DNA of 64,000 bases. Source: Macrocystis pyrifera. Lineage: Eukaryota; Sar; Phaeophyceae; Laminariales; Laminariaceae. Each line of letters starts with the position of its first letter. Within the stretch, counting starts at the first letter, position 1. This document shows, piece after piece, positions 1 to 64,000 of the stretch. The notes under the pieces are model-generated. The model did no database searches. It saw nothing but the letters and a program-made list of their open reading frames with translations, and was not told the origin of the DNA. Where the stretch lies: assembly GCA_031763025.1 (NCBI GenBank), contig JASSKH010000005.1:13596528-13660527 (forward strand), read 5' to 3'. The translations under genes and the position numbers were made by a program.

Positions 1-269
1 AACCAGCAGTAACAGGAAAAAAACTAGCGATTAGAGGCAGCATTAGCAAAATATCAGCACAGAATACTAATTAACAAACTAAAAACTAAACCATTAAAAA
101 AAAGAAACAAACGAACAGCTAAATCTCAAAACTAGCACAACATAAAATACAACAACAAATGAGGACGGACGAATCAGGCCCACGACACCGGAGCACAGCG
201 GGAAGACTGCTTTTTCCGTGACAGCCCCAACAAGCATCACCAACGCTTCCTTTCGTCAGCAGCGCGGTC

Positions 270-715
270 CCGCTACCCCCCTGCCCCCCCCCTTATCTCT
301 CTCTACTTACCCTTCTCATCAGTTTACCTCTCTCTTCTCGACCTCCTCTCCTCCCTGCTTTCATACCCTCTCTCCCCTCTCAGGTCTCTCTCTTCAAGCT
401 TCCCTTGCATCAGTATACCTCTCTCTCTCCTTTCTCTATTCCTCCCCCTTCCTCTCTTCCGCTTCCCCTCTCTCTTGCCCGTCTGTCTGTCTGCATCAAC
501 TCCCTCCTCTCCGCCTCCCCTCTCTCTTGTCCGTCTGTCGCTTCAACTCCCTCTCTCCCTGTCGGCGCTCCTCTCGCTTGGCTTGTCTGCCATCCTCCAT
601 AGCATATATCTGTCTGTGTGCCTACTCATCCTTCTCCATCCTCCCCCCCCCCCCCCCCCCCCCCTCTCCCCCCCCCCCCCTCCCTCCGTCCTCTGCTCCC
701 CCCCCCCCCCCCCCC
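270..715. repeat. Pyrimidine-rich tract (CTCTCTCC, then C runs)
   Basis: About 450 bp almost free of purines, ending in several C runs. Long frames rich in Ser, Leu and Pro are artefacts of the composition. In kinase A's transcript this is a purine tract in an intron. Confidence 0.8.
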
Positions 716-734
716 CTATTACATACAGATATAT

Positions 735-1427
<693 letters not shown>

Positions 1428-1699
1428 CTGAAACACGGCAAGACATGCCATGTCGTTCCAAACCAAAAAAAAACAAAAAGGTTTCCGAGGAGAAGGATGA
1501 ACGAGGGGGGGGGGGGGGGGGGGGGACAAATGGGGTCACCACTAGACTCTCTTCTGGTTCCATCCACATCATATCATACAATAAAGTACTATTAATACTT
1601 GGGCTGAATGAACTACCGCATGAAATTTTACCAACGTCCCCCTCCCCCCCTCTCCCCAAAAAAGAAAGAGGCAGTGGTTGCAACTCCCCTCAGAACCCT

Positions 1700-1880
1700 A
1701 GCAGCACCCCCCCCACACCTCACGGCGCTTCGCGCTTGGTGGAAGCAACGCCTGCCTGGTCAGTGAAAACCCGACGTACTCCGTCCCAGCATTGTAGGGA
1801 AGCCAGGGTCCATGGTCATTCATACGACTACAGCCATGCATGGCAATGAGTACACCCCCCCGTCCCCCCCCAAACTCCTC
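1700..1880 (+). mobile_element. R1 partial copy in kinase A intron
   Basis: CCTCACGGCGCTTCGCGCTTG to GCCATGCATGGCAATGAG, TACACC and a C-rich end. It begins about 70 nt from the exon 4 donor in transcript order and is antisense. Confidence 0.75.
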
Positions 1881-1921
1881 CTCCTGACCCCTTCCAAACC
1901 CCTCCCCATCACCCCACTTAC

Positions 1922-2110
1922 CCAGGCGTGCCGCACTGCGTCGAGAGCCCCTGCGTTCCCACGGGCCGCGCGAAGCCGAAATCAGCAAGCTTGATCGCGG
2001 CATCGTCATCGTCGGTCACCAGCAGCAGGTTTTCCGGTTTCAAGTCGCGGTGGGCCACGTCCCGGTCGTGGCAATACTGGACCGCGTGCAGCAGTACGAG
2101 CAGGACATCC
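1922..2110 (-). CDS. Kinase A, exon 4 (catalytic loop and DFG)
   Basis: This is the catalytic core exon of the CAMK-type kinase. It begins with the last base of a split Arg codon and reads [20 protein letters not shown], then HRDLKPEN with the catalytic Asp and Asn, [20 protein letters not shown] with the Mg2+-binding DFG, and STQCGTPG leading into YVAPE of exon 5. All key residues are present, so the enzyme is predicted active if the frame problem in exon 5 is not real. Acceptor is GAGCAG and donor GTAAGT. In the transcript the intron after it is G-rich and runs into an antisense R1 repeat about 70 nt past the donor. Coding is intact. Confidence 0.93.
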
Positions 2111-2554
2111 CTGCTCGTCGTCGAAGGAGGCGAATTGTCGTATAAAAGGGGGGCAGGGGCAAGGGGGGGGGGGGGAGCGGCGGGGGGGGGGGGGGGGGGG
2201 GGAGGGGTCTTTTAATTTGTTTCAAAGGCGCTATTAGGCCAATTCTTATGCCGTCGGATTCGCAGTCAGTTGAAAAAAAAAAGTCCCTTTCAGCACGTTC
2301 ACGTGAGAGCTTTTGCCCCGGAAAATGTTGAAAACTGGTTCATTCTCGCCTCAGAGTGTGCCGGGAGTTCTCTCCAAGATCTATCTGGGTGGGAGGTGTT
2401 TTTTTTTTTCCGCTTCTCAAGGGGGCCCGGTTGCAAGAAACCACCGTCGGCACTTTTTCGATCCAAATGAGGTGAGAAGATGATTGCGATCGGGGTTCGG
2501 ATCGAAAAATACGTAAAATCCGACGGCATAAGAAGTGGCCTTAGGATCAGGAAC

Positions 2555-2673
2555 GGTGCTTCGTGTCCAAAAGGGATGCGTGGTGAATGGTCAGGTGAGT
2601 AAGGCAAGCAACAAATGAATACACCCCCCATGATAATGAGTACGCCCCCCCCCCCCCCCCCCCCCCCCCCCCC
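2555..2673 (+). mobile_element. R1b repeat with poly(C) end
   Basis: AAAGGGATGCGTGGTGAATG, GTAAGGCAAGCAACAAATG and GAGTACGCC then 29 C. Related blocks occur at 3320-3464 and 26275-26342. Confidence 0.65.
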
Positions 2674-2687
2674 GCCCCCCAATTATA

Positions 2688-3234
2688 TCCAGGTTGGGTT
2701 GGCGTCGGTTGGCAACGACACCGTAAAACATGCCGCTCTCTACTTGAGCTAGACAACCAGGGTACCCCCTTTTTTTTTTTTTTTTTTTTTTTGGCGGTCG
2801 GTCACAGCTGGTGGTCGAGTTAGATCATTTGTGCGAGGTGAAGAGCCTATACTCCGCACAAAGGGAATGCTCGCATCACGTAGTGTTCGTGGTAAGGCAC
2901 CCAAGAGACAGTTTCATAGTACTCCCATTGCTGTCTCTGGAAGTGGCTACACCAGAAATTAAATCAACTCATTGAAGCTGTCATCCATACATATGCAAGT
3001 CCGCCTCACAAGCGGTTCGTAGCAGGATGCAGCTCACCCTTCACGCGACTCGCCCAACACCTCACGGCGCTTCGCGCTTGATGCAAGCAATGTCTGCCTG
3101 GTCGGTGAAAGCCCGACGTGCTCCGTCCCGGCATTGTAGGGATGCGAGGGTCTATGGTCATACGACTACGGCCATGCATGAGATCGAGTACACTCTCCTA
3201 TCGATTACCCCCCCCCCCCCCCCCCCCCCCCCCC
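2688..3234 (+). mobile_element. R1 repeat with poly(C) end, copy 3
   Basis: Full-length like copy 1, with a longer inner T run (2769-2792) and 26 C at 3209-3234 after GAGTACACTCTCCTATCG. Antisense in the intron between kinase A exons 3 and 4. Confidence 0.78.
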
Positions 3235-3319
3235 GCGTACACGCAAAGGGGATAAGATTAGCAAAACGTTCATATGCAACATATGGAAACAACGTAATGA
3301 TGGAGGAGTCTCTACTAAG

Positions 3320-3396
3320 ACTAGGAGCGGTGCTCCGTCTCGAAAGGGATGCGTGGTCAATGGTTAAATGACTAAGGCAAGCAACGAATGAGCACG

Positions 3397-3464
<68 letters not shown>
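3320..3464 (+). mobile_element. R1b repeat with a 68-C tail
   Basis: GAAAGGGATGCGTGGTCAATG, CTAAGGCAAGCAACGAATG and AGCACG then 68 C at 3397-3464. Antisense in the kinase A intron, with the C run nearest the exon 3 donor. Confidence 0.7.
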
Positions 3465-3467
<3 letters not shown>

Positions 3468-3521
3468 TCCATCTACAAGCACGAAAATCATCCATTTTGC
3501 ACATTACTTCGGGGGGCTCAC

Positions 3522-3661
3522 CTGGCCTCCTTCTCGTTATAGAACTGCTTCAGCACGATGCGGTCGAACAGCTCGCCCCCGTCGAGAATCTCCATGACCA
3601 GGTAGTAGAAGTGCTTCTCCTCGTAGAATGCGTACAGCTTCACGATGTTCTCGTGGTTCAT
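3522..3661 (-). CDS. Kinase A, exon 3 (N-lobe to hinge and helix D)
   Basis: The exon reads MNHENIVKLYAFYEEKHFYY, LVMEILDGGELFDRIVLK and QFYNEKEA, ending in the first two bases of an Arg codon. This is the subdomain IV-VI region of CaMK-like kinases: the HENIV beta-4 entry, the hinge LVMEILDGGELFDRI and the (Y)NEKEAR helix. The acceptor is TAACAG and the donor GTGAGC. The AUG at its start is not a start codon, because exon 2 ends in phase 0 at the homologous LLQE junction. In the sense direction a run of about 68 G lies in the intron shortly after its donor, followed by a repeat called here R1b. Confidence 0.93.
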
Positions 3662-3726
3662 CTGTTACCACCACCACCATCACCACAATAACAGCGGCAG
3701 AACAAATTAAGATACAACACAACACA

Positions 3727-3776
3727 TACACAAGCAAGCAAGCCAGCAAGCCAGCCAGCCAGCCAGCAAGCAAGCA
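3727..3776. repeat. AGCA/AGCC microsatellite
   Basis: Imperfect four-base repeat (CAAGCAAGCCAGCAAGCC) just upstream of kinase A exon 3. Confidence 0.8.
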
Positions 3777-3849
3777 CAGACAAGAGCAAAAAAACACAGC
3801 AATAGGTACGTGGCATGTATGTATGTAGGTAGGGGTAGTAAACGCTGGT

Positions 3850-4290
3850 GTTGGATATCGTACCGAAGCTTTCGATATGTCGAAGTATGAAATATCGGAC
3901 TTACGGCATATCGAAATATCGAGCGTGTTTCACCCTCTATCCCCTGGCATTTCCGTGTTCATGATGCAGATAGTGAACGAAAATATTCGGTGCACGAACC
4001 ACATATTGAAATCGTATCGATCACTCAGCTCGATGATCGGCATCGCATCGTTTAGTTTTCCTATTCAGCGGTATCGCATCGATTTTTCATTCATCGGTAG
4101 CGTATCGAACTCGATTATCGTTTATCGGTATCGTACTGTATCGACCTCGAATATCGTTTATCGGTATCATATCGAAATCGAATATCGTTTATCGATATCC
4201 TATCGAACTCGATTTTTTATCGGTATCGTGTCGTATCGTATCGAACTCGATTGTTTAACGGTATCGTATCGTATCGAAGTCCATTCTCAT
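3850..4290. repeat. TATCG-rich degenerate satellite
   Basis: Dense irregular repetition of TATCGAACTCGAT, ATCGTTTATCGGTATCG and GTATCGTATCG. Open frames here (rich in Ile, Ser, Tyr, Arg) are by-products of the repeat. Confidence 0.8.
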
Positions 4291-4299
4291 CTCTAGATA

Positions 4300-5435
4300 C
4301 AACATCTCGGCTACACCAGGTAGATCCTCATGTACCAGGTAGGTGTTTATCTCGAGGGCTATAATAACAACAGCTAGTACAGCAGTTCACAGCCCACAGC
4401 TCCTGCCTCGCGATAGGCTGGGCATATATCACACCACAACGCGAAAAGGCAACATGCACTACGGAGCTGCTGCGCTTGCTGCAGGGCATACTCTTGTGCT
4501 CTCGGAAAATTCCTTGCGTACGAGAGCGCGCGAACACTCTATTTCGTGGTACCATGTGCTAATTTTCGCTCGAGAGAATGTAGTGCATACGACTTTACCC
4601 CTCAAGTTCGACAAAAAGTTTGGGATAGTCCACTGACTCCTGAATGCACTCATACCGATAAATTTACCAGGCAGCCCGGAAATTTCCTAGAGGACGAGAG
4701 CGCGCGAGTGCGCCCCTGTACAATGCATATGCGATCGTATATATATTGTATATATATGTACCGTGTTGCATCTCGCGCGGAGAGCAAGCAACATGTACGA
4801 ATTGACCTAAGCTACACAAAGTGGTTACCCTACGTATACGATGGGTATTACACCTTCGTTCTACGGCGAATGAGGTCGAGATAGTCAACACCACCGAATC
4901 ATTACATCTTCACTCCGAGAAATTTTTCGGGCAGAAATGGTTGATAGTCCACACTACCTCATCAGTGCATCTTCGTCCCCGAGAAATTTCTCAGGGGAAA
5001 GCCGATGATAGTCCACACTACTACTGAAACTCATCCGTGTTGCTCCTAATTTCCGAGAAATTTCCCCGGCGATCGGGGTTACGGTTCCATCTCGGTCACG
5101 CTTATTCCTACGCAGTACTCCACGTTTATTGAATAGTCCAAGTAACATGTTGGTTCGGGAAGAGCAAAGACGGACACACCCCACCGTCAAGTAAATCACA
5201 CCGGATGGCCTAGAGGCTAAGCCGCTGCCAAAACAGCAGTTGCATCGCATATCGCAAAAATCACACGTGTTACCCTACCTACTGTAGTTTTGGGACGCTT
5301 GTCACCAGTATTCAACCATCATCCGGTAGGATATTCCCGGGAAATTTCTGGAAAATTTACAGTCCTGGAAATGTACAGTCACATGCTATAATAGTATAGC
5401 AAGCGTTTCCGCCCAAAAACATGACTAAAAATGCT
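4300..5435. other. No gene; worn tandem motif and a tRNA-like relic
   Basis: In kinase A's intron. The motif CGAGAAATTT(C/T)T..GG with GATAGTCCACACTAC recurs four to five times between 4500 and 5070. At 5200-5235 GGATGGCCTAGAGGCTAAG resembles a tRNA 5' half, but no matching T arm follows. Confidence 0.4.
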
Positions 5436-5439
5436 TCTA

Positions 5440-5544
5440 CTACGGGGGGCCATAGTTAATAGGACCAAACACTGTTGGTAAAAGTAGGGAAATATATAGG
5501 GTTCTGTGTGTACCGTAGGTCCTATTTACTATGGTCCCCCGTAA
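5440..5544. mobile_element. MITE-1 copy (105-bp palindromic element)
   Basis: Ends are CTACGGGGGGCCATAG and CTATGGTCCCCCGTAA, flanked by TA on both sides. The family consensus is a near-perfect inverted repeat with a loop TTAGTAAAAATAGGTAAATA and TTTTTGTGTGTACCG. No coding capacity. TA duplication and structure point to Tc1/mariner-superfamily mobilisation. Confidence 0.9.
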
Positions 5545-5545
5545 T

Positions 5546-6720
5546 AGAAATACCAGGGTACCTGGTGCACGTTGATACACGGCGAAAAAACGCGTATATC
5601 CTTTGGACCGCGGACAAAAAACGTGCGCAGTGCGGGCGGGCTCGAAAACGGGTATGCGGCAAAAGCCTCACCCCCCCCCCCGCCTTCGGCGAATTATGCG
5701 CGCCAGCGCAACATAGTATTAATTTCGCCACGTGTCGAGAAACCCGACCCTAGCATACACGAGCAAAAAAAATAAATAAATAAATAAATGAAAAACAAAC
5801 AAAAAACGAAGCTTCTGCGAGATCGAAAAATTACTCGAAGCTCATATTTGCAAGCTTCGTGTGATAATTCGATATATGTACCAGTGTAACATGATGTGCA
5901 TATATATATATACGCGTTTACACCTGAACCCTGCCTGACACCTTTTGAGGTACCAGGGTATATATGAATACATTTATGGAAGCTCGTTCGACCACCTCAT
6001 CACACGGGTGATAAGACAACAGCCAAAACCGTACAACCCGGGTGATGAGACCTAACACACACCCCCGGACGAATTCCAAACCAGGTTTATTGTTACAACG
6101 GGGAGAGCCAAAACGCCTACCAGGTACATGCAACGCCTATACCACAAATTTCGTTTGCGTGTGTGCGTGCGTGCGTGCGTGCGTGAGTTCAGTGCGCGTC
6201 CCCCCCCTTTCTTCAGGATGAAATCGGCTCAAGAAACTCCAGGAGGGGCGGGTGTTATCTATCTTCCGTGTTATTTACCACCACAAAATTCAAGATCCAA
6301 AACTCCTGAGACAACCCGATGTCGGGATCGAGATATACAAAAAAAAAAAACAGCTATTGCGATTACTGCTGTAGCGATGGAAAGCGTGGTGTGCAATGCA
6401 AGCAATCGCATTTGTACTGGGTTTACTTCACGAGAGAAACGACACCACCAACAACATCTACATCTTTCACAAAAACGTGTCCCAGGCGAAATGCTGGAAC
6501 AAAGCGCGCCAAAATACGCTCGAGACTGACCGCTGATAGACTGTCGACAGCCGACAACAAAACAGGCTTGTTTGACATCAGATACATATACGTTCGTCGT
6601 AGTTGCACTATGCCGGAAAGCTGCACGTGTTGACGTACTTGCTGATGGGCTGCTCCGCTACAAAATAATTGTACATACTCTTGACTGTGTGTGCTATGTA
6701 CTACTGTACCAACAATATTA
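5546..6720. other. No gene recognised
   Basis: Intronic to kinase A. Contains a GTGCGTGC microsatellite (6160-6186), a CGCCTTCGGCG hairpin and a TACCAGGTA word at 6118. A 133-codon frame at 6128 has repeat-like composition and no domain. Confidence 0.5.
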
Positions 6721-6825
6721 TTACGGGGGGCCATAGTAAATAGGACCTACGGTACACACAACAAACTGTATTTTAACCTATTTTCACCAACAATATTTGG
6801 TCCTATTTACTCTGGTCCCCCGTAA
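6721..6825. mobile_element. MITE-1 copy
   Basis: TTACGGGGGGCC at the left, GGTCCCCCGTAA at the right, TA duplications outside. Confidence 0.9.
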
Positions 6826-7019
6826 TACTACCGGGTACTCGCATGTACTTGATGTACCTGTACAACAGTACGTACTGACAGAACAGTAGTCTACTGTCTA
6901 CTGGAGGAGAGCAGTAGACTACTCTACACCACTCTTTTCCAGCATATGATGACGTTTTTTTATGCTAGTATTGAATCACAACACTCCCTTGTATTTAGGG
7001 ACAGAGCATAATATATCAT

Positions 7020-7560
7020 TAGTGTTGGATATCGTATCGAAAGCTTTGGTGTATCGGGAAATATCGTAAAACTTTCCGCATATCGTATAATACCGAGCGT
7101 GTTTCGCCCTCCATCCCCTCGGATCCCCGTGATATTTTCAATGCTGACACTGAGCGAGAGCTTGCATGTGTTGGTATCAAATATCGATATCCTATCGACC
7201 TGTTTCTTTTGGTCAATGAGTATCGTACATATACAACACACACCCCGTCAAATGTCGAAATCGTAGTTATTTGTTTTTTCGTTTGTCGGTAAAACATCGG
7301 ACTCGACTATCGTTCGATATCCAACAAGAACACTTCGTTGAAATATCGAAATCGTATGATCGTATCGACTACGCAGTCATTTTGTTCATCGACACGACAT
7401 CGAACTCGATTATTATCGCTCGATACACACTGTCGTATATATAGCACCGCCTATCGTAACAAATATCGAAATCGTATCGAACCCGATCATCATCGTCCGA
7501 TATACATCCAGCACTACGTAAAACATCGTAACAAATGTCGAAATCGTACGCATTACTTTT
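7020..7560. repeat. TATCG-rich degenerate satellite
   Basis: The same type as at 3.9 kb: ATCGTATCGAAAGC, CGAAATCGTATCGA, GATATCCAACAAG. Both blocks share a GAGCGTGTTTC(A/G)CCCTC(C/T)ATCCC segment, showing a common longer unit. Confidence 0.75.
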
Positions 7561-7564
7561 TTTG

Positions 7565-8130
7565 CATATTATTAGTCACATTCTTCGGGTACAAAATACT
7601 CCATGAGATTTTTTTTTCAAGGACCGACGCGGTCGACCATATCGCCTCTGCGTTTTCCGCGCGTCGCTTAACGAAAGCGACGACATCATCCCAACCCTTG
7701 CTGCACGATGAACGGCTTCATCGACTGATATATAACGTCGGCTCGAAAAACAATGGCAGTTTCAAGTTCCAAGTAATCGAAAAATGCCCCCAGACCCCGA
7801 GAAAGCGCCCCCTGAAAAAATTAGTAAAACCCCTCACGGGCCGCCGCCGGTGGCCCAATCTCGCACTTTAAACTTAATACCTGGTACAAATATAGTACAT
7901 AATAAAACATGTTTACGGCATTTTTCAAGTTTTTTTTTTTCTTCCCCTCGTTCGAGGTCTCGGTGCCAAATGGCAACGGTCGACGGCGGCGTCAAAGCAC
8001 CGGGGAAGGGTCGACGGCGGAATCAAAGCAACAAAAAATGGGAACAGGATGCCAGGCACAAAGAACAGCAGCATGTACCCAACCCACTCTGACCCGAAAC
8101 GCAGGCAACATAATATTCGATGCAAACGGT
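7565..8130. other. No gene recognised
   Basis: Kinase A intron. Basic-residue frames around 7780-8090 have no domain; a TACCTGGTA word lies at 7878. Confidence 0.5.
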
Positions 8131-8131
8131 A

Positions 8132-8238
8132 TTACGGAGGACCTATAGTAAATAGGACCTACGGTACGCACAAAAAACGTACATATTTCCCTATTTTTAC
8201 TAACAATATTTGGTCCTATTTACTATGGTCCCCCGTAG
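8132..8238. mobile_element. MITE-1 copy
   Basis: TTACGGAGGACC to GGTCCCCCGTAG, flanked by TA. Confidence 0.88.
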
Positions 8239-8379
8239 TAGTAGAAATATTTCCAAAGCCACCATTTTCGTTGCGTGTGTCCCCCATGTTTCGGAGAAAA
8301 CCGGGCCTGAAATTCGTCCCAGGGGGTGTGTTATCTTATCACCCAGTGTGATACGACGGTACTACGTTGTACAGTACCT

Positions 8380-8500
8380 CTGTGTATGTTGTCTCCGCAT
8401 TAAATCGTCCTTTCTACCGATCCTCATCGGCACACCCAGTGTCCGTCCCCATTCCTTATCCCAGAGAGATACTACTTGTGCGGTCACACGCTGCTGCCGT
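8380..8500 (-). mobile_element. LINE 3'-tail copy
   Basis: CATTAAATCGTCCTTTCTAC followed by the GTGTCCGT and AGAGAGATAC boxes of the LINE tail; diverged. Confidence 0.55.
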
Positions 8501-8574
8501 GAGAGAGAGGAAGACCAAAAACCAAAATAATCGCAAAATCATGGATCAAGCAAGTGAAAACGCCGGCGTGTGTC

Positions 8575-8697
8575 GTGGTTTCTCTCTGACCACAGAGCTC
8601 GTATCTCTCTCTCTCTCCATCATAGGATGAAGAATCGGCAAGGCCGACCGGTGTGCTGGATGTCGACGGGTATAAAGAACAAAGAACGGTTTAGCTT
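8575..8697 (+). mobile_element. LINE 3'-tail copy
   Basis: Reverse orientation of the preceding copy: GACCACAGAGCTCGTATC, GATGAAGAATCGGC, CTGGATGTCGACGGGTA and a terminal AGAACGGTTTA. Confidence 0.6.
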
Positions 8698-8750
8698 TTT
8701 ACTATTAATAACACTGCAGTTTAGGGGGCAAAACGGTCAATTTTCAACTA

Positions 8751-8884
8751 TTACGGGGGTCCATAGTTAATAGGACCTATGGTATACATAAAAACCTATA
8801 TATTTACCTATGGTATACATAAAAACCTACATATTCACCTATTTTTAGTAACAATATTGGGTCCTATTTACTATGGTCCCCGTA
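8751..8884. mobile_element. MITE-1 copy with internal duplication
   Basis: TTACGGGGGTCCATAG to CTATGGTCCCCGTA. The inner CTATGGTATACATAAAAACC segment is present twice, lengthening the copy to about 134 bp. Confidence 0.85.
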
Positions 8885-9464
8885 CGTAAGAGCTGAACAC
8901 GAAAACGGGACTGCAGTCCCAACAGTGAAATTCAATATTGTTCGGTCACTTTCCAAACGCAACATGTAAAATGCTGCAAACTGCAAAACGCAACTATTAA
9001 TAAATGCTCAAGTCACGAACCAAGCAGCATCGAAACCAACACTTTCCAAACGAAACTACCGCTGCTTCTGTAAATAAATGCCGCAACAAACGTGGCGAAA
9101 TGCTGAAACGCTGCTTGTCTGTAGGAGCGTGTCATGAAACAGAAGTGTGTGACGTGGGACCCGTTTCGTCAGACTTTTTTTCGGTTGTTTTCCATCCCGT
9201 TCATTTATCTGCCAGCGCTCTTCTTTTCTCCCTCCTCCCTATTATACGTAGTATTAATAGCGATAAGAGTGACTCAGGACCTGGCGTCACGCACCACGTT
9301 CTCCTCCCCCCTCCCCCCTGTACGGTGCATGCCTGGATTTTTTATCGCGAGAAAGTTCGGCCCTTTGTTCTCTCGGTTTTGACTCGCATCGAATTGCAGA
9401 CGATTACTGAACAGATGTTGTTTTCTTTTTTTTTTTCCAACGTATAAAAACTCTAATATCATAC

Positions 9465-9563
9465 CTCTTGCAAGAGCTTGACCTCCATCTTGAGATCCTC
9501 CTCGTCCTCCGGCGGGAGGTCCGCCCGCTTGACGCACTTTACCGCGAAACGTTGCCCGTCGCT
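9465..9563 (-). CDS. Kinase A, exon 2 (ATP-anchoring lysine)
   Basis: This is a 33-codon exon, SDGQRFAVKCVKRADL then PPEDEEDLKMEVKLLQE. It holds the subdomain II Ala-Val-Lys motif with the ATP-contacting Lys and the helix C Glu region. It is bounded by TTCAG before and GTATGA after, both ends in phase 0. It joins exon 1 (TVREGTSK) and exon 3 (MNHENIV) without gap or frame change. It lies alone: the flanking introns are about 14.6 kb upstream and 5.8 kb downstream, both filled with repeats. Small size and isolation make it easy for gene finders to miss. Confidence 0.92.
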
Positions 9564-9564
9564 C

Positions 9565-9898
9565 TGAACACAACAACAACAACAACAACAACAAAAACAC
9601 CAAAATGAACAGCGCCAGCAGCATTAGTAGGCATTATGAAAACACTAAAACGTAGTAAAAATAACCAAAAACTGCAAAAACAAACAGCGCCAGCAGCATT
9701 AGTTGGCACGATAACCGCACTACAGCGCAGCATCACGAATACTATCAATAGTAAATTGGCAAGCAATGGTGACAGACAGCAGCGCCAGCAGGTGCACGGG
9801 CAATATCATAGCAGCAGGAGCAGCGGCGGCGGCATCGGGAATAGCTGACTACTACTACAGTACTACTACAGTACTACAGTACTACTACAGTACTACAG

Positions 9899-9931
<33 letters not shown>

Positions 9932-10655
9932 AATCAATAGCAGCATCAGTATTGGCAGCGGCAGCAAAAATACCCCGTACCGGGCAGCTTCGATACATCC
10001 AAGTACACGCTCATCATTTTCGTAGCGGTACAGGCCCAACAGCAATTAGCGCATCCAAATTGCGTGGGACCAACAGCAACCAAGGTAAGCAACCTCCCGA
10101 GCAGCAGCAGGAGCAACGCAAAGAGCGCACCACCCATCACGTCAGCCACAAGAAAAAAACAAGAAAAAAAAAAAAGAACCGAAAAAAAAAAAACGAAAAA
10201 CGAAAAACCAAACGAAAAAAAAAGGAAGAGAAAAAACGAAACATTTTCCTAAGGCAGTTCCTACGAGTATAACGCTGTACGAAAAATAACGCAAAGGCGG
10301 TGCCTGCGGTCCGTGTGATCCCGATACTCCCGCCAGCACAACAACAAGTAGGATTACAGGTACTGGTATGTATGTATACGTAACACCCTCAATTTCGGTG
10401 CTGCTGCAACATGGAATTTCACCGCGACAATATAGAACCGCGAACTCCGATTTCGTACGAAGAATGAATAACAGCAGTGCTCTTACACTCGTGTGTACCT
10501 CTGTACGTACCCGGTGTAAATAGTGACATTAATACCTACGTCCGTATAGGCATTTGTGGATGGGGCTTGCCAAAATACAGGGTGTGCAAGTGCAGATAAC
10601 AGCTAACAGCAGCAGTACTGTATTAATAGTACAGCAGTAGTGGAGACCAGGGATA
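9565..10655. other. Kinase A intron 1, simple sequence
   Basis: CAA repeats at the exon border, two related ACAGCGCCAGCAGCATTAG blocks, the TACTACAG microsatellite, an A-rich stretch (10150-10250). No exon seen. Confidence 0.5.
9850..9932. repeat. TACTACAG / CTA microsatellite
   Basis: TACTACTACAGTACTACAG passes into (CTA)n. A sequence rich in TACAGTA, so excluded from footprint counts. Confidence 0.85.
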
Positions 10656-10661
10656 TAATTA

Positions 10662-10766
10662 TTACGGAGGGCCATAGTAAACAGGACCAAATATTGATGG
10701 TAAAAATAGGTAAATATATAGGTTTTTGTGTGTAACGTAGGTCCTATTTACTATGGACCCCCGTAA
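10662..10766. mobile_element. MITE-1 copy
   Basis: TTACGGAGGGCC to GGACCCCCGTAA with TA on both sides; a TATTAATA and a TACAGCAGTA word lie within 45 bases upstream. Confidence 0.9.
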
Positions 10767-10784
10767 TACTGGTCCGGTGTCTGT

Positions 10785-11265
10785 TGCGCGCCGCAGGCGC
10801 GCAAGCCCCCCCCCCCCGCAGGGGCCCCCCGGGAGGGCCGCCTGAGGCCAAAAAATTGCGATACATTCGCGAATATATGCCCGAAAACCAAGCAACACAG
10901 TGCGTTTAAAACGCCTCCCAAACCTAGAAAAGGCCGTGTATCGGGATCAGAACCTAAACTTGTTCTACTATAGAAAAAGGGCCTAAAAAAAATAAATCGA
11001 CTGCGGCGAATTCAAAAAAAGGGGGCCCAATTTTTTTTTTTTCGCCAAAGGCGAATTTGAAAAACAGTCTTTCAATTTTTTTTTCGCCTTACGGCGAACA
11101 AACAAGGCCGTAACAATTTTTTGGGCCTGCGGCCCGGTAAGTTGCGCGCCGAGAATCGCGTGTTGCGCTGCGCGCAACCAGGCCCTCCCTCCACGGGTAT
11201 TGCGGAAAACGGTCATCTTGATCAAAATGTTGCGCCAGCGCAACAGCGCAACAGCGCAACAGCTA
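10785..11265. repeat. Cluster of small GC-rich hairpins in AT-rich DNA
   Basis: Perfect short palindromes such as GCGCGCCGCAGGCGCGC, CGCCAAAGGCG, CGCCTTACGGCG and GGGCCTGCGGCCC are spaced by A/T runs, ending in GCGCAACAGCGCAACAGCGC. The style recalls the dispersed hairpins of organelle spacers. A related CGCCTTCGGCG plus GCGCCAGCGCAAC lies at 5680-5712. No gene seen. Confidence 0.6.
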
Positions 11266-11552
11266 ATTATATCCCCGGTGGAGACTCGCGAATACCTAGA
11301 ATAATAGTGAATCTTCCGATATGGCAGCTATCTGCTGCGCACTTTGGAGGCTGGCTAAGGGGTATCCGCCAGGTCTCCTATACGCGGCTCGATCAACCAA
11401 CCTAGATTTTTTCCAGGCCACAGCACCCCGAGCGCGCCGAATCAACCTGGCGAAAGTCTTTCCAAGCACAGCATCCCAGCCGGTCGAATCAACCAATAGA
11501 GTCTTACCAACCACCAAGCACACCATCCCTGCACGTATCACTCCTGGCTTAG

Positions 11553-11605
11553 CCCTTTGAGGACCGCAGGCCCGTTTGGGGGAACAAACTGCTTCAAAAA
11601 GTTTG
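11553..11605. mobile_element. CCCGTTT palindrome, half copy
   Basis: GAGGACCGCAGGCCCGTTTG and AACAAACTGCTTCAAAAAG match the left arm. Confidence 0.5.
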
Positions 11606-11907
11606 ACTACTATTAATAGCTGTGTTGAGAGTTCAGGTGGAGGGTCGGCTTTATGATGGGCGCCAAGGACAAAGCCTCCGTAAATATTCATTACGTTGTT
11701 GTTGTTGTTGTTGATGTTGTTGTTCTCACATTATCGCAGGTATCAGGAGGTGTCCAGGCCTCGCAATATGTAATAAATAGAGTGATCGACGACAACTTAC
11801 GCCAGCTTTCGTACCCAACGACTACCAGGCACCTGGCACCAGGTGTGTCAACATGATGTACCCCCCCTGTACGAATAATTGAGTATATATATATTTTTTT
11901 AATCGTC

Positions 11908-12212
11908 ACTTTTACTTTCCAGCCTAACTCGTAGGAGGTTTTACCCTCGACGATCTTCTGGACAAGCCGTGGTCACAGGTGTCGTCCCTTCTCCCCCCCC
12001 CCCGGTACGTGCCTTTAGTTTTTGTCGCGCATAGGGTTCAGCATTCCCACTGCTCGTCGATTTTCATCGAATATAGCCAACTCACGCTTTCGCGCTTTCC
12101 GCTTATCATTTTTTTTATGCAAGAAAAAGTCCCTACGTATGAGCATGCACTCGGTGAAACTTGAACCCACGAAATTGATCTTGATAGGCACGCGGACCAC
12201 CTACCAAGCCAC
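11908..12212 (-). mobile_element. tRNA-derived SINE copy
   Basis: On the minus strand it starts with a tRNA-like head: GCTTGGTAGGTGGTCCGCG (A-box-like) and GTGGGTTCAAGTTTCACC (B-box-like). It ends in an A-rich tail after TGGAAAGTAAAAGTGACG. The body holds the GCGCGAAAGCGTGAGTTGG and GGGTTCAGC-type blocks shared by the other copies. The internal boxes would be the RNA polymerase III promoter. Confidence 0.8.
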
Positions 12213-12226
12213 CGGGGACGCCGGTA

Positions 12227-12429
12227 TTACGGAGGACCGGTACAAACAAAAACCTATATATATATATTTAATACCTATATTTACTACTACGGGGGACCAT
12301 AGTAAATAGGACCAAATATTTTTAGTAAAAATAGGTAAATATATAGGTTTTTATGTATACCATAGGTCCTATTAACTATGGACCCCCGTAAATAGCAATA
12401 TTTGGTCCAATTTACCCTGGTCCCCCGTG
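12227..12429. mobile_element. MITE-1 copy containing a second MITE-1 copy
   Basis: The outer copy (TTACGGAGGACC...GGTCCCCCGTG) is split at its TTTACTA|GCAATATT loop by a full copy at 12287-12392 (CTACGGGGGACC...GGACCCCCGTAA). The outer halves join cleanly when the inner copy and one TA are removed. Confidence 0.85.
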
Positions 12430-12924
12430 TATAGTGTACCACGAATACTATAGCACTGCTGCTCTACTAGTTACGGTGCGCTCCTTCAAGGTCATGGATG
12501 CAGTAGGATTCGCAGAATAGATCATACGAGCATATGTACAAACGCCCTAGACATACCGCCGTGGTGTTACACAGCTTTGAGCTTCGAGAGCAACAGCGGA
12601 AACATTTAACATACTGCTGTAGCACTAATACAACCAATACGTTTACAATATGTAGTACTGCTGTAGTTGGATAGAAAAAAAGCAAAAACGGTTCGACGTG
12701 AAGACAACACACACTGACAGCAGACACCTATTAATAGACGAACAGCAGCAGCTAGTGCTGTGACTAGCCTGGACTTCACTGTCGCAGCTGGCCATATAGT
12801 TGGATTATTAACAGTTGGGTGTGGCAAGGTGAGCCAACTAAGGCCTATTCTTATCGGAGAGCGTTTTATTCCAGAATTCCCCAAGTTTGGAAATAATTCA
12901 CACCTCGGACAGATCAGCTCACGG

Positions 12925-13235
12925 TAGCTCACCGGTGAGCTACGTGAGCTATACATGTTTTCCTGGCTCGAGCTATAGGAGGATAGCTCATCTGCACATG
13001 TTTTCGAAGCTTAGCTATAGAGGATAGCTCGTCTGCACATATATGTCCAGAGTGAGCTATAGGAGCTACACGAGCTAGCTCATCTACCCCCGAGATAAAT
13101 CTTGAGCTATAGGCGGTAGCTCATCTGCACATGTTTTCAAAGCTTGAGCTATAGGCGATAGCTCATCTGCGCATGTTTTCAAAGCTTGAGTTATAGGGGA
13201 TAGATGAGCTACTACTGCTGTAGTTCATGAGCTGT
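12925..13235. repeat. Minisatellite block, left (unit about 40 bp)
   Basis: Imperfect tandem units built on GAGCTATAGG and GATAGCTCATCTGCACATG plus TTTTCAAAGCTT. Within each unit GAGCTAT and ATAGCTC form a short inverted repeat, so units can fold into hairpins. Confidence 0.85.
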
Positions 13236-13414
13236 ACAAGAGACCTATACAAGTACGCACAATAGAACGATATCAACACAAACTATATTGTGTGTGTCAT
13301 ACGGTACAGGTACAGTCAGTATGTGATCTTATATGAGATCGGACCTGCTTCTGTTCTGAAGATACCTGACGATAGATCGACACCCAACAGAATTTGAATT
13401 TTCGTTTTTTTGCA

Positions 13415-13680
13415 GCAGCTATAATATACAAGCAGCTGTCAGTTGTCACCATGCACACCACCAAGAGGCGCTCGCACAGAACACAACACCGACACCCCAC
13501 ATCAACACCCCTAGCATGCCCACGACCCGGGGTAGCGGCTCTGGCGGCGCTTCGGCCTTAGACCAGGCTGGCGGCGGACAGCAACCGGATCCATCGATGG
13601 ATGTGGACCCCACGAACAACGTCATCCATGTGGATGAGGACAACGATCAAACCCAGGCCGAACCCATCATATTCCTATAC
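13415..13680 (+). CDS. Possible exon between two minisatellite blocks
   Basis: After a T-rich acceptor (TTTTTTTGCAG) a frame of about 85 codons stays open. It reads ...HHQEALAQNTTPTP, MPTTRGSGSGGASALDQAGG and PSMDVDPTNNVIHVDEDNDQ. The composition (acidic, Gly/Ser-rich) is coding-like, but no donor or domain is clear. It lies between two blocks of the GAGCTATAGG minisatellite, so it may be the unique core of a larger repeated unit rather than a host gene. Confidence 0.25.
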
Positions 13681-13739
13681 ATACGCAGTTGTCCCGGAGG
13701 CCTTTCAGCTACTTATCTTACACGCATGTGCTGCCGAGA

Positions 13740-14165
13740 AAGAGCTACAATGAGCTGCGTGCATGAGCTATGACTACGTTTTCCGGGGGTGAGCTATAGG
13801 CGATAGCTCATCTGCACATGTTCCTGCTTGAGCTATAGGCGGTAGCTCATCTGCACATGTTTTGAAGGCTTGAGCTATGGGTGGTAGCTCATCTGCACAT
13901 GTTTTGAAGTCTTGAGCTACAGGTGGTAGCTCATCTGCACATGTTTTGAAGGCTTGAGCTACAGAAAATAACTCATCTACACACATTTTCCCAGGCTGAG
14001 CTATAGGAGCTACATGGGCTAGCTCAGCTGCGCCTAAGATGAGCTATAGGAGCTACATGAGCTACGCATGTTTCCCCCGGCTTGAGCTATAGGCGGTAGC
14101 TTATCTGCACATGCTTTCGAAGCTTGAGCTATACACGATAGATGAGCTAGCTCATGAGCTGTCCT
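13740..14165. repeat. Minisatellite block, right
   Basis: The same GAGCTATAGG / GGTAGCTCATCTGCACATG units, about ten, some degenerate (ACTCATCTACACACA). It is separated from the left block by about 500 bp of unique, coding-like sequence. Confidence 0.85.
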
Positions 14166-14799
14166 AAGTGTGAAAATAATTGGACACATATATCAAGATA
14201 CGGAGGCGTTCTGTCACAATTTGTGAAATTCTTCAGAATGTTTGGAAAAAAAATCAGGAAAATCTGACAGGTGAAAAAATTGCGCGAAAAAAATATGGAA
14301 ATTATGGAAAAAAAAGGTCTTGCGATAAGAATGACCCTAACAGACTTTTTTTTCGTCGTAATTCCTAGTACAAGTAGTGTGACCCCGGATCATCTGAGCT
14401 ACTCTAAGGAGGGAGAGAGGAAGAAAGAGCGCGTTAAATAATTTGGGAGTAAAGAATTTCAGGCTGAGAAAAATGGAAAATAAAACATGCACTACAGCTA
14501 TACCGGAAGCATTGGTGCTCGTGAGCGCCGAAAGCCACCCAGTGGTAGATCCAACATGCCTGGTAGTATTTAAGAGCCTATGCTCAACGTTCATATCACA
14601 ATAAGCCGCGAGCCTTACTCGTAGCCAAAATACGCAGAAGCCATAACAGCAGCAGTACACCGAAACTATGCAGCATAACTTTATATCCGTCAGTTGATAC
14701 TTGAACAGCAGTAGCGATACCTACAGCAGTAGTATCACGGCATCAAAGCAGCAGGACACTCGGAAGTGTCTTAACTTACTCTCACTCAAGATTTTATTT

Positions 14800-14890
14800 C
14801 TGGGTCGTAGTTTGTGACCACAGAGCTTGTATACACTACATGAATGGACGAAGGAACTAACACGGAGCCTGGGTGCGCTGGATGTCAAGC
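14800..14890 (+). mobile_element. LINE 3'-tail fragment
   Basis: GTGACCACAGAGCTTGTA and GCTGGATGTC boxes of the tail are recognisable; ends are worn. Confidence 0.5.
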
Positions 14891-15124
14891 GGGGGGGGCG
14901 GGCGTAACCCATTTGTTGCTTGCCTTGGTCATCGAAATGAAGGTTTCGTTCGAACAGCACACAAAACCTGTGCACACCTCGTATATCGTGTACGCGGGCC
15001 TTTTTTGCATTTTCCTACAATAATAGTACACCTATCTACGTGTATAGATTCTCCGTGTGTTTTCTCGCGGCCGCCGCAGGCTACATCATGCCAATCACCC
15101 ACCGAGAGATCACGCAGAGCACAG

Positions 15125-15250
15125 CACCAACAACAATGGCAACACCAACACCACCAACAATAACAACGTCAACAACAACACCCACACCCAACACTCACAC
15201 CAACAACAACACCAACACCACCAACAACACCAATACCATCACCAACAAGC
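15125..15250. repeat. AAC/ACC-rich microsatellite
   Basis: ACCAACAACAA, CACCAACACCACC and similar triplets for about 125 bp; frames rich in Thr/Asn are by-products. Confidence 0.8.
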
Positions 15251-15884
15251 GAGCGCGCGAATCGGGAGCAACTTCTTGCGAAAAGTCATCAACCGAAGCC
15301 GGGATCGTCACATCGTCACTCATAAATCAACCGCGTTTTTTTTTTTTTTCTTCAAGGGCACCAAACAAAAAAAGTGGCCAACGTATTCACAGCTATATAT
15401 CGGCACACCTACGTAAGACCCCTTCAACACACCAGGAGCGAAAAAAAAAATCGAACCCCGATTCCCAGAGTGCCAGTCTGCGGTCGACCTGTCTCTAGAA
15501 GAACGAGAGCTGTAGCTCGAACAACATTTTTTCCCAAGAACTATGGCATGGGTCGTTCCATGGCGGGTGTCCGTTGGCTGTTTCTTCCATGGTTGACCAT
15601 GATATATAGTACCATGGTTAATAACCATGGGTTGAACCATGGACCGGTACGATACTGCTGCAGGACCCTGCCGTACGTACTCATCATTTCGCTGGACGCT
15701 CCCACTATTACCGCAAAGAGACTCGAGTTTAGCACAGGGATGGATGGATGCGATCGTTTCGTTTTCTTCAGCGCTTTTTTTCTCGCAACGGAAAAAGAGG
15801 GCACTATGAACATCAGTACATAAAAAGTCGAACGCGATATTTTCGGAAGGCTCTCTCGGCCAGGTCGTCCCGAAAAAACACATT

Positions 15885-16095
15885 TTCTTGTTCGGCATTA
15901 TTGGCGACCTTAAGCTTGACCTTCCCGTTCTGGGAACAAAAAAGGAGCGCCGAATAAACGGTCGCACCCCTGTGCGAACTCGAACGACTCTTTCCAAAAA
16001 AAACTTTTTTTGCTCGGCATTATTGGCGACCTTAACCTTAACCTTCCCGTTCTGGATAAAAAGGGAGCGCCGAAAAAACCATCACACCCCTGTGC
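15885..16095. repeat. Tandem duplication, unit about 122 bp
   Basis: CGGCATTATTGGCGACCTTAA, ACCTTCCCGTTCTGG, GGAGCGCCGAA and CCCCTGTGCGAA each occur twice in order. Confidence 0.8.
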
Positions 16096-16737
16096 GAATT
16101 CGAACGCCTCTTCACCGTACTTGAAACGACGTGTGGTACATATATATGGTATCTCACACACGTGCGGTCATAACCGTCTAAAAGCTGCACTAGCTGCAAG
16201 GTGGATGATTTAAAAGTCGCCAGCCACAGCAGCAGCAGCAGGGATTCCAACAATCCGACTATTGGGGTTTCCTTGTTTAGGGTACAGGCTTATTCGCTGC
16301 GGGGTGCTCATTTCCCAGGGAGACCACTCGCGCAGATAGCGAGCGGAGGTCTGAGAGGTCTGCAGCATGACCTATGGCGCATCGAAACCCATCGCCACCG
16401 CCGGCGCCGGCGACGATGGCAGTGCCGATGTCAAAAAGCTTCATCCGCGTCTAAAAAGGGTTGCTATTAACTTCAGTGGTTGAGATACGACTTTGGCCCA
16501 GAAAAATAGTCACCGTTTGATCTTCACATCAGACTCCGGACGGGGGCAATATTATCGGCCAGCGTGGCTATCATACCAATGTGGACGGACATCGAAGGGC
16601 CGTTAGATCGTATCGGTATATCTATGCCAGCAACGGTCTACATACATTTCCGTCGTGAGTAGAAGGTAGCAGCGCGCCTTCGTGTCAAATAGCTATTAAT
16701 AGCTGCCCTGCGCACGCGTGGAAGATCATCCGTGCAT

Positions 16738-18312
16738 TGTGTGTGAGGGGGTTCTTCACATAAAACCGTTCCTTCTACCTGTCGACACCATTGTCCGTGC
16801 CGACTTCCTCATTCCTGTGGTCATAGAACCACGCCGCAGAGATACTACAGGTACTTTTGTTATGCGGTAAGCAGAGCAGACAACGCAATGTCATGCCATC
16901 GTACTAGACACAACAGGCACGACATACACATTCCATGGAAAAAAAAACAAAAGAAACAAGCAAACAAAAATCGACACAAAAAAGAAAAAAGTGTCGCGCT
17001 CCCCCGTAGAGGATGTGGCAAGACAGTACAGAACGAGCTAAAGAAACAATACAACTATGTGTACACGGCAGAACAAGACCACGAACGATGGGGCGAAAAA
17101 ATAACAGGCAAACCGAGGCACAAAAAAACAAAAGCACCCGGCAGGCAACCGGCAGCAGTTTGTGGTACGAGTAGCATAGATAGGTTCTATCTACTATTCA
17201 TATTAATAGTCCGTCTGGTACCTTGCTAGCCTGTCTGCCGTCTCCGTTCTGCTTTCGTCAACCATGCCCCACCCACAGAGAGGATGCGTCAGACAATCAA
17301 AGAAGACGTAACCAAAAAAGCAGGCTCGTCATCCATCCACGTCACAAGCGACAAGACTCCTGCCACAAGAACAAGAAGGAAGAAATATAAAAAGCAACAG
17401 TGAGAAAATCTCGGAGGATCAAAGCCCAACAAGAAAAAGGAAACGAAGGGAGATCACGTTCGAACCAGCTGCAGCAGTTGGCGGCAGGAGCAGCATAGAA
17501 TTGTTCCACTCACTAGTTGGCCTGGTGCCTTGCTACCCGTGTCTACCGTCTCCTTCCTACTTTCGTCCGCCGCGATTTCTCTTCCTGTTGCCCCGCCTGC
17601 CCCCATTCCCTTGGTCGGGTTTTTTTCCACTACTTCCTCCTGTTTCCCCCCCTTCCCCCCCCTTCCCCCCTTCCCTTGGGCACGACCCACGGCGGATGCG
17701 CGGCGCCGCCTACTCAGCTGTGCCTCATCCTCGTGCTACTTCAACACGAACCATTCGGCTGCTTCAAGGACCCCCCGGTACCACTTCCCCGTTTGAGTTG
17801 CTGCAGTGGACCACAGGCGTTCTCAACTTCAAACACCAAGGGGCAGCATTCCGTTGATCCTTCGGTGGCTCGGAACTCCCTAACGTTCTAGACTATGCAT
17901 CTACGCCAACTCTTAAAATGTCCGCAAGGTCTCGGGTTCTCCCCACCAGCCACCTCCCCCGAACATTGCTCGACAGGGTATTCGCTCCTTGCTTTGCTGT
18001 GTCACTACCCCCGCAAAGAAGAGCCGCCGCCAACGGATTGTCGTTTCGATGCTCTCGCGAAGTGTCATCTTGTATGGCCTTCGCGTAGGACAGGTTGGTG
18101 TGGTCGGTACGAAGTCGGCGCTGGAAGCCAATGACTCGCAAGAGGGCTTGGTGAGCCTTTCCAAGCTTGGCAAACGTGTTTCGCTGTGAGGGTCCACGTC
18201 GCACGCCCGTACAGCAGGGTCTGAATCACCTCGGCCTTCGTTCAGCATTCAGACTTTCAGACAAAGCGGGGCGGTCGTCCTATTATAGCACACAACTCCG
18301 GACCGATCACAT
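16738..18312 (-). mobile_element. LINE copy 1, 5'-truncated, inside kinase A intron 1
   Basis: This is the same element as at 38.9 and 41.4 kb. The tail begins at 16738 (TTCTTCACATAAAACCG) and the copy stops in the C-terminal coding region at about 18312. Coding remnants at about 17600-18290 include NTFAKLGKAHQALLRVIGFQ and RRLRTDHTNLSYAKA, broken by several frameshifts. It is transcribed in sense as part of the 14.6-kb intron. Confidence 0.8.
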
Positions 18313-18314
18313 CG

Positions 18315-20750
18315 CACCAGCAGTGCGTACGTACACACCTGGTGCCAGGTATCACACATGCTTCGGGTTGTTGCAGCCGAGTACACCCCGGACTGCTGTT
18401 TCTTGCGGCAATCGTCACTTTTTTCGACACTTCTTCCCTCCCCCCCCACCCAAGCCCAACAAAACTTACTTGCTGGTTATTGGTCCCAAGTCTACTCGTA
18501 CAGACATGTGGATGTCGAGCGGTATAAATAACGGGTTAATTAGAACACGCACATATAGAGATATATGCACGCAAAGTACGCTATCGAGCGGCCATTTTGA
18601 CAACTGAGCCCACCATTGTAGGGACAATTTTCAATTTTTTCTTGGAAATTACGATTTGCAGGATGATTTTTTCGGTGGTAAAACGAGCTGTAGTGCACGG
18701 GGGGGGGGGGGGGGGTCAGTCAAGGGGTCGATGCTCATACAGGCAGTGCCGCCATACAGGGCATCCTCCCAAAAAAAAAAAACGAGTCATAAGAAAAGCA
18801 GGCTGATATTTACAGCAAGATAAGAAATTCGGGATTCGTTGTATTGAAGTTAGCACCCATTCGCACAACAAGAAATCCAACCCCGACCAGCCCTCCTGTT
18901 TCTTGCTACTTGGGTGTTCCTGCACTGCGGATGAATGTCTTAGGTCTAGCAGTACAGCTGACTGTTTTCTCTCAAGTGCGTCACCACCTCTCTACGCAAC
19001 ACTCAAGTACTACGTACTATATCCTGAATTTGTTTTTCGATTTCACAGCTTCGACGTATTTTTTTCTTCATATCTTAATATATATTCATTAAAACGAAAA
19101 AAAAAAAACATGAGCTATCGAGGACTTCGTCGAAACTCGTCTTTGCAGAACTGTCGTTATGTAACACCATGGGCGAAATAGAGGACCGCATGGTCTTGAT
19201 ATTGATGTCTAAACGCTCCGTCTACTGCTGGTATACAATAATACAGTAGGACTACCGTACCACTGTAGACTAGAGTAGTGCTCTAAACTTCTCCTACGGA
19301 TCATTGGCGTCCAGGGCCGACAACGCACCGACCAACTATGTCGGTCTTATGGCCGAGGGCGGCGGACTGTTTCATGGCGAGGTGGGGCGGGGACGAGGCG
19401 GAGAGGAGCTGGCTACGCCGCGCAGCTGAGGACGCCAAGAGCGGCGACAAGGGGACGGGGCCAGTCGTACTGATACAGCAGTTGTCGACGAATGCAGAAA
19501 GGAAATGATAGATCGCGTGGCAAGGTATCGGTTCGACTAGCCCTTGAATTCTCTTAATAGTAGTTTTTGTTTGTCTGCTTCTTATTGAGTTGGTCAGTCG
19601 GGGGGGCGCAACAGCGGCAGTACTGACACTTGACACCGCTGTTGACGTTCCCGAATATGTTTTGTAGCAGAGACGGGAACCCATGTTACATTCACCGCCT
19701 CGAACACGATTTTCTCTTCTTTCTCCTCCCTTTTCTTTCTTGCTCTTTGCCTTGTTTCTCGATCAGATTATTGATGATGGTTGTTTGTTTTGGCCCCCAC
19801 GCCGTCCTTATGCCGGTCTCTTCCTCTCCTTCGTGTTGCTTCGTCCGTGCATCAGTTTTGGGTTCCTCTTGAGCACATACAGCGGTATGCTTTTCTTCTC
19901 TTCATAACAGATTTCGTAATTTCCTTGCGCCATTCGTATCATGTTTCATTTCATCATTATTTTCGTTTTGATTGTCTTCTTGTTCTTTCTTATCGGTCTG
20001 GGTCATGTTGTGTTCTCGTACCCAGTACGTTGGCATTTCACCTGCTATACCAATTCACTTGTGCGATGACTTTTTCGGGATTCATCTGTCTCAAATCTGT
20101 GACCACAATAAAAATCGCTACGACCTCTTCAGGGTAGGGAATCAGGACAGACGCTGGGAGTACTATCAATACAGGAGTTGGGTAGAAATAACGGTTTCAT
20201 GTGAAGACGACACAAAACACACAAGGTACACTATCATAAAAGTGAATCCGCACGGGCCACCGTAATACTTTTGTACCGTATTACACGTATACTACACCTA
20301 GTACTGCTGTGTGACACGCAAGAAACACCCCCCCCCAAGCTGACTTTCTCGACGACGAGGATAGTGCAAACGCCGATCTTGACAAGATCCTCCCGACGCC
20401 GTTAAATAATTTTCGAAATCGGCCCAGAAATGCTTCCAAAAAAGGGGGTAATCTTGGGTGTTTGTATCATACGGTACGTACGGTATACACGACGGCTGCT
20501 GTTTTGGACTTTTGCCACTCGTATACCAGAGGGCACGTGTTAAATAAACTACAAGGCTGCGATCCGCGGGCGGATATATGCCGCCCACTGTGCTCGCTCA
20601 AGGAAGCAGATACATGCTCGACCTGTCTGTGGTGATCCTACTGTCACGAAACCGAAAAGGAGTAAGTAAACCGCAACTACAGCAGTCGCCTTTACGGCAT
20701 ACTTGGTAGGTAGCGATTCCGTTGCTTTCAACCCTGTAATAATTTGTACT
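18315..20750. other. Kinase A intron 1, no gene recognised
   Basis: Contains a G run at 18701-18716. A GC-rich patch at 19310-19470 has a short frame ending GLMAEGGGLFHGEVGRGRGG, possibly coding but without neighbours or domain. Confidence 0.4.
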
Positions 20751-20751
20751 G

Positions 20752-20855
20752 TTACGAGGGACCGTAGTAAATAGGACCAAATGTCGTTAGTAAAAAAGGG
20801 AAATATATAGGTTTTTGTGTGTACCGTAGGTCCTATTTATTATGGTCCCCCGTGA
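20752..20855. mobile_element. MITE-1 copy beside TATTAATA
   Basis: TTACGAGGGACCGTAG to GGTCCCCCGTGA; the right TA is the start of a TATTAATA word (20856-20863). Confidence 0.88.
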
Positions 20856-20864
20856 TATTAATAA

Positions 20865-22195
20865 TAGTGACCTACACGCCCTGTAAAAGGCGTGATCGAA
20901 TTACCACACCAAGCTCGCAAAGATGAGTTTTGAGTACGTATTCGATCTCACAGCTTCGTTTTTTTTCTTTTCTCAAACTATAGTATTAATAGCATACCAG
21001 TAGACAAAGTGTAAGGCAGACAGAAAGGCAGAGGAAGCTCACGACTCGGTGCCACGGTCGATTTGCAACTACCTAGAGCTCAGAAGTGGCGGCACTCGGC
21101 GACCAATCCTGAAAAAAATGGTCCCCAATCGGCATAAAAGAACCCGAGGATCGATCCTGAAGAAGAAACATTTGCCAGTCGTGTCTGAGAGGTGCGAGAC
21201 TAAAACCGAACGGGACAGCTCAGCTGGGGTAGACAAACTTAAGAAAGTCTACTACTGCTGTATATACCGGGCGCTTGGTAACACACACCGAACAGCAGCG
21301 TATCGAACCATGGGCGAAAACGTCGGGGCATACACAAAAAAAACATACCAGGTATTTGTTACCGGTGTCATATGTACGATTGACCACTTCAACGCGACGA
21401 CGCACGCCCAAACGCCACAACCATCAAACTATTGATACCTGGTACTCGTACGTATTTACTCTTTCCTTTTCGCAAGATAGATACGGTATGGTCCTGTTGG
21501 GTGTTGATTCTGTTGGTTGGCTCTGCCTTGCTGTTGGCTATCGCCCCTGGATTTTGGAATCTATTCCTCAGCGGGGAGATCTGGCGAGTTGCTGATTATT
21601 ACATTTTTTCGTTTTTATAGAAAACATATCGGTACCAAGTACCAGGTAGAAATACATGTATTATTAAAAAAAGGTGTACGCGCAGATGTATCCGAATCTT
21701 CGCAGACCTATGATAGAAGATAAGATGATATGATATGATGATACTACACTGGGCGTAAATATAAGGACCGTTCGGTATTGATACTAATGTATAAATGGTA
21801 CTTTATATTTACGCCCAGCGTGGTCGCGTACCTACTGCAATGTCGGCATCTCTGAACTTACCATGACTTGTGGTCTCTGGTGGTTCGTGGCTTGGGTCGT
21901 ATTTTTCCTGCAGTCCAACGCAGGCCAACGAGCGGTTGAGAAACCTCCTAGATATTTACAATATATTACTGTGATCATAACTATTCTAAAACTGCAAACC
22001 CTGCTGGCGCCGCTGGCCGTTTTCAGTTTTCACGGCTTTTTACGCGATGGTCGTATATATTATGAAACAAGCATAACCACAGGCAGCAGCCGTCGACGCA
22101 CATCATAACTCAAAACGTTCGTCGTGCTTCTCGAGTGCTGCGGTACATAAACACACAACGGCAGTCGGTGTGAAACCTTACCCCCTAAGAGTACG
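20865..22195. other. Kinase A intron 1, no gene recognised
   Basis: Holds the small MITE at 21750 and three TACCWGGTA words (21346, 21436, 21640); otherwise unique. Confidence 0.45.
21750..21826. mobile_element. Small MITE with CTGGGCGTAAATATAA ends
   Basis: A 77-bp element with arms ACTGGGCGTAAATATAAGG and TTTATATTTACGCCCAGCG. A second full copy is at 55453-55550 and fragments at 34480-34505, 50350-50440 and 52690-52755. Confidence 0.65.
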
Positions 22196-22198
22196 ATA

Positions 22199-22303
22199 TT
22201 ACGGAGGACCATAGTAAATAGGACCAAATGTTCTGAGTAAAAATCGGTAAATATACAGGTTTTTGTGTGTGCCGTACGTCCTATTTACTATGGTCCTCCG
22301 TGA
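22199..22303. mobile_element. MITE-1 copy
   Basis: TTACGGAGGACC to GGTCCTCCGTGA, flanked by TA. Confidence 0.9.
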
Positions 22304-22476
22304 TAGGAGGAACAGGATGCGACTGTGACGTGAAGTGATGGGCTTTGCGAAAGGTCGAGACATCACGAGCCCGCACATCACTGCTCCATGACCAGGAGCC
22401 CTGACACGAGTATTATTGGAGTAACAGCAGTACCTATTAACAGTATTAATAGTATAATATAGCTATATCTATGATA

Positions 22477-22775
22477 CAGCAGTAATGGTCCCTCTATAAA
22501 TGCCGGTTGCCCGCCATACGTACAACAACAGCAGTAGTGCCTGTGGAATCACTTGGTAACCCCTGTCAGATGGGATTCACCAGTGCGTTATTACGGGGGA
22601 CCATAGTAAATAGGACCCACGGTACACACAAAAACCTATATATTTACCTATTTTTACTAACAATATTTGGTCCTATTTACTATGGCCCCCCGTGATAGTT
22701 GGTGTGCGGGGTAGTGCCGGTTGCCGCTGTATTGCCGGTATTGTTGGCTGGCGTATACCAGCACGATAGACACCC
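22477..22775. mobile_element. MITE-2 copy split by MITE-1
   Basis: Starts TACAGCAGTAATGGTCCC and continues past the MITE-1 at 22591-22695 into GTGCCGGTTGCCGCTG and GTTGGCTGGCGTATACC; right terminus not clear. Confidence 0.75.
22591..22695. mobile_element. MITE-1 copy inserted in a MITE-2 copy
   Basis: TTACGGGGGACC to GGCCCCCCGTGA with TA duplications; the sequence on either side (ATTCACCAGTGCG and GTTGGTGTGCGG) is contiguous in other MITE-2 copies. Confidence 0.9.
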
Positions 22776-22779
22776 CGCT

Positions 22780-24180
22780 GCACGGAAGGTTCAGACTAGT
22801 TGTACGACAGCAGTACAAGTATAACAATTCGGTGAAGGATCAGTTCAGTGTGAGATGAGAGCAACTCAGCCGTCAATCAGTTCGTTCCACGTGGTGCTTG
22901 GCTGCAACGATGTGTCACTGCCCTGAGCGTGGCTGTCTGTCACCTGTGGCACCTCCTCTCTTGGGCAATTTCTGCAACTGACGAAAAATGGCACCTTGTA
23001 CTCGTACGTGTACCTGTCGGGAAAGGTTTGATCTTGCCGACTTCCGTCAGGGCCCGTCAATACTCGAGCAAACCACCAGTTTTGCTGCTGCTGCTGCCGC
23101 CGCTGCTGCTGCTTGTGTCTCGACTACGGCTGTTGTTTGTGCGCTTGGTCTGGCGCCATAACTCGTGTGCGATCACACTGCACTGCAGCCGTGCCCGTTG
23201 GTATCGTTGTCATTGTTGACCTCGCGGCAGTAGGTGATGCCTGGTGCTGTAGGTCATCGCCATTATAGTCTAGACAGCATAGCAATTGGAGTCTACAGTA
23301 GAGACAGGTGTCGTAGGAAAACAGAACCAAACTCAGTACGAGCGATTAAACTACAGCTTGTTAAGTAATAGTTACAGCAGTTTCGTACCAGTATGCAAGT
23401 CGGGGTCGAGCAGCAGGATGACATCGAGTTCCATGGCTACGTATGTATGTAATGTACCTGCTACCAGTACGTACTGGCACCTGGTGCCGGTGATCGTACT
23501 TGGTACCAGTACGAGTACGTACCAGCAGCATATCTTGGGAGAATAGGAGAGCAGAGAGGAGCTTCGTAGCCCGAGCCAGCAACACAGACACCAACAATGC
23601 AAAACACCAACCCAACACAGAGCGCCGCCATCTACATACTCGAGTTGCTAAACGTACTTGCTGCTGCTTGCTTGCAGAGCATACATATTCGGAATGACGA
23701 TACTGCTAGTACAGAGAGCCGAGCAGAGCGAGCTCAAAATTGACCAGGCATTACTCCAAACCACACCTGGGTATCATCGGTCTTTTATGAAGAAAATACG
23801 CGTACGTAGAACGAAACAAAAGTAGGAGCGTGCCGGAAACGCGGAAATGCGGAAAAGCCGTGCAGTTATCATACATCCAACATCCAAGACACAAAATACA
23901 CACACACAGAAGACACAAACCACACGTATTTTGAACACAAAACACACGAATTTTGTATCGCAACATCTTCGGCGGTGATACCGTTCATTCTTCCCGCCGA
24001 CAGCCGAGACATGGGAAACACCATCACGAAATACCTTCGCTCGTTTCTGATGCTACTCGTACCTCCGAACATTAACATTCACGTACTAGTGTACATGTAG
24101 TAGGATACCAGTACACACCTACTGCTGTACATACCGATCGCAATCACTATTATGCTGACACCAGTAGACATATACTCGTA
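22780..24180. other. Kinase A intron 1, first part, no gene recognised
   Basis: Dense in short palindromic words (GTACGTACTGGCACCTGGTG...) at 23440-23525; no exon evidence. Confidence 0.45.
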
Positions 24181-24186
24181 GCTCAC

Positions 24187-24357
24187 CTTGCTAGTCCCCT
24201 CCCTGACCGTCGAGAACGAGCCGTGGCCAAGCTCTTTGCCCAGCTGATAGGACTCCTCGAAGGCCGGCCGCTTCTTCCCTCCCACGCCGGCGCTTTCATT
24301 CCTTTGGGTGTGGGTGATGTGCACGCCCCCCCAAGTGTTCTCCTGCGGGTCGTGCAT
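24187..24357 (-). CDS. Kinase A, N-terminal exon with glycine-rich loop
   Basis: From the Met at 24357 the exon encodes 57 residues: a short polar leader (MHDPQENTWGGVH...), then KKRPAFEESYQLGKELGHGS and FSTVREGTSK. GHGSFSTV is the nucleotide-binding glycine loop, and FEESYQLGKELG is typical of the start of CaMKI-like kinase domains. The donor GTGAGC follows AAG in phase 0. The start is uncertain: the frame stays open upstream to a TGA near 24476, so translation could begin upstream through another exon. Possible acceptors (CCTCCAG, CCAGCAG) exist in that stretch. There is no signal peptide or membrane segment. Kinase domain assignment is firm; start site is tentative. Confidence 0.85.
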
Positions 24358-24359
24358 CT

Positions 24360-25920
24360 CTGCTGGGGGATCTCCGCCGATGCTTTCGTCGTCGGGCGTC
24401 GCCGCGCTCTTTGACTGGAGGCATCCCGCAAGCGATACAGAGCGTGGGGACGGGTCGAAAAGAAGAGACAGGAGTCAAGGAGGGCCGAGAAAAGCGTCCC
24501 TGCTGATAGTTGTAGTGTGGTGGGGGTGCTCCCAACGACGTAACACTGCTGCTGCTGCTGCTGCTGCTCGTCATGGAGAGAGCTATAAAGTAGGCGCGCT
24601 GTGACTACCAGGGCAGCAGAATGGAGAAGAGAGAGGTTGCCGATGATTATCCTACTCTTCTTAATTGGACGCAGAGCCGATCGTTGGGTGACGGACGGTG
24701 CGGGCCAGCAGGCTGTGTACTCACCCCCTTGCACCCCATGTTGAGTTCTTTTGGCGCTTGTCCTCGGGGTGTGTTGGGCCCCTGCTTCACTAGCTGCACT
24801 CTCCGATGACTAATGTTCGCAGTCGGTGCCCGTGGAAGGAAAACGAGTAAACACCCCTTCCCCCCCCCCCCCCCCCCCCGTGGAGTACATTTCTGATGTA
24901 CATCGCCTCGTTATCTTTACGAACACTTTATTTTAGTTTCGAACAATCTTTTTGATGAGACGAGAGGGACCACACACAAGACATCAGGAGGGAGTTGACA
25001 GCGCCATGGGGAACGTTATGGTGAGAAGAGGTATCGAGGGTTTGGCTCTTTACGAGTTCAGCCTGGTTATGAGGCTGGTGCTGGTGACGGCGTGTAGAGC
25101 GAGGCCGTTGTTTTCGTTTCCCCTACCCCGCAAACTTCTGCTGTTGCTACTGCTAAGCTGGCTGCTGCTGCTGCTGCTGCTGCTGCCTCTCCCTGCGGAT
25201 TAGGGACGTTTTCACTGGTACTGGTACATAAATCGCGGAACATCCGCAAGTTCTTCTTTTTGGCCTTTTTTTTTTCAAACTCCCCTTCTTCTGCTCTCCT
25301 TCCCTTCCCTCCTCCCACCCCCTTCCTCTCTACCTGTGGGTAACATCAACGACCCGATACCTTCACTGTAAGAAACTCGGCGCACGCAGATCGGTCACTC
25401 TCGGCTCCTGCTGCTGCTGCTGCTACTGCTTGTAGACGACTGCTATAATATAAGCCTGTTGAGCCCTCGAAAAATTATAGCTCCGAAAAATTGTACATAA
25501 AACATCTTGTCTTTATAGCCCCCCACATCCCGCATGTGATAATAAGAGCAAATGTGTATGTTGCCGTGTGCTGGTGCTGCCGATGCACCCGGCAACCACC
25601 GACCAGCACCACCTGACAAACAACCCGTCCGATTATTTGTCAACCAACCCTATCGCATCGATGGTCTACTGCTACGAGTATGATATCTGCTGCTGTGTAT
25701 ACATATCATGGAGCAGCCGGAATAGAACGCAGAACACAGCACACGTTCCGTTCCCAATCACCACTTCTCCCCACCCCCCCACACCGTCACGCCGCACCAT
25801 GTCTTTACTTCTTTCAGATCTACAATTAGTGCATTCTGTCTACTGGTACTCCGTACTCGTACGTAGACCAGTCTAATTTAGCCAGATGTCTCCACGTATA
25901 CATGTAACTATAGGTGTGAA
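24360..25920. other. Upstream region of kinase A
   Basis: Probable 5' region of kinase A (minus) and perhaps of a plus-strand gene. Holds CTG runs, a C run at 24861-24879 and open frames without domains (plus 24952, 25568). No core promoter motif can be named with confidence. Confidence 0.35.
24550..24572. repeat. (CTG)n run upstream of kinase A
   Basis: Seven CTG triplets; further runs at 25173-25192 and 56640-56790 (mixed CAG/CTG). Confidence 0.8.
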
Positions 25921-26274
25921 CATAACACACTTTCCGCATAGCATCCCCCCCCCCCCATCCCCCACCACCCACCACCACCACCACCACCATAATGTTGGTA
26001 TGCTCCCTTCCTTCTACGTACACGCTACCAGGTACGTACGTACGTATAATCACCACAGGGTATGTAGTATTTTGTTGCGGCACCCTTACGTGCTTCGGCG
26101 TACATGAAGCAGAGGCCGCAGTGCGTAAAACATAGCACACACTTTTATCCTAGCCACACACCGCACCACCATCACACCTCCCTCCCCCACCGACCACACC
26201 GCCACCATATCAAAAGCGTCCTTCATTTTACTCATTTTACACACTCCTATCGTCTACTGTCTAAACCCCGCCCC

Positions 26275-26342
26275 CCCAGCTCCGCCTCGAAAGGGATGCG
26301 TGGTCAATGGTCAAATGACCAAAGCTTACCCCCCCCCCCCCC
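26275..26342 (+). mobile_element. R1b fragment with poly(C) end
   Basis: CGAAAGGGATGCGTGGTCAA, TGGTCAAATGACCAAAGC then a C run. Confidence 0.6.
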
Positions 26343-26411
26343 ACCGCCGTAATGCCCCTTCGTGCTTCTGTATACCCTTCCATTATCATACCAGGTATGT
26401 TATGATACCAG

Positions 26412-26523
26412 TCTGCGGTGTATCGCTTTGCGAATAGATTTACCTGCCATCATCGCATCGCGAAGCGATCTGACTGCATGGACCTGCCAGACTCAAACGA
26501 TCCTGACGCAGTAGAAATAAACC
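26412..26523 (+). pseudogene. First copy of the duplicated exon
   Basis: After ATACCAG it reads SAVYRFANRFTCHHRIAKRS, DCMDLPDSNDPDAVEINL and meets a GTAACT donor-like site. Relative to 27422 it carries an internal insertion of about 30 bases but no stop, so it might still be spliced; the glycine-rich part is absent. It shares the same left boundary (CCAG|TCTGCGG) with the other two copies. Confidence 0.4.
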
Positions 26524-26736
26524 TGGTAACTCACACTTACTTCCCACTAATAGTTGCACACAGCACCATCACCCCCCCCCCCCCCTCCTCCCCCACCACC
26601 ACCACCACCACCGCCTTGGTAATACAGCATCAGCGTCCTTGCTTTGACGTACATGTCTCAATACTATTAATAGTACGTAGGAACTCCTCCCTTGTGATCC
26701 CCGTGCTTGACATCCTTCCTCTATGATATGTGACCA

Positions 26737-26835
26737 GTCTGCGGCGTGTCGCTTTTGCGAAACGATATGACCGCATGGACCTGCCAGACGCTTGAGGACC
26801 CTAGTGCCGCCTTGAGGGCAAACTCTTATTAATTG
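26737..26835 (+). pseudogene. Second, decayed copy of the duplicated exon
   Basis: It starts CCAG|TCTGCGGCGTGTCGC like the intact copy at 27422, but an extra T shifts the frame and stops follow; the DCMDLPDA region is recognisable only after correcting the shift. Non-coding relic. Confidence 0.5.
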
Positions 26836-26919
26836 TGTTCACCCCCCCTCGTAGCCCCCGTACTCTGTTGTATCCTTCCACTCCCTTCGTAGTCCCCGTA
26901 CACACTTCCACATCGGTGT

Positions 26920-27370
26920 TGGAATATCGATTATAGAACGTTTTTGATATATTGTACCAGGCATGACATCAAACGTGTTTTGCCCTGACACCCGGCACCC
27001 CCATGTTTTCATGCTGGCATCATACTTTCAATGTGCCGTATAGTATAATCGAGATAACACATCCCCTGGGACGAATTTCAGACCCGGTTTCCTCCAGAAC
27101 ATGCCTTAAGGGGGGCACACACAACGAAAATGGTGGCTTTGGAAAGATTTCGTCGAGAAGGTTGCATAGACGCATCGCTCGCCGTACTCAGTGCGCCCTC
27201 CCCGTTGGCGAGAAACCCAGCCGTGAAAATCGTCCCAGGGGGTGTGTTATGTTAAGTGTTATGCGGTATATGTCACATGCGAAGTATCAAAATCGTATGC
27301 TCATATATATATATCGATGTTTTTTTTACTTATCGTTATCGTGTCGAACTTGATTCCGATATCGATGTCC
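26920..27370. repeat. Third TATCG satellite relic
   Basis: GTTGGAATATCGATTATAG, CATCAAACGTGTTTTGCCCTG and TATCGTTATCGTGTCGAAC match the units at 3.9 and 7.0 kb, mixed with a repeat also seen at 6.0 and 8.3 kb (CCCAGGGGGTGTGTTAT). Confidence 0.6.
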
Positions 27371-27421
27371 AGAACTTACTTACGTGCATACATCCCTCCA
27401 TTGCAATACGTTGCGTGCCAG

Positions 27422-27644
27422 TCTGCGGCGTATCGCTTTGCGAAGCGATATGACTGCATGGACCTGCCGGATGCCGAAGATCCCAACTCTGCTTTGAGGG
27501 CGAACGGTGGAGACAGTGCTGCGGGCAGCAGCAATGGCAGCGATGGCTACGGAGGCGGTGGGGGCGGCGGGGGCAACTTGTCGCGCGACATGGTTGCGAC
27601 TCTGGGGGACGTCAGGCCGTCCTTCCGAGATTTCGAGGCAAAGA
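27422..27644 (+). CDS. Exon of an unrecognised gene (Gly-rich linker protein)
   Basis: The stretch lies between a TGCCAG acceptor and a GTGAGTCG donor. It reads SAAYRFAKRYDCMDLPDAED, PNSALRANGGDSAAGSSNGS, a run [10 protein letters not shown], then NLSRDMVATLGDVRPSF and RDFEAK. GC-rich third positions, lack of stops and a clean donor suggest real coding. I do not recognise the family; the glycine-rich stretch looks like a flexible linker. Two diverged copies of its first third lie just upstream (26412 and 26737). Downstream candidates exist at about 27798-27967 (acceptor CGTGCAG, donors CCCAG|GTAGCG or CTCAAG|GTACAC) but cannot be chosen between. It could also be a relic of a captured gene fragment. 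Confidence 0.5.
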
Positions 27645-27649
27645 GTGAG

Positions 27650-28716
27650 TCGTCAGTGAACGAGAAAGAGAGAGAGGGAGCAGAGTAAGGGTTTTAACTT
27701 TTTTTACGTCTGCTCGGGCTGCTCTGTGTGTATTAATACCTAGCACCAGTATTACAGCAGTACTGGTTGGTATAACTCTTCGCTGTTGCATCGTGCAGCC
27801 GGTATATATTCACATTTGGAGCTATGCATACGAGAACGCCCAGGTAGCGAAGGCGAAAAGCCAAAAGCTTGGGAGCAAAGCAAAGGCGAGAAGCAAAGCA
27901 GAAGCGGGGCAGCACCATTGGCCAGCGCCCGATCGTACCTGTCGTTCGCTGATTGAAAGGCTCAAGGTACACGCCTCTTGTGGCTACTCAAGTTACACGT
28001 CTCTTGTGGCTGTTCAAGTTGGGCTTCACCTATTTTCGGCTTCAACCTGTACCTACAACCGGCCTCTTTCCCTCTCAGAGAGATGCTCCTTTTGCGGGGG
28101 ACCCTACATAGTAAATAAATAGGACCTGAGGTATACACAAAAACCTATATATTTCCCTATTTTTACCAACATTATTTGGTCCTATTTACTTTGGCCCCCC
28201 GTGATAGTCACAGCCAACAGCCCAGCTTCTTACTGGGCGCTTGCTGAGTCTGCGGTGCTCTTGTTTGACAGTACATAAGCCCCCGCTATACTTGAGTTCA
28301 CAGCAATATGTTCGTGGTTTATTGTTGACAGCTCGGGTCACCTGACCCCGACGGCCCTGCTGTGGCCGTGATACAAGCAGTCAGTGTTGCTATAAAATAG
28401 TTGAATTGAGACATTTATGCTGTTACTAGGTACAAGTGAGGCAAAAAATGGATTCATCCCAACCTGGGTAGCCAAAGAGGTGTGTGCACCTGGAACCTTT
28501 CAGCCAGCAGCAGTAGCTAGGATCGAGCGTTAGCCAATCAGAGGGAGAGCCAAGAAGCCTTTTCCCCACGGCGATTTTATTAAATCGTCAGCTGTGAGTC
28601 CCCACTGCGATATACAGTGTACCAATTAATTGCTCAAACGGTATAGATAGGTACCTGGTACACATTTTTGGCTTCTGTCCTTGACATATAGCGTGCGAAT
28701 GTTACGAGGTCTGGGT
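27650..28716. other. Downstream of the unknown exon; possible further exon
   Basis: A candidate exon at about 27798-27967 reads AYENAQVAKAKSQKLGSKAK and a Lys/Ala-rich stretch. The rest is unique with MITE-1 at 28.1 kb. Confidence 0.3.
28091..28204. mobile_element. MITE-1 copy with worn left end
   Basis: Left end TTTGCGGGGGACCCTACATAG, right end GGCCCCCCGTGA followed by TA. Confidence 0.8.
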
Positions 28717-29087
28717 GTGTGTGTGTGTTCTTCACATTAAACCGTTCTTCTACTCGTCGACATCCAGCAAGCCCAGTGTCCGTGCTGATTCTTCACCCTA
28801 GAAAGATACGAGCTCTGTGGTCACAGACTACGACACAGAGATAACACACCGTGATGCATTAATAGCCTACGTAATACCATGCCTTCGCACTAGGTGCGGC
28901 CGACACAACATACATACATACGCCAGCAACCAAAATACACCATAAAGAAAGAGAAGCAACGAAAAAAACAAACCGAAAAATAACAAGAAAAAGAAAAAGA
29001 AAAAGAAAAGGGGAAGAATCCCAAATAAATAAATAAAATGGGAAGCCAAAGCTCAGACACATACATACTTACCCCGACATACACAGC
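28717..29087 (-). mobile_element. LINE-tail repeat with A/G-rich extension, inverted partner at 43.7 kb
   Basis: It begins with a (GT)n run and the tail boxes, then an A/G-rich stretch and CCAAATAAATAAATAAAATG. It is nearly identical, in opposite orientation, to 43697-44058, including a GCATTAATAGCC word in both. The similarity is far higher than between other tail copies, implying a recent copy or gene conversion. Confidence 0.8.
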
Positions 29088-29657
29088 AGCAGAGTAGGAA
29101 CATACCTGGTATATTTCGTATCAAACTGGTGCAATGCATTCCAGCAACAAGTAGTAGAGATGTCAGAATATGTATCATACGGTTGGGATTTAGCGTCCGT
29201 CCTGCACGCCAGCACGACTACGTACGGCTATTTTGTACGATCTTTTCACGTTTTTTTTTTTTTTTCGATAACTTGTCGATAAAATTCAACGTGGAATGGT
29301 TGATGAACAAGTTATCACGACACAGGCCCTACTGCTTGGTCTGTCTTGTGTCTGCAGAGCTCGATCTTACCAACTCATTCGAGGAAATGGTTGCGACACG
29401 CTATGTGGGAAGACTACGCTAACCAATGGTTGAGTGTGTCTGATTGGCTTGGGACTCAGGACCCCTCGGGTACCTCTAATGCCATATATGGGCTACCAGG
29501 GTACTGCTGTGCCAGGCTACGTAGTGGGCCTTCGAAAAATGGTACCTGGTACCTGGTACATATTTGACTACTGCCATAGCCCACGTACGGCGGTAGGTGC
29601 CAGGTGTTGCTGTCACTCTGAGGTACCAAGCATCCCTTGGGTACTTTGGTAAGACTG

Positions 29658-29822
29658 TTCTCGTTCCAGCTCAACTCGCAGGGGTTTTTACGCTGCACTC
29701 AACGGGCTTCTGACCGTCTGGGCAAGCAGTGGTCGTCACAGGTGTCCTCCTTTCTCCCAGCCGGTACATAACATGCCTTGAATTTTATCACGCCTAGGGA
29801 GTGTTCAGCATTCCCGTTGCTC
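29658..29822 (-). mobile_element. SINE fragment
   Basis: Body blocks CTCGCAGGGGTTTTTAC, GGGCAAGCAGTGGTCG and GTTCAGCATTCCCGTTGCTC are recognisable; the tRNA head is missing. Confidence 0.65.
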
Positions 29823-30024
29823 CAAGAAAAAAAAAAACGACTTTTGACAAACGATCGTTCCTGAAGAACGAAAAAAATACTCACGATTCGTGTCATTTAA
29901 CGAAGTTAGCTGGTATGTATGTCGCGTTTCATGTAACGTTTCGTGATATTTTCGATTATAAAAAGTCCAGTATTCGTACCTTTATTTCAAATCCAAGTTT
30001 TTTTTGCGTGTGGGGCCAACTCTC

Positions 30025-30100
30025 GCGGGTGGGGCCGGGCCGGGTCAGGCCGACCGCGCTCGGCCCGTGACATTTTTAGTCACGGGCCGAAGCCAGACCC
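30025..30100. repeat. GC-rich hairpin
   Basis: CTCGGCCCGTGAC and GTCACGGGCCGA are perfectly complementary around a short ATTTTTA loop, followed by related CGGCGCGCGAGATTCC repeats. A 146-codon frame (30004-30444) spans it but has no recognisable domain. Confidence 0.6.
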
Positions 30101-30519
30101 AGCCTGTGATATTCCAATCTCGCGCAACGTCGACCCATCCCGGCGCGCGAGATTCCAATCTCAGTGGTGGTCTGCCCGGCCTGGCCCATGATATTCCCAG
30201 ATTGTCTCCGTTCTTTCTTCGCGCGGTTTCCCCCCCTCCTCCTCGAGTTTTCGTGGCCGCAACGCGCTCGCTAGCCCGCGCCCAGCAGTTTCTCTGGGCA
30301 GCCGCTCGCTGTCTGCACTTGGCCTACGGAGCAGAGCCTGCCAGCAGCCTGCATGCCCCTTTGCCCGCCTTCGGATACCGTTGGGTGCCGCGTCGACTTC
30401 GCAGTGCCTTGATTATGCGCATTTCGAGCCTTGTGGCTGGATGACATATAGCAATTATGGGTTCAAGCCACGGCAAATGTTACGAGTCGTGATTGTTCTT
30501 TCTTCACAAAGATTTAGGA

Positions 30520-30625
30520 TTACGGGGGACCATAGTAAATAGGACCTACGGTACATACCAAAAACTATATATTTCCCTCTTGTTACTATCAATATTTTGG
30601 TCCTATTTACTATGGCCCCCCGTAA
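30520..30625. mobile_element. MITE-1 copy
   Basis: TTACGGGGGACC to GGCCCCCCGTAA; the left TA is mutated to GA. Confidence 0.88.
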
Positions 30626-31318
30626 TAGAAAAATTGGGAGTCATCACGCCTTGCCTTTTGTTTTTTTTCGTGAATCGTGACATGTGAAAACCGGCGATTC
30701 ATGACAGAAAAAAACATTACGAATCGTTTTTGTTTTTTTGTTTTTTTCTCTGTTAGGATAGGCCCTACAGTAACTCGCGCTCTCACCCTCTCAGCGACTC
30801 GAGAAAAGGGCACAGAAAATAATTTTAGAATCCGCCGAGTATCGACGAGCCCCATGCAAGCAGAGGTGACCTTTATCCTGTTGACTCACTTAGAACTGCA
30901 TTCCCTTTGTGGGGGTTGTGGGGACGAAACACTTGGAATTAGAGTCCATTTTCGTTTCATGTACCGGTACACGCAGTAATGTGGTACTACAAAGGTTTAG
31001 CCGCTTGTCACCAATGGGTATTCGAACCTCGATAATAGTGCTACAGCGCTAATGGTTATTTGAATCTTATTGCGGGCAACGTACATTTTCGTTTTTTTTT
31101 TTTTCCTTTTTTTTCAACGAAGAAATTGAAGGAATGAATGGTGGAAAGGTTTTGGACATTGGCGCATCTTTTGTGATTAACATATATAGCGTTTTCTACT
31201 CGTTGAATCGGAACGAAAAATCGATTTTGATGTTGGTCGCGTTTCGGATAAACGGATTAGACAGCAGTAGTAGACTACGTAGTATCTGGTAATGGCTTTG
31301 TTTCCTTGTACCTTTCAG

Positions 31319-31512
31319 AACTGCCCCAATCCCGTTTGGGGCACAAACCAGTCAAATTATAAGTATTACGGGGGTCCATAGTTGATAGGATCTATGGTAT
31401 ACATAAAAGCCTACATATTTACCTATTTTTTACTGACAATATCTGGTCCTATTTACTACGGACCCCCGTAACAGTTTGTCCCCCAAACGGGGCTAGAGTC
31501 CTAAAAGGCTCG
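31319..31512. mobile_element. CCCGTTTGGGG palindrome, split by MITE-1
   Basis: Left arm CCCGTTTGGGGCACAAACC, right arm GTTTGTCCCCCAAACGGGG, then AGTCCTAAAAGG. Others of this family: 8896-8922, 11553-11605, 32885-33060, 47223-47305, 49090-49175. Confidence 0.7.
31366..31471. mobile_element. MITE-1 copy inserted in a palindromic element
   Basis: TTACGGGGGTCC to GGACCCCCGTAA. It splits a copy of the CCCGTTTGGGG palindrome (31319-31512) near its centre. Confidence 0.88.
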
Positions 31513-31551
31513 CTCGACTAATCGACAAGTTAAGCGAGCCCCGGTCACCCC

Positions 31552-31640
31552 CTCCCCCGGCATTGTAGGGATGCGAGAATCTACGGTATTACGACTACGT
31601 GTACGGCCATGCATGACATAAGTACTACCCCCCCCCCCCT
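31552..31640 (+). mobile_element. R1 3' fragment with poly(C) end
   Basis: CCCGGCATTGTAGGGATGCG, ACGGCCATGCATGACATAAG, TACTACC then a C run. Confidence 0.65.
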
Positions 31641-31684
31641 GTTGGTGAGGAGGCTAATATAGCCGATGAGGGGCGCTATGAATA

Positions 31685-31879
31685 CAGAGTAGTGGTCCCT
31701 CTATAGTGCTGGTTAGGTGGTACCGGCTGCCCGGCACAGCTAGTGCCGGTGGAATCGCTTGGTACGGATGGGATTGACGGATTGACCAGCGTGGTAGCGT
31801 GCCGAGTGGTGCCGGGTATGATGCCGGTATTGTTGGCTGGCGCATTTCGGCACTATGGCGGCAGCCGGCACTACTTGTA
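31685..31879. mobile_element. MITE-2 copy
   Basis: TACAGAGTAGTGGTCCCTC at the left; GGCACTATGGCGGCAGCCGG inner block; right end about 31879 is worn. Confidence 0.7.
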
Positions 31880-32069
31880 CACCCCCTGGTACCCGTGTTT
31901 TTATCAGCAAACGTCGGGTCAATTTATCATATTTCCATTCCGATATCGATTGATTCCGATTTTTTCGTTTGATTTCCCCCCCCCCCCCCCCCCCCCCCCC
32001 CGTGCCAGTCATGATCTTCTCCCTTCTTGGTTTCTTGCTCCCTCCTACTAGCATTAATAACGGTCTTAG

Positions 32070-32260
32070 CTCAGATCCGGGTCAATATACAGCGGGCGCC
32101 CGCAATTGAGATACATTGTGTTGAGAAACACAAGCTCAGATCGGCACGAACGATAAGAAAATTGGGTTAAGAAACACAGCTCACCAGTAGTGGGACCAAC
32201 TCTTAAGTCCTGTACAACAGAGTTTAGATCAAGGTCGGAAAAAAAAAAGACATTTGACGT
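32070..32260. repeat. Inverted partner of 34015-34130
   Basis: GATAAGAAAATTGGGTTAAG, AGTGGGACCAACTCTTAAG and GATCAAGGTCGGA appear reversed at about 34015-34125. No coding. Confidence 0.65.
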
Positions 32261-32759
32261 TTCTCAACACCGGGGGCCCACTATTTGTAGCAGTCTCTTG
32301 TCCCCCCTCTCCCCACTACCGTTGGTGGCTTGGATTCTTATCGCGAGGAGGCTCCAGCCCTTTCTTCCCTCGTTGACTGGCGTCTAATTCTGCCAATACC
32401 CAGCGCTATCACAGGCGCTCTCAGCGGTTGATTTTCCTCGTTTTTTTTGTTCATTGTTTTTGCAAATTATTTCACAATCTCGGCACACCACAGCAGCGGG
32501 ATTCGAACTCCAGGATAAACGCCAGCAGCATTCGAGGGTAAGCGCTTCAGAAGACCGCCGTGGCGAGCGGCTTTCGAGGATAAGTCGGCCGCCATACGGT
32601 AGCACGGCAGTGGACCTTCGTACTGCTGGCAATGTGTACTGGTACTGCCGCCGGCAGGTATAATATATATATATATAATATATGCATATACTCGTATACT
32701 ATAGATAGTATAAAAAGAACGGTTTGCTGTGAAGAACACACACACTGCTGTTTTGTGAA

Positions 32760-33060
32760 GAGCACGCGCCCCCTGAGACCATTCTGAACGAAAAAATAGC
32801 GCTCTTAACCCCTTTCGGGGGACGAACTTCTTGAAACCCGTGAAGAGCACGCGCCCCCTGTGACCATTCTGAACTAAAAAATGGCGTTCTTAACCCCTTT
32901 CGAACCGCAGCCCCGTTTCGGGAGACAAACTGCTTGAAACCCGACTGGTTTGTCCCCCCAAACGGGACTACAGTTTTGCGCTAAAAAGGTCGAGTTAACC
33001 CGTTTTCGGGATTGCAGTTTTGCGGTAAAAGGGTCGAGTTAACCCGTGTAGGACCGACCG
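32760..33060. repeat. Tandem 84-bp repeat plus CCCGTTT palindrome
   Basis: GAAGAGCACGCGCCCCCTG, GACCATTCTGAAC and TTAACCCCTTTCG occur twice. The second unit runs into CCCCGTTTCGGGAGACAAAC and its inverse GTTTGTCCCCCCAAACGGG. Confidence 0.65.
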
Positions 33061-33167
33061 CACTCTCCTCGTGGGGACAAAACGCTAGGAATTGGAGTCA
33101 AAAAATTGTTTCTGTACGGTGGGCGCCCGGTGTTAAGAATCGTCAATTTGGTGTCCTGGCTCAGTCA

Positions 33168-34000
33168 GACCTATGCCGATGGAAACGCGAAGTCCCAAAG
33201 TTTTCTTTCCGAAATATTGCTGCAAAAAAACAGCCGAAAATATCCTCGTACCGCCGCTGTGGGAAAAAAAGGGAAAAAATGTCTGATTTTTTCTTCTTTT
33301 TTTTCTAGCGGCTGCAGGCGGCGCAATTTGTTTTCTCTCGTTGCAAATTGTCAACACGCTGATAAAAATCACCTCGTTCGACGATAGATGCTCGATCTCG
33401 ATATAGACTCGGCCCACGGCCAACCCGCTTGGTGTCGGGCAAGGCCAACGAGTATAGATGACGGCATCGAAGACAGAAAGTGAATACATGCTCTAGGGGG
33501 CGAGAGCTTGCCGGCGGTGTCCTGCGGTATCCTCCCAAACCTGAAAAAAAAAACTTCTTTTTGCCTTTCGAGACGGGTCGAGAATTTTTGTCTTCTGTTT
33601 TGTACACACCAGCGGCTAATTGTTTTTTATCGTACGCCTGGCCAGCGCCCGCCACACGTCACTAGCCATTGTGTGAAGACGGTGACCCAAGGGTGGGTCG
33701 GAGCCCCTAACGAGCGCACTCCGTTCAGAATTCATGACGCAATCGTTGGTTTTGTCGATCGATGTCTGTCGAGGACTCGGAATCTCGCCGCTTCGAACCA
33801 AAGATCGGCCTGAGTTTTTTTCAAGCCGATCTTGGCCCAACATCGGCCCCAGATTTGCTTTTTTCGGGCTTTTCCAAAAGTTGGGAACTTTTTTTTTTTT
33901 CTAAACGTGCCCATAGGATGCGTGTTCTAAATTTTTTTGGCGGGTATCTTTTGGAATTCAAATTTTTTATTGATACTTCGCGTTCCCATTGGCATAGGTC
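33168..34000. mobile_element. 833-bp DNA transposon with 3-bp target duplication (copy 1)
   Basis: Inverted ends GACCTATGCCGATGGAAACG and GTTCCCATTGGCATAGGTC are bounded by TCA on both sides (33165-33167, 34001-34003). It is about 95% like the copy at 38.0 kb. A 3-bp duplication of the form T-N-A with long inverted ends fits PIF/Harbinger-type or IS5-like mobilisation. No transposase motif is visible in either strand; minus-strand frames of 60-160 codons are not conserved between copies, so it is probably non-autonomous. Confidence 0.8.
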
Positions 34001-34014
34001 TCAGTGTCTTATTT

Positions 34015-34130
34015 TTCTCCGACCTTGATCTAACTCAGTTGTATAGTGGTAGGGTTTAGAGTCGGTCCCACTGCTGTTGATCTGTTTCTCAACCCAATTT
34101 TCTTATTTGTTCGTGCCCATCTGAACCTTT
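34015..34130. repeat. Inverted partner of 32070-32260
   Basis: TCCGACCTTGATCTAACTC, GAGTCGGTCCCACTG and CAACCCAATTTTCTTATT. Confidence 0.65.
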
Positions 34131-34941
34131 TTTTTTCTCGACATAATGCTTCTTAGCTGCGGGCGACCACTGCCTGTACAGGTTTTGGTGCAGCAGTACA
34201 ACTCGTATCTGCAAGTGGGAAATGTGTACCTGGTACCAATGGCGTTTACTATATACAGGCGGAGATCTTCAGGGAAGTATATATAATATAATATCAATAA
34301 TTATTTCAAGCATTCACATGTTTAGGTTGGGGACGCGCTGAGATTAACTAATTTCGCAAAAAGAGGGACGCGACTATCGCATCTACTTTAGCTACAGCAG
34401 TAGCGTTCAGCCAACTGCCAGATTCCATGCTCGTAGGCAGCCAGTTCGTTTGGCGCAAAAACCGTCAAAATTAACAGACCAATCACTCCTTATATTTACG
34501 GCCAAAGTGGTTTACAGCATGCAGCATGCACACCCTCGTGCGAGTGCGCGGGATCAAAGTATCGCACACAGCTTGCCCACATGAGTTTCGAGGAATTTTT
34601 TGCAACGATCTCACAGCTCATGTTGTGTGTTTGCATGTGTCATATTATTCTATTTTTTGGCGGGACATGCCAATTTGACCGCTCTTACACCCCGACTCTT
34701 TGAATTATCTGATACAGGCCTCTCTGTTTACGCTGCTCTACCACAAAAAATGTACGACAGCAGTAATAAAGTTCCAAGGGATTGAGGTTACAACAGGCCG
34801 GAGGCGCGTAAAAAGGGCCTCAAGAACTTGATACTTCAGCGCGGGAAAAAAAAAAACAAAAAAAAAAACGCAAACCTCGCGGCGAAATATGTTGCGGGAT
34901 GCAGATGCCATTTTGCGTCAACTAGCCGCAGCAACGTGATA

Positions 34942-35052
34942 TTGCGGAGGACCATGGTAAATAGGACCAAATAATGTTAGTAAAAATAGGTAAATATATA
35001 CCTGGTAGGTTTTTAATACACCATTGGTCCTATTAACTAAGGTCCCCCGTAA
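34942..35052. mobile_element. MITE-1 copy carrying a TACCTGGTA insertion
   Basis: TTGCGGAGGACC to GGTCCCCCGTAA with TA outside. Where all other copies read ATATAGGTTTTT, this copy reads ATATACCTGGTAGGTTTTT: seven added bases (CCTGGTA) at a TA, 34999-35007. Confidence 0.9.
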
Positions 35053-35088
35053 TAGTATAAAAGAGCAGTATGAACCTATGAACCGACT

Positions 35089-35210
35089 GCTACTGTAGTG
35101 CCTGTCGCTCTATAGTGCCGACATGCGCCAGCCAACACTATAGTGGCAATCGGCACTAATCCCTCCGGACCACCGCACTGGTGAATCCCGTACGTGACGT
35201 GTGTGATCCC
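35089..35210. mobile_element. MITE-2 partial copy
   Basis: CTGCTACTGTAGTGCCTGTC, CTCTATAGTGCCGACATGCG and CACTGGTGAATCCCG blocks match other copies. Confidence 0.65.
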
Positions 35211-35344
35211 AAAGGCTCTATGGTGCTATCGAGAGACCACCCCTGGCTGTGCTGCTGTGCAGGGGTGCCTCTGCTCGGGTCACTCGCACGAGGGTGCTTT
35301 GACGGATGCATCGCGAGTTGTAGCTTCTTGTGTTTTTGGGTGCT

Positions 35345-35348
35345 TGCT

Positions 35349-35441
<93 letters not shown>
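35345..35441. repeat. (CTTG)n microsatellite
   Basis: About 24 perfect units; opposite strand CAAG. The tetranucleotide gives long repeated frames that are not genes. Confidence 0.95.
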
Positions 35442-35639
35442 AACAGCAACCTTCCGGTGGGTATTGCGCTTGTGAGTACGCACAAAGTCCCAATCCGGCC
35501 GAAGTAAGTATTAGTATGTACGCCAAGCGCAACAGCGCAAGAGTTTGTTTTGGTATGTACTCCCGCTGCTGCTGTACGTACATATTGCTGGACGAGACGA
35601 TAGATCGAAATGTGTTCAAGTACGTAGAACTTGCAGATA

Positions 35640-35792
35640 CAGCAGTAATGGTCCCTCTATGTATAGTGGCAGTCGGCACTGCTCCGCACACTAACTACAG
35701 TACCACGCTGGTGAATCCCCTTTGACAGGTGCCAAGCGATTCCACAGGCATTACAGCGAGCAGCCGACATTATAGAGGCACCACTACTGCTG
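35640..35792. mobile_element. MITE-2, complete copy (CAGCAGTA...TACTGCTG)
   Basis: The 153-bp element has inverted ends CAGCAGTAATGGTCCCTC and GAGGCACCACTACTGCTG, with TA on both sides. Inner sequence GCCGGTCGGCAC/GATTCACCAG is shared with other copies. It holds a TACAGTA at 35696-35702 where copies at 31.8 and 35.2 kb lack the extra bases. No coding capacity. Confidence 0.85.
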
Positions 35793-36189
35793 TATTGCTG
35801 CACATATAGGTCGCGCCGGTGATCTATTGGTTAAACTCGAAGATGACTTGTCAATACTACAACTTAAAGTAGAGTTGACAGAGTTGAATGGCATTGGTTC
35901 CCGAGTCTACCCACGAGCACGGATGCTTTTTTTTTCTCAAAATGACCCCATCCACCGTTGCCGAGAGCGCCTACTATAAGATTGTAACGTGTAACAGGCG
36001 CGATTCGGCGCGAGTCGCCAAGAGAAGAAAGGGCTGAACCCTTCTCGTTAAGCATGCATAGTCGGGAGGGGGGGGGAACACTACTATTTAACCCCGGATC
36101 TGAGCTACGGCTAGGAGGGAGCAGGTGTTTGCTACAACGATTACCCTGGGCTGGGTAAATCGATCGATCTTTTACCGCTATAGGTCAGT

Positions 36190-36262
36190 AGGTACTATAA
36201 TACCTTCACATTTGGCGTCGTCGGTAGGACACGGGTTCGAATCTCTCGCTTGCTGCGGCCGT
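36190..36262 (+). other. tRNA-like relic (B box only)
   Basis: GGGTTCGAATCTC matches an RNA polymerase III B box and GGTCAGTAGGTAC could be a worn A box, but the T stem does not pair and no anticodon arm forms. Probably a SINE or tRNA remnant. A similar reversed relic is at about 32465-32575 (AGTTCGAATCCCGCT). Confidence 0.25.
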
Positions 36263-36452
36263 TTTCTGTAGTTTATACTCGTACCGTTGGCCACTTTACA
36301 GACGAATCTATTGGAAGTTTGTTGATAGTTAACTTTTGGTTTACGACAGCAGTGGGAGATACCCAAACGATCCTTGTAATTTCGGGCAGGGTGACAAGGC
36401 CAACGTTCCTCTTCGTGCCGCTAACTGTCGTTCAGTTACGGTTACAGCAGTA

Positions 36453-36643
36453 CAGCAGTAATGGTACCTCTATATTGCCGGTCGGGTAGTGCCGATTGCC
36501 CGCTATAGTGCCTATGGAATCGCTTGGCATATAAATACCAGTATGGGATTCACCAGTGTGGTAGTTACTGCAGTGTGCGGAGTAGTGCCGGTCGCCGTTA
36601 TAGATAGTGCCGGTATGGCCATGTAGAGGGAGGGACCATGACA
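36453..36643. mobile_element. MITE-2 copy with worn right end
   Basis: Starts TACAGCAGTAATGGTACC directly after another TACAGCAGTA; the right inverted end is reduced to TAGAGGGAGGGACCATG. Confidence 0.75.
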
Positions 36644-36960
36644 TGTGGTGGTTTTGTTCCTTTTGCTTGTTTTTTTGTGTTGTCTGCCACATCTTCTGGG
36701 GGGCACGAACTTTTTCGGAGGGGGGGGGGGTTCTGTTTTTCCGATTATTTTTTCCTTTGTTTCTTTCGATTTTTGGATTTTTCCCTCTTTCGTATAATGT
36801 GTACGCCGTGCCTGTTGTGCCAAGGGTGTGTATGTTCTTGACATTCAACCGTTCTTTCTACCCGTCGACACCCAGCACACACGACCCGTGTCTGTGCCGA
36901 TTTTTCAATCCTACGGCCGATGCAGGACAATTTGTCCATTCACTTTTCAGTGCATATCTG
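36630..36960. mobile_element. LINE tail fragments
   Basis: A plus-oriented piece (reverse of GGGGATGTGGCAGACA and of the GGCACGACATACAC box) is followed at 36828-36960 by a minus-oriented tail (CATTCAACCGTTCTTTCTAC, CCCGTCGACACCCAGC). Both are diverged. Confidence 0.55.
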
Positions 36961-37162
36961 TTGAACCCATAATAATTGTAACGTGAAACAAAAATGGCTG
37001 TGACGGCCGTCGCGAGCTACGTCGATAGCCGCGGAGTTTTTTTTTTGTTGTTGGAAAAATGCGACATTTTCGACCGAAATTACCCCAAAATACCCCGAAG
37101 TGGGCGCTCATGGCACCCGCACGCACAGCATGCTCACAGATCAAGCCGTACTGCTGTAAAGC

Positions 37163-37193
<31 letters not shown>

Positions 37194-37476
37194 ACATACG
37201 ATACGATATACATATACTGCTGTTACATGTGGCTGACATATCAGTAATGGTCTATACCAGGGGCAAGTCTCACTCAAGCAACACACCGGCAGTATTCATA
37301 CGATTTTTTTTGCACTCACGCCGAATCCATGGCCAGCCACAGGAGGACCTCATGGCCCCTCTACATGCCAAAACCACACCCAGTCACAGGTACTAATTGC
37401 CTCTCGACAACGCCTAAACGATTTTTTCACGACGTGATTCACCCAGTCATTGCACATGTATCTTTATCTACTGCTG

Positions 37477-37512
<36 letters not shown>

Positions 37513-37869
37513 ATCACAGCCGTGTCCTCCTCTAGCTCCTGCCTCGCCGCCTTCTGTTGCGCCTCCTCCTTCCACTCGTTGAAGACTTGAGTGCTTTGAA
37601 AAGGACGGAAAAAGTCCGGAATTCCGGTGCGCAGCTGCTAGCGCTACCGCCTCTGCTGCCTTCTTGTCGTCAGCAGTGTTCTCGCCCCCCCCCTAATGAA
37701 TGACCCTAGCCTTGCTGTGCGCGTGTGTGTTGTATCGTACAGAGCATTTTTAGTGTGTAGGTTCATCTGGGTCTGTGTCATGTACGAGCGGTGAAACAAA
37801 ATTACGAATATCTCGGGAAGAGTCGTTTTTCTCAGAGAACACTCACTTCGTACTGCTTGTAACCCTCCA

Positions 37870-38035
37870 GATGTGTGTGTTCTTCGTTCTTTCTACCCGT
37901 CGACACCGAGCGCAACCAGTGTCCGTGCCGATTCTTCAATCCTAGAGAGATACAACAAGTTCTGTGGTCACACAACTACGCCACAGAGATACTACGTTGT
38001 TGCGTATGTGTTGTATGTGTGTGTGTTATTCGCAT
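37870..38035 (-). mobile_element. LINE 3'-tail copy left of the 834-bp element
   Basis: Full tail from GTTCTTTCTACCCGTCGAC to ATACTACGTTGTTGCG. The next tail copy begins right after the 834-bp element, whose TAA duplication lies in the CATTAAACCG start of that copy. Confidence 0.7.
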
Positions 38036-38038
38036 TAA

Positions 38039-38872
38039 GACCTATGCCAATGGAAACGCGAAGTCCAAAAGTTTTCTTTCAAAAATATTGCTGCAAAAAA
38101 AACAGCCGAAAATATCCTCGTACCGCCGCTGTGGGAAAAAACGGAAAAAATGTCTGATTTTTTCTTCTTTTTTCTTCTAGCGGCTGCAGGCGGCGCAATC
38201 TGTTTTCTCTCGTTGCAAATTGTCAACACGCTGATAGAAAACAGATCGTGCGACGGTAGATGCTCGATCTCGATATAGACTCAGCCCACAGCCAACCCGT
38301 TTGGTGTCGAGCAAGGCCAACGAGTATAGATGACGGCATCGAAGATAGAAAGTGAATACATGCTCTAGGGGGCGAGAGCTTGCCGGCGGCGTCCTGCGGT
38401 ATCCTCCCAAACCTGAAAAAAAAAAAACTTCTTTTTGCCTTTGGAGACGGGTCGAGAATTTTGTCTTCTGTTTTGTACACACCAGCGGCTAATTGTTTTT
38501 TATCGTACGCCTGGCCAGCGCCCGCCACGTCACTGGCCATTGTGTGAAGACGATGACCCAAGGGTGGGTCGGAGCCCCTAACGAGCGCACTCCGTTCAGA
38601 ATTCACGACGCAATCGTTGGTTTTGTCGATCGATGACTGTCGAGGACTCGGAATCTCGCCGCTTCGAACCAAAGATCGGCCTGAGTTTTTCTCAAGCCGA
38701 ACTTGGCCCAACATCGGCCCCAGATTTGCTTTTTTCGGGCTTTCCCAAAAGTTGGGAACTTTTTTTTTTTTCTAAACGCGCCCATCATAGGAAGCGTGTT
38801 CTAAAAACCTTTGGCGGGAATCTATGGAATTCAACCTTTTATTGATACTTCGCTTTCCGATTGCCATAGGTC
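38039..38872. mobile_element. 834-bp DNA transposon with 3-bp target duplication (copy 2)
   Basis: Ends GACCTATGCCAATGGAAACG and TTCCGATTGCCATAGGTC are bounded by TAA (38036-38038, 38873-38875). The flanks CAT and ACCG rejoin to CATTAAACCG, the normal start of the LINE tail, so the empty site is known. Same orientation as copy 1, 4.9 kb away. Confidence 0.82.
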
Positions 38873-38875
38873 TAA

Positions 38876-41370
38876 ACCGTTCTTTCTACGCGTCGACATC
38901 CAGCACAACCAGTGTGCGTGCCGATTCTTCAATCCTAGAGAGATACAAGTTATGTGGTCACAAAGCTACGCCACAGATATACTACGTTGCACAGCAGTAC
39001 ACAATGCAATGCCATGCCATCATACTGGATACGACAGGCAGGACATACACATTCTATGAAATAGAGAAACGAAAGAAAACAAAGAACTAACAAAAACAAA
39101 CAAGACAAATTGAAAGATAAAAAGAAAAAAGAAAAACTAACAAAGAAACAAACTGTCGTGCCCCCCCGCAGGGGATGTGGCAGACACTTGCAAAGAACGA
39201 GCTGAAAAGAAAAGAAATAGAAGCAAAAACACCACTTCTTGTAAACACAGAGTAAGACTAAGAACCAAGGGAAAATAACAAACCAAAGCACAAAGCACCC
39301 TCCAGGTAGTGGCAGCAGTTTGTGGTACGAGTAGCATAGCCAGATTCTCCCTGCTATTAATAGTCCGCCTGGTACCTTGCTATCCTGTCTGCCTTCCCCG
39401 TCTTGCGTTCGTCAACTATGCCCCGCCCCTCGGCGTTAGACAATACGAAACAAGCAAAGCAGGCACGTCATCCACCCACGCCGCACGACTCCTTTAATAA
39501 GGCTTATCAATAGAAGAAAGGAAGAGCAAGAAATGAAATGAAAGTCACAAAGGATCAGCGCAAGAAAGAAATAATAAAGAAGACAAAGGAAGACCACGTT
39601 CGAACCAGCTGCACCAGTTGGCGCCACGAGTATTGTAGGCATGTTCTACTTCCTAGTCGGCCTGGTGCCTTGCTACCCTGTCTGCCATCTCCTTCCTACT
39701 TTCGTCCACCGCGGTTTCCCTTCTACTCTTCCTGTTCCCCCCCCCTCTCCGCATTCCCTTGGTCGGGTTTCCTTCCACCCCAACTGTTGCCCCCCCCCTC
39801 CCCCCATTCCCTTGGACACCACCCACGGCGGATGCGCGGCACTGCCTACTCAGCTCAGCCTCATCCTCGTGCCACCCCAACATGAACCGTTCGGCTGCTG
39901 CGAGGATCCCCCGATACCACTTCCCCGCCTTTTTTGCTGCAGTGGACCACAGCGCGGTCTCAACTCCAAACACCAAGGGGGCAACTTCCGTTGATCCTTC
40001 GGTGACTCGGAACTCCCTGAGGTCTTCGACGAGGCATCTATGCCAAGTCTTAAACTGTCTGCCAGGTCTCGGGTTCTCCCCACCAGCCATCGTCCCGAAC
40101 GTTTCCCGACTGGCTAATCGTTCCTTGCTTTGCCGTGCCACGACCCCCGCAAAGAAGATACCGCCCTTTACGAATGGTCGTTTGGATGCTCTCGCGACAT
40201 GTCATGTTGTGGGCCTTCGCGTACGAGAGGGTGGCATGGTCAGTACGAAGTCGGCGCTGGAAGCAACAGGACTTGGTGGTGAGCCGTTCGAACCTTGGCA
40301 AAATGTTCCACTGTGAGGGTCAACGTCACACACCCATACAGCAGGGTCTCAATCACCTCAGCCTTCAGCATTCGGACTTTCAGGCTAAGGGGGGCGGTCG
40401 TCCTATCATACAACTCCGGGCCGAACCGTTTGTGGCATGCTCGCATGAGACGGATCCGTCGGTCGATTTCGAGCGAGAGGTCAGCGTTTTCGTGGATAAT
40501 GCAGCCCAGATATAAGAACTGGGCCGTCTGTATATACCTCTGGCCTGCTGCTTCGATGACGAGCGGTGGTACAAGGGTTGTCTGGTCTGGTGTTCGTAGA
40601 AGCATCGTCTCTGTCTTCGTTTCCGACACCGTGAGGCCTGCTGCTTCGAAGACAGTCACGATGACTGTTATCATTTTCGCGAGCCCTTCAGCCGACTTCG
40701 AGACAATTCCTACATCATCGACGTACAACATGCCCCATGCAGCCCTTCGCACGCACGCCAACGGCTCCTGCTCCTCCGTTCCGACTTCTCCAGCATCACT
40801 GAGTTGGACCAAATCCCTTTCGATGGCTTCGTCTTGGCTGAAGCGTACTATTAATAGTACGACGTGTAACGCAGCAGCGAAGAACACGTTGAACAGTAAC
40901 GGTGATAGCACACGGCCTTGCCGCAGCCCCTGCGTGACATCAAACCATTCCGAGTGCTCGCCGTCATCCGTACGCACGCGAGCCCGCATGCCATCGTGGA
41001 AATAATTGGATAATTCTCAGCATCTTGGTTAGTACGCCAAAGGGTGTGAGTGCCTCCCATTGCAGCTCTCTCTCGGTCGACAGAGTCGTGCGCAATCTGC
41101 AGATCGATGAAGCACACGTACAGGGGGATTTTCCTGTGTCGTCCGAACTCTTGCGACTGGCGCACGACGAACAACATGTCAATCGTATATCGTGCGGGGC
41201 GGAAGCCGCACTGTTCCTCCGGGAGTAATTTATCGGTCTCGCAGTAGTTGCTGAGGCGGGACGCGACGATTTTCAACAAAACTTGGTCTGCGTAGGGAAC
41301 AAGCGAGATCCTTGTGTAGTTGTTGCAATCAGTTCGGTCCTTCTTTTGCGTAAGCACAACAGTACACAAT
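38876..41370 (-). mobile_element. LINE (non-LTR retrotransposon) copy 2, 5'-truncated
   Basis: The element reads on the minus strand and starts at 41370, inside the reverse transcriptase, so the endonuclease part is missing. It ends at about 38876 with the common tail found all over the window. The 3' untranslated part (about 38876-39640) contains the CCCCCCGCAGGGGATGTGG box shared with copies 1 and 3. Five-prime truncation is usual for LINEs copied by target-primed reverse transcription. Its low-coordinate end abuts the 834-bp inverted-repeat element at 38039-38872. Confidence 0.85.
39653..41369 (-). pseudogene. LINE reverse transcriptase remnant (copy 2)
   Basis: The translation begins in RT motif 0/1-2 (DRTDCNNYTRISLVPYADQV, then LLPEEQCGFRPARYTIDML). 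It continues through motif A (IPLYVCFIDLQIAHDSVDRE), motif B ([17 protein letters not shown]) and the catalytic motif C YVDD at 40714-40725, then a thumb and C-terminal region ([36 protein letters not shown]). Frameshifts near 41080, 41000 and 40265 break it; the last looks like an 11-base deletion compared with copy 3. At 40849-40856 the gene carries an in-frame 6-base addition forming TATTAATA (VVLLIVRF instead of the likely VVLVRF). The family resembles R2/RTE-like LINE polymerases of protists. Not functional. Confidence 0.85.
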
Positions 41371-43005
41371 GGTTGTCATACCAGGCACTGGATATGACAG
41401 GCACGACATGCATATTCTATGAGAGAAAACGAAAGCAAATAAAAAAAGACGAGAGCAAAGAAAAAAGAAAACAGATCGAAAGGGATACGTAAAGGAGAGA
41501 AGAAAAGAAAAGAAAAGAAAAGAAACTGTCGTGCCTCCCCGCAGGGGATGTCGGTGATGTGGCAGACACTTGGGAAAAAAAGCGTGCTAAGGAAAGAAAC
41601 ACCACTCTACTAATAAGCAGAGTAAGACTACAGCAGTAAGAACCATGGGAAAATGACGGGCGAACCAAAGCACAAAGCACCCTCCAGGTAGTGGCAGCAG
41701 TTTGTGCTACGAGCAGCATAGCCAGGTTCTCCCTGCTAGTCCGCCTGGTACCTTGCTACCCTGTCTGCTGTCTCCGTCCTGCGTTCGTCAACTATGCCCC
41801 GCCACTCGGCGTTAGACGATACGCAACAAGCAAAGCAGGCTCGTCATCCACCCACTCCGCACGACTCCTTTAATAAGGCTTAATCAACAGAAGCAAGAAG
41901 AAATAAAATGAAAATCACAGAGGATCAAGCGCGAAAACAAAAAGCAAAAAAATAAAGAAGACAACGGAAGACCACGTTCGAACCAGCTGCACCAGTTGGC
42001 GGTACGAGTAGTATAGGCATGTGCTACTTCCTGGTCGGCCTGGTGCCTTGCTACCCTGTCTGCCATCTCCTTCCTACTTTCGTCCACCGCGGTTTCCCTT
42101 CTACTCCTCCTGTTGCCCCCCCTCTCCGCATCCCCTTGGTCGGGTTTCCTTCCACTCCTCTTGTTGCCCCCCATCCCCCCACTCCCTTGGACACCACCCA
42201 CGGCGGATGCGCGGCACTGCCTACTCAGCTCAGCCTCATCCTCGTGCCACCCCACCATGAACCGTTCGGCTGCTGCGAGGATCCCCCGATACCACTTCCC
42301 CGCCTTTTTTGCTGCAGTGGACCACAGCGCGGTCTCAACTCCAAACACCAAGGGGGCAACTTCCGTTGATCCTTCGGTGACTCGGAACTCCCTGAGGTCT
42401 TCGACGAGGCATCTATGCCAAGTCTTAAACTGTCTGCCAGGTCTCGGGTTCTCCCCACCAGCCATCGTCCCGAACATTACCTGACTGGGTAATCGTTCCT
42501 TGCTTTGCCGTGCCACGCCCCTCGCAAAGAAGAGCCGCCGTTTGCGAATGGTCGTTTCGATGCTCTCGCAACGTGTCATGTCGAGGGCCTTCGCGTACGA
42601 GAGGGTGGTATGGTCGGTACGAAGTCGGCGCTAGAAGCCAATGACTCGCAACAGGACTTGGTGGTGAGCCGTTCGAAGCTTGGCAAAGTGTTCCGCTCTG
42701 AGGGTCCACGTCACACACCCATACAGCAGGGTCTCAATCACGTCGGCCTTCAGCGTTCGGACTTTCAGGCTAAGGGGGGCGGCCGTCCTATCGTACAACT
42801 CCGGGCCGAACCGTTTGAGGCATGCTCGCACGAGACGGATCCGTCCGTCGATTTCGAGCGAGAGGTCAACGTTTTCGTGGATAATGCCGCCTAGGTATAA
42901 ATAAGAACCGGGCCGTCTATACATACCTCTGGCATGCTGCTTCGATGACGAGCGAGCGGTGGTGCGAGGGTTGTCTGGTCTGGTGTTCGTAGAAGCATCG
43001 TCCCT
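41371..43005 (-). mobile_element. LINE copy 3, 5'-truncated
   Basis: This copy is directly adjacent to copy 2 in the same orientation. It starts at about 43005 after the RT catalytic motif and lacks the last ~130 bp of the tail that copy 2 has. It is close enough in sequence to copy 2 to act as an empty-site comparator for the small insertions described in the findings: CTAG at 41736-41739 versus CTATTAATAG in copy 2, and the extra CAGCAGTA at about 41631-41638. Confidence 0.85.
41998..42960 (-). pseudogene. LINE polyprotein C-terminal remnant (copy 3)
   Basis: It encodes YLYLGGIIHENVDLSLEIDG, LLRVIGF, then a single TAG where the family has Gln (F-Q-RRLRTDH), and continues MTRCESIETTIRKRRLFFA, PRPGRQFKTWHRCLVEDLRE and WYRGILAAAERFMVGWHEDE to a stop. 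Apart from that nonsense codon the C-terminal domain is intact, so this copy is younger or better kept than the other two. Confidence 0.8.
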
Positions 43006-43294
43006 GGATTGATGAAAGGAATCGTTTGGCGCACTCTTTTTAAAAATCGTGCATATGGCGAGTGATCCTGAAGAAAACGAATGAAGTCGACCTTCCAGGT
43101 TCAATTTCTTTTTAATAGTTCGATCAAATTTCACTTTTTCACAACAACGAAATTCCCCGTCTCGAGAAAATGTTCATCTTGCTGTCCTAATCCGTTGAGA
43201 TATTGGATCCGTTGAGATATTGGAGGATCATCCTAAGTTCCCCGGTCCCAAGAAACGAATTACTACTGTGAGTGTGTTCCGGTTTATGTGTGTG

Positions 43295-43515
43295 TGTTCT
43301 GTTAGAGGGAATGGGGGGAGGGGTAACAGCAGGAGGGGTAGAGGGAACACCGTACAAGTGTATGGGGGCAGGGGGGGGAACAGGAGGAGTAGAAGGGAAA
43401 CCGCGGTAGAAGAGAGTAGCAGAGAGACCGCAGATAGGGTAGCAAGGTACCAGGCCGACTAATAGGTTGGACTTTTCTTTGCTACTCGTACCGCCAACTG
43501 CTGCGGCCGTTCGGT
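43295..43515 (+). mobile_element. LINE fragment, opposite orientation
   Basis: The sequence GGTAGCAAGGTACCAGGCCG... with its GGAGGAG flank is the reverse complement of the LINE region at about 39600-39830 (GGCCTGGTGCCTTGCTACC). It is only ~220 bp long and lies head-to-head with copy 3. Confidence 0.65.
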
Positions 43516-43696
43516 ATGCATTTTGATTTTTTTCCCTTCTTATCCTTATGAAAGAAGTACTACATAGTGGGTGGGTGACGAGCGTATTTTGGCCCACTCA
43601 CTATTGCTCTTTTTACTTAGTTAAGTGTTCACCGGGATGCATAGTCCCCTTTTTCCTTCTCGTATATTTCCCCTTGCACGTCCCTTTTGGCTCATG

Positions 43697-44058
43697 CTCG
43701 GGGTAAGTATGTATGTGTGTGAGCTTTGGCTTCCCATTTTATTTATTTATTTGGGATTCTTCTCCTTTTCTTTTTCTTTTTCTTGTTCTTTTTCGGTTTG
43801 GTTTTTTCGTTGCTTCTCTTTCTTTATGGTGTATTTTGGTTGCTGGCGTATGTATGTATGTTGTGTCGGCCGCACCTAGTGCGAAGGCATGGTATTACGT
43901 AGGCTATTAATGCATCACGGTGTGTTATCTCTGTGTCGTAGTCTGTGACCACAGAGCTCGTATCTTTCTAGGGTGAAGAATCAGCACGGACACTGGGCTT
44001 GCTGGATGTCGACGAGTAGAAGAACGGTTTAATGTGAAGAACACACACACACACATTA
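43697..44058 (+). mobile_element. LINE-tail repeat, inverted partner of 28.7 kb
   Basis: Mirror of 28717-29087. It ends GGTTTAATGTGAAGAACACA followed by an AC run, showing that this repeat's 3' terminus is a short (AC)n tail. Another tail copy in the opposite direction starts immediately after, giving a tail-to-tail pair. Confidence 0.8.
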
Positions 44059-44215
44059 AACCTTCCTTTCTACCCGTCGACATCCAGCACAACCAGTGTC
44101 CGTGCCGATTCTTCAATCCTAGAGAGATACAACAAGTTCTGTGGTCACAAAACTACGCCGATGCTACATTGCTACGTACGTAAGCAGTAAAAACAAGGCA
44201 GTAGACAATGCAATT
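44058..44215 (-). mobile_element. LINE 3'-tail copy
   Basis: CATTAAACCTTCCTTTCTAC, CCGTCGACATCCAGCAC and CTAGAGAGATACAACAAG boxes in the usual order. It carries the unmodified CCTAGAGAG site that has an insertion in the copy at 45.2 kb. Confidence 0.75.
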
Positions 44216-44475
44216 TTTTTTTTTTTTTTTTTTTTTTTTCATCATCACTTTTACTTTCCAGCCCACTCGTAGGAGGTTTTACCCTCGACGATCTTCTGGA
44301 CAAGCCGTGGTCACAGGTGTCGTCCCTTCGCCCCCCCGGTACGTGCCTTTATTTTTTATCGCGCATAGGGTTCAGCATTCCCACTGCTCGTCGATTTTCA
44401 TCGAATGTACAGCTAACTCACGCTCTCGCGCTTTCCGCTGATCAATTTTATGCAAGAAAAAGTCCCTACGAGCAA
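44208..44475 (-). mobile_element. SINE copy lacking its tRNA head
   Basis: The poly(A) tail (T run at 44216-44239) and the body to AAGTCCCTACGAGC are intact; 5' truncated before the A and B boxes, then fused to a LINE-tail piece. Confidence 0.78.
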
Positions 44476-45100
44476 TGCCATGTCATCATGCTGGATACGA
44501 CAGGCACGACATACGTATTCTATGAAAGAGAGAAAAAATATAGGATGAAAAGGTTCAAAGAAAAAAAAAATTAAAAAAAATCTCCAAGGAGACCTGCGTC
44601 TATTTAATAGAGATAGAGATAGGGCGTTCGCCGGTGTCTTTGGATTTCGGAACAACTACCTCCACCGCGAGAAAAATGTATCTTGATGCTGGGGAAATTG
44701 TGGACAAATTGTCTTGCATGGACGATAGAGGGATGCAAGTTCTGTGGTCACAAAACTACGCCACAATAAATACTATTCATATCATACATTGTTTTTATGC
44801 TGTAAACAGAGTAGACAATGCAATGCCATGTTCGTCATACTGGATATGACGGGCACGACATGTATTTTCTATGAAAGAAAGAAAACAAATGAAACACAAA
44901 AAAACAAGTCGCAAGAGAAAAAGAAAAAGAAATGAAAAACTGTCGTGTCCCCCCGCAGGGGATGTGGCAAGACACTATTAATACTATAGAACGAGCTCAA
45001 GAAACAATACCGCTATAGGTGAACAGAGTAAGATGAAGAACCAAGGGAAAATAGGGCTAACCAAAGCACAAAAACAAAGAAACAAAAAAACAAGAACTAA
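44470..45100 (-). mobile_element. LINE 3'-region copies (two partial units)
   Basis: The first piece (about 44470-44545) has the GGCACGACATACGTATTC box. A second unit from about 44725 has TTCTGTGGTCACAAAACTAC, the GACATGTATTTTCTATG box, CCCCCCGCAGGGGATGTGG and GAACGAGCTCAAGAAAC. A TATTAATA word at 44976-44983 sits where copy 1 has a simple GTAC. Confidence 0.7.
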
Positions 45101-45189
45101 ACAAAAGAGAAAAAAGTATGATTACATGGCATTTCACCGCTACAGCAGTAGTCTACTCTGCTCACTGCATGTATTTGGTGGTAAGTATC

Positions 45190-45312
45190 TGTGTTGTAGT
45201 TTTTTTACCACAGAGCTTGTAACTCTCTATTAATATTAGGATTGAAGAATCGGCACGGACACTGGTTGTCGACGGGTAGAAGGAATGGTTTAATATGAAG
45301 AACACAAATTAT
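45190..45312 (+). mobile_element. LINE 3'-tail copy with extra TTAATATTA
   Basis: Tail boxes ACCACAGAGCTTGTA, GAAGAATCGGCACGGACAC and GTCGACGGGTAGAAGG end in GGTTTAATATGAAGAACAC. At 45228 the sequence CTCTCTA-TTAATATTA-GG replaces CTCTCTAGG of other copies. Confidence 0.75.
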
Positions 45313-45489
45313 ATTAAATAGTGATCTCAACACTTATTCAAGAAAATGGATGATATATATAAGGTACCAGGTAGGTTATATACACTGCTGCTGCGGTTGT
45401 TTAGGAGATGGATGAACTATTAATAGCGCCAACATGTGGTTGATTGGGTTTGCAGCAGAGAGCTCTCTCCAACTTTTTCGAAAAAGGGT

Positions 45490-45960
45490 GGGCATGGACT
45501 TCCGCCTGTGCAGGCGAAGTTTCAGAACCTGCCAGCAAAAAAAGGCGCGATACTTCCAGTGGAAACCCGCACAATTACTTGAAGATCACCATGAAGGGCA
45601 CACAGCGCGAATCGAACGAACACACACGCACGCACACGCTAGCTCGGCAGCAGAATAAGCTTGCATAAATGGCTCGCAAAGCAGGCGGCCAGGGCGGGCT
45701 CTACGGCGAGTGCGGCTGGTGCTATTAATAGTGCCATTATTTCCAGGTCGTTTGTTGTTGTGCACAGACTGTACTCTCGCACGCAGCTCTCACACTCGAG
45801 CCGCCGCACACAGCACCACAAAAGCAGCAGCAGCAGCAGCAGCAGTACAAGCAGGGGATAGAGGAGCGGCACGAGCTCCCTCGCTGTTGTAGCTGCTACG
45901 GCACAGCAGGCTAGTTGCTCGTTTAGTACCCCTGACACAGCTATAGCCATCTAGAAAAGC
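45490..45960. repeat. Inverted duplication, left arm
   Basis: The reverse complement recurs at 46540-47010: TAGCTGTGTCAGGGGTACTA, CGAGCAACTAGCCTGCTGTG, the CAGCAG run, CTATTAATAG and AAGTAATTGTGCGGGTTTCC. Spacer about 580 bp. The arms are roughly 85% alike with small gaps. Leu-rich frames come from the CTG runs. Confidence 0.8.
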
Positions 45961-46539
45961 AACAAGACATAGTCTCGGTATTACAGGAAATGACACTACA
46001 GCATATATATATACCGGTAGCGTAACGGTATTTGGCACTTGTTTTTTTGTTTTGGGGAGTGCAGACACATACCCCTCTCGACGATAATTTAATACCGTTT
46101 CGATTCTAATATCGTGACTAAACGCAACTACTTCGAAGTATATTCCCGGCCCTCAGGGTGGTACTGCTGCACCAACGAACGTGGTGCATGCTGCTGTGTA
46201 CGTACAGCAGTACGCTTACAGCAGTACCAACGAACAAATGCTGTACCAGGTATATATATGCTCAACCATTGACCGCAAGTCCATGGGTGGGAGTTCGTGT
46301 TGGTACAGCAGCAGTATCACGCTTGCCGGAATAAGGGATAATGATTACCTGGTACGTTTAGTTTTTGGTTTCGATACTGCTGTATTGGACTCCCAACGGT
46401 ATTATGTTTGTGTCCAGAGTGTGTGTCCGGTCGCAGCAACCCAAAAATATACCAACGTGCTTTTAACGTATAAAATACCGTTGTACTTGACGAGTATTTA
46501 ACAGCAGTGTGTCAAATCCCTGTAATAACGAGACTTATC

Positions 46540-47010
46540 TATGTCTTGCTGCTTTTCTCGCTCAAGATGCCTATAGCTGTGTCAGGGGTACTAAACGAGC
46601 AACTAGCCTGCTGTGCCGTAGCAGCTACAACAGCGAGGGAGCTCGTGCCGCTCCTCTATCCCCTGCTCGTGCTGCTGCTGCTGCTGCTGCTTGGTGCTCT
46701 ATGCGGCGGCTTTAGTGTGAGCTTGCGTGCGAGAGTACGTCTGTGTACAAAAAAACGACCAGGGTGTAATGGCGCTATTAATAGCACCACCCGCACCCGC
46801 CGCAGAGCCGCCCTCTCAGGCCGCCCACTTTGCGAGCTTGTGCGAGCTTCTACCGCTGCTGAGCTAGTGTGTGCTTGCTAGTGTCTGCGTGCGTGTGTGT
46901 TCGTTCCCTGCGCGCTGTGTGCTCTTCTTGGTGATTTTCAAGTAATTGTGCGGGTTTCCACTGGAAATGACATGCCTTGTTTTGCTGGCAGGTTCTGAAT
47001 GTTCACCTGC
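46540..47010. repeat. Inverted duplication, right arm
   Basis: Partner of 45490-45960. The TATTAATA words at 45723-45730 and 46776-46783 occupy the same place in both arms, so that insertion predates the duplication. Confidence 0.8.
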
Positions 47011-47222
47011 CCAAGCGGTTCTACGTCGGCTGCATAGACTGCTGCTGTGTCCGAGATGAAGGAACTAGCGATAGCCAATGGTACCGTTTGGCTCGAGTAA
47101 AGCTACCCTCTGCTGTGGTTGTGATGTTTGTTGCTGAGCATCCGCGCATCCCACCCATACATTGCTCTGATACTGCTGCTTGTGTGCTTGTTGCACCTCA
47201 TGTGTGTGTGGGAGTTCTTCAC

Positions 47223-47305
47223 TAGGACTGCAGTCCCGTTTTGGAGACAAAGCACTCAAACTCTAAGTAGTTTATCCCCGAAACGGGACAGCAGTACTAA
47301 AAGTG
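47223..47305. mobile_element. CCCGTTT palindromic element
   Basis: AGGACTGCAGTCCCGTTTTG and GAAACGGGACAGCAGTACT form the arms; about 80 bp, no coding. Confidence 0.6.
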
Positions 47306-47309
47306 TTAA

Positions 47310-47400
47310 ATCGGTACTTCTACCCGTCGACATCCAGCACACCTAGTGTCCGTGCCAATGCTTCATCCTCTGCCTAGAGAGAGACAAGCTCTGTGGTAAT
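47310..47400 (-). mobile_element. LINE 3'-tail fragment
   Basis: CTTCTACCCGTCGACATCC and CTAGTGTCCGTGCC boxes, ending in an A run beside MITE-1 at 47428. Confidence 0.65.
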
Positions 47401-47427
47401 AAAAAAAAAAACGACACAGATTTATTA

Positions 47428-47533
47428 TTACGGGGGGCCATAGTAAACAGGACCAAATATTGTTGGTAAAAACAGGTACATATATAGTTTTTTGTGTGTA
47501 GCATAGGTCCTATTTACTATGCCCCCCCCGTAA
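47428..47533. mobile_element. MITE-1 copy beside TATTAATA
   Basis: TTACGGGGGGCC to CCCCCCGTAA, then TATTAATA at 47534-47541 whose first TA serves as the duplication. Confidence 0.88.
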
Positions 47534-47554
47534 TATTAATAATACGATGCAATG

Positions 47555-47895
47555 CTTGGTAGGTGGTCCGCGTGCGTACTGCAGTAGTAAGATCAAATTC
47601 GTGGGTTCGGGTATCACCGAGTGCATGCTCGTAAGGAACTTTTTCTTGCGTAAAATTTACTAGCGGAAAGCGCGAGAGCGTGAGTTATTAATATTAATGG
47701 CAACATTTTTTCGGTGAAAATCGACGAGCGGTGGGAATGCTGAACCCTAAGCGCGATAAAAATGAAGGCACGTACCGACGGGGAGAAGGGGGCGACACCT
47801 GTGACCATGGCTTGCTTGTCCTGAAGATCGCTGAGGGTACAACCTCCTACGAGTTACGCTGGAAAGTGAAAAAATGATGATAAGAAAAAAAGAAA
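47555..47895 (+). mobile_element. SINE copy with footprint-like insertions
   Basis: Head GCTTGGTAGGTGGTCCGCG and B box GTGGGTTCGGGTATCACC; A-rich tail to about 47895. Compared with the other copies it has TACTGCAGTA (47577-47586) between the boxes and TATTAATATTAA (from 47686) in the body. Confidence 0.8.
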
Positions 47896-47985
47896 AAAAG
47901 TAGTATGCAGAGTAGACAATGCCACGCCATGTCATCGTGCTGAGTACAACGGGCACGACATACACATTCTACGGCAGCAGTAGCG
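47895..47985 (-). mobile_element. LINE 3'-region fragment
   Basis: GAGTAGACAATGCCACGCC and GGGCACGACATACACATTC boxes directly after a SINE A-rich tail. Confidence 0.6.
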
Positions 47986-48025
47986 TCCCAGATACGTTGA
48001 AATAAAGAAAGATGTCATTTTACTA

Positions 48026-48340
48026 TTTACAGGGGTCCATAGTTAATAGGACCTATGGTATACATAAAAAAAAACGTATATTTACCTATTCTTGCTATTA
48101 CGGGGGTCCATAGTTAATAGGACCTATGGAATACATTAAAAAAAAACATATATTTACCTATTCTTGCTACTACGGGGGTCCATAGTTGACGGGACCAAAT
48201 TTTGTTGGTAAAAATAAATTTTGTTGGTAAAAATATAGGTAAATACATAGGTTTTTATGTATATGTATACCATAGGTCCTATTAACTATGGACCCCTATA
48301 ATAGCAATATTTGGTCCTATTTACTTATGGTCCCCCGTAA
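48026..48340. mobile_element. Cluster of three nested or tandem MITE-1 copies
   Basis: Three left ends (TTTACAGGGGTCC, TTACGGGGGTCC, CTACGGGGGTCC) occur in a row, each earlier copy broken at its TTCTTGCTA loop. The innermost closes with GGACCCCTATAA, the next closes with GGTCCCCCGTAA; the outermost lacks its right half. The inner copy also has AAATTTTGTTGGTAAAAATA twice. Confidence 0.8.
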
Positions 48341-48613
48341 TATTAGTACAGCAGTATCATCGATGTTTGATTGTTAGAGCCGTTACATCAACTTGCAACT
48401 TGCAGCTCATTCGAGGAAAGGGGATGTTTGCGGACACTCGGCACACTGCTGCTAACTGCTGTGTACCTGGTACGAGTCGAATGGAATAATGCTCTCACCA
48501 GAGCACGTTTCGACGCGAATCGACGGGGGAAGAAAGTAACGGACTGATCTCGCGATGGCAAGAATGGAAGGCACGTACGGTCGTGGGGGAGAGGGGGGAG
48601 AAGAGTCTACTTA

Positions 48614-49045
48614 CTACGGGGGACCATTGTAAATAGGACCAAATATTGTGTTAGTAAACATAGGTAACTATATAGGTTTCCGTGTGTACCGCAGGTCCTA
48701 TTTACTATTATTATTTTATTTTTTTTCATCATCACTTTTACTTTCCAGCCCACTCGTAGGAGGTTTTACCCTCGACGATCTTCTGGACAAGCAGTGGTCA
48801 CAGGTGTCGTCCCTTCTCCCCCCCGGTACGTGCCTTTATTTTTTGTCGCGCATAGGGTTCAGCATTCCCACTGCTCGTCGATTTTCATCGAATGTAGCTA
48901 CCTCACGCTCTCGCGCTTTCCGCTTATCAATTTTTTATGCAAGAAACAGTCCCTACGAGCATGCACTCGGTGAGATTTGAACCCACGAAATTGGTCTTGA
49001 CAGGCACGCGGACCACCTACCAAGCTGGGTTATAGTCCTCCGTAA
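48614..49045. mobile_element. MITE-1 copy interrupted by a SINE
   Basis: The left part (CTACGGGGGACC to TCCTATTTACTAT, 48614-48708) and the right end (TATAGTCCTCCGTAA, 49031-49045) are separated by a full tRNA-derived SINE. Joining them restores a normal element. Confidence 0.8.
48709..49028 (-). mobile_element. SINE copy inside MITE-1
   Basis: Full copy: head GCTTGGTAGGTGGTCCGCG at the high-coordinate end, B box GTGGGTTCAAATCTCACC, A-rich tail at 48710-48727. It disrupts the MITE-1 at 48614-49045. Confidence 0.82.
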
Positions 49046-49089
49046 TAGCGACCCTGGATCTAAGTTACCGGTACGGCTACTGTTAATCC

Positions 49090-49175
49090 TTTTAGGACTG
49101 CTGTCCCGTTTTGAGGACGAACCAGTCAAATGCTAAGCATTTTGTGCTCGCAACGGGACTGCAACCCTGCAACGG
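49090..49175. mobile_element. CCCGTTT palindromic element
   Basis: CTTTTAGGACTGCTGTCCCG and CAACGGGACTGCAACCC arms with a CAGTCAAATGCTAAG centre. Confidence 0.6.
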
Positions 49176-49604
49176 GTTAATAGAAGGAGCGGGAGCAGGA
49201 AGGGCGAAGATAATTAATGGGATGGAACGAATAAATAAAATGAAGATGGTTCGATTGGGTCTGGTTGGCTTATTAATGGGATTGGGGCTATAATTTGTTC
49301 TATTCGTCTGGTCCACATACTATTAGTAATACACGGCAGAGGCCTTCACCCGTTTTCTCTGGTAGCAAGTAAATCGTAAAGCTCCACGTACGGGGGAAGC
49401 TCCTCTTTCTTCTGCGCACTGGAGGGTATGTTTTCTACTGTCATTAGCGCATGCCCCGGCCGCTGCTCTTTGTATTATTGGACCGACGTATTTTCCCCTC
49501 TCTCTATACCGTTATTCCTTGTTGCCTCTCCATCATGGAGCAAGATGGATGCCATGGCTCGTGACTAGTGTCGGATACGGAACGATAATCGAATTCGATA
49601 CCGA

Positions 49605-49880
49605 TACCGATACCGCAGGGGTCCCCCCATAGGGCGGTATACCGATATAAGGCGGTATTCCGATACAAGACGGCCAAGATCGCTTGCCGCGACGGAGGGA
49701 TTGCACTCGTAACCTGGAATGAATAAGGGGTCTTCGCCACAAGGCGGTCTGAGTAAAGGCGGTGTTCCGATATAAGGCGGTCAAAATCGCCTGGCGCGAC
49801 TGAGGGATTGCACTCATAACCTGGCATGAATAAGGCTAAGGCGGTTTTCCTCAATAAGGCGGTCATGTTCGCTCTGGCAC
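49605..49880. repeat. Tandem duplication with TAAGGCGGT core
   Basis: Two ~115-bp units share GAGGGATTGCACTC and AACCTGG...GAATAAGG. The 9-base core ATAAGGCGG occurs at least six times. Confidence 0.8.
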
Positions 49881-50339
49881 ACCACTGTCTTATATCGGGG
49901 GGGGGGGGGGGGCTACTGCTGTAAACCCGAAAAAACGAATCTGTACGATTCTCGATATCACTCTGTCCCTATATAAACGTGAGGACCTTTTGGAGGACAG
50001 GTTTTGGGAAATGTTCGTAGGACGGTCATCGCACATGTACCCATGGAAGATACATCAGGAGTGGTAGCATCAACATCTGAGAATCTTTTTCCGAGAACCT
50101 GGAGGAGTCGGCTCAATACCCCGAGCCTCCTTGAAGTCGAGACGGGCCTTGTTTGCCCGTCCGAACCTTACTCGACCCCTCTCTTCTCCACGCTGCTAAC
50201 CCAACGTGGAGGGCTCTCTCCCTGCCCTAAATAAATATAAGAAAGAAAACGTGCAGCCTTCGGTAGCGGGTCGAAGCTACCACATCACTGGAGACCTTTG
50301 GAACTCTACGACAGTAGGCAGTCCATACCTTTTGCGTAC

Positions 50340-50450
50340 TAATATCGAATCTAAACGCCCCTTATACTCAGGGACTATGTCCCTAAATATAAGCAACTTT
50401 TGTGTACTAATATCTAAGCAAAACGGTGCTTATGCTTAGTTAGGGGCAGT
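50340..50450. repeat. Diverged relatives of the small MITE
   Basis: GTACTAATATCGAATCTAAACG and a near repeat GTACTAATATCTAAGC, with CCTTATACT / CGGTGCTTATGC arm remnants. Confidence 0.4.
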
Positions 50451-51100
50451 GGTACTAGATTTCGCTCACAATCTGCAAGAAAAAAAAAGCACGGGGAATA
50501 CCAGGCAGGGGATGGAGGGCAAAACACAAACGATACTATTTAATAAACGATAGACCAGGTATCAAAAGTTCGATATTTCGATGTTTAAAAAAATACCAAA
50601 TACCAAATCGTTTTCGCCACCAGCCAGTCTCCCTCTCGGGCCATACCAGACCCCCCCCGACAGTATATGTATACCTGTACAAGGTTTATATATATGTACA
50701 GCGTTCCCCTCCGGGGTGTGGTTGGCTTCAATCACCGGAGGTGCCGCAAGTTCAAAAGGGGGGGCATCATCATCATCATCATCATCAGGCTTGTCCCTGT
50801 TTACTCCGAGTGCTGCTGCTGTGCCGTATCGCAGGCTAGAGGTTCGACGACGTGTGTTTGTTGAATTCAAAATTGTGCCGTGATTTTGCGTGTGCCAAGT
50901 ATGTATGTATGTTCCTCTTGGTGAAACAGACGGGACGCAACAGCTCCGTGGTTGTCACGAAGGCCAGAGTTTTTTTTTTTTTGAAGCGCTGGTGTTGCTG
51001 CTGTGCTACGTACGGTTGTATGCGTAAAAAACCCGCTGCTGCTGGTTGTGGCCTTATAGTGAGTACCGTGGCTGTGCGGTTGCTTTTGAAATTCCTAATA

Positions 51101-51206
51101 TTACGAGGGTCCGTAGTTAATATGACCTATGGTATAGGTAAAAACCTATATGTTTACCTATTTTTTACTGACAATATTTGGTCCTATTTACTACGGACCC
51201 CCGTAA
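51101..51206. mobile_element. MITE-1 copy
   Basis: TTACGAGGGTCC to GGACCCCCGTAA, TA on both sides. Confidence 0.9.
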
Positions 51207-51261
51207 TAGTAGGGAGTAGAGTACGTGTTCGTATCGCTCCTGCCCCCTGCGCAAGCATCTA

Positions 51262-51367
51262 TTACGGGGGGACCATAGTAAACGGGACCTGCAATACACA
51301 CAAAAACCTACATATTTCCTTATTTTTACCAACTATATTTGGTCCCGTTTACTGTGGTCCCCCGTGA
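51262..51367. mobile_element. MITE-1 copy
   Basis: TTACGGGGGGACC to GGTCCCCCGTGA, 55 bp from the previous copy. Confidence 0.9.
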
Positions 51368-51369
51368 TG

Positions 51370-52140
51370 ACTAATTTCTCCTCTCTTGCGATGTGTGTTG
51401 GTCGTTCCTGTCTCCCATTTTATGCAACAGTAGATCGACCGGAAACTTGGCACACACGTAGCAGACACAGACGCGATGAGTGCGCCGTCAGTGGCCGTCA
51501 TAAAAGGAGGAACTTGATGTGGCGCTGCTGCTGCTGCTGCTGTGCCGTATGCCGTTGCTGCCATATAGCAGAAAGCTTGAGAGGACGGTTTGATAGAGAC
51601 ATGGTACGGCAGCTCTCAGCAGAGCAAGAACCTCAAGCTGTGGGGGGTTCCCATTGTCCTGCTTGCCTAGCTCGGTGGAACGCCTCCCCGCGATTTTCTT
51701 GGGAGATTTCGCGAGTTTTTAACGCCCAAGAGGACGTGCCACGGCGGCCGGCCGGGACCGCACACTTGCGCCGTGGTGTACACGCGGGCTCCGTGAGTAG
51801 CCCCGCGGCCGAGAGCGTGAGATAAAAGACCCGCGGTCGGAAGAAAAATCGTGGCTGGTGTGCTAAAAAACGAAAAGTCAATTTGGTCTGGCACATACAC
51901 TTGTGTCTGATACCAGGTACTGATACTGATACTGATACTGATACTGATGTGCCGATCTGGCCCGGGAATATAATCTCCGTGTAGTAGTGTCATCTGAGTG
52001 CACATGGTGATTATATTACCGCACAGAGTGGTATTGGCATACAACTGCTGCAGTGGTGTGCCCACTTGAGACCATCGCGCAGAAAGCCCTAAACGCGTGG
52101 CCTTATCTCTAATATGGTCTTCTGCTGTAACCATATTTTA
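51370..52140. other. No gene recognised; open frame at 51364-51825
   Basis: A 153-codon plus frame, Cys- and Arg-rich, covers a CTG run and a GC-rich patch. It starts inside a MITE-1 end and shows no domain, so I do not call it. A CTGATA microsatellite lies at 51919-51948. Confidence 0.35.
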
Positions 52141-52143
52141 CTA

Positions 52144-52254
52144 TTACGGGGGACCATACAGTAGTAAATAGGACCAAATAGTGTTAGTAAAAATAGGAAA
52201 ATATATAGGTTTTTGTGTGTATTGTAGGTCCTATTTACTATTATCCCCCCGTAA
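52144..52254. mobile_element. MITE-1 copy carrying a TACAGTA insertion
   Basis: TTACGGGGGACC to CCCCCCGTAA, flanked by TA. The left arm reads CCATACAGTAGTAAATAGG instead of CCATAGTAAATAGG: five added bases at a TA (52157-52163). Confidence 0.9.
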
Positions 52255-52775
52255 TAGTACAGCTGTACTGAAAAAAATATATATATAGATATACTTACTT
52301 AGATCTCAAACCTCGGAGCGTGCTCGTGGTTGGTACATCCCTGGCCTCTCAGAGCTCCCACTTGGGAATCGCCTCCGTTTATTACTTGCCGGACCGTTCC
52401 AGCGAGTCTTTGTTTTCTCCATTTATTTCTCGTCGTACTTTCAGTCCTTCTTCCCTTTTTTCTTCTTTCGTTTCGTGTGCGTGCGTGTACTCCGAGCACG
52501 GTTGCGCGGGCGAGAACCCGGCACCGTCGAGGGTGTCAGCGGATGCTGGCGAGTAGAGGGGGAGTTGCAAGGAGCGCGGTCGCCGCTTTCGTGCCTAGGC
52601 GTTGCGTGTGCCTCGAGACACGAGGGATGCATCAATAGGCTCTGTCTGGCCTCCATTTGTGATTTTGGATAGAGTACGTACGAGTATTTAAGGGTCGTTC
52701 GGGATTGTAAGGCAATACTCAAGCGGTGCTTATTTTCGCGACCGGGCTGAGAGTCACAAGAGGGAGGTACCCCGA

Positions 52776-52958
52776 ATGAGCACCGACATTGTCGAGCTTG
52801 CGTCGAGGTCCACGGTGAGCACCGGGCTTCACGCGAGGCGGGCGACGGGGCTCACTGTGGAAGAGAGGGAGGGAAGCCTTACCCGGACTGAATCGGTGGC
52901 GAGATGGTCGCGAGAGGGGCGGGCGGCGTACGAGGCTGAGAGAGAAGCTCTGCTGTAA
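52776..52958 (+). CDS. Possible small protein or terminal exon, function unknown
   Basis: This is a 60-codon frame from an ATG after GGTACCCCGA, reading MSTDIVELASRSTVSTGLHA, RRATGLTVEEREGSLTRTES and VARWSREGRAAYEAEREALL before TAA. It is GC-rich, charged and helix-prone, unlike the surrounding AT-rich DNA, and a T-rich stretch follows the stop. No known domain is visible. It may be a short gene, a last exon, or chance; support is composition only. Confidence 0.3.
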   Translation: MSTDIVELASRSTVSTGLHARRATGLTVEEREGSLTRTESVARWSREGRAAYEAEREALL

Positions 52959-53680
52959 GATTTTTTCTTTGTTTCATTTTTTTCTTTTTTTGACTGGTGT
53001 AAGGTGTTCCACTCAGGTAGTAACTTATTACACGAAAGGGGACGGGGATTTTATTTCTTTTAGAATTTTTCGGTTTCATTTTCATTGCTTTTGCTGTGTT
53101 GCTGTGCCGTTCTGTGCTTTATCTTTCGTACATACGACGAGTACACAGACACAGAGCATATCGAAAGAAGAAAATAAGTACCCTACCTGGGGTATGTACG
53201 TATGTACGACGTGTGAGCGAGAGTAGCGGAAAACCGCCCGCGACGCGAAGCATATGTGGCGTCCGAGCTGTTTTCTCCTGAAGCATGGCGGCGGGACTCT
53301 TGACATTATCAAGTCGCCAGTTTGTAGCTAACTACAGGGGCCATAAAAAAAACAATATTCAATCGTGGACCTCTGTCCGCTTCGCATAATTTGATGTTCC
53401 CTTCCTGAGCGAGCGTAGCGGGCGGCGTAGGCCGCCCGCGGAGCGAAGCGCCTTGTATCCCATACTAGTTCCAAGTAGTTTTTTATCGTGACAGGCCGAT
53501 TTTGCCTTGTCTTATCTCTGCTACGTATGGCCTCAAAACCGGATGGTCTTAAAATGGGCCCATTACTGCTGTACGGCAATAACGACTGCAGGGTTCGCGC
53601 TTTTCAGTTTTCAGCCGCCCGTAAGTAACCTAAGAGAAACCGTGGCGTGGTATAATATGCACCATACCGGGTGCAGGTGT

Positions 53681-53860
53681 ACAGTAGTAATGCCGATCCC
53701 TCTATTGTGCCGGTATGCATGCGTTGGCCAATAGTACCGGCACTATACGAGCGGCAACCGGCACCAATTCCTCCGCACACCGCCACACCTGGTGCGAAGT
53801 GATTTTTCACAGGCACTTACAGCGGGCAGCACCGGCACTGCTCAGCCGGCAATATTATTG
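53681..53860. mobile_element. MITE-2 copy
   Basis: TACAGTAGTAATGCCGATCC start, GTGCCGGTATGCATGCG and AGCGGCAACCGGCACC blocks; worn right end. Confidence 0.65.
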
Positions 53861-54224
53861 GGGGACCACTCTGGCCGGTAATATAGTCCCCGTGTGGTAT
53901 TCACATCAGAGCACCAACGGGGATTATATTCCCGGCCTGCAGAGCAGCATGTGATGTGATAACATTAACGATTGGAGGGGGATGGCTGATTTGATTGATT
54001 GATTGATTGACGATTGATTGATTTACCCCGCCGTTGTTGTTTTTTTTTGTCGTTGTGGTTGTTGTGTCGTTTTTTTTGTTCTTGATGGATGTTTTTGGGT
54101 GTAGCGCATGTACTTCTGTTTCCGATTTTTTTTTTTTTTTTAATTGTTGTCCATATTTTCTAACCACCGGTATCCGACACCCTAGAGCCCAGAATGGTCC
54201 GCACACCTTGATACATATTATTTG

Positions 54225-54695
54225 TCTCCCCGGAGAGACGGAAGCACCGTTTCGGTTGGCTCGAGCTATTATTAGTACAAGAAACGGAGGGCATTGCAAA
54301 ATTGAACCCCCGAGAAATGGATGGAATGAATGTAACCCCGGTTCTCCAGGAGCTCGATGCTGTCGACTAAGGAAAATTAGGCACCGAACAGGCAATAAGG
54401 CACCCCCCTTCTTTGACAAAAGGACGCCATGCCCTTTGGTCTTCAGAACTTTTTTTTTTTTTTTTTTTTCCCCTAAAGAGATGGAAGCACCGTTTCGGTT
54501 GGCTCAGCCTCTACGAGAAACGGGGGGGCGTTGCAATATATAGCCCCGGGAAGGGGGGATGTTTCTATCACCCCGGTTTTCCAGGAGCTAGCTCAATGCT
54601 GTCGACTACGTGAAAGCAATTCGGCACCGAAAAGGCCGTAAGGCGCCCCCCTTCTGTGACAAAAGGGCGTTCGTCACTTTTGCGCTTCAGAAGGG
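54225..54695. repeat. Tandem duplication, unit about 245 bp
   Basis: GGAAGCACCGTTTCGGTTGG, CCAGGAGCT...CTGTCGACTA, AGGCACC and CCCCCCTTCT...GACAAAAGG occur in the same order twice, ~85% alike, separated by a T run at 54450-54470. Confidence 0.8.
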
Positions 54696-55060
54696 AAAAA
54701 TGTTCTCCGCGTGGGACAGATAGTCGATTCCTAAACCGTGCTCTAGACCTTTGAATGCAGATGGCTTTTCCTGATATGTATGATCTAGCTCAAGTTGCCG
54801 CGTGGGAGCCGTACAATCTGCATGAACTAGGGGACCTGTTCCCTGGGATGAATCTGATCTGTACCGTAAATATCCTGCGCGGGCCCTCAGAACGGCAGGC
54901 TAATATAGGGCCGTAGGTGATTCGGCGGGACAGAGAATGCGACACAAAAGACAGAAGAACGTGGTGTGGGCGATCGGCGGGAAAAACCCATTTTACGCAA
55001 ACCTTTCCGTTGGCTGACGTTACCGGTGTAGAGCTTGCCGCTTGTTCGAGATTTGTTCTA

Positions 55061-55165
55061 TTACGGAGGACCGTAGTAAATGGGACCAAATTTTGTTAGT
55101 AAAAATAGGGAAATATGTAGGTTTTTGTGTGTACCGTAGGTGCTATTTACTATGGCCCTCCGTGA
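55061..55165. mobile_element. MITE-1 copy
   Basis: TTACGGAGGACC to GGCCCTCCGTGA with TA duplications. Confidence 0.9.
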
Positions 55166-55452
55166 TAATCGGTTTAGGGTCAGGATTAGGGCTGCTCTAA
55201 TTGGCTTGGAGTTAGGGCTATATAGGGTTAGGGTCGCTGAAGTTATTTCTCTTCTTCTCGTATACAGTGTGCGTCAACCATTTTTCTCGAATACCAGGGT
55301 CAGTGGTAAGCAACCCTCCCGGCTGCTGCCGTTTGCTTGTTTTGATCGTTGCCTGGTGTACAGCAGTGGGCACCCCGTCTCGAGAGAGAGAGAGGTGTGG
55401 TTTACAGGCCGAAAGCGCCTCTTTCATCTAGCCTTCTCTCTTATGCACAGTC

Positions 55453-55550
55453 ACGATCGTGGGAAATATGCTACTCTGGACGGAAATGTAAGGACAGTTT
55501 AGACATCAATATGAAGACCAAGAGGTGCTTATATTCACGGCCAGAGCGGT
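55453..55550. mobile_element. Small MITE, second copy
   Basis: CTCTGGACGGAAATGTAAGG and GTGCTTATATTCACGGCCAG arms, ~95 bp. Confidence 0.55.
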
Positions 55551-55554
55551 GTAG

Positions 55555-57510
55555 GTTTTAGTGTAGGCCGGTCCAGCCGATTTGGTCTCTGTCAACTGTA
55601 CTGCTGTTCTCCTTATTTAGCGTGTCCCCTTTGAGGTTGGAGTACCCGCTACTGCTGTCCGTTGATCGCGTTGCTATTGTCGTCGTCGTTGTGGTCGTGG
55701 TTGTTGCTGTTGTTTTGGTTTTTTTGCCACCGTGGTTGTTGTTTCCGTTGCTGCGATGGTTGTTTCGTTGTTGGTTTTGTTAGCGACGTGCCAGGCGTTA
55801 CGCTGCTGTTGTTGTTGTTGTTGTTGTCGTCTTGACACCAAAAACGTCGAAACCTTTTGCTGTTTCTGCTCGGCGACGCCCCAGCAGCACGGTCAGGTCC
55901 TTCCAAACGCTCGGATGTACTGCGTATACGACCAGATTCTTGTTCCGGTGGTCGGTAAACGCGGTACGGGTAAACGACGGGGTGAGATACACCAGGTATA
56001 TATATAAGCCAGTGTCTACCTGGTACGTGCTATCACGTCCTCTTCTCCCTACCGCACGGGAGTATCTTACTCCCCGGGCCACCGCTTGCCGGTGTCATAT
56101 CTCGGGTAACACCGAGGACACAGCCTCTGTCTACATCGGCAAGGTACAACGCAAATATCCATAATAACCTCAGTGCCAATTTGTGATTGCTTTGAAGCAA
56201 GTTAACGTAAACAAGTGGCGCAGAAAAAGGCAAAGCCGAATTTCAGTTCTCAGTTTTTGTATCTGTCTCACCCGCATTACATTACTGACCAACTTTCTTC
56301 ATGGAATTTTTTTTTTTTTGCGACGTTAGTTCTGTCTTTTTCAGTGATCTCTGAAGCTCAAAAACAGAACCGTCTGTTATGGGCCAGGAAATCATCGATA
56401 CTTTTGATCTCAGTTCCTGGAGGGGGCAAAAATCAGCTCAGTTCTGAGAGGTTTCTCACATTTATCAGGACTCAGATTAGCTGGATTTTGTGTAATGTAG
56501 TATTACTTCCCTTTATCTGCCCAGCTGTCAAGTACCCAATATTCACGCCGAAGTATCACACCCATCTACGGCGAGCTGTACGTACTGCCAACGGCGCTTG
56601 TGCAGGAGAGATGGCTTCTCCCCCACATGAAAGCGATAGCAGCAGCAGCACAACAGCAAAAACAGCAGCAGCAGAGTAGTAGTAGCAGGCATCACTGCTG
56701 CTGCTGCTGCTGTGGCTGCTGCTGCTGAGCAGCCGCAACACCAGCAGCAAGCAGCACAACACCAGCAGCAGCAGCAGCAGCAGCATCGCAGCAGATAACA
56801 ACTTGCAGTATCCGCCCGAACTACTGCGAGTACGGGACGGGTACTGTACGCGCAATATCGCACAATGAAACACTCAATCATGAGTACAGGCAGTAATCGC
56901 AGTGAATATCCCAAGATGCTGCGAGTGTGAGCAGTATATCGAACACGTGATACCTGATAACTGATATCGATCTGATAACTGATATCGATCTGAAATGCAG
57001 AACAACCGCAACACACTGCTGACGTGGGCAGTATTCTCAGTGTGAACCCCGGAATGCTCAGGTTGGAGAGGCGTGAAGCGCACGCAGCGGTATCCACAGC
57101 AGCACAGAACCCCGACTCACTGCGAGTACTCGCGGTGGGAGCAAGCAGTCTCGAACACTCGATCATATCCAGTAGTGCTCGCCGAAACAACTTGACGATT
57201 TTTTCACCAGAAAGTGTTGAGGCGAACATCTTTATATCTTCTACCTGGTGCGAAGGATCGTATCTTTAGAGGGGGACCGTTTCTCCCATTTTTTTAGGAG
57301 ATACCTGGCATCTGGATATGATTTTTTTTTCCAAGTGAAAAACGTCTGCTGTGAGTACGACCGATTGAGTGGTTGAAACTCATCAACAATGGGAGCTGCG
57401 CGATGCGTCAGACACGCTCATCAGGCGCCCTTGTTGTGGATATTTGGTTTTTCTTTGTGCATGTTCGAAGTAGAACGTCTCTGAACTACTGTACTGCTGC
57501 TGCTGCATAG
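55555..57510. other. No gene recognised
   Basis: GTT-rich and CAG/CTG-rich stretches (55680-55835, 56640-56790) create Val/Gln/Leu-rich frames on both strands. GATATCGATCTGATAACT is repeated at 56960-56995. No exon evidence. Confidence 0.45.
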
Positions 57511-57512
57511 TA

Positions 57513-57619
57513 TTACGGGGGTCCATAGTTAATAGGACCTATGGTATATAGATAAAAACCTGTATATTTACCTATTTTTACTACCAAAATTTGGTCCCGT
57601 TAACTATGGACCCCCGTAA
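57513..57619. mobile_element. MITE-1 copy
   Basis: TTACGGGGGTCC to GGACCCCCGTAA, flanked by TA; a CTGCTGCTG run lies just upstream. Confidence 0.9.
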
Positions 57620-57726
57620 TAGTACTCGTATCTCAATGCGCCTCCAGAGATCAGACCTTGCAGCAGTATAGACAGTCCGAGCATGTACGATCACACGTGT
57701 ATGATATCCTCCGATGCGTATGGTCG

Positions 57727-58075
57727 GTACGGGACTGTCAACGCGTACCAATAAAAATTCCTTCGAACAAAATTAACCAGTGAATCGTTCAGATCCTGGA
57801 TACACGACTGTCAACGTGTACCAGTGTCAGTTCTTCCAAACTAGTTGACCCTTGGATATTATAGATCTCGAGTACGAATACGGGGCTGTCAACACGTACC
57901 AATAAAAAATCATCCGAATAAATTAACCGTTGAACCTTTCAGATCCTGAATACACGACTAAACTGTCCACGCGTGCCTAGAAAAATTGTTCCGAACAAAT
58001 GGACTCTTGGATCTTTTAGATCTCGAATTTAGATCTCGAGTACGAATACGGGACTGTCAATGCGCACCAATAAAG
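57727..58075. repeat. Degenerate tandem repeat, unit about 85 bp
   Basis: Four to five units sharing GACTGTCAACGCGTACCAAT, AAAAATTCCTTCGAACAAA and TTCAGATCCTGGATACACG. Late units carry TAGATCTCGAGTACGAATAC. Confidence 0.75.
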
Positions 58076-58109
58076 AAATCTGGCGGCCCGCAGAGCAAGG
58101 AGTGGTAGC

Positions 58110-58440
58110 AGCATCAACAAGGTCGAGAGATCGAACGTCGGCGAGAAAAAAGCTGTAAGATCGAGTCTGTTACAACAAGATCTTCGCGGAGCAACAGCAA
58201 CGAATGGCACCTCCGTGTCTCTTCGCCCCCGCAAAGATTGTTCGAGTTTTGGGGTAAAGCGGTAGCACCAGCAAAGCCGAGAGATCGAACTCGGCGAGAA
58301 AAAAAAGCTAAGATCGAGAGCCTGTCAAAATAAGCTCTTCGCGGAGCAACAACAGCGAAACAAATCTCCAGGACCGAAGAAAAGAGAACCTCCGTGTCTC
58401 CTCGCCCCAGCAAAGCTTCGAGTTCGGGGTCGCTGCGCTC
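58110..58440. repeat. Diverged direct duplication, about 150 bp
   Basis: GAGAGATCGAAC...TCGGCGAGAAAAAAGC, CTTCGCGGAGCAACA and CACCTCCGTGTCTC occur twice. The G+C-rich sequence after it (58440-58620) has an open frame rich in Arg/Lys, but no known domain. Confidence 0.65.
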
Positions 58441-58934
58441 GTCGGTGGCGTGAGACCCCGAGATGCGCGCACGGGAAAACACCCGTCGGAGCCTGGCGAG
58501 CGCGACCCTCGAGGAAAGCCGTCGAAAAAGCAAGCGAAAGCAAGCGCGAAGCCAGGAAAGCGAAGGCGTCTGGAATCCAGGCTAAATTCAACACGAAATG
58601 TTCGGAATCGGAAGCGAATGTTTCTCTCTCAGTCGTCGCAAAGGATTGTATATATGTACCAGGTATATATAGGTATATATACCTGGTGTGTATGCTATAT
58701 TTTTACTCGTGTTCCGTGTTTGCTTTGTAGGAGTATGTTGACGCCAAGCTTCCACCTGCCTCGGTCAGTCGCTTCCTGATTTGCTATATAGCTGCTGCTG
58801 CTGCTGCTCTACTAGTTGCCCCATTGCCGCTGGTTGCCGCTGCGAGACGAGAGCCCTCTGTAATAGCCTGCTTCTTTTTTTTTTTCCGCTCCTGCTGCTG
58901 CTTCTGCTGCTGCTGCCGATTGCCGCTGCAACGG

Positions 58935-59105
58935 TATTTCTGTCCCAACCCTAATCCAACCCCAACCCCCAGCCTCAACCCCAATCCATTCCCAGCCCCA
59001 ACCCAACGCCCAATCCTAACCCCAAACCCCACCGTCAACCCCAACCCAACCCCAACCCCCAAACCCCAAGCCCAATCTCCACCCCAATCCCACCCCCACC
59101 CGTTT
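58935..59105 (+). repeat. CCCCAA-type tract before kinase B
   Basis: Irregular CCCCAACCCCAA, CCTAATCCAACC and CCCCAATCC units form the pyrimidine-rich stretch before the CTCAG acceptor at 59119. Confidence 0.75.
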
Positions 59106-59119
59106 TGTTTCCACCTCAG

Positions 59120-59290
59120 AATTTTCACGATCGTACGAGATGGGCGACAAGCTGGGAGAGGGAACGTTTGCGGAGGTTTTCAAAGCGAAGAGGCGGGGTG
59201 CTCAGGCGGGATCGAGTCAGTTGTTGCGCGGTGAAGCGGACAAGCCGACGGGGCCTTTCGAAGGCGGACGAGAACTCTCTGTTTGAGGAG
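59120..59290 (+). CDS. Kinase B, N-terminal kinase exon (glycine loop and lysine), frameshifted
   Basis: After a CCACCTCAG acceptor the exon reads FSRSYEMGDKLGEGTFAEVF and KAKRR, the glycine loop of a second CAMK-group kinase. It then reads AVKRTSRRGLSKADENSLFE and E, containing the ATP-binding Lys, but in the next frame. One extra base near TTGTTGCGCGGTG accounts for the shift: deleting one base gives QLLAVK, and the exon then fits its phases (two bases completing a codon at the start, phase 0 at the GAG|GTGCGA donor). The junction LFEE|VRIL corresponds to LLQE|MNHE in kinase A, so this intron is shared. Upstream exons with the true start are not identified; a C-rich tract precedes the acceptor. 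Confidence 0.85.
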
Positions 59291-59368
59291 GTGCGAGGCT
59301 ACTGCCTGCTGTTGTGCTGTTGCGGCACTTGTTGTGGCTACTGCTGTGACTAGCTGTTGCTGTGACTA

Positions 59369-59473
59369 CTGCAGGGGACCATAGTAAATAGGACCAAATT
59401 TTGGCAGTAAAAATTGCGAAATATATAGCGTTTTGTGTGTACCGTAGGTCCTATTTACTATGGTCCCCCGTAA
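59369..59473. mobile_element. MITE-1 copy in kinase B intron
   Basis: Left end CTGCAGGGGACC, right end GGTCCCCCGTAA. It lies 79 bp after the donor of the first kinase B exon. Confidence 0.88.
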
Positions 59474-59474
59474 C

Positions 59475-59585
59475 AGTGTTGTGGCTATACATAGTGAGTG
59501 CTGTGGCTACTGTTGTGGCTACTGTCGTGGCTACTGCTGTGGCTACTGCTGTGGCTACTGCCGTAGCTACTGCTGATGTGACTAT
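59475..59585. repeat. 12-bp tandem repeat GTGGCTACTGCT
   Basis: About eight imperfect units after the MITE-1 copy in kinase B intron 1. Confidence 0.8.
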
Positions 59586-59829
59586 ATTGCTGTGATTGTA
59601 CTGACGTGACTTAGGACTTTGACCATGCCGCGGTGATCACGGTAGTGCTGCGTGCGAGCAGAGTAGTGGCGCTTGGATGTGTGTCTTTGCTACTTGTTCA
59701 GGCCACGGTTATGATGTTGCGAGGGGGAGGGTGGGGGTTTGCTGTTGGTTTTGGTTGTGGTGTTGGTGCTACGGTAGTGTTGGTGTCTTCGTTATTGCGT
59801 GGCGCGGTGACGTGTTGTCTTTGTCCTCT

Positions 59830-59861
<32 letters not shown>

Positions 59862-59914
59862 GGTGTTGTTGTTTGCTGTTGTTGTTGTCGGTGCTATTTT
59901 CGGATGCTGTTGTT

Positions 59915-59995
59915 TTCCCACTAAACCGTCGTTTGTACCCGACGGCATCCAGGGTCCATGCTGAATGCCGTCTGTTGGTGGTAGAGAGTGGAGAG
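59915..59995 (-). mobile_element. Worn LINE 3'-tail fragment
   Basis: ACTAAACCGTCGTTTGTACC and GACGGCATCCAGGGTCC resemble the tail start; low identity. Confidence 0.35.
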
Positions 59996-60073
59996 ACCCA
60001 AGTCCCGCGGTGACAGAACGAACAGAATGCGGACAGAAGAGCATGCACCAAGGACAAGATAGCACACCTCGGC

Positions 60074-60202
60074 GAGATCATCTACAGATAGATCATCTAC
60101 AGATAGATCATCTACAGACAGATCATCTACAGATAGATCATCTACAGATAGATCATCTACAGATAGATCATATACAGACAGATCATCTACAGATAGATCA
60201 TG
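60074..60202. repeat. 15-bp tandem repeat, about 8.5 units
   Basis: GATCATCTACAGATA repeated head to tail, with occasional ACAGACA and CATATACA variants. Each unit keeps the reading frame open (DHLQI). Confidence 0.9.
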
Positions 60203-60204
60203 TG

Positions 60205-61255
60205 CGGAATATGTGCAAGGACAGGTCCAACGCAGGAAACACGTCTACCTATATCATGCAGGTTATGCGGGGCCCACCCGGCGACATGAGCAAGATCACA
60301 CAGATCAGGAATAGGTAGAACTGTATAAAGAGGCGTGTTCTACGGTAGAGGTGTCACATATGGGAAAAAAAAAAAAAAAAAAAAAAAAGTCTGAGCCACC
60401 ACGGCATCCTTACCGAGCTCTAGTTGAAGGAAGCACACACAGTACCAAAGTTCGTGGGGATATCTTTGTCTTAAGTATTGAAAGTGCCCGCCCCGCACAC
60501 CCCCAATCGTTATTAATATTAATTGTCGTATTCATATGTTTGTACCCGTTGAATTCCGCGTTGTACCGAAGGGGAGGGGGACATGAGAGCCTCAGAAAAA
60601 AAATAGAGTGAACCTGTATCTGCCCGACGGGAGCGAGTAAATGCAGAGATGACGAACGTATCGGGTACGAAAACGAACTATGAACAGCCCAGCAAAACGA
60701 TACCAGGCATCATGGTTCGTATTACAGTACCAGGCGTGTTGTTAGTAGCGTTTTTAGTGCAAAGGGAGAAAATGAGAGGAAGAGGAGAGGAGAAGAGAAG
60801 CGACTGCGATACGATACGCAGCAAATGATGTATGTGGCGAGAGTAAATAGTCCCAGGTACCAGGTATCGTATACCGCCAGATGCGGCAGTGGTGTTGCTT
60901 CGTGCTGAGGCTTCGCGCGCGGTGTATATTTTCGTGCGTGCGTGATTCAAGTCATGGTGAGCCTGCACACGGCAACAATGTACCTACTATGATACGATGA
61001 TGTGTATAACTTTTGTCTTTTCCTCTCTCCCTCACTCCCTCCGTTCTTCCCCGCTCCTGCTGGTAGTTGCCCGGTGACGGGGGTGCAAATGCTTGCCCCC
61101 CGTCCCACCCCCCGCGCCTTTCCCACTCGTGACGTGGTCGGCATGCACCGGTCTTTCGCCTTGGCGAGTGAGTGCGAGTGCTTACCCCCCCCTTGCCCCC
61201 GCGCCCCCCTCGCCTTCCCGCCGTCCTTTTTTAAATAAAAACCCTGTCAACTGAT
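60205..61255. other. Kinase B intron 1, second half
   Basis: A run of 24 A at 60365-60388, TATTAATATTAA at 60511, a TACCAGGTA word at 60858 and C-rich sequence before the acceptor at 61259. Confidence 0.5.
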
Positions 61256-61259
61256 GTAG

Positions 61260-61394
61260 GTGCGGATACTGCGCGTGATACAACACCCGAACGTGGTCGG
61301 CGTGCACCAGTTTTTCAAAGACGATCCCGACTACTACTACGTTGTGCTTGAGTACATGGCCGGGGGCGAGTTGTTCGACCGCATCGTCACCAAG
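61260..61394 (+). CDS. Kinase B, exon (hinge region)
   Basis: These 45 codons read VRILRVIQHPNVVGVHQFFK, DDPDYYYVVLEYMAGGELFD and RIVTK. This is subdomains III-V of a CaMK-like kinase, with the HPNVV strand and the VVLEYMAGGELFDRI hinge. Acceptor GATGTAG, donor GTATCG, both junctions in phase 0. The first GTG is an internal Val, not a start. The reading frame stays open for hundreds of bases past the donor only because the intron is C-rich and nearly lacks stop codons; that extension is not protein. Confidence 0.93.
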
Positions 61395-61469
61395 GTATCG
61401 TATTCTTTTGACGTTTTTTTTTTATATATTTTTGAACGGAACCGATCCGAACAGAACAGAACTCCATCC

Positions 61470-62140
61470 AACACCCAACCAGACCCCACCCCACGCCACC
61501 CCCACCCCACTCAACTCGACTCAACTCAACTCCGCCCCACCCCACCCAACCCCACTCCATTCTTCTCCATCTCACCCCACCCGGCCTCACCCGACCCTGT
61601 TCACCTCAACTCCGCCCCGCCCGACCCCACCCCACCCTACCCCCCGCCACCCCCCCCACCCCGCCTTACCCTACCCCACCCTCTACCCCCCCCCCACCCC
61701 ACCCCACTCATCTCGACTCAACTCAACTCCGCCCCACCCAACCCAACCCCACTCCACTCCGTGCCATTCGAGCCCGCCCTACCCCACCCCACTCCATTCT
61801 TCTCCATCTCACCCCACCCCGCCTCACCCGACCCTACTCACCTCGGCTCGGCCCCACCCGATCCCACCCCACCTCGCACCCCACTCCATTCCTCTCCAAC
61901 CGACCCCACCCCACACCCCACCCTACCCCCTCGCCACCCCACCCCACCTTTACCCCACCCCACCCGACCCCACTCAACTCAACGCCGCCCCACCCGACCC
62001 CACCCCAACCTACCCCACCCTACCCTCCCACCCCCCCCCCCCCCCCCCCCTTCCCCCCACCCCACCCTACCCCGCCCCACCCCACCCCACCCTACTCAAC
62101 TACCCCCCCCCCCCCCCCCCCTTCTTCGAAAACCTATTGT
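61470..62140 (+). repeat. C-rich (CCCCACCC)n tract inside kinase B intron
   Basis: About 650 bp of CCCCACCCCAC-like sequence with CTCAACTCCGCC and CATTCTTCTCCATCTC sub-repeats occurring several times, ending in two long C runs and the TACTAG acceptor. It makes up most of the 753-bp intron and acts as a giant polypyrimidine-like tract. Confidence 0.85.
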
Positions 62141-62147
62141 GTACTAG

Positions 62148-62405
62148 ATGTACTACAACGAGGAGGAGGCGAGGGACCTGTGTCGGGTGCTGATCGACTC
62201 GGTTCGGTACTGCCACGAGCTGGGCATCGTGCACCGCGACCTCAAGCCGGAGAACCTGCTCCTCACCTCGGAGAGTGATGACGCGGACATCAAGCTGGCG
62301 GACTTCGGCTTCGCCTGCAGCGTGCTCAACGGCAACGTGACCGCGCAGTGTGGCTCCCCGGGCTACGTGGCTCCGGAGATCTTGAAGGCTATGCCGTACG
62401 GCACG
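62148..62405 (+). CDS. Kinase B, exon (catalytic loop, DFG and APE)
   Basis: These 86 intact codons read MYYNEEEARDLCRVLIDSVR, then [50 protein letters not shown] and AMPYGT. The catalytic Asp, the metal-binding Asn and Asp (DFG) and the APE motif are all present, so this is a predicted active RD kinase. Acceptor GTACTAG, donor GTGAGT, phase 0. In kinase A the corresponding coding stretch is cut between PG and YVAPE, so the intron after this exon is in a different place. The last ~18 bases plus donor are repeated at about 62620-62650. Confidence 0.95.
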
Positions 62406-62619
62406 GTGAGTGTATGTTTTTGGGGAGGAGGGGAGTTGCCGCGGGGGAGGGGGGGTGAGGGAGGGGGGGGGGGGGGGAACTATGACATGCGCCACGGGAA
62501 GTTTTTTTTTTTTTGGGGGGGGGTGAGGGAGAGGAGGGGGGGAGAGGAGGGGAGGGGGGGGGGGTGTACTCGATAGGAGAGATGTACTCGATCTTATGCA
62601 TGGCCGTAGTCGTGTGACG

Positions 62620-62650
62620 GCTATGTCGCACGGCACGGTGAGCGCGAGTT
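62620..62650 (+). repeat. Duplicate of kinase B exon end with second splice donor
   Basis: The stretch GGCTATGTCGCACGGCACG|GTGAGC copies the end of the preceding exon and its donor (GGCTATGCCGTACGGCACG|GTGAGT at about 62387-62411). It is followed again by a T-run, G-runs and the R1 tail, so the tandem unit is about 234 bp. The second donor at 62638 has no in-frame exon of its own and is probably a decoy. Confidence 0.75.
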
Positions 62651-62917
62651 TGTTTTTGGGGAAAAGGGGGGCGAGAGGTGGGAAGGGGAAGGGGGGGTGT
62701 ACTCACTGGGGGGATAGTCACGGATGTACTCGAAAGGAAACATGTGCTCGATCCCATGCATGGCCGTAGTCGTATGGCCATAGACCCTCGCGTCCTTACA
62801 ATGCCGGGACACAGAGCATGTCGGGTTTTCACCGACCAGGCAGACATTGCTTGCACGAAGCGCGAAGCGCCGTGAGATGTCCTGTGAGTCGCACGTAGGG
62901 CGAGCTGCATCCTACTA

Positions 62918-63023
62918 TTACGGGGGGCCGTAGTAAATAGGACCTACGGCACACACAAAAAACCTACAGATTTACCTATTTTTACTAACAATACTTGGTC
63001 CTATTTACTATGGTCCCCCGTGA
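62918..63023. mobile_element. MITE-1 copy inserted in an R1 repeat in kinase B intron
   Basis: TTACGGGGGGCC to GGTCCCCCGTGA. Flanks GCATCCTACTA and TAAGAACCGCTTGTGAG rejoin to GCATCCTACTAAGAACCGC, matching uninterrupted R1 copies with a single TA. This directly proves the TA target duplication. Confidence 0.93.
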
Positions 63024-63113
63024 TAAGAACCGCTTGTGAGGGGGACTTGCATATGGATGGCAGCCTCAATGAGTCTATTCAATTTCCGGTGTAGCCACTT
63101 CCAGAGACAGCAA

Positions 63114-63114
<1 letters not shown>

Positions 63115-63155
<41 letters not shown>

Positions 63156-63330
63156 GTATTCATGCCATGCATGGCCGTGGGCATTATGACCATAGAGACC
63201 CCCGCATCCCTACAATGCCGGGACGGAGCACAACGAGGTTTCACCGACCAGGCAGACATTGCTTGCACCTAGCGCGAAGCGCCGTGAGATGCTGGGCGAG
63301 CCACATGAAGAGTGAGCTGTACCTGGTAGG
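63115..63330 (-). mobile_element. R1 partial copy with 39-nt poly(C)/poly(G) end
   Basis: 39 G at 63115-63153, then the reverse of the R1 3' half (CATGCCATGCATGGCCGTG, CCTACAATGCCGGGACG, CTAGCGCGAAGCGCCGTG). Antisense in the kinase B intron. Confidence 0.72.
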
Positions 63331-63800
63331 GTGGGAGGGGAGGGGGGGCTTTTTGTGGGAACGAACGCTGGGGGAAAGGAGGAGGGGGAAGGGGAAAGGC
63401 CCCTTGTTTGCTGGAGTGAACGCTGGAAGCCGTGGGGAATCGTGGTGGGCGGGTGGTCTTCCTAGCGCTATTCATGAGAGATCTCACACCAATCCGCGGA
63501 ATATCTAGTATTGGCATGTGTGTAACGACGATATATTCCACAAAATCATCCGCGCTCGAAACGATGTACAACTTTTTTGTTTTGTTTTGTTTTGTTTTGA
63601 TTCGTTTCGTGGGGGATCGATCGTTTCCGGATGTTTTTTTTTTCTAGCGTCACCTCTGTTTTTTTATTGTTCCTTGTTTTTTGCTTGCCGAAGACTCTCC
63701 GCATGGTGTTCACGGCCGACCAACGGCGTTGCCCCCTCCCCCTAACCTCCCCTTCCCCCCCCCCCCCCCCTCCTCCCCCCCCCTCCCACTCCGCGTGCAG

Positions 63801-63959
63801 TCCGTGGACATGTGGAGCGTGGGTGTCATCATCTACACCTTGCTCGGGGGGTACCCTCCGTTCCACGACGAGAACCAGACGCGCCTGTTCCGCCGGATAA
63901 AGGCCGGGAGCTTCAAGTTCCACGACGAGTACTGGAGTAACACTTCCGCGGAGGCTAAG
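63801..63959 (+). CDS. Kinase B, exon (C-lobe helices F-G)
   Basis: These 53 codons read [40 protein letters not shown] and HDEYWSNTSAEAK. The invariant subdomain IX Asp (VDMWS) and the FHDENQ / KFHDEYW segment typical of CaMKI/DCLK-like kinases are present. The acceptor is GCGTGCAG after a long C/T tract; GTGCGT after AAG is the likely donor, 41 bases from the window edge. The rest of the C-lobe and any autoinhibitory or calmodulin-binding segment lie outside the window. Confidence 0.93.
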
Positions 63960-64000
63960 GTGCGTTTTGTGTTTTCGTTTGTTTTTGAGCAAAACCCAAA

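Follow-up and report, generated by a model that had tools for sequence, protein, structure and literature searches.

Over-represented TACCWGGTA words in a brown algal genome as probable excision scars of a TA-inserting DNA transposon family

The window analyzed here, a 64-kb stretch of brown algal DNA, harbors many copies of a TA-flanked element with inverted ends (here named MITE-1), one complete copy of a second such element (MITE-2) and a reverse transcriptase (RT) fragment at 40240 to 41016 with an RVT_1 match in Pfam. A kinase-like exon is located at 61260 to 61400 on the plus strand (Pfam Pkinase, 31.6 bits, just below the cut-off of 31.7), and another one, recognized by eye only, lies on the minus strand at about 3560 to 3630, near the other window end. 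The window also contains a large inverted repeat at 45502 to 47018 (arms of about 500 bp, 82% identical, with a center of about 510 bp) and long poly-C/poly-G tracts, e.g., at 3397 to 3464, one of them of 68 nt. Dispersed among these features is the short word TACCWGGTA, whose positions are compiled in Table 1 together with related elements and words.

Table 1. Positions of TACCWGGTA and of related elements and words in the window
Feature	Coordinates	Strand	Basis or remark
MITE-1 copy, TIR TTACGGGGG..., TA at both ends, carries TACCWGGTA insertion	34940..35054	+	
TACCTGGTA, probable scar	34999..35007	.	7-nt insertion at TA of MITE-1; empty MITE-1 copies
TACCAGGTA, probable scar	4333..4341	.	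without empty comparator
TACCAGGTA, probable scar	6118..6126	.	without empty comparator
TACCTGGTA, probable scar	7878..7886	.	without empty comparator
TACCAGGTA, probable scar	21346..21354	.	left edge of chance-level TIR pairing 21346-21648
TACCTGGTA, probable scar	21436..21444	.	word and enrichment
TACCAGGTA, probable scar	21640..21648	.	right edge of chance-level TIR pairing 21346-21648
TACCAGGTA, probable scar	26026..26034	.	word and enrichment
TACCAGGTA, probable scar	26389..26397	.	word and enrichment
TACCTGGTA, probable scar	28652..28660	.	word and enrichment
TACCTGGTA, probable scar	29103..29111	.	word and enrichment
TACCTGGTACCTGGTA, two overlapping probable scars (29543, 29550)	29543..29558	.	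as if a second insertion had used a TA of the first scar
TACCTGGTA, probable scar	34227..34235	.	word and enrichment
TACCAGGTA, probable scar	45365..45373	.	word and enrichment
TACCAGGTA, probable scar	46244..46252	.	word and enrichment
TACCTGGTA, probable scar	46346..46354	.	word and enrichment
TACCTGGTA, probable scar	48464..48472	.	word and enrichment
TACCAGGTA, probable scar	51911..51919	.	word and enrichment
TACCTGGTA, probable scar	56017..56025	.	word and enrichment
TACCAGGTA, probable scar, within TA-rich near-palindrome	58657..58665	.	word and enrichment
TACCAGGTA, probable scar	60858..60866	.	word and enrichment
TACCTGGTA, probable scar	63320..63328	.	edge of duplicated stretch; paralogues diverge there, no clean empty site
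MITE-2 element, TA flanks, inverted ends CAGCAGTARTGGTSCCTCTAT	35638..35794	+	candidate source of TACAGCAGTA scars
TACAGCAGTA, probable scar, 8-nt insertion CAGCAGTA at TA	41629..41638	+	empty TA in RT paralogue 39092-39462
TATTAATA, candidate MITE-1 scar	39355..39362	.	6-nt difference at TA from paralogue near 41750
TACAGTA, 5-nt insertion CAGTA at TA in MITE-1 copy	52157..52163	+	Sleeping Beauty-type scar

TACCWGGTA occurs 23 times in the 64 kb, in plus-strand spelling 11 times as TACCAGGTA and 12 times as TACCTGGTA. A preliminary description of this DNA had listed these positions with an expectation of about 0.5; all coordinates proved exact, and 100 dinucleotide shuffles yielded a mean of 0.46, none of them reaching 23. 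Markov models of orders 1 to 3 predict 0.48 to 0.62 occurrences; the values of 1.29 and 5.08 at orders 4 and 5 come from models that capture a large part of the word itself. With repeats masked, TACCAGGTA was found 22 times versus 0.48 expected. When the 256 words of the form NNCCAGGNN were ranked on both strands, TACCAGGTA came out on top with 23 and by far the strongest enrichment was that of the form with TA on both sides. The runner-up, TACCAGGCA, occurs seven times versus 0.59 expected (e.g., at 26955, 14565 and 60701) with flanks that look unrelated; these sites may be decayed scars or the product of another process. The S-centered variant TACCSGGTA has a single occurrence, at 6829.

Since TACCWGGTA is its own reverse complement save for the central A/T, TACCAGGTA and TACCTGGTA are one word on two strands, and the 11:12 split is uninformative because any dispersed word would give both spellings. 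For the same reason, repair to either CCAGG or CCTGG, as proposed in the preliminary description, adds nothing to the case. One-mismatch forms of TACCAGGTA number 27 versus about 12.8 expected, counted with three RT stretches masked and the A/T change at the center left out as the same word. This excess suggests that the set includes decayed scars and does not stem from a single recent burst.

The clearest view of how the word arises is provided by the MITE-1 copy at 34940 to 35054. Global alignment with the MITE-1 consensus revealed a single 7-nt insertion, placed at a TA, and confirmed the seven extra bases that had been noted at 34999. The accompanying statement that all other MITE-1 copies read ATATAGGTTTTT at this position was too broad, as several differ there (e.g., ATATACAGG, ATATGTAGG and ATATATAGTTTTTT); CCWGG was seen at the equivalent position in none of the other aligned copies. 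BLAST splits or shifts this gap for some MITE-1 comparators. Of the 23 sites, 34999 is the only one spanned by a paralogue at E 1e-4 and the only one in the window with an empty comparator; the site at 63320 coincides with the end of a duplicated stretch. A second clean 7-nt TACCWGGTA insertion at a TA was found at position 2762 of another contig (JALZWD010000061.1, here L013), again in a MITE-1 copy and compared with 15 comparator places. A further MITE-1 copy on L013 carries the word at 2824 inside an 11-nt difference and is likely a third case, although the MITE-1 match holding it ends short of that site. The third occurrence on L013, at 3589, is without comparator. Insertion at TA with duplication of the TA, as in Tc1/mariner footprints, was thus observed in two clean cases and one likely case.

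In total, we compared 36 MITE-1 matches, 29 in the window and seven at four other loci (one of the seven weak). Insertions of at least 4 nt among them comprise CCWGG in the copy at 34940 to 35054 and on L013, CAGTA at 52157 and two blocks of 21 and 6 nt in the copy at 48168, which resemble local duplications (flagged as such for the 6-nt block). A wider census of paralogous sequences counted 89 length differences of 4 to 20 nt, 13 of them in TA form; taken alone this count is weak, because tandem duplication was flagged for three of the 13 and two fall within a tandem array. The census missed 34999 as a TA form owing to the gap shifted by BLAST, and it is the direct alignments that show the insertion.

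The sequences next to the sites are not random either. Counted away from the duplicated TA, the preferred bases of the 46 flanks are C/T, A/G, T, A, T, T, and the A+T content at +3 to +7 amounts to 71% versus 55%, a value reached by none of 5,000 random TA sets. For 22 of the 23 sites (one overlapping site was dropped), the information content of the flank profile was higher than in any of 3,000 null sets. The profiles of the left and right sides correlated with r = 0.50, a value reached in 35 of 3,000 null sets. The target flanks are hence A+T-rich and symmetric, as in Tc1/mariner footprints. The two sides are similar, not equal: read as TACCAGGTA, a G precedes the word at 15 of 23 sites and a C follows it at just 9 of 23. 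A flank score of 126 versus a null of 80 was set aside, since it was fitted to the same sites. The two-sided preference may be the trace of insertion by a dimeric transposase, which the scar would have inherited.

A scan of masked sequence for words enclosed by TA returned three that stand out, TACCAGGTA, TACAGCAGTA and TATTAATA, apart from simple repeats rich in TA or A (e.g., TATATATA, TACATACATA). TACAGCAGTA occurs 25 times in the unmasked window versus 0.11 expected (e.g., at 41629, 12612 and 24120) and 23 times versus 0.48 after repeat masking. It corresponds to the end sequence of the TA-flanked MITE-2, which has related pieces at 22475, 31683, 35139 and 36451, so that the core of the CAGCAG word consists of the terminal bases of a resident element, as is the case for Tc1/mariner scars. 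Four of the 25 are MITE-2 ends, leaving 21 scars.

TATTAATA was counted 24 times versus 1.9 expected (e.g., at 26665, 40849 and 39355); after masking there were 18 versus 1.2, with its extension TACTATTAATA at 9 versus 0.04. Leaving out two sites abutting MITE-1, its 44 outward flanks resemble those of 50 MITE-1 ends with r = 0.83 (null maximum of 0.69 in 2,000), whereas CCWGG flanks do not match MITE-1 end flanks (r = 0.02). TATTAATA is therefore likely the scar of MITE-1, whose ends read TA-TTACGGGG; two tails with TA microhomology would give TTAA. The difference at 39355 taken alone could be a deletion, because TATTAATA is shared there with another RT paralogue (17201). The TACAGTA insertion at 52157 was verified against 20 comparator places, and the word is mildly enriched overall (20 versus 11.6). 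With scar words of MITE-2 and MITE-1 in the same window, the CCWGG word behaves like the words of resident families, and its separate two-sided flank preference would fit a third TA-targeting element, one with CCWGG ends. Another word, TACGAGTA, is present 14 times versus 2.4 after masking (e.g., at 25673 and 18493) and could be a further scar word.

A search for the parent element yielded no TA-flanked element with CCWGG inverted ends above chance in the 64-kb window. For this, 232 TACCWGG/CCWGGTA end pairs 20 to 12,000 bp apart were examined by comparing the adjoining 20 nt without gaps. The best inverted match, 13 of 20 positions, was obtained for 21346-21648 and for a pair involving MITE-1 sequence and was rejected, since a score of 13 was also attained in 177 of 1,000 draws of random TA pairs; a wrong-orientation control reached 12. 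This agrees with the preliminary description, in which no full element with CCAGG/CCTGG ends had been seen in the window. Likewise, no listed boundary of repeats longer than 140 bp in the window, as far as the fuzzy BLAST edges allow, starts with CCWGG, and no transposase was detected among the five window ORFs scanned against Pfam. In contrast to MITE-2, whose scars are accompanied by one complete copy and several related pieces, no element copy was found in the window for the CCWGG word, and for this reason we infer its parent.

The 23 TACCWGGTA sites most likely represent scars left by the excision of a DNA transposon family that moves by cut and paste, targets and duplicates TA and has ends starting with CCWGG. 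On exit, each flank would retain a single-stranded tail made of the outermost nucleotides of the element, and host end joining would pair or fill the tails to give TA-CCWGG-TA, i.e., the empty site plus seven bases. The preliminary description had likewise read the word as a transposon footprint, and the TA insertion, the enrichment, the flank preference and the parallel MITE-linked words support this in part, with parent and transposase presumed. Its 5-nt CCAGG overhangs can indeed yield the product but represent one of at least two routes: a 5-nt CCAGG tail would self-pair at four of five positions and lead to TACCWGGTA directly, and a 3-nt CCA tail with a one-base overlap and gap filling would end in the same word. 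Because the scar length is uniform, the 5-nt tail would be favored, although sequence cannot decide between the routes.

This second route is the core of a rather unlikely alternative, in which an ordinary transposase makes the usual 2- to 3-nt cut (leaving a tail such as CCA) and overlap plus gap filling or partial tail removal produces the 5-nt core. The ends of the mariner element Mos1 begin with CCAGG, the cut lying 3 nt inward, and the product would be identical to the word observed. Plant mariner-like elements leave 1 to 4 nt in the cited part of PMC9632168. Gap-fill joining, however, predicts mixed lengths, and the only masked words with a 5-nt core seen at least four times are TACCAGGTA (22 versus 0.48) and TATAATATA (5 versus 1.18). 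The 6-nt family speaks in the same sense: end-to-end joining of 3-nt CAG tails predicts TACAGCTGTA, present once versus 25 occurrences of TACAGCAGTA/TACTGCTGTA, and is disfavored by the ratio of CAGCAG/CTGCTG to CAGCTG/CTGCAG of 25 to 2. Independent repair of two A:A mismatches in a 6-nt tail was considered for this family as well; it predicts TACAGCTGTA and TACTGCAGTA and is not seen, because each occurs once.

The remaining explanations dispense with excision. Templated patches from end joining, or a mobile unit of just 7 nt at TA with no larger parent, would accommodate the very high density and the lack of a parent in the window, yet a fixed sequence with duplicated TA requires a defined donor end, and MITE-2 is a visible donor for the parallel CAGCAG word; we regard such insertions as improbable. 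Even less probable is a protein-binding or otherwise selected motif that is simply frequent: the near-palindrome with central W is typical of a dimer site, but in MITE-1 copies the word arises by a gain of seven bases at TA and not by substitutions, and two further words linked to resident MITEs parallel it. Least credible of all is descent from a longer dispersed repeat or a simple-sequence expansion. Some copies are clustered (29543/29550; 21346, 21436 and 21640), but the flanks look unrelated, with the single paralogue-spanned site mentioned above, which largely disfavors this explanation.

Excision scars following the logic of TACCWGGTA are in print for Tc1/mariner elements (PMC3878927, PMC7827188), the superfamily in which we would place the presumed parent. 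According to the cited passages, these elements cut 2 to 3 nt inside their ends, and the tails become the footprint (PMC7827188, PMC3878927, PMC2170065). Sleeping Beauty and Frog Prince of the Tc1 branch leave C(A/T)GTA after the TA (PMC3878927, Table 1) and, as described there, share with TACCWGGTA the TA target, the duplicated TA, a footprint of end bases and the central A/T; their core measures 3 nt versus the 5 nt of CCWGG with its presumed parent, and their own type of scar has one demonstrated case in the window, at 52157. Mariner-like elements (Mos1, Osmar5, Ppmar2) also target TA and are described as leaving short, host-repaired scars, of 1 to 4 nt for the plant elements Ppmar2 and Osmar5 (PMC9632168); the 5-nt core sets TACCWGGTA apart from them in a comparison of the scar alone. 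With 5 and 6 nt, the scar cores found here thus exceed the 2 to 3 nt in animals and 1 to 4 nt in plants given for Tc1/mariner elements in these sources.

Parents of this type are plausible in brown algae, since the brown alga Ectocarpus is reported to have MITEs and 17 Mariner-Tc1 families with almost 12,000 copies, mostly non-autonomous (PMC12477816). The main text of that paper contains neither "footprint" nor "excision". Among titles and abstract openings, no scars of this kind were found for brown algae, and among the matches listed, TACCAGGTA appears in at least two papers, both with unrelated titles.

It is tentatively conceivable that the TA-targeting families of this alga cleave 4, 5 or 6 nt inward of their termini, i.e., with larger staggers than in the cited sources, and that their excision is efficient enough for scars to equal or exceed copies in number (23 to 0 found for CCWGG, 21 to about four or five copies or fragments for CAGCAG). 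The CCWGG family may persist largely in the form of scars and would for that reason be detectable by its footprint word alone. An over-represented word enclosed by TA can hence expose a transposon family without any copy at hand and help to tally its excisions. Should the scars of 5 and 6 nt mirror the actual cleavage, TA-targeting transposases would differ more in their stagger than the cited sources indicate. With about one scar per 2.8 kb of window from a single family, excision would contribute appreciably to the small insertions of this genome.

The MITE-1 core pattern was also searched in other DNA, with no match in a viral contig collection and 13 matches in a genome contig collection. 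L013 is the only one of the 13 that is both algal-looking (over its first ~3.65 kb, a border set by eye) and TACCWGGTA-bearing (three occurrences); this part resembles the window in its MITE-1 copies and six other short matches. Two contigs (L003 and L004) have a MITE-1 copy at the contig end and no TACCWGGTA, and the remaining ten exhibit neither a convincing MITE-1 copy (L007 weak, 68%) nor TACCWGGTA. L013 is assigned to a Flavimaricola MAG, and its MITE-1-bearing stretch (1 to 3650) is joined to bacterial-looking sequence, so that it looks like an alga-bacterium chimera whose algal-looking part was wrongly binned with a bacterial MAG. The protein of the RT fragment had no confirmed match in the viral contig collection. 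Among the matches listed (120 of 764), it has relatives in Ectocarpus sp. CCAP 1310/34 with 54 to 57% identity, and closer matches exist, in keeping with nuclear DNA from a brown alga. One match of 90% is labeled as a Luteolibacter MAG and would most simply be explained as a misbinned algal contig.
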